From contig NW_024068273.1 in the NCBI RefSeq assembly GCF_009389715.1, positions 65,001-129,000 of the forward strand: a stretch of DNA of 64,000 nt, read 5' to 3'. Below the pieces are notes generated by a model. That model had not been told where the DNA came from, made no database searches, and was given only the letters and a program-made list of their open reading frames with translations. Below are positions 1-64,000 of the stretch, in pieces. Each line of letters opens with the position of its first letter. The first letter of the stretch is position 1. A program made the position numbers and the translations under genes. Source of the stretch: Phoenix dactylifera (lineage: Eukaryota; Streptophyta; Magnoliopsida; Arecales; Arecaceae).

Positions 1-1119
1 CCACTGTTTTTTATTCAACAAGGAGGGGGAAAACTATTCACAAACTTGATATGATTGTACATGAGAAATCAGAATAATATCCTCTTTCTTAAGATAACAA
101 GTAGCACTAAAATTAGGATAGAAGAGAGGTGTGTTTACATTTGCACTCACTCCAGCCACAAGTAAATAACTGTCAATAGTAAAAAATAAGAAAAATTGGT
201 TCAAAATATACAATTCATCTTTTTGAGGAAAAGCATACAGTTCACCCTTAATTCTCACAAAACCACCATTTTGCTCAAATTGCATTGTCAGCTCAAGCCC
301 ACATGCGAGCAACCCTCTTGTTTATGTATAATAATTAGTTTGCGTGCTGATTAGTTTATTATGAAGTGCGGTTGTTTATGTATCATGGAAATCCTTTCTC
401 ACCCACTCTTCTCTGGTTGATTGGATGTCACAATACAAACTCAAATTCAATCTATCAAGCTGAAACATCTCAGAAGTCTCGAAAACATCTTAAGGAGGAG
501 GAGAGATTGTAATGAAAACCTATCTCTGGACACCGGCAAAATGGGTGAAGAAATTAAAAGACTTGATCATTAGCTGGGGGAAATAAAACTTGAGAACTAT
601 TTAATTTGCACTCTTATACCTTTTTTCCCCAAGGTCCTATGTTTTTTCTATCAAATTTGCAAACAATACATTATTTTGAGTCCCATGATAATTCTCATAA
701 AAACTTGTATTAGGCATGGGTATTTATTTGACAAAAGAACTGATTAAAGACTATCAATCCTGGAGAACATCCTACTGAAGATTATCCAATATATCACCAC
801 GTCACCCCAACACAATCAAAGATGGATACTGATAGGGCATCACACCATTTCACAGAGCAAAATTTCAGCTCAGATAAACTAATTTACATTTCATCATCTT
901 TATGAGAACTACTCTACAACCAGAAAGAAATTGTGATAACACAAAAGATAATATTCATTGTAAAATATAATTGTATATTGGAACCATGAGTTTAATTTCA
1001 CAGTACCATACATGAACAATGTAAAGATAAAATCACCACCAATCACCATCTGTATCGCCATCAGCGGGTATGCTGTCACAAGAAATCTGAAGTGTAAGAT
1101 CTTGGGTAAAGGAGAACAG
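1..1119. other. 3' flank of the RABC pseudogene
   Basis: The whole stretch is mirrored in copy 2 (21,731-22,850). It holds what would be the 3' UTR and downstream flank. A reading frame of about 86 codons on the minus strand (34-312; copy 2 21,762-22,022) is open in both copies, but its start differs, I do not recognise the protein, and it has no splice or family support. I do not call it a gene. Confidence 0.5.
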
Positions 1120-4100
1120 TCAGCAGCTGCTAGTAGAAGCATCAGCTTGTGGTGGCTTCTGCTTAAAAATGTTGTTCTTCACACCTGCCGAATCCTCAGC
1201 CAAGAGGCTTGGTGTATCTAAGATCTGTACCATTGATGTAAACAATTATTACTCATATTTTTAATAGACCTCCAGTAGCTTATTGTGATAACATGTATAT
1301 AGAAGATGCAATTTCAAGATCCATCTATTCATACTTCTAATGCTTTTCTCTTTCCTCATTAAGTGGTCAGTGCTTCCTCTAAAACTCTAGAAGAAAAATC
1401 TCAAAAGCAAGGAAGAGGATAGTCTGGTAATAAGATAGATCCGGAATACCTTTTATCTAAAACATTGCCAAAGAAAGTGAAAGAAAAAAATTACTAATAG
1501 AGCAAACCAACAAACAGTTCAAGCATCCGGAAATCTAGCTGGCAGAAAATACTCCCTTGGAATTTAGCATGGGTATCTAGGATGCCCAAGACTTAAACCG
1601 CAAGCAAAGCATAGAGATAATGTACTACAAAACTAGAATAGGCTAACAACTCAATGGCACTTGTTAAAAATCCTCTGCTAAATGCCATTTTATGGTAAAG
1701 AAGAAAAGGCATACCACATAATAATGGGAAATCCTACAATAATGCTGTTTAAAAATTGCAAAAATAGAATCATTATCCCATGTAGAAGACTTTTCTTCAA
1801 AAGATTCCTCAAAAGTTATGCAAGACCTTTGCATAAATCTATTTTTACTTTCACTAAATATATATATCTAAGCTAAATCAAAGGGTCTGGGTTCGCAAAA
1901 AGTAAAACTGGCTTTCCAGACATTTGCCTAACTAGCAATTGCAGCACAATCTTTCATGATCATAACAGCTGACTTGGAAACAGATACTTTGTGTTGATAA
2001 TATAACCCAGATCTCAGAATCGATAGATGATAGATCTCCCAACAGATGAAACATCAGATGTATTTCATACCTTTAAGACAAGCTCTTCAAAGCATTGCTC
2101 CACGTTGACTCGTGTTTTTGCACTACATTCTAAAAACAGACATCCATATTCCCTAGCAAAGTCAATGCCCTCCTTCTTTGTGAAAACTCTCCCACTTTCC
2201 TGAAAAGATAAAAAAGCATAAAAACTTCCATTCCTCTTTTAATTAAACATGTATTCTCAATATATGGAAAAAAACCTAAAGATACAACAGATGATGCCAA
2301 GGTTAAGAACATGATAGATAATATCAAAATAGAAATTAAATGACTGGTTTATTGCATTATACAAAATTCCACATTAAAAATAAAGATCTAACTATATACA
2401 TGTACATTACCTTATCAACCTTGTTACCAACAAGCATTTTGATGCAATTTGATTAGTTGAGTAAAGGTCTATTTCCTTAGCCCATACATCAGCAAGGTTG
2501 GTGAACGTTTCCCTTCATGTTACATCATAAACTGTCATAAATTACTGAGAAAAAAAAAATTATCAGCAAACATTTTCACCATACTGTCTATGCTAATATT
2601 AAGCTATGTGGATATTATGACATTTATAAAGAAACCATAGTGTATATCTGCATAAAGAAGATATATAGTCTTGGTTGAAGAGATATATTAGCTATTAAGT
2701 AAAAGCTGAAAGATTGCCCACTCAGATGTGTGACTAAGCAATTCAGATGGCCATGAGATTCCTGGTTCAAGCAGGAGTTTAATTCAATGTACTGGGAGAC
2801 ACACACAATGAAAATGGTGGCCATATAGCATATTTAGGCTATGGACCAAAGCAAATACAGTCTTGTGAGGGTAGAAAACATTAAGCTAGGGCCAGCCAGG
2901 TTTACAGATATAAGTCCTTACTACGCCTTTTCTCCTTATGCCTCCCTTACATCTGAGCCGTAGGACCAAAGAGCAGCAAGAATAAAACCAGCCCGGTATA
3001 TTATCCTCCTTTCCACTTGTTCAATGTAACCTCCTTTTGCTCTTTCTTCTTTCTTGTCCTCTCTTCCTAGTCCTATCTTCTTCTCCTAAATTGTTCTCAG
3101 TTCCTTCTTTTTTCCCTTTAACTGCATTTGTCATCTGAGTTTATCGGAAAGATATTGAGTTTATTAGAAGATAAATGGCTAAGAGGAAGATATAAAGATC
3201 AGATAACATAGTCCTACCTGCAAGGCAACCTGAATAATCTGAGAACTAAATTCCGCTGAAATATCAAGATATTATTAGATAAGAGTCATTAGTGACGCTG
3301 AATAGATCGAGAACTCTTTCTCAATCCAAGGAATATTTGAAGCTGTTTAAGGCAGACAAGATTACAGTTTCAGCTTTGCAGTGTCCTCTTAGCTTGAATG
3401 TGTGAATCTTACATGGTGCTGATCTGATTTCTGGTTGGTTAGGTGTCTCACTAATAACTTGCTAAGAAGAGGTGATACATAACATTATCTAATGTTAGCT
3501 CTTATAGTAGATGGACTATTTTTTGAATGACAGTATCTCTCCAAGGCATATGCTTATTAGGTTGGTTAGTTAAGGCCAACAAAGAGGAACAGGTAATAGA
3601 GGGGTAAATATACCATTTAGTCATTTTCTCTTACAAAAATGTTTCCTTAGTATTTGTTTTTACAAGTCATTTTCTCCTCTAACTTTTGTTCCATTTATAG
3701 TTTTGTGGTTTTATGCGAGAAAGGGTGTTAAAGTATATATGATATTTTTTCTGAAATAATTCCAGATAATGAATCTATAATTCTCACCTTTAAAAAAATC
3801 TATAATTCTTTCATTTATTTATTTGATTCTTGCATCATCTCAAACAAAAATTCATGGCCTCTTTCCCTAATTCATAGTGCTCACAACTATCTAGCTTAGA
3901 TTATGATTACATAGCTGAAGCAGCAAAATACTGCATTCCAAATATTAGATAATAGCTGGATATTGACAGGTTAAATCTACATGCATAAATACTTGTTGCA
4001 TGCCAAGGCTATATCTAATATGTGTGGCACACTGATATGCATTGGACAAAGCAAGTTTATGTGTCAATACTTAAAGTATCTTTTCATATCCAGATAATTC

Positions 4101-4760
4101 CTGGATAGACTTAGGTATGATGGTAAAAGGCTTTCTTTAACAAATATGAACCTTTTAGTTGTGGATCATGATGGATATTTTAATTTCAGTAATTGTAGTA
4201 CAGATGTTATCGTATAAGGTATGGACTATGTTATTAAGGTAACCTATCATGCATCATGGATGCTTTTTTTTTGACACAGATATATTTACATTTATTTACT
4301 TGATATTTTCTATTATAGCCAGATTCTGTCCTATTTTTGCTGAAGGTTGGCCACAGTATTTGCATCCATGCTTCGTAGCACTTAATGGATTTGATCTGAC
4401 ACCTGAACCACGATTTGAACAGCCAATCCTAAAGTGGTGTCCACAGATAATCCTCTACAAAACCTTTTGTTATAGTTCATTTCAACATATTTTATCAACA
4501 TAAATATTCAAATTATCCTTAATAACAATTTGTCAATTCATCACTTGTAAATTGGTAAATATAATTATATAACAAGGAATTTTTTATTATTTATCATTTT
4601 ATTTACATTTTAGGGCATCATTATATCCCACAGAGATAAGGATCCTACATGGTGTTCCCGAATTTGGAGGTTGCCAAGTTGTAGTCTTGATCATGCAGCC
4701 ATATCTGCATTCTTTTTAGTTTTTAGGTACCAAAGATAATAGTATATGTACTTTTCAGAC

Positions 4761-5382
4761 CAAGATCGGAGAACTGTCCCGAACCGAATGGTTCCAGCCG
4801 TTCCGAGCCGTACTGACAGCTCACCGGTACGGTTTCGGCAATGGAAACAAAAACTGTTGCCGGAGTCAGAGAAGAAGAAAGAAAGAGAGAGCGAGCAAAG
4901 GAGGAAGGGAGAGGGAGGGAAGCCGGCGGAGGGTGGGGAGGCGAGGCCGCGGCCGGTTCCTCTGTTTCGAATGGGATAGGGAGGGAGAGGGAGAGAGAGA
5001 GAGAGAAAGGCCGGCGGAGGGTGGTGGACGCTGGTGGAGGCTGAGGGAGGCGAGGCTGCGGCTGGTTCCTTTGTTTCGAATGGAGGAGGGAGAGGGAGGG
5101 AGGCCGGCAGAGGGTGGCAGACGCTGGCGGAAGCTGCGGGAGGCGAGGCCATGGCCGGTTCCTCTGTTTCGAACGAAACAGAAAAACCAGCCACCAGCCT
5201 CCGCCGCCAGCCTCCTCTCTCCCTCCCTCTCTCCCCATTTTCTCTCTCTCTATTTTTTTTCTCCCACGGTCTGCATGCCCTTTCCTCTGTCGGTACAGGC
5301 CCGACACGGCACGGCACGGGCTCGTACCGACTTGTGCCGCCAGAAAATCGGTATGGTACCTGGTACCAGTTCCGCTGATCTT
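4761..5382. mobile_element. Non-autonomous DNA transposon with GTACCG-rich ends, 622 bp
   Basis: This block is absent from the equivalent intron in copy 2 (near 26,500), so its edges can be read directly. It is flanked by a 9-bp duplication, TTTTCAGAC (4,752-4,760 and 5,383-5,391). The ends form an imperfect inverted repeat: AAGATCGGAGAACTG at the left against AAGATCAGCGGAACTG inverted at the right. The interior has about three tandem units of 70-100 bp, each GA-rich and ending in GGTTCCTCTGTTTCGAA. Short GTACCG/GGTACC runs sit near both ends. A 9-bp duplication points to the Mutator superfamily. No transposase is encoded; the open frames across it are by-products of high GC. Confidence 0.75.
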
Positions 5383-7306
5383 TTTTCAGACACAACATTG
5401 GCTATAATGATGTACATAGATCACCTGGTTCATTGAGCTTAGGCAATTGAACTGAAGGATTGTAGAAGGAAAACCAAGATTGCTGACTAGAACACGAGAA
5501 ATAGTAGAGTAGTTTCAGCGCATATGAAAAACTAACATCCAAATTTTCTCTTCATCAATGAATGGTATTAGAATCTAATAAAATGAAAAGGTATCAAATT
5601 CAAATTCAACGGCATAGAAAGGAGTAATTGATAATTGCATACCCATGATAGTAATTGATAATTGCATACCCATGATGATCCCCTGTGCTCCTCTGTAATA
5701 TGAGCTGGTTAAAGTTCTGAACCTTTCTTGTCCACCTGCATGATACAGATGCTTTTTCTGTTATCACTAATTTACATTCAAAAGTCATAGATCATGCATT
5801 ACACCATAGAATGCCTTTTTAGAATCTCATAATATATGTGTACATGTATGCATGTATAACTTACTGAATAAAATAAGATAGAAGGATCCACTGCAAATCA
5901 CAAGAATTAATCTAAAGACTTCTCATCTTTTGAAATAGAATTTTCCTTGCAATTACAAGAGATAAAACAATGTAGAAATAGGTTAGGACATGCCAAGGGG
6001 CTAGGCTGATAGACTTTCAGGAGCTAGGCTAGTGCCAGAAGCTTGGAGTGCATCCTGCTTTTGTGCATTTTTGAGGTCACAGTCACTTGTTAGCTTCTTG
6101 TTGCTTCATTAATTGTTTGCACTCTACCTTATGAATTACTAGATCTAATGACACCAACATAAAATGCCATTCAACAAGCATTTAAACTCAACTTTAACCT
6201 GATGTCCTATTTACATCAAATTGACCTCGTGGATCCAAGTACGACCCAACAAGGTCTGAGATATATCCACAAACAATCTGAACTTGACAATAACACGCTA
6301 TGAATTGTTACAGGTCATAAGGCAGCTCAAAGAAACGAGGGGCTGCCATTATTCCTCAAAGACGAGTTGGTTTAAAGGGAAAAATCCTTGTTCATTTTGT
6401 GGTTTAAGCAACCTGCAAAGCTCAAGCAATAAGACAAAGAGGAAAGGTCATCCAGAGCAAAGATTTCACCAATTTAAAGTTTTATTGGGATCTGATTGGT
6501 TGTGCATAACTCTAAATCCATTGAAAACATATTATGCCTGGTCAACTTGCTACATACAGAATTGCTCATGATACTATTAACTCATGAAAATAAATGCATG
6601 TCTACTACATAGCATTTGTTATCAAACAGTTTGTCATGAAAACTGCAGTTGCATATAAAGAGTAAAAGGGGAAGGAAATATGAAATTATTTTTAATTGTT
6701 TTAAATGGTAATATATAAGTACATAGTGCTTACCATCATACCAAAATGGCTGGTGTATTAGTAGATGGATGTACTTAATTATAAGATCAACCTCTTATTC
6801 TCCCATGAATAAAAGCAACTTCTCCATTTGCAAATAACAAGCCTTATGAGCTTTCAGAACACCAGATAGTTGTTGTTTGAATGGTGAATTACATTTCCAT
6901 ACTATCCACGCTAATATTGCTATTCTCGTATGCCAAAAAAATAACCACATTTCTCACACATCAGAAAAAAGTTACCAGTTCATTGTGGGATTTTAATCAA
7001 ATTTCACTCTCTATTCATTTCATGATCATTCTTTATGTCCTCACGAAGCTTCTTATTGTTGGTTCCTGTACTATTTAGAATAGGGTGAATGTAACAGCTC
7101 AGAAAATTCAACTTGTGGCAATAGCATCACAAAAATAATATATCCTCTTCATAGGGTTAATTTTCAGGCCTGAATTGCATTGGTCAGGGGATTAAGTGAA
7201 ATTCAACACCTCAGGAGTTAGAATAAATCAAGAGAAGCAAATGAAATGACTATAGGACCAAACAAGAAATCAAAGTGACATCTCATACAATAAATCAAGT
7301 TAAATC

Positions 7307-8168
7307 TGTCACGCCCCCGCCTCTGCGAGGCACGTGAGGCACCTAGTGCCCACGTGGGGGCCACATGAGGGGGGAACACGGGGCTCCCCTGCCAGATATT
7401 GTCCGGTTCTGGAGCTTCACGCAAGCGTCCTTCACCCCTCCCCGGTTTTGTTTTCCACCCAAAACGCGTCTGCAGGATTAGGAGACACCCGCCTCATATG
7501 CCCAGGCTCTGAAACGAGTCTTTCCGATGTGGGACTATTGGGCCTCACACCCTTCCCACCATCGGACAAGAGCCGTCCTCGGCTCTGATACCAAATGTCA
7601 CGCCCCCGCCTCTGCGAGGCACGTGAGGCACCTAGTGCCCACGTGGGGGCCACATGAGGGGGGAACACGGGGCTCCCCTGCCAGATATTGTCCGGTTCTG
7701 GAGCTTCACGCAAGCGTCCTTCACCCCTCCCCGGTTTTGTTTTCCACCCAAAACGCGTCTGCAGGATTAGGAGACACCCGCCTCATATGCCCAGGCTCTG
7801 AAACGAGTCTTTCCGATGTGGGACTATTGGGCCTCACACCATAGGGTACATGGGGCGGCGGCCCGTTGTCCTTCCACCGTTGAGAGCGGGAGGTGTTCGC
7901 TGCTCTGTGAAACCAGCCTCACGCGGTTCCCTCCGCTTCAAGAGATGCGCGACCCAAGCTTTCGCTCAAGGCGCACATCCCGCTACCCCACTTGGAAAGG
8001 GCGAGCCAACCTTACGCTCCATTTGCACCCAGACTCACAAGCGTGACCCAGCGTCCTAAACCACCTTAATACCCCCGATTGGCTCGAGTTACAAGCTCCC
8101 GCAACGAAGCTCAAGTTCCAGCGAATAACCAATGTGGGACTAAACACACGCCCGCACGGATCCTAACA
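7307..8168 (-). mobile_element. TRIM-like LTR retroelement remnant
   Basis: The insertion is absent from copy 2, so its borders are clear. A 5-bp target duplication AAATC (7,302-7,306 and 8,169-8,173) flanks an element whose outer ends are TG and CA. On the minus strand it has one full-length LTR (8,168 to 7,596, 573 bp), then a site complementary to initiator tRNA-Met (TGGTATCAGAGC, 7,593-7,582), a very short interior, and a second, shorter repeat matching about 240 bp of the LTR (7,307-7,546). There is no coding capacity. This is a fossil with a collapsed interior, younger than the RABC duplication. It lies only 10 bp inside the intron from the exon 2 donor of the pseudogene. Confidence 0.75.
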
Positions 8169-10315
8169 AAATCGTTACCAGTGTCCCAGATTGCGAGCTT
8201 CAGCTTTTTGCCTCCAATTGTAACCATTTTTACCTTGAAATCCACACCTAAAACAAAAAAAATGAAGCCTTTGATTTTGATCGAAGTAATTGATAAAACA
8301 AACAAAATTGTGAAAAACTTGCACTGCTAGCATGTTATTGAACTCCAGCCTCGACGAAAATTCTTTCAGAATAAATTTTTACTATGAAGAAAATCTGATG
8401 CAAGAATACATTCAGTTCCGAAAAGTCAAACTGAGCCACATAATCTACAGGAAGCAAATCAAATATCAGAAAAGATAATTTGTTGGAAATAATGATTAGA
8501 AAGATTACAGGTAACCCTGTTGGAACCAACCACAATAAAAAGACAAATGAGGATTTTTATGATGTCCTTATTATGAACGACTTAAGATCATTATTTCCAA
8601 AATATCTACCAAATTAACATGTTTTTTCTATGATCATTGCTACCAATTCTAACTACAAATTGTTCTTTGTTCTTGAAAACTCTAACATCCTCAAGTATTA
8701 CAACAAAAACTAGTTAAATACATCAGTATCTTAATTATCCTCCATAAATAAATAAAACAGAGCATTTACAAACCATAACACAGTATCGAATCTACCACAG
8801 TAGCACCTGATCATTTCATTTTCCAATTTAGATGTAAAAATATTATCAAATTCACATACTTAAAAGCTTTGCACTGCAACTGCTGCTATGATTTTAACCA
8901 CCGGACATCATTTGCAACTCTCAGTCTCATATGTCCGAGTATTACAACAAAAACTCAGTTATTACACATTTTTTCTATTACCATTGATCAATAAATACAC
9001 AAACCACTAGCAAACAACAATACAGCATTAATTCAACTATATAGCTGCAAATCTCACTTTTCCAATTCGTACGCACATATAATATCAAATGCTTACTCTT
9101 AGAAGCACTAGTACTCTGTGATTGTTTCTTCAATTATTCTTTATATCTCTCACACCCTCGAGAATTACAATAATAACTCATTGATCACATGATTTTCATA
9201 ATTATCAGCCCCACGTATACAAACAGACCATTCAGTCACAATAACACATTATAAGTTCAATCCAGTAGCTTCAAATTTTTCTCATTTCTAGATGTATGCA
9301 CAAAAATTATCGAACTCCTTAATAAATCTCTCCACCGGTACAATTTAAACGCACTGCATTACTGGAAAAGCTCGAAGAAACAAATGGAAGGATCTGAAAT
9401 CTCACCAATCGTGGGGGAGAGATCGTCGAAGGAGTCCGAGGTGAATCTCAGCAGGAGGCTGCTCTTCCCCACCCCCGAATCCCCAATTAGCAACAACTTG
9501 AACAAATAATCGAACTCTGGTTGGCTCAAAGATGACGAATCCATCATATTATTACTTCAGAAACCCTAGAAAACACATGGAAAACGCTAAGAAAGCACCA
9601 AAAGGAAACGATTGAACGAAATCTAGATCCCAAGAAGCGAACTTTCTACAGTAAGGAAAACCTAATAAGATCTCAGCGCACCTCGAATCTGGAAATTAAG
9701 GGGGAAGGATTCGAGATCTAGGGTCAAGAATTCAATAAATAGAGGATTGGAAGTAAAAGCGGTGACGGAAAGGAAGAAAAGGGGGAAGGAATCCCGCGCT
9801 GGTGAAGAAAGCTGCAGATGGCGACGAAAGAAAGAGGAAACCGGCGGTGGTGGGTTCATATTATTAGACCGAGCTGTACTGAGCTTACTTTAATATTATA
9901 CTAATAATAATAATTTAAAATTTAATTATTAATTGAAGCTGTTTGTAAAAATTTAACAAGATTGGACTGAATTCGGTATTGAATTTCTCAAAGAAATCCA
10001 GATTAAATTTCACCCTATGTACCTACTCCATCTCTTGATAATTAATTCTAATCAAAATCAAATCTCTATGCTCTTGCTATTTCGGACGATTTTAAGAAGC
10101 GATACCATGGAGCTATTGCTCGTGTAAATGACTTCTTGTTTTGTCTCTTGCATGAGATTTTTTCTAATCACAAAACATGAACCATCAGCAAAATGATTGG
10201 TGATTGAGCACGCTCGTCATCTGTGGATCACAAAATCAAGCAAGCCCACTACTCAATCATAAGATGTTCCGTAGGATTTAAATTTTGACATGTGCAATTC
10301 AATGATGCATTAGGT

Positions 10316-11085
10316 TTAGTTGCTATGGTTAAGATTTAAATTTTGTATTAAAGATTAATTAATAATTTGAAATTCATAAGATTTTTGCCATGGTCACCTC
10401 TGTTAGACCAAAAATCTCCAAGGTTAGGCAACTTTGCTGCAACTATCAAAACTGTTAAAATAAATTACTTGCTATTCATCTTTTTTTATTTATATATTTA
10501 TTTATTTAATTAATTATTTTTTATTTTATTTTATTTATTTATTTATTTTTTCTCTTATTTTCTCTCTCTCTCTCTCTCTTTTTTCTTTCTTCTCCATTGC
10601 CCCTTTCCCCTTTTCTTAGGTGGATTGGGGGGGGGGGGAGGGGAGAGTGCCCACCCCACCGATTGTGGTGGGGAGGAAATGGAGAGGCTTACCTTGATTT
10701 GGAGGGGCTGTGGCTATGAATCTGACAGCACAACGGCAGGGCACAGTGAGCCCGAGCAGAGGAAGGAAGAAGGAAAGGGAGAAAGGAACGAAGGGAAGGA
10801 GAAGGGCTCTGGAGGAGGAAGAAGGGCTCGGTGAGCCCATGCAGACAGGGAGGAGAAGAAATAGAGGGAGGAAACCACGGATTCCGCGATCTCCTCATGC
10901 TATTCTTCCAAAATTGGTGCCCGCCGGAAAGGAAAGAAGAGGGGCACGGCTCCGGCGATGTTGCGCATTCCTGCCTCCCTTGCTGCGAGGATCACGGCTA
11001 GCTCCTCCTAGCTGGCCGTGAGCATAGCGGGGATCACGGCCAGATCCTCCTAGTTGGCCGTGAACAGGGTGTCACACTACTAGTT
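10316..11085. other. Low-complexity block, AT tract then GA/GC-rich tract
   Basis: After the end of duplication homology comes an AT-rich run (10,480-10,560), a CT run (10,560-10,580), a G run (10,628-10,640) and a GA-rich stretch to about 10,960. At 10,988-11,072 there are two copies of a roughly 45-bp motif, each with the inverted pair CACGGC(C/T)AG...CTGGCCGTG or a near variant. No counterpart exists in copy 2. It looks like the body of an unclassified repeat, perhaps a MITE running from about 10,460 (CTATTCATC) to 11,072 (GTGAACAG), but I could not define target duplications. No gene is supported. Confidence 0.4.
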
Positions 11086-11617
11086 AAGATCATTCAGAAA
11101 TTGATGCCAAGATCATTTCCCAAAAAATAAAAAATGAATTGATGCCAGGATAATGCCAACAAATAAACGATCAAGTTGGACAAGAAACTGATTTTTTTAT
11201 TTAACAAATTATATATTCAAAGAATATGGCAGCAATCAAACTTGGTTAATGTTGACCAAGGATTTAAATATCGGTGCCCATGCTCATGCCAAACACCTGC
11301 AGGCACAGTATCTCTGCGCGCCATGCCGGCACATGTTTAATTTTGTATCGAAGGAAAAAAGAAATAAAGAAACTGAAAATTTTCTTTAGATAAAAAATTA
11401 AGAATGGATTTAATAGGGTTGTGCTGATCCATACCGATGATTCTGCACTATTAGCATGCTCGATCTTCACACTATCCAACACTTGTTTCTCTTGTGTTCC
11501 AGCGTCGATTGTTTCTTTGCTCTCTATTTTCTCTGCAACAACAGATAAAGAAACAGAGCAATTAGCCAACATGCAAGTATAGCTACTTGCAATTTTGACA
11601 GGTCGAGGAATAGATGG
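11086..11617 (-). other. Downstream of the CNL gene, with a possible extra 3' exon
   Basis: On the minus strand a good acceptor (polypyrimidine tract then TTGTTGCAG, ending about 11,535) opens onto a short acidic and charged frame beginning EKIESKETIDAG, followed by a GTATGG donor-like site near 11,436. In one frame it could be a C-terminal tail of the CNL protein. The splice from GATCG|GTAGCC in the last exon reaches it, but in a different frame. The remainder to 11,086 is AT-rich with no gene seen. Confidence 0.35.
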
Positions 11618-14600
11618 CTACCGATCATCTTGTGGAAGCGAGAGTTGAGGGCATCGTTCTATTCTTAAGATTTTTGGGAAGAAAAGGCAATTTAACCCTT
11701 CCACCCACATGAGCTTGGGGCAATTCACAAGCTGCAGCTCCTTAAATGCATCTCGGTTCTGCTGCGCCAACAGCAAAAACGTTAAGTCTTCACAACTATC
11801 AACCACTAAGGACTGGAGCGTGGATGGGAGTAGTTTATCTTCTAAGACTTGGACTCCAGGACAGTCCCTTATAACCAAGCTTCGAAGAGATGTGAGCTTG
11901 GGCAGGCACCGTAGTGGTGGGATGTCCGTGCAACCCCATATGGTCAACTCTTCAAGTACGGGTATGGAGTCTATTTCCAGAAAGAGTTCCCAAGAATTAC
12001 TGAAGCAAAGATGCTCAACGGATGTCAAATCATCAAACCCATGCATTATGTTCTCCCATGTGTTCAATATAGTCAGCTTGTTGCCTGAAGCGACCTGGTA
12101 CATTAGCAAAAGAGAATAAGAGAACTTGCATATGTTTCATATAGAAGCTTTAAAACAAACAATCTTAGAATGTACGATTGTGTAAGTCTTCAAGTGATCA
12201 ATTGGAGCACTTCAAATTTGGGATGGAGGGTACCTGAATGCACTTGATACTACGTATTTGACACCAGTTACTCAATCCAGGGCAATCAACAATTTTCACT
12301 CTGTAAGGCATAGATGAGAGCTGATCTTCAACATGTGGAGGAATAGATGGCTGCCGATCATCTTGTGGAAGCGGGAGGAGAAGGCATCGTTCTATTCTTA
12401 AGATTCTTGGGAAGGAAAGCCAATCCAGCCCATACACCTGTTTGAGCTTAGGGCAATTAACAAGCTGCAGCTCCTCAAATGCATATCGGTTCTGCTGCAC
12501 CAACAACAAAAACCTTAGTTCCTCACAACTATCAACCACCAAGGACTTGAGCGTGAATGGGAGCTGTTTATCTTGCAAGACTAAGACTCTAGGACAATCC
12601 TTTATAACCAAGCTTCGAAGAGATCTGAGTTTGGGCATGCAGCATAGTCGTGGGATTTCCGTGCAACCCCATATGATCAGCTCTTCAAATACGGGTATGG
12701 AGTCTGCTTTCAAAAAGAGTTTCCAAAAATTACTGAAGTAAAGATGCTTAACGGATGTCAAATTATCAAACCAATGCATTATTTTCTCCCATGTGTTCGA
12801 CATAGTCATCTTGTTGCCTGAAATGACCTGGTACATGAGCAAAAGAGAATCAGAGAACTCTGTTGGTGCATGAGTTTCATACGGAAGATTTAAAACAAAC
12901 AATCTGAGAATGTACGATAGTGTAAGTCTTCAAGTGTTCAATTGGAGCACTTCAAATTTAGGATGGAGGGTACCTGAATGCAGTCGATTCTTTGTATTTG
13001 GCACCAGTTACTCAATCTAGGGCAATCAATAATTTGCACTCTGAAAGGCATAGGTAAGAGCCCCTCGTCGGCACATAGAGGAATATATGGATGCCAATCA
13101 TCTTGTGAAGGCTGGAGTCGAGGGCATCGTTCTATTCTTAAGACTTTTATGAGGAAAAAGCAATTCAACCCTTCCACCCATTCGAGCTTAGGACAATTAA
13201 CAAGCTGCAGCTCCTCAAATGCATGTCGATTCTGCTGTGCCAACTGCAAAAATGTTATCTCCTTACAACTATCAATCACCAAGGACTTAAGCGTGGATGG
13301 GAGCAGTCTATCATGCAAGACTCGGACTCCAGGACAGTTCTTTATGACCAAGCTTCGAAGAGATATGCACTCATGTAGATCATCTTGCAGAAGCAGGCAT
13401 CGCTTTATTCTGAAGTTTTTTTCGAGGAAAAGGCAATTCAGCAATTCCACCCATTCGAGCTTAGGGCAATTAACAAGTTGCAGCTCCTCAAATGCATCTC
13501 GGTTCTGCTGCGCTAACTGCAAAAATGTTAGGTCCTCACAACTATCAACCACCAAGGACTTGAGTGTGGCTGGGAGCAGTCTATCTTGCAAGACTCGGAC
13601 TCCAGGATAGTCCTTTATAACTAAGTTTCGAAGAGATATGTGCTCAGGCAGTTCATCTTGTAGAAGCCGAAGTCGAGGGCATCGTTCTATTCTTAAGATT
13701 TTTGTGAGAAAAAGGCAATTCAACCCTTCCACGTCTATGATCTTGGGGCAATTCACAAGCTGCAGCTCCTCAAATGCATGTCGGTTTTGCTGCGCCAACC
13801 GCAAAAATGTTAGGTCCTCACAACTATCAACCATCAAGGACTCGAGCGTGGATGGGAGCAATTCATCTTGCAAGACTCGGACTTCAGGACAGTCCTTTAT
13901 AACCAAGCTTCGAAGAGATGTGAGCTTGGGCAGGCACCGTAGTGGTGGAATTTTTATGCAACCCCATATGGTCAGCTTTTTAAGTACGGGTATGGAGTCT
14001 CTTGGCAGAAAGAGTTCCCAAGAACTACCGAAACAAAGATGCTCAAACCCATGCATTATGTTCTCCCATTTGTTCGATATAGTCATCTTGTTGCCTGAAG
14101 CGACCTGGTACATAAGCAAAAAAGAATCAGAGAACTCTGTTGGTGCATGAGTTTCATACAGAAGATTTAAAACAAACAATCTGAGAATGTACGATAGTGT
14201 AAGTCTTCAAGTGATCAATTGGAGCACTTCAAATTTAGGATGGAGGGTACCTGAATGCAGTTGATTCTTTGTATTTGGCACCAGTTACTCAATCCAGGGC
14301 AATTAATAATTTGCACTCTAAAAGGCACAAATGAGAGCAGATCTTCTGCCATGATATGAAGTTTAGGACAATTTTTTATAATTAATTTTTTAAGAGAAGT
14401 AAGATTTTGCATCCCTGACAGTGATGTCAACTGCTGGCACTCCTCAATATGCAGACCTTGAAGATTGGATGGCAGTCCTTCCTCTGATAAGAGTTGGAGT
14501 TGAGGACAATTTCTTATAGTTAATGCCCCAAGAGAAGTAATGTTTTGCATCCCCGACAGTGATGTCAACAGTCGGCACTCCTCAATATGCATACCTTGAA

Positions 14601-17532
14601 GATTGGATGGCAGTCCTTCCTCTGATAAGAGCTGGAGTTGAGGACAATTGTATATCTTCAGATCTTTAAGCGAGTGGAGATGATGCAGCCCTGCTATGGA
14701 TGTGAGTTGCCGACAACCAGAAATGTATACCCTCTCAAGCATGGATGGTGATACGGGTGCGTCCAGATTTCCAAGAGAGTCATGAATGTATAGAGGAAGA
14801 GATCTTATTTTTTCACAACCGATTATATCGATTTCTTGAAGTGATGCAAAGGAGAAAGGATTTCCCACCCATTCTGGAAACTTGGAACCACTATACCCTT
14901 TTATAGACAAAACTTTAAGGTTGGCATGAGGTTGGAGATACTTGAGCATGGCTTCCTCTCTTTTTTCATCTGCTGGGACATCCTTATTTTTCTCTGGAAA
15001 AGATTCTAGATGTAGCAATCTGTTATGACGCATATCATTTTTGCAGTCGACCGCTTTCCAATGTAGAAACAACTTCTCAAGTTTATGCTTATGTTTAAGA
15101 TCGGCATCCCTGACATGCTCTATGTTGACCAAGTTCCTGAGCCCTGAGATGCTGAGAAATCCTTGGAGATTCACCAAGTCCTTTAGCACTCCTCCTATCC
15201 CACCCTGCACTTTATAACTTCCAAGCAAGTTCTGAAGATTTGCTAGTTTTCCGATCCTAGCTGGTAGGCAGAGATTTACCCGGTTCACAATTTGTAGGTG
15301 GTGAAGGTTAGTAAGGTTGCCTAGGCCATCCGGTAACTCTGCAAGATTCCGGCAATCAAGTACCAATGTCTGTAGGTGATAAAGGAGGCATATTGATTCA
15401 GGGAGCTTCTCAATTTTGTTGGATGTGATATTTAAGTATCGTAGGTTGGTAAGGTTGCCTAAGTCATCTGGTAACTTTGCAAGATGCGGGCAATCAAGTA
15501 CCAATGTTTGTAGGTGATAAAGGAGGCATATTGATTCAGGGAGCTTCTCAATTTTGTTGGATGTGATACGTAAGTAGCGCAGGTGCTTTAGGTTACCGAG
15601 TAAATCTGGGATCTCATCTTCCCTTTCCCAACAAAATTCTAGAGTCCGTAAACATCTTAGTAGCAACAGAAACTTGATTAATTCTTGGATTGCTATTGGA
15701 AATCTAAGCTGATGCTGTATTAACAGGGTCCGTAAAGCCCTAAGATTATACGAGCACAGTGATTTCCCAAATTCCTTTTCATCAGCTTTCACATATAAAT
15801 GGCGAACCTCATCAGGGTGATTGGGCAGCTTCTTATCCACAATTGCCCAGCACTCATTTACCGCAATAGATTTCGCTAGATCATGTATCATATTATGCAT
15901 CTTAAACTTAGACCAATAGGAATCAAAGAACGATCTTCTTTGCAAGTCATTGAAGTATTCACTGCCAATGTCTTCCGTTCTTCTTCTACCTCCACATGTC
16001 TGGATGTAAGCTTGCGCCATCCACAATCGGACTAATTCACCTTTGTCAAACTCATAATCCTTGGGAAACATGGAACAATAAACGAAACAAGGTTTTAGAT
16101 GTGCTGGCATGCGGCTATAGCTTAATCTAAGAGCTGGCAAAATCTTATTATTCTCGTCGACTTCCCATATGTCACTTTGTATGACATCCATCCAGCTATC
16201 TTCATCTGTCGTGTATCTCAGAAGGCTTCCTATTGACTTCACAGCCAATGGTAAGCCGGAACACTTCTCGACAATCTGCTTACCCATATTCAACAAGCGT
16301 GGTTGTTCTTCAGGTTCTCGACCATGGAATGCATAATGCCTGAATAATGCCCAAGATTGCTCTGGAGACAAGCAGCGAGGATGATAAGGATGCACTGTCT
16401 GCATGATCTCAGCGACCGAATCATTCCTACAGGTCACAATAATTCTTACTATTTCTGCACCAATGAAGGGAAGCAACACTCTCTCCCAATGGCTTTGCTG
16501 ATCATTCCAGACGTCGTCGAGCACGAGCAACACTCTCTTCCCCTTCAGCTTTTCCTCGAGAGTATCTTGAAGTGTGCTTAGTTGTGCAAGATGACATGAA
16601 TTTTGAGTAATACACTCAATGATGTCCTTTGTTAGCCTTTTAACATCGAAATCATCAGATACACAAACCCATCCGGTTAGATTGAAATATTGTTTTACCT
16701 TGGGATCATTATAGACCAGCTGAGCGATGGTGGTTTTTCCCAGTCCTCCCTTGCCGACAATCGGAACGACGGAGATACCATGTCCCACACCCTCTGAAAA
16801 CAGCAAGTCAATTATCGCCTGCTTGTCGTGTTCCCTTCCATAAATACTCGACTCATCCACCTTGTGGCTGGTTGGTGCTGGGTACGGAGCTTCGAGGACT
16901 CGTCGCTCTCCATCTTCCTCTCTTAAATGGAGGTTTTCTCGATCCTGCGAGATCTTATCGAACCTCTCCCTGATCTTTCTGATTCTATCCCCCATGCCGT
17001 CCGGAATTGAAACCTGTTGGAGTTTTAAATTTATAAAAGGATTTAATTTTTTAAAAAAAATAAATCAGCCTTATCCTCTGAATTTTAGATGATTTAAATA
17101 CTTTAAAATACTTATTTTTTCAGACGTTTCTATCCCCCATGCCGTCCGGAATTGAAACCACTATGGTGGAAAGAGACCACTTACCTGTTCCTCATCGTCC
17201 CCTTCCACTCGCTTCCTCTTGCGGGAAGTTCGGCTTTCCCCTTGGGCTCGCAGTACCTCGTACTGGTACTCGTCCAGCACGTCGTCTGCTTCATAAGCCA
17301 CTTCTTTAAGCTCCTTCAGCCAGAGCTTGACGGATTTGTCTCGTATCTCCCTCTCCTCCGCGTCATGGAGCACTGCTCGGATCCTCTCCAATGTTCTCTC
17401 CAGCTCCTTCAGATCTTCCAAGACACTGCTGCGTGGATCCGATGATGAAGACGGCGAGACTGCCCAACTGCGAACACAGCCCAATACTTGGCTGGTTTTT
17501 GATAGGATGGAAGAGAGGAAAGCGCTCGCCAT
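11618..17532 (-). CDS. CC-NB-ARC-LRR (CNL) disease-resistance protein, RGA type, with expanded LRR exons
   Basis: An intracellular immune receptor of the RGA/R13L4-like CNL class. Exons by splice consensus: 17,532-17,185 (coiled-coil Rx_N domain with an EDVID-like EVAYEADDVLDEY), 17,013-14,251 (NB-ARC and first LRRs), 14,104-12,974, 12,827-12,234 and 12,094-11,618. All join in phase 0, for about 1,770 residues, against roughly 900-1,400 for typical CNLs. Visible motifs by residue: P-loop GKGGLGKTT (203-211), kinase-2 LLVLDDVW (278-285), GLPLA (369-373), RNBS-D CFVYCSMFPKDYEF, and MHN (488-490) where most relatives have MHD. Exons 3-5 are homologous to each other and are separated by near-identical introns of about 140 bp. 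The last exon ends at a TAG where exon 4 has CAG, so a further 3' exon near 11,430-11,535 is possible. No internal stops were seen in the chosen exons. The 3' end is the least certain part. Confidence 0.88.
12974..14104 (-). repeat. LRR-block repeat inside CNL exon 3 (about three 94-residue units)
   Basis: The exon holds about three consecutive copies of a module of roughly 280 bp. Each module runs LRSLVIKDCPGVRVL...LPSTLKSLVVDSC...LAQQNR.AFEELQLVNCPKLEWVEGLNC...LRIERCP. Exons 4 and 5 each hold one copy of the same module. Units are highly similar at DNA level, which suggests unequal exchange or slippage within the gene. The longer unit VASGNKMT... to ...CIQ is itself repeated across exons 3, 4 and 5. 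Confidence 0.85.
17014..17184 (-). other. CNL intron 1 containing a copy of the exon 2 start
   Basis: The 171-bp intron carries a perfect repeat of about 28 bp (17,131-17,158) of the beginning of exon 2 (16,987-17,014), including ATTCCGGACGGCATGGGGG. About 115 bp of AT-rich sequence separates the two copies, and a new acceptor AACTCCAACAG lies just before the downstream copy. The layout fits an insertion flanked by a long direct repeat that lengthened the intron, or moved the acceptor. Confidence 0.75.
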
Positions 17533-17731
17533 TGCACAACCTCGGTTTCCTCCTTGCTCTGATCAGACACGGCAAACAAGGAAGAGGGCTTTGGCTTTCC
17601 TTCTCGTCTCCTCCTCAGAAAGGGCGAACAGGAGTCAAGTCAACGTGGAGGAAATAGTATTACAAATTTACAATACTATTTTATAAAAGTCAAGTTGATT
17701 ATTGATCGGATTAGATTCACTCAGCGGTGGA
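17533..17731 (-). promoter_or_regulatory. Upstream region of the CNL gene
   Basis: About 200 bp lie between the CNL start codon and the hAT insertion. The element therefore sits in or near the promoter. I could not assign a TATA box with confidence. Confidence 0.3.
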
Positions 17732-18738
17732 CAAGGCTGTAAATGGGTCGGGTCGACCCGTGACCCGATCCGACCCGCGTAGACCCGTGACCGACCTGCA
17801 AATGGGACAGGCACAGCAGCAAGAAAGCCAGAGAAGCAGACCCATGATGGTTTCTTTAGTGAATGGGAGCTATCTAGATATGTTCTTGTGCCAGGAGAAG
17901 AAGAAGAAGAAGACAGGAGCTCCACACGGCTGTGCTCTGCTTCAGAATCTCTTGGGCCCAGAAGAGAGAGAGAGAGAGGACTGCTGGTTTGAGTTGGAAA
18001 GAAGGTGGCTTGTCTAAGGACCAGAAATGATGCTAAGTAGGTGGCTTTAACAGCACTGAGTTGGTGGTAATGGAAACAGAAAAAGAGAAACAAAATCAGG
18101 ATAAAGGCTGCACAAAACCACCTAAAAGCCAGCAAAAGCTCAGAGAAATGAGTTTGCTTTGTGATAACAAGCAAGAGAGTCTCTTCTTTTTTTTGTGTGT
18201 GGGTGGTGGTACTATTGGTCGTTTTTAAGTGAATTTATGGCGGGATTTCAAGGCAGACGGGAAGGAGACATGGGTTTCTTAGGGGGGAAGCAGGGAGACA
18301 CCAAGTTCCGTCCAATCAATCATATAGATAAAAAATAGTGTGATATGAAATTTGGCTTGCAGACTGACTGAGTTAGAAGTCATGGGTCATCTTTCTCGGA
18401 GGTCCATTGCAAGTCTTTCAAGTCATGGATCACCCAGCACCTCATAATTAATATGACCAAATTAGATTTGCCCAAATTCTTTCCAAAAGCACAAAGAAAG
18501 TGGTAACATCTGATCTGAACCCAGACTCGGATCCGAACCGGACTCAGACCCGACCCGGACCGGACTAGACCCGACCCGAATGACCTGTTGGATCAAAAAT
18601 TATAGGCATGGACCCGATCCGACCCGACCCGATCTTCAACCGGGTTGGATCTGAGTCTAAAATTAGAATTCGAACAAAAAATCGGATCGGGTCGGGATCC
18701 CTCAGGACCCTACCCGACCCGACCCATTTGCACCCTTA
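17732..18738. mobile_element. Non-autonomous hAT element, 1,007 bp
   Basis: The ends are inverted: left GTAAATGGGTCGGGTC, right GACCCGACCCATTTGCAC, the classic plant hAT terminus with subterminal GGGTCGGGTC-type repeats (CGACCCG motifs at 17,746-17,785 and 18,540-18,725). An 8-bp target duplication with one mismatch, GCGGTGGA (17,724-17,731) and GCAGTGGA (18,739-18,746), confirms the superfamily. There is no transposase frame. The insertion splits an older sequence whose unsplit relative is at about 31,540-31,975. Confidence 0.85.
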
Positions 18739-18746
18739 GCAGTGGA

Positions 18747-21730
18747 TCAGTCCAACTACAATATATATCTATATCTATCTATCTATCTATCTATATATTT
18801 ATATATATATATATTGGATGGAGCTCTAAATATCCAGGTATATCTTTTCACAATATTATAATAACAAATTAAGAAAATAATTTCTAATCTGTCAAAAAAA
18901 TAAAAAAAAAGAATAATAGTCATATAGAATCAAAATAATATTTTTTTCAGTGATTTATCAATTTTAAGATTGAGCTACATTATCAATTTTTTTTAAGATC
19001 ATGACTCGATCAAGTTGGAATATTAGATGAATATTTTGGTAATGCTATTTTCTATTTAATTTTAAAATAATTATCATTATCGAATCTATGACATCGATAT
19101 ATTTTTTATTATTTTTAAAAATTAAAGCATATTAAATTTAAATTAAATATAGATGCTGAAATTAGTAAAATATTTTTAGGGATTTGTCAATGTTGAGTAG
19201 TTGTTTTTTTTAAGCGAAGGCGAGAATTTCGTAAAAGCAACATAATTCATTCTATAATAGTTGATATTAACATAAGATCATGTGACATGATAATATTATT
19301 TTTTTTGTCACTTTTTTATTAAGAACAACTCAATTATTGTTACTGAATTTTGATCATTTTTTATTTATTTTTTTAAGTGTATACCCTCCTATGTGTAATT
19401 GTATAAATACTCTTGCAAAATTGCTATTTACATGTGTGTGTGTGTATATATATATATATAAAAGAAGGGTATGGATGTAAAATAAATATTTTATGAGAGT
19501 ATACGTGTAAATAAAAATTTTATGGGGACATTTATATAATTTTATATATTTTAAAGAGTATATATGTAAAAAAAATCAATGAGCATACCAACCAACAAAA
19601 CTGATAGCCATTAATAAATCATATCTAGACAAAGGCTTGTGCTCTTACATGTATAAACTAGTACCGGCACTCAGCATGACAAGACTTGTTCTCTTTCATG
19701 TTTGAACTAGCCTCGGCAGTTGGCCTGACGACACTGTTGGAGACTTCACATATAAAATTCAAGAAAAGTTCAGCAAAAAATAGAAATAAATAAGGTTAAA
19801 TTTATCACTTAAGGTAGTCTCTTAGAGATAATTATTTTCCTACACTATATAGGCAGTTTTGTGGAAATTATTTTTTCTAGAATACAAAGTCCACATATTT
19901 TCTACATCTTAGACTGCATCCCCAAAGTACAGCACCATCAATATCTGTATTAACTTGTAAGAGAAAGAAAGTATAATTGTGAGAAAGAAGAGAAGGAAGA
20001 GTCATCCAATTTTTCCGGAGTATTATCATACTTATAGAAGTGAAAAAAAGGCCTCTTCGTAACATAATGGTAAAAAATTCAAACTTATGGATAAAAAGAG
20101 GAAAATGTAGCATCTCTTAAACCGAAAATAAAAAACTCTGACGGAGACTAGTTCTCTATGATGTTCCAACTGGTCCCAACAACCAGCTAGCAGGGACTAG
20201 CTCAATTTAAAATGCAAACATTTACCTGACGTGAGATATCTCCAACTTGATATTGTTTGTGTTTTTATGCTTTCTACTTGATTCTTGCCCAAGAGATGGA
20301 CCTCACAGTCTCCTCTTTTAACATGTCTAACTTTGTGGGCCAAGCTTAGCATAAGCAATGAATCCTGCCATTTTTGCAGTCAAGAGGTTGTGAGGTGGGG
20401 CTCATGTTTGAGGTGGATGGCCGAGGAAAACCGATTGATAGCCAGATTGCGAGACGCTTGCCGAGTTCTTCACAAGCCAAGAATCCTAATGCAGTTCTCT
20501 GATGCACATTTGCTGAAAAAGAGTTGGGCTAGGGACTGATGGGCTGCGGCCCGGCCCGGCAGTTCTGCACGGCATTTCTCACCACCTTTTCTTTTCCATT
20601 TCCCTCTCTGCTCTCTCTTCTCCTCCTTTCTTCTTGAGAGCCAAGATCCTTTCTTGTGCCTCTTCATTTATGATCATTTCATCTGCTTAGGTGGTGGTTG
20701 TGCAACGTTTCCTAAGAGACTGGTAAACTGTGGTTTACATGGGTTGGTGGATGGCCATAATCCCAGTAGAGACAGAAGTGAAAGCTCAGACGCCTTCTAA
20801 ATGAGAGTCGCATAAAGGAAATTTCAATATGACCGAAAATTCTGAGCGCTGGAACGAGAGAGTTGCACTTTTCGGTGTATCAGCAGCTCTTGAATCCTTC
20901 TGTATTTCCTTTCTTCTTCTTCTTCTTTTTTCTCCTTTCATTGAGACGGCAAAATTTTATAGCCCTGATGAAGATGCAACCATGGAGTTGGAATACAAAA
21001 GATTGCAAAATTGAGGAGCAGGAGTAAAACTTGCCTGGCATGACTGGCAATGCAAAAAGTCGTCCAATCCACCACACTGTTTGTCCTTTTTAATTATCTT
21101 TACAAAAGACTGTTAGTTCTCTCAAAAAAAGAAAGGAAACAAAATTTTTTCCTAGATTGCTCTGGAGAAACAGCAAGAGAGGTCACTCACAGTCTCATCA
21201 TGTCAGCTGCAAAGAATACAATTGGAGAGTGCATGGCAGTTTCTTTCCCTCAAATTTTGATCCAGAGTTTCACAGGCTCGACGCTTCCCTCAAAGCAGAA
21301 ATTTCAGCATGGCTGGCAGTTAGCCAAGGCCAAATCGTCCTGTGGATTCAGGTTGTTATAAGGGATAGTCACCGTATGAAACAAACTTAACTCCACTTCT
21401 CAAGCAACACCATCATAATTTGCATCTGAAAATGCCAAAACATCTCCAAACCAATATCAGAGAACGTTAGTCTGGTTGAGTTCAAGCTGTGAGAGAAAAT
21501 CTCCTCCAAACTCGAAACCCAGTGTCGACAATACTGCACCCACCATTCTCCTTTCAAAAATGCCAGGACTTGTATCCAAAACCAATATATTTGCTCAGCT
21601 TCAGGCAAGGATGACAAACCACCATGACTAAATGCCACCACGACAGACTTCAGAAGCAATGTTCTGGCCATAGACCATTAGAAATGGACAATACCTCCTC
21701 CAAAGCTTTATAGCCGGTAAGTCAGAATCC
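18747..21730. other. Intergenic, AT-rich; MITE-like and microsatellite sequence
   Basis: A TATC/TA microsatellite lies at 18,760-18,815. The segment 18,819-18,955 is nearly identical to 31,838-31,975, a dispersed repeat. At about 19,375-19,580 there is a MITE-like stretch with inverted AT-rich ends around a GT/TA run (19,432-19,460). At 19,630-19,735 two imperfect copies of a 50-bp sequence occur. The stretch 21,080-21,720 is richer in GC but has no recognisable coding sequence. No gene is supported. Confidence 0.5.
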
Positions 21731-22850
21731 ACTGTTTTTTATTCAACAATGAGGGGGAAAACTATTCACAAACTTGACATGATTGTACATGAAAAATCAG
21801 AATCATATCCTCTTTCTTAAGATAAAAAGTAGCGCTAAAATTAGGATGGAAGAGAGGTGTGTTTACATTTGCACTCACTCCAGCCACAAGTAAATAACTG
21901 TCAATAGTAAATAATAAGTAAAATTGGTTCAAAATATACAATTCATCTTTTTGAGGAAAAGCATACAGTTCACCCTTAATTCTCACAAAACCACATTTTT
22001 GCTCAAATTGCATTGTCAGCACAAGCCCACATGTGGGTGACCCTCTTATGCATAATAATTAGTTTACGTGCTGATTAGTTTATTATGAAGTGTGGTTATT
22101 TATGTATCATGAGTCTTATATTTCCTTTCTCACCCACTCTACTCTGGTTGATTGGATGTCACAATACAAACTCAAATTCAATCTATCAAGCTGAAACATC
22201 TCAGAAGTCTCGAAAACATCTAAGGAGGTGGAGGAGAGATTGTAATGAAAACTATCTCTGGACACCTGCAAAATGGGTGAAGAAATTAAAAGACTTGATC
22301 ATTAGCTGGGGGAAATAAAACTTGAGAACTATTTAATTTGCACTCTCATACCTTTTTTCCCCAAGGTCCAATGTTTTTCTATCAAATTTGCAAACAATAC
22401 ACTATTTTGAGTCCCATGATAATTCTCATAAAAACTTGTATTGGGCATGGGTATTTATTTGACAAAAGAACTGATTAAAGACTATCTATCCAGGAGAACA
22501 TCCTGCTGAAGATTATCCAATATATCACCACTTCACCCCAACACAATCAAAGTTGGATACTGATAGGGCATCACACTGTTTCACAGAGCAAAATTTCAGC
22601 TCTGATAAACTAATTTACATTTCATCATCTTTATGAGAACTACCCTATAACCAGAAAGAAATCGTGATAACACAAAAGATAATATTCATTGTAAAATATA
22701 ACTGTATATTGGAACCATGCATTTAATTTCACAGTACCGCACATGAACAATGTAAAGATAAAATCACCACCAATCACCATCTGTATCGCCATCAGCGGGT
22801 ATGCTGTCACAAGAAATCTGAAGCGTAAGATCTTGGGTAAAGGAGAACAG

Positions 22851-25800
22851 TCAACAACAGCTGCTAGTAGAAGCATCAGCTTGTGGTGGCTTCTGCTTAA
22901 AAATGTTGTTCTTCACACCTGCCGAACCCTCAGCCAAGAGGCTTGGTGTATCTAAGATCTGTACCATTGATGTAAACAATTATTACTCATATTTTTAATA
23001 GACCTCCAGTAGCTTATTGTGATAACATGTATATAGAATATGCAATTTCAACATCCATCTATTCTTACTTCTAATGCTTTTCTCTTTCCTCATTAAGTGG
23101 TCAGTGCTTCCTCTAAAACTCTAGAAGAAAAATCTCAAAAGCAAGGAAGAGGATAGCCTGGTATAAGATAGATCTGGAATACCTTTTGTCTAAAACATTG
23201 CCAAAAAAAGTGAAAGAAAAAAATTACTAACAGAGCAAACCAACAAACAGTTCAAGCATCTGGAAATCTAGCTGGCAGAAAATACTCCCTTGGAATTTAG
23301 CATGGGTATATAGGATGCCCAAGACTTAAACCTCCAGCAAAGCATAGAGATAATGTACTACAAAACTAGAATAGGCTGACAACTCAATGGCACTTGTTAA
23401 AAAACCTCTGCTAAATGCCATTTTATGGTAAAGAAGAAAAGGTATACCACATAATAATGGGAAATCCTACAATAATGCCGCTTAAAAATTGCAAAAATAA
23501 AATCATCATCCCATGTAGAAGACTTCTCTTCAAAAGGTTCCTCAAAAGTTATGCAAGACCTTTGCATAAATCTATTTTTACTTTCACTAAATATATATAT
23601 CTAAGCTAAATCAAAGGGTCTGGGTTCACATAAAGTAAAACTGGCTTTCCAGACATTTGCATAACTAACAATTGCAGCACAATCTTTCAGCTGACTTGGA
23701 AACAGATACTTCGTGTTGATAATATAACCCAGATCTCAGAATCAATAGACAATAGACCTCCCAACATATGAAACATCAGATGTATTGGAATTTTCATACC
23801 TTTAAGACAAGCTCTTCAAAGCATTGTTCCACATTGACTCGTGTTTTTGCACTACATTCTAAAAACAGACATCCATATTCCCTAGCAAAGTCAATGCCCT
23901 CCTTCTTTGTGACAACTCTCTCACTTTCCTGGAAACATAAAAAAGCATAAAAATTTCCATCCCTCTTTTAATTAAACATGTATTATCAATATATGGAAAA
24001 AAAGCTAAAGATACAACAGATGATGCCAAGGTTAAGAACATGATACATAATATCAAAATAGAAATTAAATGACTGGTTTATTGCATTATACAAAATTGCA
24101 CATTAAAAATAAAGATCTAACTAGATACATGTACATTACCTTATCAACCTTGTTACCAACAAGCATTTTGATGCAATCTTGATTAGTTGAGTAAAGGTCT
24201 ATTTCCTTAGCCCATACATCAGCAAGGTTGGTGAACGTTTCCCTTCGTGTTACATCATAAACTGTCATAAATTACCGAGAAAAAAAATTAATTATCAGCA
24301 AAACATTTTCACCATACTGTCTATGCTAATATTGAGCTATGCGGATGTCATGACATTTATAAAGAAACAATAGTGTAGATCTGCGCAAAGAAGATATATA
24401 GTCTTGGTTGAAGAGATATATTAGCTATTAAGTAAAAGCTGAAAGATTGTCCACTCAGATGAGTGACTAAGCAATTCAGATGGTCCCTAGATTCCTGGTT
24501 CAAGAAGTAGGAGTTTAATTCAATGTACTGGGAGATGCACACAATGAAAATAGTGGCCATATAGCATATTTAGGCTATGGACCAAACCTAATACAGTCTT
24601 GTGAGAGTAGAAAACATTAAGCTAGGGCCAGCTAGGTTTACAAATATAAGTTCTTACTACGGTCCTTTTCTCCTTATGCCTCCCTTACACCGGAGCCGTA
24701 GGACAAAAGAGCAGCAAGAATAGAACCAGCCCGTATATTATCCTTCTTTCCACTTGTTCAATGTTACCTCCTTGTTCTCTTTCTGCTTTCTGGTCCTCTC
24801 TTCCTAATCCTATCGTATCCTCTTCTCCTAAGTTGTTCTCAGTTCCTTCTTTTTTACCTTTAATTTCATTTGTCATCTGAGTTTATCGGAAAGATATTGA
24901 GTTTACCTGAAGATAAATGGCTAAGAGGAAGATATAAAGATCAGATAACATAGTCGTACCAGCAAGGCAACCTGAATAATCTGAGAACTAAATTCTGCTG
25001 CAATATCCAGATATTATTAGATAAGAGTCATTAGTGATGCTGAATAGATCTAGTAACTCTTTCTCAATCCAAGGAATATTTGAAGCTGTTTACAGCATAC
25101 ATGATTACAGTTTCAGCTTTGCAGTGTCCTCTTAGCTTGCATGTGTGAATCTTACATGGTGCTGATCTGATTTCTGGTTGGTTAGGTGTCACACTAATAA
25201 ATTGCCAAGAAGAGGTGATACATATAATTATCTAATGTTAGTTCTTTTAGTAGATGGACTATTTTTTGAATTACAGTATCTCTCCAAGGCATATGCTTAC
25301 TAGGTTAGTTACTCAAGGTCAACAAAGAGGAACAGGTAATAGAGGGGTAAATACACCATTTAGTCATTTTCTCCTACAAAAATGTTTACTTAGTATTTGC
25401 ATGTACAAGTCATTTTCTCCTTTAACTTTTGTTCCATGCATAGTTTTGTTGTTTTATGCAAGAAAGGGTGTTAAAGTATACATGATAATTTTTCTGAAAG
25501 AATTCCAGATAATGAATCTATAATCCTCGCCTTTAAAAAAATCTATAATTCTTTCATTTACTTATTTGATTCTTGCATCATCTCAAACAAAAATTCATGG
25601 CATCTTTCCCTAATTCATAGTGCTCGCAACTATCTAGCTTAGATTATGATTACATACCTGAAGCAGCAAAATACTGCATTCCAAATATTAGATAATAGCT
25701 GGATATTTTGACAGGTTCAATCTAGATGCATAAATACTTGTTGCATGCCAAGGCCATATCTGATATGTGTGGCACACTGATATGCATTGGACAAAGTTTG

Positions 25801-28800
25801 TTTATGTGTCAATACTTAAGTATCTTTTCATATCCAGATAATTCCTGGATAGACTTAGGTATGATGGTAAAAGGCTCTCTTTGACGAATATGAACCTTTT
25901 AGTTGTGGATCATGATGGATATTTTAATTTCAGTAATTGTAGTACTAATGTTATCATAAGGTATAGACTATGTTATTAAGGTCACCTATCATGCATCATG
26001 GATGCTTTTTTTTTTTACACAGATATATTTATATTTATTTACTTAATATTTTCTATTATAGCCAGATTCTGTCCTATTTTTGCTGAAGGTTCGCCACAGT
26101 ATTTGCTCCATGCTTCGTAGCACTTAATGGATTTGATCTGACACCTGAACCAGGATCTGAACAGTTAATCCTAGAGTGGTGTCCACAGATAATCCTCCAC
26201 AAAGCCTATTGTTATAGTTCATTTTAACATATTTTATCAACATAAATATTCAAATTATCCTTAATAACAATTTGTCAATTCATCACTTGTAAATTGGTAA
26301 ATATAATTACATAACAAGGAATTTTTTTATTATGTATCAGTTTATTTACATTTTAGGGCATCATTATATTCCACAGAGATAATGATCCTACATGGTGTTC
26401 TAGAATTTGGAGGTTGCCAAATTGTAGCCATGACCGTGCAGCCATATCCGCATTCTTTTCAGTCTTTAGGTGTCAAAGATAATAGTACACGTACTTTTCA
26501 GGCACAATATTGGCTACAATGATGTATATAGATCACCCGGTTCATTGAGCTTAGGCAATAGAACTGAAGGATTGTAGAAGGAAAAACCAAGATTGCTGAC
26601 TAGAACACAAGAAATAGTAGAGTAGTTGCAGCGCATATGAAAAACTAACATCCAAATTTTCTCTTCATCAATGAATGATATTAGAATCTAATAAAATGAA
26701 AAGGTATCAAATTCAAATTCAACAGTATAGAAAAGAGTAATGCATAATTGCATACCCATGATGATCCCTTGTGCTCCTCTGTAATATGAGCTGGTTAAAG
26801 TTCTGAACCTTTCTTGTCCAGCTGCATGATACAGATGCTTTTTCTGTTATCACTAATTTCCATTCAAAAGTCATAGATCATTCATTACATCATAGAATGC
26901 CTTCTTAGAATCTCAAAATATACGTGCGCATGTATGCATGTATAACTTATCGAATAAAATAAGATAGAAGGATCCACTGCAAATCACAAGAATTAATCAA
27001 AAGACTTCTCATCTATTGAAATAGAATTTTCCTTGCAATTACAAGGGATAAAACAATGTAGAAATAGGTTAGGACATGCCAAGGGGCTAGGCTGATAGAC
27101 TTTCAGGAGCTAGGCTGGTGCTAGAAGCTTGGAGTGCATCCTGCTTTTGTTCATTTTTGAGGTCACAATCACTTGTTAGCTTCTTGTTGCTTCATTAATT
27201 GTTTGCACTCTACCTTATGAATTACCAGATCTAATGACACCAACATAAAATGCCATGCAACAAGCATTTAAACTCAACTTTAACCTGATGTCCTATTTAC
27301 ATCAAATTGACCTCGTGGATCCAAATACGACCCACCAAGGTCTGAAATATATCCACAAACAATCTGAACTTGACAATAACACCCTATAAATTGTTACAGG
27401 TCATAAAGCAGCTCAAAGAAAAGAGGAGCTGCCATTATTCCTCAAAGACGAGTTGGTTTAAAGGCAAAAAATCCTTGTTCATTTTGTGGTTTAAGCAATC
27501 TGTAAAGGTCAAGCAATAAGACAAAGAGGAAAGGTCATCCAGAGCAAAGATTTTACCAATTTAAAGTTCTATTGGGATCTGATTGGTTGTGTATAACTCT
27601 AAATCCATTGAAAACATACTATGCCTGGTCAACTTGCTACATACCAGAATTGCTCATGATACTATTAACTCATGAAAATAAATGCATGTCTGCTGCATAG
27701 CATTTGTTAACAAACAGATTGTCATGAAAACTGCAGTTGCGCATAAAGAGTAAGAGAGGAAGGAAATACAAAAATATTTTTAATTGTTTTAAATGGTAAT
27801 ATACAAGTACATAGTGCTACCATCATACCAGAATGGCTGGTGTATTAGTAGATGGATGTACTTAATTACAAGATCAACCTCTTATTCTCCCATGAATAAA
27901 AGTAACTTCTCCATTTGCAAATAACAAGCTTTATGAGCTTTTGGAACTCCAAATAGTTGTTTCAATAGTGAATTACATTTCCATACCATCCATGCTAATA
28001 TTGCTATTCTCATACGCCAAAAAAATAACCTTCTTTCTCACACTTCAGAAAAAGGTTACCAGTTCATTGTGGGATTTTAATCAAATTTCACTCTCTATTC
28101 ATTTCATGGTCATTCTTTATGTCCTCACAAAGCTTCTTATTGTTGGTTCCTGTACTCTTTAGGATAGGGTGAATGTAACAGCTCAGAAAATTCAACTTTT
28201 GGCAATAGCATCACAAAAATAATGCATCCTCTTCATAGGGTTAATTTTCAGGCATGAATAGCAATGGTCAGGGGATTAAGTCAAATTTAACACCTCAGGA
28301 GTTAGAATAAATCAACAGAAGCAAATGAAATGAGTATATGACCAAAAAAGAAACCAAAGTGGCATCTCATAAGATAAAACGAGCTAAATCGTTACCAGTG
28401 TCCCAGATTGCAAGCTTCAGCTTTTTGCCTCCAATTGTAACCATTTTTACCTTGAAATCCACACCTGAAACAAAAAAAATGAAGCATTTGATCAAAGTAA
28501 TTGATAAAACAAACAAAATTGTGAAAAACTTGCGACGCTAGCATGTTATTGAACTCCAGTCTTAATGAAAATTCTTTCAGAATAAATTTTTACTATGAAG
28601 AAAATCTAATGCAAGAATACATTCAGTTCTGAATAGTCCAACTGAGCCACATAATCTACAGGAAGCAAATCAAATATCAGAAAAGATAATTTGTTGGAAA
28701 TACTGATTGACATTAGAAGGATTACAGCTAACCATGTTGGTATCAACCACAATAAAAAGACAAGATGAAGATTTTTTATGATGTCCTCATTACGAACAAC

Positions 28801-29752
28801 TTAAGATCATTATTCCCAAAATATCTACCAAATGAACATGTTTTTTCTATGATCATTGCTACCAATTCTAACTACAAATTGTTCTTTGTTCTTGGTTCTT
28901 GGCAACTCTAACACCCTCAAGTATTACAACAAAAACTAGTAAAATTTTCATCATTATCTTAATCATCCTCCATAAATAAATAAAACAGAGCATTTACAAA
29001 CCATAACACAATATCAATTCTACCACAGTAGCACCTGATCATTTCATTTTCCAATTTAGATGTAAAAATATTATCAAATTCATATACTTAAAAGCTTTGC
29101 ACTGCAACCTCTGCTATGATTTTAGCCACCGGACATCATTTGCAACTCTCAGTCTCATATGTCCAAGTATTACAACAAAAACTCAGTTATTGCACATTTT
29201 TCTATTACCATTGATCAATAAATACACAAACCACTAGCAAACAACAATACAGCATCAATTCAACTATATAGCTGCAAATCTCACTTTTCCAATTCGTACA
29301 CACATATAATATCAAATGCTTACACTTAGAAGCAGTAGTACTCTGTGATTGTTTCTTCAATTATTCTTTATAGCTCTCACACCCTCAAGAATTACAATAA
29401 TAACTCATTGATCACATGATTTTCATAATTATAAGCCGCACGTATACAAACAGACCATTCAGTAGCAACAACACATTATAAGTTCAATCCAGTAGCTTCA
29501 AATTTTTCTCATTTCTAGATGTATGCACAAAAATTATCGAGCTCCTTAATAAAACGCATTGCATTACTGGAAAAGCTCGAAGAAACAAATGGAAGGATCT
29601 GAAATCTCACCAATCGTGGGGGAGAGATCGTCGAAGGAGTCCGAGGTGAATCTCAGCAGGAGGCTGCTCTTCCCCACCCCCGAATCCCCGATTAGCAACA
29701 ACTTGAACAAATAATCGAACTCCGGTTGGCTCAAAGACGACGAATCCATCAT
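22851..29752 (-). CDS. RABC1: RABC1/Rab18-type small GTPase, intact copy
   Basis: A Ras-superfamily GTPase of the plant RABC (Rab18) group, which acts at membranes as a GTP/GDP switch. Six exons: 29,752-29,611, 28,464-28,396, 26,821-26,756, 24,261-24,140, 23,928-23,800 and 22,958-22,851, all with GT-AG borders; total 636 nt, 211 residues, the normal Rab length. Motifs: P-loop GDSGVGKS (22-29), switch I Thr in SPTIGVDF (46), G3 DTAGQ (69-73), G4 NKVD (129-132), G5 SAK (159-161), and a C-terminal Cys-Cys (210-211) for double prenylation. The start is ATGATG; either Met (29,752 or 29,749) is possible. The sequence around [13 protein letters not shown] and the tail [11 protein letters not shown] matches RABC1 better than RABC2. 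No breaks were seen. Its duplicate at 1,120-9,547 is dead, so this is probably the only working copy here. Confidence 0.93.
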
Positions 29753-30166
29753 ATTATTACTTCAGAAACCCTAGAAAACGCATGGAAAACGCTAAAAAAA
29801 GCACCAAAATGAAACGATTGAACGAAATCTAGATCCCAAGAAGCGATCTTTCTACGGTAAAGAGAACCCAAAAAGATCTCAGCGCACCTCGAATCTGGAA
29901 TTAAGGGGGGAGGAATTCAAGATCTTGGGTCAAGAATTCGATAAATAGAGGATTAGAGAGTAAAAGCGGTAGCGGAAAGGAAGACAAGGGGGAAGGAATC
30001 CCGCGGTGGTGAAGAAAGCTGCAGGTGGCGACTAAAGAAAGACGGAAACGGTGGCGGTGGATTCATATTATTAGACCAGGCTGTACGAAGCTTACTTTAA
30101 TATTATACTAATAATAATAATGATAATAATTTAAAATTTAATTATTAATTAAAGTCATTTAAAAAA

Positions 30167-30635
30167 GAGTTTTTTTTATAAATATTCTTCTAAAAATTTA
30201 AATTTATGCGAATATCCTCTTAAAATTTATATTTATTTCTATACCCTCGGAAAATACTATTTTTTAACAAATATTCCTAATATAACGATTCTTCTGACAC
30301 CGTTAATAAAAACTATATTTATTTTAATGAAAAATAAAATAAAATTTTGAAATTACATTTTTATTCTCCATCACGATCAGCCTATTAATGTTTTTTTAAC
30401 GCATTTACCAATTAAGAATATTCTAGTCAATTTAATTTGAAACCGTTACTTTTTTAACGGTATTAGATGGTATAGGTATATATGCAACAAGAAGAATAGA
30501 AAAAAATAGAATAGAAAAACAAATGTTTTATGAAGGTGTACATGCAAATATCAATTTTGAGAAAGTATTTATGCAAAAATTCGATATTTATGAGAATATT
30601 CATGCAAAAAAAAAATCTTTAAAAAAATTTAGCCA
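30167..30635. mobile_element. AT-rich MITE-like insertion in duplication copy 2
   Basis: The block is absent from copy 1 at the equivalent place (near 9,950). Its ends are inverted and similar: left has TTTTTTTATAAATATTCT, and the right end inverted has TTTTTTTTGCATGAATATTC. It has no coding capacity. Superfamily is uncertain, as I could not fix an exact target duplication. Confidence 0.6.
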
Positions 30636-30985
30636 CATTGGGCTGAACTCAGTATTTAATTTCTCAAAGAAATTCTAATTGAATTTCACCCTATGCGCCT
30701 ACTCCATCTCCCGTTAGTTAACTCTAACCGAAATCAAATCTATGGAGTCTTTATGTTTCGGGCGGTTTTAAAAAGTAATATCATGGAAGCTATTGCTCTC
30801 TTACATGGAAATTTTTCTAATCAAAAAACATGAACCATCAGCAAAATGATTGGTGATTGAGCACGGTCATCATCTATATATCACAAAATCAAGCAAACCC
30901 ACTACTCGATCATGAGTCGTTCTGTAGTGCATGGGAAGGTGCAAGATTTAAATTTAGACATGCAGTTCAATGATGCATTAGAAAG

Positions 30986-31589
30986 GATTTGAATTATCCC
31001 GTACTTCTCATATCAAACCTCAACTATAGATACTTTCAATTGAAGTGTACTAGCCTCACATCGCCCATTGTTGGCTATTCAATGGAGAATGGTTGATACA
31101 AACTCTAGCTCTCTAGTTGGAAGTTTAGTATCTAAACGCCCTTCATTCATCCATCATTTCCACCTCAAGCCCACCAAAGCAATGCTAGTAAACTTTGAGA
31201 TTTATGTCGCACTATCATATGCTCAGCAATGTAATGGAAAGTTATCATAAAATATATGTTATGAAACTTTAACTTCCTTATTGCAACTCATATGAAGAAC
31301 GGGTGCAATACACTAGGCAATCAAATCATGAGCTACCATGCAAAGATCACATTGTTGTGTGAATAACCAGTGCCTTCTAGCATTTTTATCAGAGAAATGT
31401 ATCTAATGCCTGTATTTCACTTGAAAACCTATACGTTGTTGAATAATAGTCATCAGTGGGACTTACAATTGCGGAACTAAATATCACACATGTAACTTAT
31501 TTTATATGAATTCTCGTCTCATTAAATATCTCAGCAAAATTATTGGTTGAATCAGATCCACTAAGCAGTAGACTAATCCAAATGCAAAG

Positions 31590-31685
<96 letters not shown>

Positions 31686-32601
31686 CTTTGCGATTTGATT
31701 GGTCTATCGTGAATTTGGTCTAATCAATAATCTCTCCTACCTCATGGAGGCTTCCTCGTAAGCTCTAGCATCCAAAACCAATGATCGGACTCCATCATAT
31801 CGCCTGTAGTATATTCTTGAAAGCTCCTACTACATGGGATGGAGCTCTAAATTATCCAGGTATGTCTTGTCATAATATTATAATAATGTATTAAGGAAAT
31901 TTCATATTTGTCAAAAAATAAGAAAAGAGAATAATAGTCACATAGAATCAAAATAATATTTTCTCCAGTAACTTAAACCTTTTAGAGAAGTTTTTGGCAT
32001 TAGTTTTTTCTCTACTTTTCTTAAAATGATCAGAAAAGTTCATATTAATTTAAGAATACAAATATCTAACACTATTTTGTTTTTCTCCTCATTTATTTAA
32101 CCGGTTTTCCCGACAATTGCAAATGTTAAAAGGAAATTAAATGTTCTTATATGACTGTAGGTTGCAAAAGGTTTGATAACATTATCTTTGCAACATTGCT
32201 ACACTAACACTCCAGATATATAGCTTAAGGTAACACTCGATGCATGTTCTCCCATGACTTAATCTTCTCATATTTATAAGTCCCAATGAGAAAGGTAGAA
32301 GGTTGACATCATGTTCACAATTAAGATGATATAGAGGCACAAATAGCTACGATCTCTCCATCTAATTGATGGAACCGAATAGGTTTTTCCCTTCTGGATT
32401 TACAGATACAGGAAAGAAAAATAGACACAGAACCCAACTGTAAAGCCCTGTAAGTTTCCTTCTTCCCAAAAAACCACATACAAAGAGATTATTACATCGT
32501 CTACATATAGCATCATCCATCATCTATGTGCGAATATCATCATCACAAGTAATTTATGCAAGAGCTGTTTAGAAAATATTGAATCCGTCTCATGAAGAAC
32601 A
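30986..32601. other. Intergenic, and 3' flank of the membrane-protein gene
   Basis: Beyond the hairpin sequence at 31,545-31,735 and the dispersed repeat at 31,838-31,975 I see no gene. The last few hundred bases before 32,602 are presumably the 3' UTR of the minus-strand membrane-protein gene. Confidence 0.4.
31545..31735. repeat. Hairpin MITE-like sequence with a (TA)n loop
   Basis: A TA microsatellite of about 90 bp (31,592-31,683) is flanked by inverted arms: AATGCAAAGCAAT on the left and ATTGCTTTGCGATTTGATTG on the right. Weaker pairing continues outward for about 50 bp per arm. The left arm resembles the sequence flanking the hAT element at 17,705-17,731 plus 18,739-18,765, so both are copies of one family. 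Downstream, 31,838-31,975 repeats 18,819-18,955. Confidence 0.6.
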
Positions 32602-33606
32602 TCAAACGTGGAACTGCTCGAGCTGCACATCCCTGGCTTTGAGCGGCATGTAGTCCCCCAAATAGACCTCCAGATGGTCGGCTAGGCTCGACTTATCGAT
32701 GCTCTCGTGATGGTACGACTTGCACACGAAATACACCACCGTCTGCGCCACCAGCGCGAACAGAATCACCGCACAAAGGAAGGACAGCATCAGCACCGAG
32801 TACCCGACCCTGGACCCCACCCCGAGATTCAAGTAATTCCCCCGGACGACCGCAAGTCGGAAACCCACTTCCACACCCACGAAGCAGAGGTTGAGCACGA
32901 CGAAAATGGCGACGGCCGTCCAGGTCTTGCCCCGGATGAGGGCCCGGCTCTTGCGCATGGCCTCGATGCCGCAGGCGTCCTCGAGGACGGAGACGACGCT
33001 GGCGACGTGCCAGACGACGCTGATCCAGACGAGGCCGGCGGCGTAGACGAGGGCGATGAGGGCGATGGCGACGAGCCCGGCGGTGTGGGCGCCGAGGAGG
33101 AGGACGGCGAGAACGGCGAGGATGAGGGCGGCGGTGTTATAGGCGACGAGGAGGAGGAAGGCCCAGAGGAAGGTGATCATGAGGCGGCGCCAGACCTTGG
33201 GAACGACGGCGAGGACCTTGGCGAAGGAGAGGTCCTTGGCGGTGTAGATGGAGGCGACGGAGTAGACGACGGCGGAGGTGGAGAGGAGGGAGAGGACGAG
33301 GAGGGCGAGGAGGTAGGCGGCCTTGAAGAGGAGGAAGGCGGACCACTCGGCGGAGAGGCGGGAGAGGATGGCGGACTCCGAGGGGGAGCCCGGGGTGGCG
33401 ACGTCGAGGGCGACCTCGCTGCGGTCGATCTTCGAGAAGAGGAGGTGGGAGACGTAGATGTGGGCGAGGAAGAGGACAGAGAGCGGGAGGACCAGGGCGA
33501 GGGCGATCTGGGCGAAGAGGCGCTGCCATGAGTGCAGGATCTTGGAGGCCTCGTGGCAGATCCCCACTATACCCAAGAATTGGAGCTCCTCCGGCTCTCG
33601 ATCCAT
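32602..33606 (-). CDS. Plant integral membrane protein, six predicted spans, function unknown
   Basis: A single-exon gene of 334 residues. The start is the Met of MDREPEELQFLGIVGI at 33,606. The frame stays open 44 codons further upstream, but that part reads through 5' UTR-like sequence and into the end of a transposon, so it is unlikely to be used. Hydrophobic spans lie near 31-57, 91-115, 141-171, 176-208, 230-250 and 268-296, with a conserved-looking loop EDACGIEAMRKSRALIRGK between spans 4 and 5. It resembles a plant family sometimes labelled polyadenylate-binding-protein-binding or uncharacterised transmembrane protein; no enzyme motif is visible. The coding strand is GC-rich in the 5' part, unlike its surroundings. 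The opposite strand has a long open frame caused by that composition, which I do not consider real. Confidence 0.88.
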   Translation of the reverse strand: MDREPEELQFLGIVGICHEASKILHSWQRLFAQIALALVLPLSVLFLAHIYVSHLLFSKIDRSEVALDVATPGSPSESAILSRLSAEWSAFLLFKAAYLLALLVLSLLSTSAVVYSVASIYTAKDLSFAKVLAVVPKVWRRLMITFLWAFLLLVAYNTAALILAVLAVLLLGAHTAGLVAIALIALVYAAGLVWISVVWHVASVVSVLEDACGIEAMRKSRALIRGKTWTAVAIFVVLNLCFVGVEVGFRLAVVRGNYLNLGVGSRVGYSVLMLSFLCAVILFALVAQTVVYFVCKSYHHESIDKSSLADHLEVYLGDYMPLKARDVQLEQFHV

Positions 33607-33720
33607 GTCGACGATTCGAAGAAGAAGAAGAAGAATTAGAATTAAGGTTTCTCTTTGGGGAATTGGGGACGAGTCGACTACACAGAGAGGAGAAAGGAGC
33701 GAAGGGGATGGATGGAGAAA

Positions 33721-34597
33721 GGGTGGTTCTATATACACCCCCCCTATTGCTCAGGACACCCCCCAAAAATTAAAAAAAAATTAAATACTCTGTACACTCC
33801 CCCATTTGCTAAGGACACCCCTAAAAAATTAAAAATTCTTAAATTACCCCCCACCCTCCCCACCCCCTCACCTAAATTGCTCTCTACACCCCCCAAACCC
33901 CCCCCACCCCGCTCTTCCCCTCCAAAACACCTCGCCAACGCCCAAAACCCCCCCGTTCCCCCTTCTCCCTCTCGTCGCCGGCATTCTCCCGATCTCCGAC
34001 CACCTCGCCGGCTTCTCCCGGAACCACCTCGCCGGCTTCTCCCGAAATTTTTTTTTTTTTATGATTCGTGCTCCGTTCGGCACTGGATCGCCGAACAAAA
34101 GGCTTCTGTTCGGCTGAACAGTGCCGGACAGAAGCCTTCTGTTCGGCACTGTGCAGCCGAACAGATCTGTTCGGTTGAGGGTTGCCGAACAGAAGGCTTC
34201 TGTTCGGCACTGTTCAGCCGAACAGAAGCCTTTTGTTCGGCGATCCAGTGCCGAACGGAGCACGAACCTTGAAAAAAAAAAAATTTCGAAACAAGGTGGA
34301 ACACGTACCTTTGCGGCCGATTCTTCGTCCCAAATCACTAGTTGCTTGTCCATGCTTCGAATGGGGCTTAAATCTCCTTCAAAGATCGCCTAAACGATGT
34401 AAATGGATCGAGGGGTTTAAGGGGGGTTTGAGGGGTGTTTTTTTTTTTCTTTTCAAAACGAAACGGAGGAGGAAGGGGGGGTGTATGAGAAAATTTCAAG
34501 GGCAATATGGTAATTACACTAAAGGTTAGTTTGGGTATTTTTTTTTTGGTTTTTGGGGGGTTTCCTTAGCAATAGGGGGGTGTATATAGAACCACCC
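33721..34597. mobile_element. Foldback Mutator-like element E1, 877 bp, with a unique gene-like insert
   Basis: It begins GGGTGGTTCTATATACACCC and ends with its inverse, and is flanked by the 9-bp duplication ATGGAGAAA (33,712-33,720 and 34,598-34,606). It shares the left half and the centre (clustered TGTTCGGC/GCCGAACA motifs) with E2-E5. In the right arm the palindromic sequence is replaced by about 123 bp of unique DNA (34,288-34,410). On the minus strand that piece reads ATG at 34,353, 15 codons (MDKQLVIWDEESAAK) and a strong donor AAG|GTACGT at 34,309/34,308. This looks like a captured first exon, or a relic of the parent element. Mutator superfamily is inferred from the 9-bp duplications. 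Confidence 0.88.
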
Positions 34598-34606
34598 ATG
34601 GAGAAA

Positions 34607-35454
34607 GGGTAGTTCTATATACACCCCCCTATTGCTCAGGACACCCCCCAAAAATTAAAAAAAAATTAAATACTCTCTACACCCCCCATTTGCTAAGGAC
34701 ACCCCTAAAAAATTAAAAATTCCTAAATTACCCCCCACCCTCCCCACCCCCTCACCTAAATTGCTCTCTACACCCCCCAAACCCCCTCCCACCCCGCTCT
34801 TCCCCTCCAAAACACCTCGCCAACGCCCAAAACCCCCCCGTTCCCCCTTCTCCCTCTCGTCGCCGGCATTCTCCCGATCTCCGACCACCTCGCCGGCTTC
34901 TCCCGGAACCACCTCGCCGGCTTCTCCCGAAATTTTTTTTTTCACGGTTCGTGCTCCGTTCGGCACTGGATCGCCGAACAAAAGGCTTCTGTTCGGCTGA
35001 ACAGTGCCGGACAGAAGCCTTCTGTTCGGCACTGTGCAGCCGAACAGATCTGTTCGGTTGAGGGTTGCCGAACAGAAGGCTTCTGTTCGGCACTGTTCAG
35101 CCGAACAGAAGCCTTTTGTTCGGCGATCCAGTGCCGAACGGAGCACGAACCGTGAAAAAAAAAAATTTCGGGAGAAGCCGGCGAGGTGGTTCCGGGAGAA
35201 GCCGGCGAGGTGGTCGGAGATCGGGAGAATGCGGGCGACGAGAGGGAGAAGGGGGAACGGGGGAGGAGGGGTTTAAGGGGGGTTTGAGGGGTGTTTTTTT
35301 TTTTCTTTTTAAAACGAAACGGAGGAGGAGGAGGGGGGTGTATGAGAAAATTTCAAGGGCAATATGGTAATTACACTAAAGGTTAGTTTGGGTTTTTTTT
35401 TTTTGGTTTTTGGGGGGTGTCCTGAGCAATAGGGGGGTGTATATAGAACTACCC
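34607..35454. mobile_element. Foldback Mutator-like element E2, 848 bp
   Basis: Terminal inverted repeats of about 48 bp start GGGTAGTTCTATATACACCC. An inner palindrome of about 200 bp per arm (roughly 34,838-35,257) contains the repeated TGTTCGGC motifs. The flanks are the same ATGGAGAAA as for E1 (34,598-34,606 and 35,455-35,463), so that 9-mer occurs three times with E1 and E2 between. There is no transposase; open frames on both strands are by-products of the palindrome. Confidence 0.88.
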
Positions 35455-35476
35455 ATGGAGAAAACGGAGGTGGACT

Positions 35477-37195
35477 GGGTGGTTCTATATACACCCCCCC
35501 TATTGCTCAGGACACCCCCCAAAAATTAAAAAAAAATTAAATACTCTCTACACCCCCCCCATTTGCTAAGGACACCCCTAAAAAATTAAAAATTCCTAAA
35601 TTACCCCCCACCCTCCCCACCCCCTCACCTAAATTGCTCTCTACACCCCCCAAACCCCCCCCCCACCCCGCTCTTCCCCTCCAAAACACCTCGCCAACGC
35701 CCAAAACCCCCCCGTTCCCCCTTCTCCCTCTCGTCGCCGGCATTCTCCCGATCTCCGACCACCTCGCCGGCTTCTCCCGGAACCACCTCGCCGGCTTCTC
35801 CCGAAATTTTTTTTTTCACGGTTCGTGCTCCGTTCGGCACTGGATCGCCGAACAAAAGGCTTCTGTTCGGCTGAACAGTGCCGGACAGAAGCCTTCTGTT
35901 CGGCACTGTGCAGCCGAACAGATCTGTTCGGTTGAGGGTTGCCGAACAGAAGGCTTCTGTTCGGCACTGTTCAGCCGAACAGAAGCCTTTTGTTCGGCGA
36001 TCCAGTGCCGAACGGAGCACGAACCGTGAAAAAAAAAAAATTCGGGAGAAGCCGGCGAGGTGGTTCCGGGAGAAGCCGGCGAGGTGGTCGGAGATCGGGA
36101 GAATGCCGGCGACGAGAGGGAGAAGGGGGAACGGGGGAGGAGGGGTTTAAGGGGGGTTTGAGGGGGGTTTTTTTTTTTTTTCTTTTCAAAACGAAACGGA
36201 GGAGGAGGAAGGGGGGTGTATGAGAAAATTTCAAGGGCAATATGGTAATTACACTAAAGGTTAGTTTGGGTATTTTTTTTTGGTTTTTAGGGGGTGTCCT
36301 GAGCAATAGGGTGGTTCTATATACACCCCCCTATTGCTCAGGACACCCCCCAAAAATTAAAAAAAAATTAAATACTCTCTACACCCCCCCATTTGCTAAG
36401 GACACCCCTAAAAAATTAAAAATTCCTAAATTACCCCCCACCCTCCCCACCCCCTCACCTAAATTGCTCTCTACACCCCCCAAACCCCCCCCCCCCCACC
36501 CCGCTCTTCCCCTCCAAAACACCTCGCCAACGCCCAAAACCCCCCCGTTCCCCCTTCTCCCTCTCGTCGCCGGCATTCTCCCGATCTCCGACCACCTCGC
36601 CGGCTTCTCCCGGAACCACCTCGCCGGCTTCTCCCGAAATTTTTTTTTCACGGTTCGTGCTCCGTTCGGCACTGGATCGCCGAACAAAAGGCTTCTGTTC
36701 GGCTGAACAGTGCCGGACAGAAGCCTTCTGTTCGGCACTGTGCAGCCGAACAGATCTGTTCGGTTGAGGGTTGCCGAACAGAAGGCTTCTGTTCGGCACT
36801 GTTCAGCCGAACAGAAGCCTTTTGTTCGGCGATCCAGTGCCGAACGGAGCACGAACCGTGAAAAAAAAAATTTCGGGAGAAGCCGGCGAGGTGGTTCCGG
36901 AAGAAGCCGGCGAGGTGGTCGGAGATCGGGAGAATGCTGGCGACGAGAGGGAGAAGGGGGAACGGGGGAGGAGGGGTTTAAGGGGGGTTTGAGGGGTGTT
37001 TTTTTTTTTTCTTTTCAAAACGAAACGGAGGAGGAGGGAGGGGGGTGTATGAGAAAATTTCAAGGGCAATATGGTAATTACACTAAAGGTTAGTTTGGGT
37101 ATTTTCTTTTTGGTTTTTGGGGGGTGTCCTGAGCAATAGGGGGGGTGTATATAGAACTACCCTGAGCAATAGGGGGGGTGTATATAGAACTACCC
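35477..37195. mobile_element. Foldback Mutator-like element E3, about 856 bp, interrupted by E4
   Basis: It starts GGGTGGTTCTATATACACCC at 35,477 and runs to 36,308. Its last 24 bases resume at 37,172-37,195, after the nested E4. The flanking 9-bp duplication is AGGTGGACT (35,468-35,476 and 37,196-37,204). It lies only 4 bp from the ATGGAGAAA site used by E1 and E2. The internal layout is the same as E2. Confidence 0.9.
36309..37162. mobile_element. Foldback Mutator-like element E4, 854 bp, nested in the end of E3
   Basis: A complete element flanked by TGAGCAATA (36,300-36,308 and 37,163-37,171), a 9-mer that is part of the family's own terminal repeat. E4 therefore inserted into the right terminal repeat of E3. 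It has the same ends, inner palindrome and length as E2 and E5. Confidence 0.9.
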
Positions 37196-37204
37196 AGGTG
37201 GACT

Positions 37205-38554
37205 TTGGAGCTGGGGAAAATGCCCTTGGCATTGATCTGAATTACGAAGAGAGTGTGGCTGTGTGTGTGTTTGTTGTGGATTTGGGTAGATGACGTGGCC
37301 TTTGGAGTGGGTTGAAACCGCTGCATGTGGGACGCGTGTCATGCGTACATATATGCGATGCATATGATCATATCCCCAGGGCACCGATGCTTTGCAGCCT
37401 CGGCTACAAGGGTTGCATCCAATCCTCTCTTGGAACCGAGTTGTCTTCTGAAGCTCACCATGCATTAATGCGTGAAAAAGACCATCTAAAATGTACATGA
37501 ATTAAAAAAAAAATCATTTCAGATTATTTGACAACCTGCTTTCTATTTTAAGTTTTTTTGAAATTTTTTTACCAGTTTCTAAAAATTGTAGAAACTAAAA
37601 ATTTAAATTTTTAATTTATTATTTTGCATTACTATTAGTTGCTGCTGCTGCTGCTACCATTCTCGGCAGCCACTCACCGATGGCACCACCAATTGCTGGC
37701 TACCATTGCTACACTATCATTGTGAAATACAACTTAAGTAATTATGAAATAAGTTTTTTTTATTTTTTTAAAAAATGGTTTAAGTTTTAATAAAAATGAA
37801 AGTGATGCCCAAGACAATCCTAATTTATAGAATTATGTATCAAAAAAAGAAGTTAAAACTAATAAATAAAATCGTGATTTAACCTTTGGTCTAATGCGAC
37901 TTGAAATCATTATCTACCCATCATGAATATTTATGTTTGGAAGAAACAAATTTCATCACTTTTCTATCATGACCTTGGTTATATTCTGGTCTTGTCATTG
38001 CACAATTTTAAGGTACAAATTTCACAAACTATTTAGATTTGACAACTCTATATATATAGATATACCACATTATGTAAATGAATATAATAAATCACAGGTA
38101 AAATTTCATTTTACTCCATCATAAATAGCGTAATGTGCTGTCGCATTTAATCAGAAGTACAATTTTGCTCTATTAAATCAAAACTCTAAAATTATATCCA
38201 AAGCTACTAACATAAAAACAACCAGAGCTTTTTTTTCTCTTTTTCCATTTTGGTGATAAAGTAGGATCAGAGTTGGAACAAGTCAATTTATTGGATCATA
38301 AGCACCTAAAGATCTATCCATGGTTAGACAATTTTTTCAGGCAAACTTCTACTGGATCAAATTATCTTGATGCATGTATGGTCCATGCATGGTAAGTAAT
38401 TAGTATGTTGGTAGACATATTAGCATGCTTATGTACACAAGTTCAATATGCCATGACCATATCAGAAGTCTCGTAAGGGTCATCCAAAGGACTGGCGTTT
38501 CCGTAGTTTACTTACAAACTACGTATATTTCCGAAGGGCCGGTTTTGGAAGGAA
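37205..38554. other. Intergenic between foldback elements E3/E4 and E5
   Basis: The first 120 bp are the displaced upstream region of the membrane-protein gene. The remainder is AT-rich with a short (CTG)n run at 37,641-37,655 and no recognisable coding sequence. Confidence 0.4.
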
Positions 38555-38563
38555 GAAAAAAAT

Positions 38564-39413
38564 GGGTGGTTCTATATACACCCCCCCTATTGCTCAGGAC
38601 ACCCCCCAAAAATTAAAAAAAAATTAAATACTCTCTACACCCCCCCATTTGCTAAGGACACCCCTAAAAAATTAAAAATTCCTAAATTACCCCCACCCTC
38701 CCCACCCCCTCACCTAAATTGCTCTCTACACCCCCCAAACCCCCCCCCACCCCGCTCTTCCCCTCCAAAACACCTCGCCAACGCCCAAAACCCCCCGTTC
38801 CCCCTTCTCCCTCTCGTCGCCGGCATTCTCCCGATCTCCGACCACCTCGCCGGCTTCTCCCGGAACCACCTCGCCGGCTTCTCCCGAAATTTTTTTTTTT
38901 CACGGTTCGTGCTCCGTTCGGCACTGGATCGCCGAACAAAAGGCTTCTGTTCGGCTGAACAGTGCCGGACAGAAGCCTTCTGTTCGGCACTGTGCAGCCG
39001 AACAGATCTGTTCGGTTGAGGGTTGCCGAACAGAAGGCTTCTGTTCGGCACTGTTCAGCCGAACAGAAGCCTTTTGTTCGGCGATCCAGTGCCGAACGGA
39101 GCACGAACCGTGAAAAAAAAAAATTTCGGGAGAAGCCGGCGAGGTGGTTCCGGAAGAAGCCGGCGAGGTGGTCGGAGATCGGGAGAATGCTGGCGACGAG
39201 AGGGAGAAGGGGGAACGGGGGAGGAGGGGTTTAAGGGGGGTTTGAGGGGTGTTTTTTTTTTCTTTTCAAAACGAAACGGAGGAGGAGGAAGGGGGGTGTA
39301 TGAGAAAATTTCAAGGGCAATATGGTAATTACACTAAAGGTTAGTTTGGGTTTTTTTTTTTTGGTTTTTGGGGGGTGTCCTGAGCAATAGGGGGGGTGTA
39401 TATAGAACTACCC
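38564..39413. mobile_element. Foldback Mutator-like element E5, 850 bp
   Basis: A fifth copy of the family, 1.4 kb from the cluster, flanked by GAAAAAAAT (38,555-38,563 and 39,414-39,422). Ends and inner palindrome match E2 and E4 almost exactly. It independently confirms the element boundaries and the 9-bp target duplication. Confidence 0.9.
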
Positions 39414-39422
39414 GAAAAAAAT

Positions 39423-40268
39423 GGTTGGCCATTGGGTTTTCGAGGGTCAAGCTAAGAAGGTGACGCATATATAAGATCTAAGTCCATTCTTTGGTGAAAG
39501 CTTCCTTCTTGTCGACCCGGTCAATTCCACAAAAGTCTTTGGTCATGCGTCTGCTCTTGTGTCTTAATCTTATAGGTATCTATCCCTTTTTTTTTTTTAA
39601 TGAAGATGAATATCTATGCTTGGAGATCAAGAAAAGGCGGAGAAGGGCAGCTCACCTGCCGGTTTTGCAATCCTTGGTCTCGGTCCAAAGGAAGCCGGCT
39701 CAGCTATCAATCTAGCCTAGCCTATTTTTATAAAATTCGTGAATTGGATCGTCCATTTAAGTATAACTCTTTAACAACCATAATAACAATAATAATATAT
39801 AAAATTTTTCAACTTTTTGAGTCCCATAACAACAGTAATGAACTTTTTCTGTCATATATTTGCACTTCTATGGAAAAGGATCCTGAAATTATTGGACTCT
39901 AAGGACTCTAAGGAGGAGTAGAGAAGCCCTTAATTTTTTAATAATATTTTTTATGATTATATCTATAATAAGAGTACCATATCCTCCAAGATCTACGAGA
40001 GAAACTCTCTTTACACATATGTGAAACTATAAACTCAATGTTAAATTATTAATAAAATATTTAATAATTTTAAAATCTATGATGGACCATCAAAATTGAA
40101 GATTTATGTCATTGGATATGATCTACATCTAAAAAAGAATTTAACGACCAATTATCATATAGTTATCAAGAAAATAAATATCATATATTGAAGATACCTA
40201 ATCTTCGTCCTCTCTCTCTCTAACTTCAAAGATCATTCAGGTCTAATGCTACCTTCTTCCTCTCTCAA

Positions 40269-40309
<41 letters not shown>

Positions 40310-41514
40310 GCGCGCGCGTGCGTGTGTGTTTGTATTTATGTGTATATACATATATATTTAGTTTATAGGACAAAACAAGTTGTTCCAACTGAAGGATAAA
40401 ATTTTATCTCATATATTGCACTAGTTAATTGCACAAGCATGGGAGGTTATTTTGTTATTTTGGCTAATCAATGCACTGAAAAGTGAAATATCTGTTTCTC
40501 CTAGCTAGCCTACCAATGCCTTTGTGGAAGAAGGCATCCCAGGACCAGTCAATGCACCTATGGACCCTACCAGCAAACGAAAGAAAGCCAAAAAAAATAA
40601 CACCATGAATACAAAAACACATGACTACGGGCCGCAAGATCCCCTGTTGTTAGTTTTCATATGGAAGCAAGTTGAGTTTTCCTTTTCAACTAGGGATTGA
40701 GAGCCGCTCCTAATTCCAAAATTTCCAATTCGTTACTTGAAGAGGAAGGCGTTGTCAATGCGTGGAAGAAACCTTGGTAACGTGTTCGTGAATGCCGGTT
40801 TTCCACATAGCTTTCGGAGTCCTTGGAGACTCGTTCAAAGCAAGAAAACACAAACAAAGAAACAAACGAAAGACTCCGTTGGTGATCACCAATCACCATC
40901 CATCTTCTAGAGACAAATCAATACTCAAATCACCCTTCCTCTTATCTTATCGCCTGCCCTCTCATTCCTTCCAAATCTAAGGATGATAGGGTTGAGGACC
41001 TCTTCATACGAATCTTTCTACATCTGAAAACAGATTTGGACCGCATTCTCCGAGGAGCAGACCATCAGTGCCTGATGAAGTTACGGTCTGGTTCCCAGTT
41101 GTACGTGAAGTTGAGGTAGCAACGGTACAAACAAGAAAGCAACAGTCGTAGTTCGATCTGGTGGAGTTACCTCGATCTCGTTATGTCAGAGTAAGGTTGG
41201 TAACCCAAATACTGACTTAGCCCGAAGCGGTAATACGGTTGATGCTGCGAGGGCATGGTTCGATTACACGGATGTTGATACAGGCTCTTCCTTCTCTGGC
41301 CCCGTCTTGGGCAAAGCAGTACACTGGTCCCATGAGCACGTCAGATGCTGGAGTCAGTCGATGGTGTCAACCAGCCTTCCACGCGCCAGCCCGTATGTTT
41401 TGGTCTTTCGGTAGATAGAAGCCTGCCTTGGACCAGCGAGATGCTTCCCGATGAGGAGAAGCATGAAGAAGACTAAGACGCAAAGGACACACAAGCGTCC
41501 AGAACAATACTCGT
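39423..41514. other. Intergenic; no gene seen
   Basis: AT-rich spacer. A compound microsatellite lies at 40,260-40,335: CT, then TA, then CG, then GT repeats. From about 41,030 the sequence becomes GC-richer and probably belongs to the LINE whose RNase H end follows, but I found no recognisable reverse-transcriptase motif. Confidence 0.4.
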
Positions 41515-42090
41515 CTTTTGGATGCCCCCACCTCTAGGTTTCCTCAAGATGAACTTCAACGGCAATGTGGATGATGAGGGGAGATGCAACGGCACAGGGT
41601 TCGCCATCCGAGATCACAACTCCAGATTAGTTGCGGTGGGAGGCCGACAGACTTTTGGCTCGTCAGTGGTGTGTACAGAGATTAGAGTAGCCTGGAAGGG
41701 CATCTACTACGTGAGGCGGACACTAAGTGCAGACTATATTATTCTTGAGAGCGATTCAGCCACAGAGGTTGAGTGGATTCGAGGACGGGGACATACTACT
41801 GAGGACCGGCTGTTGATCCATGAGATTCGCAAGTTGATGGAGGAGTGCGACTCCCACCAAGCTTCATACGTGTTCAGGGAGGCCAACGGGACGGCCGCCT
41901 GGGTGGCCTTTTATGCGACCTACTACTCCGGTGGTTTTGTTTGGGTGGACAGTGGGTCTGTTGCAGGGCCATTACGTAGTGTTCTATTTTCTGATTTTGT
42001 TGGCTATATTCACACCCGTAGTATGTGAGCCGTCGATGCACAAAAAGAAGAAGAAGACGACGACGACGACGACGACGACCACACAAGCTG
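41515..42090 (+). mobile_element. LINE remnant: RNase H-like C-terminal domain
   Basis: An open frame at 41,522-42,028 encodes 168 residues typical of the RNase H domain at the end of plant L1-type LINEs: PPPLGFLKMNFNG, GTGFAIRDHNSRLVAVGG, TEIRVAWKG, IILESDSATEV, VFREANGTAAW and the tail VLFSDFVGYIHTR. The Glu of TEIR and the Asp of ESDS remain. The first catalytic Asp (usually NFDG) is Asn, and the last (usually REAN..AD) is Ala, so it is probably inactive. A (GAC)n run follows at 42,056-42,079, consistent with a decayed 3' tail. No reverse transcriptase is attached upstream, so it is a 5'-truncated copy. Confidence 0.75.
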
Positions 42091-42508
42091 TTAGTATTTG
42101 TCACCGGGCCGTATTACTTCACAAAACCCATAGTAATTACAGTAAATTACTTTATCATAATATTTTAACTATATTTTTTGTGAAATAACAAGTATTTAAC
42201 AACTTTATAAGTTGCGTATATGTTCCAAAGATAGGAAAAAAAGTGGATTTTTTTTTTTTAATCCCGGTCCTATTTTGCATCCTAATATCTTTCCAAAACA
42301 AGATTAAATAACCCTAATGAGAGAGAGAGACAAATACTTAATTAAGACTAATATAGAAGAATATGGTATTAATGCGGGGGGCGCCTACCGGAGCAGACGG
42401 ATCACGCAATCCCCGCCCCACATCCGGCGGGACTCTAATTTTACTGTTCCAACAAATAAGAACCGTCAACGACGCGTATGTAATGAGCTGACGGCGAGTT
42501 CATGGGAG

Positions 42509-45500
42509 ATGAACGTCCCGGAGAGACCATGGCTTCTCAGGAAGCCATGGCTTGGCGTCACGAGGCCATCATGGGTTATGATACTGATAGCCATCACCCT
42601 TCTGGGACTATCATGGCTCCAGATGAGTCCGACGAGGCCGGCGGGCGTCGCAACCCCGCCGGTCTCCGAAGACGCCGGTACCGGGCCGGTGGACCACCCG
42701 AGCAGCAGCTGCTCGGGCTTCTACCGGCCCGGCCTGGCGAGGAGGACGACTTTCTCGATAGAGCAATTCGGCGGGGTGGGGGACGGAACGACGTCGAACA
42801 CCGACGCGTTCCGCAGGGCCGTGGAGCACCTGAAGGCCTTGGGCGATAAGGGCGGGTCGCAGCTGACCGTGCCCCGGGGAAGGTGGCTCACCGGCAGCTT
42901 CAACCTGACGAGCAACTTCACCCTCTACTTGGAGGAGGGTGCAATCATCTTGGGATCACAGGTACTCGTATTCATGGAATCTTGATTCAATAACTTTGCT
43001 TTAGATTTGTTGTTCTTTTTATGTTTGGATCACTGCTTATATTAAAAATATTACAAGTAAAACTGGTAGGATTAACCATAGTCAGAGAAAACTTGAGAGA
43101 AATAACTGGGGGAGGAGAAATTGCTGTTGTTTATGTTTCATATCCTGGCCAACTTTTTCTTCCTTGTGATGCTCATAACTGTATTTTATTTAACATTTGC
43201 TTCCTGTTTTTTTTTCTTTTTTTTTAATTCAGAATTTCAGCAGTGAGTAAAATGTTTAAGGTTTCTCTGGAAAAAATTGTTTCATGTTCTTTAAGAACTT
43301 CTCTTTTATTAAGTTTAGGCAATCGTTTCTGAATTCAAATTTTCTTCTCTGCTGAATCAATCCCAAATGGCAAACATATAACTGTGGTTGGATGAGTTAG
43401 ATATCTGTTTTTTGGGTTGTGTTTTTGACCTGCTGTCCTAATTTGACCTTGGTGAGGGATGCCCCACTTTGCTGCTCTGTTTCTTGCTGTTTTTATTTTT
43501 CTTTTTGGGTGCTCGTCTTCGGGTTGGAACCAACTTCTAGCATTTCATTAGCTTAATGAAATAATTTCCTTTCTCTATCTTTTGTTTTTAGAAAAAAAAT
43601 GGCTGGATGGGCTTGTCTGCAATATAAAAAAATATATTAGAAGAGGAATATTTAGAGAGGTAGAAGAACTGCCAATTGCGTGACCAAAGAAAGATATATT
43701 TTAAAGGTAGCATCTTAGAAAAACTTATAATCTAAGAGATGATGTGAGAGTTCAGATTTCTAGAACATTGATATTTTTAAGACTCAATCATCTAGGTTGA
43801 CCAAATCATTTATCAATTAATACATCATATAACTTGAATAATTATATATTTCTTGTGGAACTTGTGTGTGTGTGTGTGTATATATATATATCAAGAAATA
43901 ATTATATATTGTTGTAGTTAGCTAAATAACTTGGAATTTTTTACTAAATGGGTTGGATCGGGGTGTGCAGGATCCAAATGAGTGGCCTCTGATAGAGCCA
44001 TTGCCATCCTATGGGCGTGGAAGAGAAAGGTTAGGAGCACGCCACATTAGCCTCATTCATGGAGATGGCCTTAGCGATGTTGTTATCATGGGTATGCTTA
44101 CTTCTACCATAACCTACCCTCAACCATCTTCTCAGTCTCTCTTACATCCACACCTCAATGATGTTTGCATAAGATTAGTTTAATAAAGCACACAGAACTT
44201 CTGTCTTTTATTTAGTGGCAAGTGTTAGATTTTATTGATAAACTTTTAATTAATTCATTATATGCTTATCCCTACAAATTAAAATACATTTGGCTTAATC
44301 ATAGTGAGAAGATGTTATTAAATAGGCTTTTGATAGCTTCCAATTTGAAGCTTAAATTTCCCAAAGATTTGCTTCTGATAAACTAAATATTCTCTTTTGT
44401 GTCACAAATATCGTCACATAGAATTCCCTTTTTTTTTTGTACAGAGTCAAACTCTAGCATTGTTGTTCTTAATTCCAAGAGGTTTCATATTTCTTGAACT
44501 ATTTATTTGATATGTGAGCTTTTCATTCTGGCGGTCAGTCAGCAAACCATGAACTACTCTGTTTTCCATGTCTTCTTTGGCCATTCGTTCTTGCAATCTG
44601 GAGGACCCAACTCTGAATCCTTCTTATAATCAGCATACGCCTTAGAGTCTCCTCTTCTTTCCCTATCCAAAAGCTCCTTTGGTCATCCTTTTTCTTCTTT
44701 AGACATCCTTTGTCAAACGACCAAAAGCTTTTGTCTACTCATACAGCCTTTCTTGTTGTCCAACCATACTTCCATTATCTCCACCAATTGTCAAATATAA
44801 AATTTATTTGATGAGAATCTGAAATAAGCACGCCGAAGAAGTTTTTCTACATTTATTTGCTATTTTTTTCTGCATTTAAATTGGTCGCAAGCCAAAGTTC
44901 AGTGAACTCAATTTCCCATCCGCAAGTACATTTTGCTTCTGAAATCAAGATAGTTTTAGGATAAGGTAGCCTCCCGGGGAGCTTTGGAATGTGACACCCA
45001 TTTTTCTTGTAGTCTCAAAGTTTGCAACCGGGAATAAAAACAGACCAGGACGTAAAATTCAAAATTTGTTAAGAAAACTTAATATATTACTGAAGGTCAT
45101 CATCAAATCTTGAATGATCTCAAATCTTTGGTCCAAGCAAACAGACCTCAGGATTCTCATTCTGCAATGTATAGCGTCACTGATCGGAATGTAAGTTGAA
45201 GTTGGTCAGTAGAATTGGTTCAAGCATTTATCTTCCTGGCCCATGCTATTCTTGATTTGCTGAACTTTTGCTTGTAATTGCCTGTTGATTGCTTAGGCAA
45301 TCGGATATCATGTAAATTGTGTCTGTTTCTTCCCCTTCAATAAATTTAGGTGGCATTTCCTGCCTCTCCTTTTCATTCAAAAAGAAAAAAACTTAATATA
45401 TTACCATAACCCAAGAATAATGTATAAGTTGAAAGGTTTAGCAAACTGATTTTAGGATATGAGTAAGAACTTTAAATTATTGATGCATCTCTCTCAAGGA

Positions 45501-47798
45501 AAAAAACATTGATACATCTATATATATATTCGTAACAGCACGCAAAAGTGAAATAACAATGGCAATGTTGGATAATATAAACAGCTGACCAATATATTTC
45601 ATAGTTAGTTTATGAGATGTTGATCAAGTTTGGAATTAACTGTTTCAAAATAGTTGGATGTTTTGTAAAGCTCAGGAATCATTCAGGCACTAAAATTTTT
45701 TAAGTCTGCCAACCTAAACATTTCACCACTGGACAATTTCCACAAGAGCAAACTTCATGGTTTTGAAGTTTTAAAAATAGCAGGTCATGAACAAGTAACT
45801 TTACTAGGCAGAGATGAAAGAATAATCAGAAAAAAAGGGAAGAGCAAACCTTTATTTTCTTTAATCCTTAAAGAAGAGTTTCGGTACGTATATAGACTGT
45901 GGTTTACCAACAGATTCCCTTAAAGCTAGCGTTGGATCAAGGATTTTCTACTGGAGCATAACTAATTGATTCAAACAAGATGGGTGCCAGGTTTCGGGGC
46001 ATCAATTACACCCTGCACTATCACCTTTTGCTCATGAGGAAAGAAAAAAAAAAGAACAAGGGACTACCAGCTATGCTGAAGGCTGCAAATTGATTGCAGG
46101 ACACAATGGGAGCATTGATGGACAAGGGAGGATGTGGTGGGAGCAGTGGTGGAATAGAACTCTGAAACACACAAGGGGACACCTTTTAGAGCTTGTGAAT
46201 TCACACAACATCCTCATATCCAACCTCACCTTCATCAACTCTCCATTTTGGACAATCCATCCAGTCTATTGCAGGTAAGTCTACCTGTAACTACTGCTCA
46301 TTTGATTACCTAATTTCTTCTATTTTCATTGGGAACTAATAGAGATGTCCTCTGTTCCTCTGCAGCAATGTGGTGGTAAAAAATGTAACCATACTGGCAC
46401 CTCTTAATGCTCCAAATACTGATGGTATTGATCCAGGTTTGTACTCAGTAAACTCTTTACTTTGCTCGGTCAGTTCATTGGAAGCAAAACTTCGATATAT
46501 TTTTTTTGCATATAGTGAATGTGCTCATCATTCTAATCTCAGAAAAAAAGTTTCATCCTTTTTGCTTGTTCATCTCTCTCTCTAGTTTTTTTGGACATTC
46601 GAGTTATGCTTTTCATAAAGGACAACCGTTTGGATTTGATTTAAAAATTCATATGGTTCTTAAATCATGAAAAAAAGGAATCTGTAACTTGAGTAGAACT
46701 TTTGCATGCCATGATTTTTTTCCCCCACCCTTTCTCCTTACCTTCCCTATCTAGCAATCTTTTTTTCTTAAACAATCCCATTTTTTTAATTTTATATGAA
46801 GGCTTATAAACATTACGTTTCGAAGTAAATTATCTAAGCATATTCTTAGAGAGCACTCAGGGAATTTTAGCAGACTGCAATACCATAAGCACTGGTTTTC
46901 TTATATGGAGTATAAATCTGTAGGCCATAGCAACAAGGACCACTGGTGTTTCAGTAATCTTTGTGAAAGACTGCAACTGCTTTTGGTTATCTGCTCTTTA
47001 ATGCAAATACTTTGAAACTGGAACAATTTAGGTTAGGAGGGAACAGCAAGTTGCTAAAAATCTTGAATTAAAGTAGGGATATGGTATTCACTGATCCTAA
47101 AATGAATTGATACCTTGCAAACTTTCATCTGACATGCCATATTAATCTTAAACAAATCTACAGACTCAAGCTCAAATGTGTGCATTGAAGACTGTTACAT
47201 TGAGAGCGGGGATGACCTGGTTGCCATAAAGAGTGGCTGGGACCAGTATGGGATCGCCATGGCCCATCCTAGCTCAAACATTGTTGTTCGCAGGGTCTCC
47301 GGCACAACTCCTACTTGCTCAGGGATTGGATTTGGAAGTGAAATGTCTGGTGGGATATCCAATGTCTTGGTGGAAGACCTGCATGTCTGGAATTCAGCAG
47401 CTGCAGTGAGACTGAAGACTGACAGAGGGAGGGGAGGATACATTTCCAACATCACAATTGCTAATGTGACCATGGAAAGGGTTAAAATTCCCATAAGATT
47501 CAGCAGAGGCTCTAATGATCATGCTGATGAAGGTTATGACCCAAAGGCCCTTCCTAGGATTAATGGTGTTTACATTAAAAATGTCGTCGGCGTCGACGTA
47601 GGAAAGGCACCGATTTTGGAAGGGATGGAGGGAACAATATATGAAAAGATTTGCTTCAGAAATGTTAGCTTAGGGAGGATAAGCCCTGAGGCCAGATGGC
47701 ACTGCGAATTTGTTGCTGGAGAAGCTTATGATGTGTCCCCAATGCCGTGCCGAGAGCTTAAGAACAATGGTTCTTCATCTTGGTGCAGAAACTCCTAG
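42509..47798 (+). CDS. Polygalacturonase-family protein (GH28), membrane-anchored type
   Basis: Five exons with GT-AG borders: 42,509-42,961, 43,971-44,091, 46,100-46,274, 46,366-46,436 and 47,164-47,798; 1,455 nt, 484 residues, normal for the family. An N-terminal hydrophobic span (about 22-38) follows a basic stretch, suggesting a signal anchor; the catalytic part would face the secretory lumen or cell wall. GH28 motifs: NTDGIDP (267-273), SGDDLVAIKSG (GDD 289-291), and VRLKTD (R356-K358). The motif that usually reads GHGISIGS is CSGIGFGSE (about 327-333), without the His, as in the clade of plant probable polygalacturonases with CSG(V/I)GFGSEMSGG. Pectin cleavage is thus likely but not assured. 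The start is ATG at 42,509; an in-frame extension to 42,317 exists but looks like UTR. Confidence 0.93.
43425..43610 (+). mobile_element. Possible LINE 3' tail in polygalacturonase intron 1
   Basis: The stretch has the look of plant LINE 3' ends (CATTTCATTAGCTTAATGAA then an A-rich tail at 43,590). It sits within intron 1 (42,962-43,970). The call is by resemblance only. Confidence 0.35.
45180..45400 (+). mobile_element. Possible LINE 3' tail in polygalacturonase intron 2
   Basis: CCTTCAATAAATTTAGGTGG followed by CTGCCTCTCC, a TTTTCATTC run and then an A-rich tail at 45,379-45,392 resembles a LINE 3' end. It may explain part of the unusual 2,008-bp length of intron 2 (44,092-46,099). Confidence 0.4.
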
Positions 47799-50700
47799 GC
47801 TATGTAGACAGGAATCAAGCTTTTCAGCCTCAACTCTGGTTCATAGATGACGAGGTGGAATGGTTAACAACAAACTTGAAGTGTTAGTCCAAAAAGAGTG
47901 GTATCTTGGAGATTGGTTTGTTGTTTCTTTGTTCGTATTTTATTTTATTTAGAAGGTTGGATCAGATACAAACTATAGAGTGACAGATAGGATTTTGAAG
48001 ACACATGATCCATTTATTTTTACTAATTACTAACGAGAATGATATAGGTTTTGTGATTCTTTTAGCTAGGGAGTTCATTCTTCAGTTGTTTTTTTTTTAA
48101 GCAATAGTAGAAGAGACTGGAAGTTCCTTTTTGTTGAAGAAAAAGATCTATGTTCAACATCCATGTGGTTTACTCAAGGACCATGTTTTTAGCAGCCTTC
48201 ACTATACCTAGCAGTGATCCACGTGTGAAATGCCTATGCCTGATTCTTGGAATGTGCTAAAGCCGGTCAATCTCGACCGACCAACACACATGCCCAAATT
48301 CCTGGGCGACATGCACTCGTCTTCTCCTATACAATCTACTCTTCGGGGGACTTTCAAGTAAGTACTATGTTGCCATGATAAACTACTAAGAACCTCCTCT
48401 GTTCTCTGAATGTCGTCCTGATTTAGGCATCGGAGGGTTTTCTATTGAATACATTTCAACAAAAGAACTTCTTCATCCTTGCCATTTCAAGTTGGAGCTT
48501 GGTCACATATCAGGACCCTACACACAACCTTCCGCTCTCAATCGTAGTCTCGCACGATCCGAATAGCCTATCATCGAGCCCTCCAGCATCTCTTCTGCTT
48601 GGCACTTAGGTCAAGCTGGTCCTCAGCGGCAACAACTCTCTTTAGCTTTTCCTTTGCACAAATTTCCGCAGGATTAAATTTATGGAAGACTTCTTCAGGA
48701 GGAAGATATGAGAGTTCCCTCCAACCTCATTTGTGTGCGATCTGTTTTCTAACGCTGCTGACATAAATACTTCGACTTTTTCAGGTGCGGTCACCTTTTA
48801 CAAAATGTCGAACATATGGTGATGTTACTAGAGAATATTCTAAAGAAGCACCCGTAAGACAATGTCTATTCCTCTGTCTGGAAGATAACATGTAAACTTC
48901 ATAGAGGCAATGCTAAGGATGCCAAAAGATGGAAGCTTGTAAGAGAAATCACACTCACGAGTTTGAAAATAACCGCTGTGATGCAGATGAAATGTGACAT
49001 GCCCATTAGTAGGTGCGATATCCCAGTCATTTGAAATGGTTTCTAGTTTGCAAGGCGTAAATAAGCAAAGTATGGTTGGCAATGGATAAAAAGCCCAGAT
49101 AAACTATCATTTACCGAACCAGGATCCTCTATATTGCAGCTTTGGCACTGCAAAATTCTGTACCATCATGGATGGCTACTACATCATCCATCTTGGAGAT
49201 AAACGAGTCTCCTTCATCGCTGCAACGCACCGTGTATTGCTCAAACAGTGGAATGAATGAGAGCAGTCCGTCTCCGAGATGGATGATATAGAAGCTATCC
49301 ACGACAGTACAGAACTTTGCGGTGCAAAAGTTGCACTACAGAGGTTCCGAACTCATTATTCATCTAATTTCCAATTCAAGAGGCATCAGCATTAGCGATT
49401 GAGAACAAACACCTGAAAATATTTATATGGTGCTCTTGAAATGACATATTTTCAGAATTTTGTTAGTGGTTTCTCCTATATCCTAGATGATGATGTTGGA
49501 ATTTGTCATTGAAACTTCTAGTAGAGTCTAGCTGTCGATGTTACCAAATTGTGATTAACTGATCTCTTCATTGTTTTGACTGGTCCAAGTTGATGGGTAA
49601 GGTAAGTTTTTCTTCTAAACGTCAACCATGACAAGCTCTAAGCTACAAAAATTAGGATATAAATTTTCTAGTGGTTGAATAAAACATCTATCAACAAGGT
49701 TATCCAAGGTCCTTTCTTGGAGTGTAAGAACCAGACTTATCGGCAAATCCTCTTAAAAGTTGTGGCTACGATTGGCCTAAAGATTTCTAGATAAAAGTTG
49801 ACAGTGATCCTACAATATACGGTACGATACGGTATGCTTTGTATCGTCCGATTTGGGCCGGTATAGTGTACCTTGCATGATCTACTTTCTTAATTCGATA
49901 ATGAAAAGGATATTTTATTAACTATGTTCTTGAGAATTTAAGGGTGGCACTGTTTAACTTGTTCAACTCGTTTAACTTGATTCAACCTGTTTCAGGCCGG
50001 CTTGTATTATTTGTTTAATAAAAAAGGTCAAGTTCAGGTCTAGATTTTTAATCTGTTTAATAAATAGGTTGGATTTTGGTTGACATATTTTTGTCCTATC
50101 ATATATTCGATCTGATCCCTATCTGGTCCTACCCGACCTGAAGGCCATGATTGAGTTGCTATTCTTTATATTAGCTTGTATGTGATAATTTAACGACGTT
50201 TGCTAAAGTTAGAACCATAATGGGGTCATATTTTGAATGGACAGAAAATAAAGGGACTTAACATTAGACTACTAAAAGAGTAAATACAATGAGATGGGAA
50301 AACATCCCCTTACCGGTACCTGACATGTTCAATCAATTGGACAGACAAAGCTGGTTTTATTAGAAAATTACGCATCCACTAAACGAACATTATCTTTCTT
50401 AAATCTCTCGTAATTGATCATATTATAAGGAACATACAATTGCTTAGAATATAGCCCACTAAAATATGTTTAATTAAAGCTGTTAAGAAAGGCACTCTAA
50501 TCCATCGTAAGGTACTCCAAGAAATTCTGACTTACAAGAGGATGCGTCCTTAAAACAACAAACTTTCCTACGTAGCCCTGAATCATTTTCTAGGAGCCCT
50601 TGCACATAGTTCTCGGTGCTATAGCCATGCATGGTCTCTTATTCAGCACCTTCCTTGCTAGCCATTCAAAGATCTGAAAGTAACAAGCACATAGTTCTCG

Positions 50701-50896
50701 GATTTCACTTGTCGGCACTCTAACCTGCCATCTTTTTAAATAAATCGAAACAAGAAATTTAAATCAAAACAAAAAGAAAAACAAATTGAACAAGGGCTTC
50801 CTTGCATTAAATAACCAGCATTAGTTACACTAAATCAACAAGACAACCACCATGCACCATGGTGGTTCCTCTCAGATACACTAGAGGTTTTGGAAT
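47799..50896. other. Intergenic between the polygalacturonase and MYB genes
   Basis: Mostly unremarkable. A GTACG/CGGTA-rich patch at 49,815-49,875 resembles the ends of the element at 4,761-5,382. The patch at 49,945-50,150 (lineage-like motifs with GTTTAAC and ACCCGACCTG) could be an old hAT remnant. No gene was recognised. Confidence 0.4.
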
Positions 50897-52065
50897 TCAT
50901 GAGGCGATACCCACACCTAAGAAGTCTATGAATGGAACATCCTTGTAGCTCGGCGAGTCATCTTCCTGTTCTTGCTCATCATTAGCTCTAATATTCACCA
51001 ACCGAATCATATTATCCCCGACTCTAATTATTTCAGACTCATTTGGATCCTTTCCTGCACAACCATCGTTCCCAGAGGTGAATCCGCCGGGGTAGTAAAC
51101 AAATGGCTTCTTGTTGGCCTGTCCTAGTGCACTGAAATTCTGATTGGCGCCATACATGGAAGTGCAGTGGCGTGAGAAAAGACGCTGGTTGGTCGAGTGA
51201 AAGCTCTCAAGAATCTTGAAGCCATGTCTCTGATTATAGTAATCCATTCTCTTCGCACCAGAATTATCACGTAGTGATGATGATTTGGTTGATCCAGAGA
51301 AGGCCCTCGAAGGTGATAACCCAAAGATCCTATCTTTTGTTGGGGGCCTCGAGTTACTCTCTCCTTGATGTCCAGTGCTGGTGTTGGTGCAATCATCAAG
51401 AAGGGGACTTTGAAAGTATCTCTTGCTAATGATCCTGGACCGTTCTCTTTGTCTTCGAGCCATGATCACATGCCAGTGGTTCTTCACAGCATTGTCAGTC
51501 CTACCAGGGAAGAGCCGTGCCATGAGCGCCCACTTGTTGCCATGAACCTGGTGGGCCGCGAGGAGCCTTTGTTCCTCTTCTTCTGTGAATGGTCTTTTGT
51601 TGATCCTAGGGTCAAGTTGGTTAAACCACCTCAATCTACAGCTCTTTCCTACAAATAGATTGGACAAATATAAGAACACGTTTCTTAAGAACTAAGATGC
51701 ACAAAAACTAGAAGTTTCATCCTTAAGAGTCTAATGACTAGACCTTTCACATGCCTTATCTTGTACTTCACCATAAGATTACTTGGCTTTAGTGCACTTT
51801 TCCAATATTCACTTGTGATGATGGAACTAAGGATCAAAAGAAACTTGGAATCAAATAATGGGAAATATTGGAATGTTTTTTTTTTATAGCTCAAGTTCTT
51901 ATTGTTACCTGATCTTCCTTGAAGCTTCTCAGCGATCGAGCTCCAATTGTGAGGTCCGTACTCCTCGACAAGCTGTCGTAGCTTCTCATCCTCACCGGGC
52001 CTCCAATGACCTCGGGTGCACCCCTCGGAGTCATCGGCTCCTCCGGCGACCGCCGGTGACTCCAT
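50897..52065 (-). CDS. R2R3-MYB transcription factor, MYB52/54/105/117 group (subgroup 21)
   Basis: Two exons: 52,065-51,909 and 51,648-50,897, joined as GRSG|KSCRLRWF at the standard R2R3-MYB intron position; 909 nt, 302 residues. The DNA-binding part occupies about residues 18-118: R2 from TRGHWRPGEDEKLRQLV to SCRLRWFNQLDPRI and R3 from RPFTEEEEQRLLAAHQ to TDNAVKNHWHVIMARR. The extended YGPHNWSSIAEKLQGRSG and the sequence FNQLDP are marks of the subgroup whose members control secondary wall formation, organ boundaries or abiotic stress in other plants. The C-terminal half is low-similarity and Ser/Asn-rich. ATG at 52,065 is the first Met in frame; upstream codons would need a TTG start. No second intron is needed. 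Confidence 0.93.
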
Positions 52066-52463
52066 GATTAGCAAAGCTCCTCTTTGTTTAAACTGCCTTG
52101 CATGAAGGTATCATGGGTGAAACGCTATGATATCGAAATAAGAGTTGGAAGAAAGAGGGGATGAGAGGAAGAGGAGAGGAAGGCATAAGTAGGAGGGAAG
52201 GGGTGATGGATTGGTCTGGGGTTTTGATGGCAAGTCACTTTAGTTGGCTTTGCACGATAAGAGAAGTGCTATTTCATGTGGTTTTCCCTTCGTGTATAGC
52301 ACCTCAATACGGCTTGCGTGTTTTGATATTGGCTCATCTCTCACTCTCAAATCCGACCTATCCTCACAATTTTCTTAAGGATATTTCTCTTAACTTCCTC
52401 CTTCATTCTCAAATCTCACCTATCCTCATAACTTTCTTCACAATATTTCTTTCAACTTCCTTG

Positions 52464-52538
<75 letters not shown>

Positions 52539-52610
52539 AGATATATATTCCAAATATTTTTTGAGCAACCCAAAGAATGGAAAAAATCAATCCTTTATTT
52601 TATTAACTCT
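52066..52610 (-). promoter_or_regulatory. MYB upstream region with a CT microsatellite
   Basis: A (CT)n run of about 64 bp lies at 52,470-52,533. On the MYB coding strand it reads (GA)n, about 400 bp upstream of the start. Just before it, two imperfect copies of a 55-bp sequence (TCTCAAATC...CACCTATCCTCA) occur at about 52,345-52,400 and 52,405-52,460. GA tracts are common in plant promoters, but function is not shown. Confidence 0.4.
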
Positions 52611-52907
52611 TGAAAGTAATAGATCCTTATATAATTTAGTCATTCCTGACCATGAAATTAATTTGAGAACTAGGATGGGAGAAAACCTAGTAGAAATTGG
52701 GTGAGAGACTCGGTTCAGGCATTGGTGCTAATATATAACTTTATCAATTGTACTAGTTCGAACCTCCCCTTATTTACGTGTGATCACAAATAGATTGATA
52801 TTTTATTAATAATTATTTGTAAATAAATAATATTTTTAGTGTGCACTTATTCCTGCTCCTCTTTACTCGTTTTTTTTAGGTTTACGGACCACATCTTTTG
52901 CTTGTAA

Positions 52908-52968
<61 letters not shown>

Positions 52969-53315
52969 TATAATGTGTGTGTGCGCACGCTTTTTCTGAA
53001 ATTTCAATAAATTGTAGCTTCTTCCAGACTTTTTGTGAGTATCTTTTTACGTCAAGTTTTTTGTATATTTTCAAATATGCAAATCAATTTTTCTTAAAAA
53101 CAGTTAAATGGGTTTGCTAACATGGCCTTGTATGTTCTAAAGAAAGAGAAAAAAGAGAAAAAAGAAAAAAACAGTTAGACCATGCACATAAGTTTTATTA
53201 ACTATACAGGTTGGTAGTTGAATTTTGGTCACAAGACCTAATTTGATGGATCATCTCTATTTGTGCAAAGGATACGTTTGTGAAACCTCTATGTTGGTTT
53301 TTTGTCCAAAAGCAC

Positions 53316-53455
53316 TAAAACTCTCACTTGATCTCATCCAAAAAGATTAGTTGGAAGATATTATTTGAATTTCTTGATCCTGTATAAGTACCCAAAATTT
53401 ACCCAACAAATAACTGATGTAGGACTGAACACATGCTTGCACGAATCCTCATAGT
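53316..53455 (-). mobile_element. LTR remnant of a dispersed family
   Basis: On the minus strand it reads from GAGGATTCGTGCAAGCATGT through TCAGTCCTACATCAGTTATT to TACTTATACAGGATCAAG. Relatives lie at 56,878-57,018 and 59,275-59,412, and its first 45 bp resemble the LTR start of the element at 7,307-8,168. Only LTR sequence remains; it is an old fragment. Confidence 0.55.
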
Positions 53456-56400
53456 TATATTAATGTAATAGATGGTGTTGGATGCAAAAATGGATGATTA
53501 CTCCTAGAAGTTAAGCAAATGTATTGAATAATAGGTATTACTATTCTTTTTTTTTGTTAGGCACTTATGGCTTTTCTGATTTAAATTATATGTTAGTGCT
53601 ATATCAAATGAATTCTAAAATTCCTGTTGATCTAATTTAGTGAAAGCATCTTATTTCTCAAAAAAAAATACAAAGATTACATGCATCTTTAAATTTACTT
53701 GTGCTTTAGTTTTGTGCAATTTAGTTTATGTTTTGTAGGTAAAGTGCTGATTTCCTTCATTTTCCTTTTTGCCTTAGGGAGAATAAGGGCAGGGCTGGGT
53801 GGGTTATTTGAGAGGGAAAAGAAGGAAGTGTCCATTTATTAGTTACAGTTTTCTTTTTTCTCTCTTAAACAAAACATATAGTTTCACATTAGCAAACTAT
53901 TAACAGAGAATTGTTAGTTTAGCAAACTACAGTGCGATGAACAAATGCAGTCACTAAAAAGTCGAAGCATTTATCCAACTGTGGTTTTTATTGTTACATA
54001 TGAAATTACAAATGAGCTAAGATAATTAGTTGGGATCTTTGAGGGAGAAGTCTTAGATTTGTTAGATTTGTGATGTTACAGATGAGATTTCTTAATTGGA
54101 TTCTCTTTTCCTTGCACCATCTTCTAACCATTCAATGCAAGGTTAGAAAAGTTGAACACCGTTTGAATCTGCATCAGGAAAATCTAGGTAGACCGTCTTT
54201 GTTTACCTCCATATACAGATAACCAGTCTGATTTTAGATGATAGAGATATGTTTCTGAGGTCTATTCCTTACTGATGGAGATGTTACATCCTATGTAATC
54301 ATACTCTTCTGCACATTTCTTTTACATGCACGTCTACATGGAATAGTCATACCCCAACTGCTTTTTGATTTTTAGTTTATTTTCCTTTGTCGAACAATGC
54401 TTGGTGATCATAGCGATGAGATCGATCCGTTGGTCTATAAATCAGCATACATATATATGATGACATCTTGCTTGACCTTCAATGTGCAACATTAGTTAGT
54501 TGTAGAGATGGTGAAGTATAAGCTAATAGAACCATTTAATTTGTTCGAGAAAAAAAAGCCAAGGGTCAAAAAAAGCTGGTTGCTATAGATGGCATCTTGT
54601 GTTCTTCAAAAAAAATTAAAAATAAAAAAAAAGAAGTTATATATCTTGCGTACGTAACAATCACCAATTAATCACATCTTTATAATAACTTTTAGCAATT
54701 CGTTCATACAGTAATAAAAACATTGGAAGTTTAATCAAGTCTAGAAAAAATTGTACCACCTTTTGAATTTTTCCAAATGAACCAAAGGCAAAAGGACCAA
54801 AACACGAAGAAACAACAAGGAGATCAAAGATTGTCCATCAAGGAACCATCAGCCTATGGCTAAAACACGAAGAAACAACAAAAAACATGTCTAACCATAT
54901 AATGCACATCATACCCAATCATAGTTCTCACCTTCTTCCAAAATGGTATGCTATGATGTGAGAGAATTAATCAACATCCAACAAATCAAGTTGCATAGAT
55001 AATAAATTCATGTGCATGAATGCAAGTTATTATGTACATATATGTTCTCGCGAAAGAAAAAGAAAGAAGAATACGAAGTAATTCTAGATAGGTATGGGCC
55101 TGTTCAATGAACCGTTTTGCTAAAAAAGAGAAAGTACCATATGAATCTCCTTGGTAACGGGACATGTAGGCTTTATATCTTTTCTTGATGGCTCTAGTGA
55201 ACTCTATATATACCTTGTTTGTTGTTTTTTCAAGAATTAGAGATATATATTGTTGAACAATTTTGGAGATTAATACAACAAAGATGGCATGCTTTCTAAT
55301 TAAAATGAGAGTAACAAAACGTAGTGGTGCTTGTGGGATGATGGGAAGCACATTAGACTTTATCAACAACAATGATCATGAAGTTAATTTAATCTTTGAT
55401 TGCCTAAAAATTAAGAGAAAAATGGAATTAATTCTCAAACAATACAGGGGCAGTTGGATTCGTTTATTGTACATGGTTTTCTTCCATTTCATCAATCACA
55501 TGTTTGGTGCACTTGCATATATATATATATATATATATGACATAAACTGTGTATATGATCGATGTATTATGCATTGTGCCATATAGATTACATTAAATAT
55601 GTTGTTACGATTGCACAAGTGTATGATGGACACAAAGATAATCTTGATGAAAAATGATGTTCCTTCTTTCCTCTCCTTGATTACTTCTACATTTGTTTGT
55701 ATGCGCGAGGGTTCGAGAGCACCTTACATTAAGATTTGTTAAGGAGTGAAGATTAGTTTTAATCTAATAACATTTACTAAGATCTGCCAAGGATTGCACA
55801 CTAGTTTTAAGCTTACAACATGTCTACTCTTTCTATTCGTACTGTCGGCAAAAAATTGAACTTGTGGTCTTTTGTGGGGCCTTGTTCCACCAAACTACAT
55901 CCCATAATATGAAACCTTATATTTTTGTCCTAATTAAGGATTCAATTAAATAAAAGTTTGCACATGAATTCTCTCTGCAAGCATTCCCAGACGAAAATAT
56001 AAGACAACTGCTGGCAACCTTCTCCTTGTCTTTACTCCAACTTCTGATAAAATTCATTTACATGGGAAACATACCTTTCTTATTAGACAACTCTGTGTGT
56101 GTGTGTGTGTGTGTGTGAGGACGAGATACGTGGATGTAGGAAAGGTTTGACGTAGCTTTCAGTCAGTACATGGAGAAACTTTTAGGTTACCTGCAAATGT
56201 CTACATTGTGCAGTGTGGCTTACCTATAAAAAACACACACACAAAAAAAAAAAAAAAACCTATTGGAAGTTATATTCAAATATACATAGTAACCACCCCT
56301 TCATTGTTTCAATTTTAAAACTAAACCATATTTTCTCAGCCATGTCTATTTTGACGCCAATAGAACTCGACAACTCGAAGAAACGAATGACTTCACCAAA

Positions 56401-56489
56401 CTTCTCCTTTTGCCCCGAAGTTCCCAAAGGTCATCTGCCCAAAGAATATTGTGGGCAACACCTCTCCACAGCCAACCAAGTTTGAAAAT

Positions 56490-56760
56490 ACCCACAAGCA
56501 TGCTGCCACCTTTCTCTTTTCAACCATAGACTCCCACATCATGCTCCATTCAAGACCTTAGTTAGCCTACCAAAACCATCCATTGCACCCTCACTGACTT
56601 TCATTTGATAAGACACCTTAATACCCATATGCTGCCACCTTTATCTTTTCAACCATAGACTCCCACATCATGTTCCATTCAAGACCTTAATTAACCTACC
56701 AAAACCATCCATTGCACTCTCACTGGCTTTCATTTGATAAGACGCCTTAGAGGTTGGTGA
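56490..56760. repeat. Tandem duplication, two units of about 130 bp
   Basis: Two adjacent copies (about 56,500-56,630 and 56,631-56,757) share TGCTGCCACCTTT...CTTTTCAACCATAGACTCCC through CTTTCATTTGATAAGAC with only a handful of differences. The source sequence is not recognised. Confidence 0.8.
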
Positions 56761-56877
56761 AAATGCCAGTCTAACTAAAATCTTCATCCAACCTCATTTG
56801 AAATGTTGGTCTTTCCACATGGAGAATTTGGAGTCCGGCCGAGACCACACGGCTTTGAATGCATAGTCAGCCAATGA

Positions 56878-57018
56878 AAACTATGAGGATCGTACGGGCG
56901 TATGTTTAGTCCTGCATCGGTTATTTGCTATATAAATTTTGGGTACTTATACAAGATCAAGGAACCCAAATAATACCTCCCAGCTAACCATTTTTGGTGA
57001 GGTATTGGGTTGTGACAG
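56878..57018 (+). mobile_element. LTR remnant of the same dispersed family
   Basis: It runs from TGAGGATCGTACGGGCGTAT to GGTTGTGACA, matching the 53,316 and 59,275 fragments. It shows what may be both ends of a short LTR (about 135 bp), but no target duplication. It is an old solo-LTR or TRIM relic. Confidence 0.55.
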
Positions 57019-57065
57019 AAATGATCAATTCTATGATAATTACAAAAAACTAACCACAATATTAC

Positions 57066-57096
<31 letters not shown>

Positions 57097-57849
57097 TATT
57101 AATGTAATTGTTGTTAGTTTGCAAATGCAACAGAAATCAAATGGTAAAGATAATTTAGAAGTTGCTGCTGAATTATCGCTTGGAAAAATGACTTGTGATC
57201 ATGGGATAAGGATAATTGAACTACTTTTGTTTTGTTGAGGAAAAGAAAAGGTAATGTTACCTATTCTTATGTAGTGTACGAATTCAGCAATCCATTACCA
57301 TTTCTTTCTCTTTCTTTGTAGTGTACGAGTTCAGCAATCATATGCAAGTGGACATCAGATGATGACTTGGTATGATAGGATACTAAGGATCAATGGTTGG
57401 CAGTGAAACCAACGTTGCAACTCTTATGCCTACGCCACCGCATCCAAGCCCGGCCGCCAACATTCTTGAATGCTTGATATAATTATGTGAGATTAGATCG
57501 ATAAGATGGAGATACAAGAAAAGGACTTCCGAGAAATGCTTCCACTGCCATGGAGGGCATTGCTGCAGGGATTCAGTTGCGAAGGCTCGGATAGTTGGCA
57601 TTCCATATTATTATAAGAATTTATCAGAATTTGGCTGCATGAAATAGAAATGGTTGTCCAAATATTATTTGTAATCATATTGATTTTATACTTTGTCATG
57701 CAATTTTCTTGTGTGCTCCATGAAGAGTTCACCAAGTCTCGATAGGAGAACTCTATTTTTTTTTGCCTTATTTATTTTTTAAATATATAGCTCCATATAT
57801 AGTTAAGCAAGTGATCCAAAAGGATTACTAGACTAAATGTAAACCACTC

Positions 57850-58230
57850 TGGCCACTACGAGCAAGGTTGGCAACGATATGTAGCTCTCTATCCGAGAAG
57901 AATCAAGCGAAGCGATAGAAAGCAGAGATGATATAAAAATCGAAATCTACATTTTTAAGAATTTTATCTTTTTTTAGAATATTTCTACTAATGATGTCTA
58001 TTTTAGAAAAAAGAATTCTATTAAAATTAGAAAGAGTAATCCGATCAAAATTGCGTAAGGATGAACCTCACTATTATAAATAGAAGTTATGTACCTCCAT
58101 TTTTTAATTATTAATAAAAAAATAGAGGACTTAAGCCCTACTTTCGCAATATATCTATCTTCTACTAATTTTCTTTTAAGAGATTAGAGTTGAACAGGTT
58201 GAAGAAAATATTTCTTCTCCCCACTCGAAT
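57850..58230. mobile_element. Possible LTR fragment
   Basis: CACTATTATAAATAGAAG (TATA-like), then TTAATTATTAATAAAAAAAT (poly(A)-signal-like) about 40 bp on, within a stretch of LTR-like character. The borders are not clear. This is a weak call, and any such element is old and fragmentary. Confidence 0.25.
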
Positions 58231-59274
58231 CAGCAAGTCTCGATAAAAAAAAAATTAATTTTTTTCTTTTTCTTCTTCTTTTTTTTTTAAGTATGAATGG
58301 TATTCAACCATGTGAATTGGAAACCCAAACCTATCTTCAATGCATGTGCCTAGGAAAGGGGTAATTTTTCAACCAATGGACCCAAGTCTTGTTGTCGTTG
58401 AAGGCCACCATTTAAAATGGCTAATGAAGCTAAGACTGTACATGCTGGTGGTGATTACTGTACATTGGTTATGAATTGAACATTCGGAGCTCGCTAGTTC
58501 TGAGGGATGCATCAGTATGAATCATACCATCAAAATCTCATGAATTTGTCACCTAAGAATCCTTGGAACCTTTCTCATTTCGTCATTTTGGATACAATCA
58601 GTTAATATCTCAGTATATATTCCAAGAGTTGAGGTTACTAATTTGATTTCCTACAGTCCACTCCTTCAGCTTTGATTGGCATGCTTCATTTGAAGGATCT
58701 AAGATAGAAGACTTCTCCAATTATATGAACCTGAACTAGTGTTTGCAATCATTCAAAACAAAGAAACGGAGTCACTGTAGAGACTTGGGCCTGTGCAAGC
58801 TGTAGGCCTTTTTAAATGTTTTACCTTTCCGTGGGGGATGAATGCGGTTTCTCCAAGTGAGGTTGGTTCCTGCAAAGGGGTGCGAGGTTGGTTCCTGTAA
58901 AGCCAAATTCTATATTTGTCTTCTTTTTTTTCCTAAAAAAATACTTATCTTGAGCAAATATTTTATTTTATTTTCATAAAATAAAACTAGGTTGAGATTC
59001 CACCTCATACACACATAAGGAGAAAGAAATGAGTGCCTTAGATCGTGCACATGATCTAAGTTTGTAAGGTTAAGCTTCCTCAGTATTTAGAACCCTTCAA
59101 CTGAAGAAGTCTTCAGCCTTCTCCAATGGTTTGAATCTGTTCACAATCCATTTCTATGCCCACCCCTTCTCTTGGGCTACAATGATGGCAGTAAAACTAA
59201 GAACTGCAAAACGGTGGTGCTAGTGACAATTGGAGGTGAGCTCAGCTCAAGAGGACTAGACCATGATGAATTAT

Positions 59275-59412
59275 GTAACAAATAGAACCTCACCCAAAAA
59301 AGCTAGCTGGAAAATATTATATGGGTTTTTTGATCTTGTATAAATATTCAAGATCTATTCAGTGAACAGCTGATGTAGGACTAAACATACGCTCGCACTG
59401 GTCCTCACATGC
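59275..59412 (-). mobile_element. LTR remnant of the same dispersed family
   Basis: On the minus strand it matches the 53,316 and 56,878 fragments: GAGGACCAGTGCGAGCGTAT, TTTAGTCCTACATCAGCTGT, then TATACAAGATCAAAAAACCC and the CTAGCTTTTTTGGGTGAGG end. Only LTR sequence remains. Confidence 0.55.
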
Positions 59413-60895
59413 CTGCTTTTAGCATTTATTGTTTTGGATGCATTCACCAAAATGATTTACCTTTGGTTACATGCACTGGTTGCAATTCCTTGCCTGGAAA
59501 TTAAGCTGATGAGATTCTAGACGGTTTTGTAGATCAGAAAACTTAAAAAATAGAAAAGACCAGCAACCCATATTTGCCATACCAATCGGTATTGTACCGT
59601 ACCAAACATACTATACTATATCAGTATTAAATCGGTATGCAGTTTCATACCATACCAATACTCAATGTGCTTCACCGTCTCATACCATACTGCATACTGA
59701 TACCGTAATAAAATAGTACCGATACGAAGACCGGTACCGAGACAGCGAATCTTGCTAACAACATATAGCCCTTCCCACCAAACAAGTTGTCACTTTTAGC
59801 ACTTGATAGGTCTTATATAAAATCATTCATGCATCATTTCCGCATGATGGTCCTCTATTTCATATTTGATTGAATCTAAAATTAACTTCATTCAATTTTA
59901 TGGCTTGAAGATATTAATCTTACAATAATTTTCTCTGAATAGGGAAAGCGTGCGGTTTAGGCCTTGTATGCAATACAAACTTCCCATGCATCATGATGCA
60001 AGCAACTTTTTTTATTTTTCATCGGTGGACAATGTTCTAGACTACACGCGAATTTTATGTTCTCCTACAAAGGAAAACAAGGTTCCATTAAAAATTTACG
60101 GATATAAACTGCATCCTCCATTGGTTTTCTTTTTCTTTTAAAAAGAAGCTGCAGCCTTAATTAGTTGACCCAATTTCTCTAACTTAATAAATCTATGAAT
60201 TATGATGGGGTTGATGCACCTATCCTTAGCAGGATTTTCTTAAGATTGCCACTCCTCAGACAATGAATACAAGCATGCTTACAATTGATTTGAAGAACCT
60301 AGCAAGGAAAATGATATGCATCCCCCATGAATGTCCCCCAACAAGTATATATAAAGCGGATCGGCCTTGAATCACCGGCTCCCAGCCCCAATCACGATTG
60401 GCCCAACTCTTAGGCGACTGAAGCGGTTGCCTAGGGTTCCGGCCTAAAGAAGGCCCACCGTTGAAAAAGCTTTATAGAAAAAATAGAAAGAAAAAAGCCT
60501 ATCCTGTGAGTTCGCCTCAGGCCGGCTCACTGTAGAGAAGGGCTCAAAAACAAAACGGCCTTAAGCCCCCAAATACATTGGGCCGCTCCTGGCCCCAGTT
60601 TACACTTTCATGGAGAATGTTTTGGGTGTTGGAAGCAGTAGCATGAACCAACGGGGATTATAGTCGATGGAGGTACATGCAGTTCATTTTATCCTCATAT
60701 AATGTTAGAAAATGCATTGTAGGAAGCACAAATTCTTCTTGAGAATCTCAACTGGGTGCTTCCTTCCAAATTTGCTAGCTAGCTAGGAGATTCTATATAA
60801 ACTCTAGTAGCTTGGAAGAAAGGTGGCATGACTTGGTGAGAGAGAGAGTATTATCTGTAGGTTACTTATATGATGAATTTAACATTTACTAGCGT

Positions 60896-60900
60896 GCGGG

Positions 60901-60943
<43 letters not shown>

Positions 60944-60968
60944 GCGTGTTCGATCCACGCTCACCGCA
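60896..60968 (+). tRNA. tRNA-Phe (GAA)
   Basis: A 73-nt sequence folds as a complete cloverleaf: acceptor GCGGGGA/TCACCGC with discriminator A, D-arm GCTCAGTTGGGAGAGC, anticodon arm TCAGACTGAAGATCTGA with anticodon GAA at 60,929-60,931, and T-arm GCGTGTTCGATCCACGC. Internal A and B boxes look canonical. It has no intron and no encoded CCA. A TTTT stop signal follows at 60,972. It agrees with the standard plant nuclear tRNA-Phe. Confidence 0.97.
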
Positions 60969-63612
60969 ATATTTTCTATTTGTAAATTATGTTTTCTATT
61001 TTTACACAAATTGACAAAATGGACAATTTTATAATATTATATCTTTTATTTTTGAAGTCTTGAAAAATAAAATATATCTGGTAGTTATAAGTTTTATGTT
61101 TACCGTTAATAGTTTTATATTTTCTTTATTATTAACTATAATTTTGAATTTTATCTAACATAACATGGTTCCATTTTGGGCTATTAACTATTAATATTTT
61201 TATTTTATAATTTTGAAAACAAATAAAGAACAATCAACATTACTAAGGATTTTATTTTTTTCTTGGACACCATTAGGAGTTTTATTTTTTAATGTTATAT
61301 CTTTTAGTTTCAAATATTGAATAAGAAAATTATTTCTAGTTCTATTTTTATAAAAAATAAAAAAATATTATAATCATTAGCACCACTAAAAAATTTAGGT
61401 TTTTTTATTATTATATTGTTTATTTTTGAATACTCTAATAACAAAAACATTTTAAGTAATTGATTTATGTTCGCTATTAGGGACTAGTTTGAAAATTGGA
61501 CAAGCAAAATGAGAATAAGTTATAGTTATCTAAAGATATGATATATCTTAATAATTAAATTTTATTTCCATTACAATAATAGTGAATTTATTTACGTGAA
61601 AAGACAAAATCACCATGATTTATGGTTACTCTTTAAGAAGTTTTTGGTAATTTTATCGATGGTGTCGGGACAAAAACCACAAAGAAATCTAATTCTAAAA
61701 GACCTAATTGAACCGCCGATCTCACTTATCCCTGATTTGATCAAGCTATTGGGATAAGTAGTTTCGACAAGCAAATTAACATGTTTACCACTTATATAAG
61801 AACAAAAGCATAACCAGAGGATAAAGGTCCTTATCCCACTTTTGGACTAGACTTAAGAGTTCTATAATTTCTTCATTATAATTATTATTATTATTGAGTA
61901 TTAAATATACATCAAGTTGTTACAATTTTTATGTAAAAATAGAATGTAGCAGGATATGATTTTTGTCGGTGCTAATGTTTATTGGAGTGATGATGCTAGC
62001 AGGTGGCATTTTAAAAGCGAAGGGTGTTCATTAATAGCATGTTGAAATCTTTGAAAATATACATAAATGCATACATTGGAGCTTTGACAAGTGTTAAAAC
62101 CGGATGTTGTTATAGAACAATTAATGTATCTCTGGTCACAATAGGATAAGCTTATGTTTTATGTTGAGGTAGATGTGCCTTAGTGTATGCAATTTTTAAC
62201 ACTATAATAATGGTTAATGAGAAAAGAACTAAACTAAAAACTAAATTTAATTTATGGAAGAAAGCTTTAGAGGATATTGGTTTAAAAATTAGTAGAATAA
62301 ATGCATTTTAGTCTCCATGGACATGGGGAAAAAATTCTATTATGTTCATCATTTTACTACATGACAAGAAACTCATTCCACTCTCAGAAGTCAACACTGT
62401 CTCCCATGACGGCTTTATACCCCACTAGGGAAGATTGGTTTGTATGAAATTTACCAACTACTTTCTATTAGCAAGAAATTATTTTTCTAATTCTTCAACC
62501 AGATTCTCGTTTCCTGTATCCAAAGCCAAGAGATTCCTACCACTCCAAGTTAACTGCCAGAGGATAAATATTTAAGCACACTGAGAAGTCATACTCATTT
62601 TTTGTTAAATTTGTAGCTTTACATCAAAAGCTTCATCCAAATTTCTTGCAAGATACATTCAGCCACGTACGTCTCAAGTTATGAATTAACAATTCCAAAG
62701 CGTTTTATCCTCAACTAGATTACTGAATCATGTCCAACCAACGGTAAGCAGCATTCTACAAGAAGTTTTATTACAGGTGCCCCTTTTTTTCCCTTTTTGA
62801 GAAAAATACATGGGTGATGGTCCGCCGCACCATTTGTCTCCTCCGAGACTTCCGATAAAATAAGATGGTACACTGCATCATTTTATTTTAAAATAAATCG
62901 TATTTCTGATATAATCACAATCACAAGCATCTTGGTGTTTCTATATGAAACATGTTTGTTTACCAAAAAGGTTTATTGATTAAATTTGATCCAAATTGCT
63001 CACCTGTTGATGCCCATGGCACAGTTAGGTCATTGCACCCCCAAGTTCTTCAGCATTGGACTCTGATTAATTTTCTGGTTCTTACTGTAATTCTGCCATT
63101 TGACATGTAAACAAACCTTGTTAGACTACATGTAGGTTAGCTGAAGTATTACAGCAAAGAGAAATTGGAAACCATTAGGTCTCCACAACTCATAATTGCA
63201 ATTCACCGCTTGAAGCCCAGCACCGACAGGTAGATTTTTTTCAGTGAAGTACCACAGTTTACAAGACAACAAAACAGTAAATTCCAAAAACTAAAACTTT
63301 TACAGATTGGAAATGGATTAGCAGAAGTGCAGGCGCAGAAGGATGGTACACCAAAAGATGCAGCGCAAAGATGTATACCAGTGCCCATGAATTTGGCCAT
63401 GCAAAATCTGAGCGCACCCAAAGGAAGAGCCTCTTTCCACTAAAATGATCTCAGACTGACTTCCTTTGAATGATAATTTCCAGTAAACCAAGGAAATTAA
63501 TCAGATCATCTGCTTATGAAACCTTGTCCCAGCTTGGAGAGTTGCAGTACCTGCAAATACAGCACTTTCCCAGCTCCAAACAATGATTTCCAATGAACGG
63601 CCCCTCTCTACC
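60969..63612. other. Intergenic, and probable 3' UTR of the transporter gene
   Basis: 61,000-62,000 is very AT-rich with no recognisable element. 62,000-63,000 has no gene. The last few hundred bases before 63,613 are presumably the 3' UTR of the minus-strand transporter gene. Confidence 0.4.
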
Positions 63613-63866
63613 TCAGGACTGAGATCTCTCCCTCATCTTTGCCTTGGCAAAGAATATGCCTGCTAACAGACCTGTGGAGTAGAATTTTGTTTGCATAAAT
63701 ACACTGTAAGAAGGTGACAAGGTAAAAAATAAATTACACAAATACCTTTATCAATGGCAAAAACCTACCAAAAAGGATGCTTATGAAATTCTCCAGGCTA
63801 GTTGGAACTTTAAAGAGAAGGATTCCAGCAATGGACAGAGGTATCTTATTCAGTGATCCTACAAGG
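63613..63866 (-). CDS. GDP-mannose/nucleotide-sugar transporter (GONST-type), last two exons
   Basis: The penultimate exon (63,866-63,769) encodes LVGSLNKIPLSIAGILLFKV then PTSLENFISILFG. The last exon (63,671-63,613) encodes LLAGIFFAKAKMRERSQS and a stop, joined across a GT-AG intron (63,672-63,768) with a split Gly codon. These are the final membrane spans and tail typical of GONST-type Golgi nucleotide-sugar transporters, which exchange GDP-sugars for GMP; they include the GSLNK segment that helps define the sugar-binding end. The acceptor CAG at 63,867-63,869 shows that the gene continues rightward. No defect was seen in this part. Assignment to GONST1 or GONST2 in particular cannot be made from the tail alone. 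Confidence 0.88.
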
Positions 63867-64000
63867 CTGCAAAAAAAAAAAAGAATAAAAAAGGAATACA
63901 TCAGCAAAGAAATTCCACATATGACTTTTGGAGAATTGTTCAACTAGCTTAATAATTGAAAAGAACGTTATATTAATGTTCAAGTGCCAGATTTAATTTT

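Follow-up and report, generated by a model that had tools for sequence, protein, structure and literature searches.

A cluster of foldback MITEs probably derived from a family of Mutator-like elements in the date palm genome

We analyzed a 64,000-nucleotide stretch of date palm DNA (hereafter, the window) carrying five short repeated elements, E1 to E5. With a probability of roughly 0.94, these elements are non-autonomous, internally deleted foldback MITEs of a single Mutator-like element (MULE) family, mobilized by a transposase that longer relatives in this genome supply in trans. We base this assignment on the finding that long elements with the same ends and perfect target duplications carry a MULE transposase exon.

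All five elements lie on the forward strand. E1 (positions 33721–34597, 877 bp) represents a subtype that retains an arm with transposase exon 1, whereas E2 (34607–35454, 848 bp), E3 (856 bp, split by E4 into 35477–36308 and 37172–37195), E4 (36309–37162, 854 bp, nested in E3), and E5 (38564–39413, 850 bp) belong to a foldback subtype; the distal piece of E3 is the end of its right terminal repeat, past the nested E4. The original prediction of four copies of about 850 bp plus a fifth at 38,564 was thus confirmed at every position, with exact limits now set, and a profile search of the 64-kb window detected no sixth copy, the sole other match being at chance level (E 0.32). The 9-bp target duplications that it had claimed are perfect at 5/5 elements. 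The 9-mer ATGGAGAAA is present three times, to the left of E1 (33712–33720), between E1 and E2 (34598–34606), where one copy serves both elements, and to the right of E2 (35455–35463). E3 is flanked by AGGTGGACT (35468–35476 and 37196–37204), E4 by TGAGCAATA (36300–36308, within the right terminal repeat of E3, and 37163–37171), and E5 by GAAAAAAAT (38555–38563 and 39414–39422). Terminal inverted repeats were likewise found in 5/5 elements, but they align over 59–62 bp and not over the approximately 48 bp first proposed.

The neighboring gene is a 334-aa open reading frame (ORF) on the reverse strand (32602–33606, ATG at 33606), which appears membrane-like by eye, matches no Pfam family at its cut-off, and carries E1–E4 on its 5′ side. 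When the inserts are deleted in silico, a simple empty site is restored; the E1/E2 and E3 duplications are then within 22 bp of each other and begin 106 bp upstream of the ATG. Four copies in one orientation within 3.5 kb, with one 9-mer common to E1 and E2, could also reflect a single insertion that was duplicated locally, in tandem or segmentally, by unequal crossing-over or replication slippage. This is extremely improbable, given that E3, E4, and E5 each have their own, different 9-mer, that E4 is located within the end of E3, that E1 and E2 are of different subtypes (92.8% alike), and that the copy nearest to E4 is E5, with 3 substitutions, and not E3, with 7. Under the MULE reading, the cluster would have been assembled by separate insertions just upstream of the gene, two of them hitting sequence of the family itself: a target duplication in the case of E2, beside E1, and a terminal repeat in the case of E4, within E3.

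The near-identity reported for the copies applies to E2–E5, which differ pairwise by 3–8 substitutions (0.35–0.94%), but not to E1, the right arm of which is different. Fixed differences between E1 and E2–E5 number 63 in this right arm of other sequence and 11 elsewhere, and E1 is a distinct subtype. The inner palindrome, predicted at about 200 bp per arm, is of that size in E5, where the two arms (38792–39006 and 39007–39221) are 215 nt each, gap-free, and 96% complementary; in E2–E4, small indels leave a core of 116–119 nt and a further stretch of about 108 nt (108 nt at 99% in E2 and E3), and in E1 the palindrome covers only 130 nt at 90%. Internal repeats of 33, 24, and 59 bp were found in the window elements. 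E1 contains an array of six palindromic units of about 33 bp (TGTTCGGC...GCCGAACA) at 34074–34270 and, on the reverse strand at 34309–34353, the 15-codon exon 1 of the transposase gene, a remnant of the coding element that leads into a splice-donor-like sequence, GTACGTG. The TGTTCGGC motifs constitute this 33-bp array, and long copies have an array of the same kind within the predicted first intron (intron 1) of their transposase gene, located between exons 1 and 2 in the long copy L050. In E2–E5, the exon-1 arm is replaced by the left arm copied in inverted orientation, yielding a long hairpin.

We considered the first 20 loci matching the E1 arm elsewhere in the genome. At eight of these, a short element (869–1,178 bp) is flanked by a perfect 9-bp duplication. 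For each of the remaining 12, a 10-kb stretch was examined, and 6 of these stretches contain an element of 2.5–7.3 kb that has both of its ends and is flanked by a perfect 9-mer; among the rest, 1 has a duplication with one mismatch, 1 has five mismatches, and 4 are unpaired. An open 394-codon MULE transposase exon is present in 4 of these 6 elements (L050, L051, L054, and L058; 5.4–7.3 kb), whereas the exon is partial in L055 and missing from L060 despite their perfect duplications. Pfam analysis of three of the four matched the transposase domain PF10551 above the cut-off in L050 (1.2e-27), L058 (5.7e-27), and L054 (1.3e-26), with a FAR1 match of about 3e-6. Some long forms additionally encode a plant mobile domain (PMD, PF10536; 6.2e-57 in L050 and 8.1e-58 in L054) in a separate convergent gene on the strand opposite to the transposase; the main PMD exon is absent from L051 and L058. 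In six open copies of the transposase exon, dN/dS ranged from 0.27 to 2.7 on 3–17 changes, with no clear purifying selection. A SWIM-like zinc finger was noted by eye in the exon following the MULE exon, with no Pfam match. An OTU domain is weakly indicated (Pfam Peptidase_C65, 0.033); in a PDB search, the best chain was labelled RNA-dependent RNA polymerase (0.0084), followed by OTUD5 (0.042).

Comparison of E1 and E5 with eight long forms showed that E1 corresponds to a long form that has lost its middle and kept both ends: against L050, it is 98.1% identical over positions 1–216 and 95.8% over 370–877. The coding partner sharing the ends, which the original prediction had suggested looking for, thus exists and encodes a MULE transposase, in agreement with its Mutator-like reading. 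We defined MULE membership by a transposase with a MULE DDE domain, terminal inverted repeats, and a target duplication of 7–12 bp (usually 9), and the transposase domain, repeats, and duplications were all found. Consistent with non-autonomous MITEs, the window elements are short, lack an intact transposase, and have the ends of a longer coding relative. The exon-1 peptide of E1 was also considered as the start of a Myb/SANT-like protein of PIF/Harbinger type and rejected, as in long forms it begins the FAR1/MULE transposase gene. PIF/Harbinger elements produce 3-bp target duplications, and membership in that group was dismissed on the 9-bp duplications of the palm elements.

In the 773-Mb genome, the end 16-mer occurs 1,039 times (522 + 517), compared with 0 occurrences of the reversed control. 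Perfect 9-bp duplications flank 16 of 20 further short copies fetched; of the exceptions, L043 (its first element) and L048 have flanking 9-mers that do not match, one end of L036 is damaged, and the duplication of L035 is off by one base. The target duplications are mixed in sequence, and the 32 intact ones collected yielded no cross-matches (0/496). With copies on many contigs and differing target duplications, the family as a whole is not an assembly artefact, and the flanking 9-mers elsewhere, proposed as a check, bear out the transposon reading. At least 39 other full-length copies of E5 are 98–99% identical to it among the matches listed, and for a piece of E1 of 135 bp, each of at least 40 scored places shows 100% identity, supporting the recent activity that had been proposed. 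The family is large and young, and possibly still mobile.

The 9-bp spacing between E1 and E2 is not a single case: genome-wide, 8 of 15 end-to-end junctions are spaced by exactly 9 bp. Members of tandem pairs are 91.4%, 98.9%, and 92.8% identical and no closer to each other than to other copies, which points to separate insertions. We tentatively suggest that the transposition machinery of the family prefers its own DNA, re-entering its own duplicated 9-mer and a preferred spot in the terminal repeat and thereby building tandem and nested clusters, although we consider this somewhat less probable than its opposite; such self-seeking would perhaps be directed by transposase that already occupies the ends of resident elements. 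An unlikely alternative, pertaining to the junctions only and not to the MULE reading, is that the end–9 bp–end arrangements, including E1/E2, are assembly chimeras, in which two alleles that each carried an insertion at one common position were joined end to end. The probable source assembly, for which a male palm was sequenced and 9,753 haplotigs are reported (PMC6794320), is compatible with such joining. However, the 15 junctions are spread over 13 contigs, the middle 9-mer is inverted in one of them and shortened in another, as recombination and deletion would leave, and a chimera still requires two insertions at one 9-mer, so that target re-use stands. A plant MITE review contained no mention of nested, multimer, tandem, self-insertion, or same target.

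Each element had been described as almost a hairpin, which is the case for E2–E5, whose predicted folds pair 80–82% of the bases and whose long inverted arms consist of shorter repeats, and only weakly so for E1 (70% paired), in which most of the right arm is not inverted. The predicted folding energy is −656.6 kcal/mol for E5 versus −295.4 (sd 7.2) for 20 shuffles, and −451.8 kcal/mol for E1 versus −251.9 (sd 8.8) for shuffles; by this modeling, the hairpin potential of both is far above chance. Read-through transcripts would therefore likely fold into long double-stranded RNA, which, as a predicted consequence, might feed small-RNA silencing. It is very unlikely that the hairpins have been retained because they benefit the host, by acting as small-RNA loci or as parts of a promoter, instead of simply resulting from the decay and spread of transposons. 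Long near-perfect arms do adjoin a start codon, and in maize MuDR is silenced by Mu killer, which is an inverted duplicate of that element (PMC3440606); yet the foldback subtype, with many copies on many contigs, fits simple spread, and its arms comprise intron and subterminal sequence without the main transposase exons, so that siRNAs would target the ends and intron only. For the origin by decay and spread, we envisage that a deletion brought the two subterminal repeat arrays together to form a palindrome, that a template switch or gap repair later copied the left arm inversely to give the longer hairpin, and that this form afterwards spread; the order from E1 type to foldback type is one we infer from an unrooted comparison.

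The date palm family offers a coding form, a short form, and an intermediate, E1, which illustrates how a plain deletion derivative could turn into a long hairpin. That it has used the same 9-mer repeatedly, as well as a particular spot in its own ends, makes it a natural system for studying target choice by MULE transposases; if true, self-seeking would be a targeting mode for which we found no description for MULEs in the literature searched. The PMD gene of some long forms, possibly anti-silencing, set against hairpin derivatives that could trigger silencing, suggests a testable contest.

Searches elsewhere returned 0 hits for each of the end and core motifs in IMG/VR and no literature match for their letters in a text search. 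The end 18-mer matched one bacterial MAG contig in GTDB, which was taken as chance, approximately 7 matches being expected in 257 Gb on both strands. None of the matches listed for palm MULEs and MITEs concerned this family, as judged by titles and the beginnings of abstracts.

The family belongs to a known kind, MULEs with foldback MITEs, and we compared it with named MULE families by their published descriptions. MuTAnT, the foldback MULEs of Medicago truncatula, resembles it in having short modular elements with foldback arms, GGGG/CCCC-type ends, 9-nt duplications, positions near genes, and an autonomous partner (mudrA-like in MuTAnT), whereas 90% of MuTAnT elements are reported as 200–300 bp, compared with about 850 bp in palm, they target TA microsatellites, compared with mixed palm targets, and the palm core, unlike that described for MuTAnT, is the 33-bp array from the predicted intron 1 (PMC4486113). 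Abermu shares the GGG...CCC ends, 9-bp duplications, and a transposase gene with an opposite-strand ORF, but has terminal repeats of 138–145 bp in barley and is placed close to MuDR in the published phylogeny (PMC9168764). Maize MuDR/Mu repeats are about 215 bp, versus about 60 bp in palm (PMC2774946), and the second gene in palm is a plant mobile domain (MuDR layout: PMC9168764). The palm long forms are similar to DNA transposons combining a MULE transposase with a plant mobile domain, described as fused in several grasses and Amborella, whereas the palm PMD is a separate convergent gene on the opposite strand (PMC5418596). The Tm1 Mutator/Foldback family of root-knot nematodes likewise has composite repetitive ends, 9-bp duplications, and both MITE-like and transposase-coding members, but is an animal family with a Phantom-type transposase (PMC3169594). 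Finally, Mu killer is, similar to the palm hairpins, an inverted MULE derivative for which a hairpin RNA is proposed, although it is a single locus with inverted transposase coding sequence, whereas the palm hairpins are many mobile copies lacking most of the coding sequence (PMC3440606).

The window carries five copies of the family, short elements of 848–877 bp designated E1–E5 (E1 at 33721–34597, E5 at 38564–39413), and all five (5/5) are bounded by perfect 9-bp target duplications, in line with the original observation. The middle 9-mer, ATGGAGAAA, is common to E1 and E2, and E4 sits inside the right terminal repeat of E3 with a target duplication of its own, TGAGCAATA. The terminal repeats, first put at about 48 bp, are alignable over 59–62 bp. 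Near-identity of the copies was borne out for E2–E5, which differ pairwise by 3–8 substitutions (0.35–0.94%), but not for E1, which differs from each of them by 76–81; its right arm has a different sequence and accounts for 63 of its fixed differences, with 11 more outside that arm. The element core consists of six ~33-bp units, each an imperfect palindrome (TGTTCGGC...GCCGAACA), which together form an overall inverted repeat, and the left arm additionally holds one 59-bp and one 24-bp tandem pair. Predicted folding is much stronger than that of shuffled sequences, with 80–82% of bases paired in E2–E5 and 70% in E1. Such hairpin elements could give rise to double-stranded RNA, and the cluster may affect the neighbouring gene.

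Elsewhere in the window, positions 1–9938 and 21729–30154 form a direct duplication (three blocks, 92–94% identical) flanking an NLR gene region. The minus strand at 11598–16995 carries an NB-ARC/LRR resistance-type gene and, after it, repeated LRR blocks ~83–86% alike. A ~620-bp insert at ~4761–5382 in one duplicate, with TTTTCAGAC at both sides, is absent from the other near 26501, where the empty copy has TTTTCAGGC; the insert is a further element flanked by a 9-bp duplication, and the other duplicate supplies its paralogous empty site. The stretch 7307–8168, missing from the second duplicate, holds a perfect 245-bp direct repeat (7307–7551 and 7596–7840). An ORF at 41522–42028 that matches the RNase H-like domain RVT_3 (9.3e-11) is perhaps a retroelement-derived fragment.

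The genome searched comprised 773,078,369 bases in 2,391 records, the window included. The E5 query gave 922 first-look candidates, of which 40 were scored; the 40 full-length matches listed are E5 itself and 39 others at 98–99% identity, an incomplete list since the equally similar E2–E4 are missing from it. With the E1 arm as query (428 candidates), all 40 scored places were 100% identical over 135 bp. Counting of copies, as proposed earlier, returned 1,039 occurrences of the end 16-mer genome-wide against 0 for its reversed control, which puts the number of elements with intact ends at about 520 as a minimum. We fetched 20 other copies, namely the next 19 of the E5 matches and one from record C14 picked for a second match beside it. 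Flanking 9-mers match perfectly in 16 of the 20; they differ by one base in L035 and are without a match in L048, an element end is damaged in L036, and in L043, where two neighbouring elements represent one of each subtype, only the second has matching 9-mers. The foldback arm (exact 25-mer test) is present in 18 of the 20 copies and absent from L046 and L047, and nested family copies occur in L046 and in the hand-picked L049.

Short elements flanked by a perfect 9-bp duplication, 869–1,178 bp in length, account for 8 of the first 20 E1-arm loci; the other 12, without a perfectly flanked end pair, were extended to 10-kb stretches. In six of these 12, both ends of an element are present and flanked by a perfect 9-bp duplication (L050, 7,314 bp; L054, 6,790 bp; L058, 5,878 bp; L051, 5,408 bp; L060, 4,506 bp; L055, 2,463 bp). 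The flanking 9-mers show one mismatch in L052 and five in L056, and the ends are unpairable inside the 10-kb stretch in L053, L057, L059, and L061. A stop-free 394-codon transposase exon is present in six stretches (L050, L051, L053, L054, L056, and L058) and partial in L055 and L059; within the 12 stretches, it was not found in L052, L057, L060, or L061. Long forms with the same ends and perfect duplications are the coding partner that was to be looked for: Pfam, run on L050, L054, and L058, identifies MULE transposase and FAR1 domains there; an OTU-like segment after the transposase exons is a weakly supported match. On the opposite strand, convergent with the transposase gene, lies a plant mobile domain (PMD) gene (Pfam, 6.2e-57 in L050 and 8.1e-58 in L054), whose main exon is present in L050, L054, L056, and L060, partial in L052, and not found in L051 or L058. 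Therefore, only L050 and L054 have both exons between perfect duplications.

E1 aligns with L050 at 98.1% identity over the first ~216 bp of L050, 95.8% over the last ~515 bp, and 91.9% over a further left stretch (192–325), the middle of the long form being missing from E1. Minus-strand reading of the right arm of E1 shows a start codon, then 15 codons, then a splice-donor-like GTACGTG. In seven mapped long forms (L050, L051, L052, L054, L056, L058, and L060), a TGTTCGG array starts ~110 bp past the start codon, in L050 between exons 1 and 2. A second array, an inverted copy of the first (84–94% alike in alignments), lies at the opposite end in L051, L054, L056, L058, and L060, and not in L050 or L052; the left end of L050 (~3070–3170) has a different repeat (GGCCCCATGGGGCC) where those five have the TGTTCGGC array. 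E5 is without the exon-1 stretch (L050 element positions ~7000–7122) and has an inverted left-arm copy in its place. Structure and relatedness of the family members are directly visible in these comparisons. The central palindrome would have arisen through a deletion joining both arrays of a long form, and replacement of the exon-1 stretch would have lengthened the hairpin arm, which measures 130 nt in E1 and 215 nt in E5. The transposase of the long forms probably moved the E1–E5 family.

A scan at 15 offsets outside AGCAATAGGG showed the family inserted into its own terminal repeat at five places, all within 1 base of the E4 site, the duplication being confirmed for the window case; a scan beside TATATAGAAC added one at another spot (C42 = L046). 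The E4 site is therefore preferred, not sole.

Target 9-mers are also re-used. A genome-wide exact pattern (right end, 0–16 bp, left end) detected 15 distinct end-to-end junctions on 13 contigs, with 0 in controls, spaced by 9 bp (n = 8), 10 bp (n = 3), 11 bp (n = 2), 5 bp (n = 1), and 16 bp (n = 1); under a flat spread, the probability of at least 8 at 9 bp is 6e-7. The target is shared at 8 of the 8 junctions that could be read on one or both outer sides, leaving out C5 and C14 (outside unreadable) as well as C7, C51, C13, C589, and C11:10.88 Mb. C1, C11, and C626 (E1/E2) each have three copies of the 9-mer, and two of the three copies are visible, and agree, at C12, C212, and C2020. At C2:8,547,035 just 5 bp of the outer 9-mer survive in the middle, and at the C2:625,230 tandem pair (L073–L075) the two outer 9-mers are in agreement, with their reverse complement plus one base between the elements, which would fit recombination between the outer terminal repeats. 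One more 9-bp junction beyond the exact pattern (L018/L019/L060) reads GACGACGAC, and one of its outer flanks GACCACGAC; it is a weaker case because of its GAC-repeat setting. Identity within tandem pairs is 91.4% at C1, 98.9% at C11, and 92.8% at C626, and each C11 member resembles E1 (98.9 and 98.4%) no less than it resembles its partner; these identities count against simple copying as the source of the pairs. For 520 randomly placed elements, 0.0003 shared duplications are expected, rising to 0.007 if an assumed 5% of the genome is open. Because open chromatin and a preferred 9-mer alone could account for part of the re-use, we regard targeting of the family's own DNA by the transposase itself as possible but less likely than not.

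The literature searched, represented in part, contained no description of this palm MULE family, of an intronic array as palindrome source, or of target re-use to the degree seen here. Tandem and nested insertion into their own ends is a property of P elements and some MITEs. Published accounts describe MuTAnT, plant foldback MULEs that have GGGG/CCCC ends and make 9-bp duplications (PMC4486113), strong hotspots of maize Mu at 5' ends (PMC2774946), and PMD-carrying MULEs, reported as fusions in grasses and Amborella (PMC5418596), and the kind of element is therefore known.
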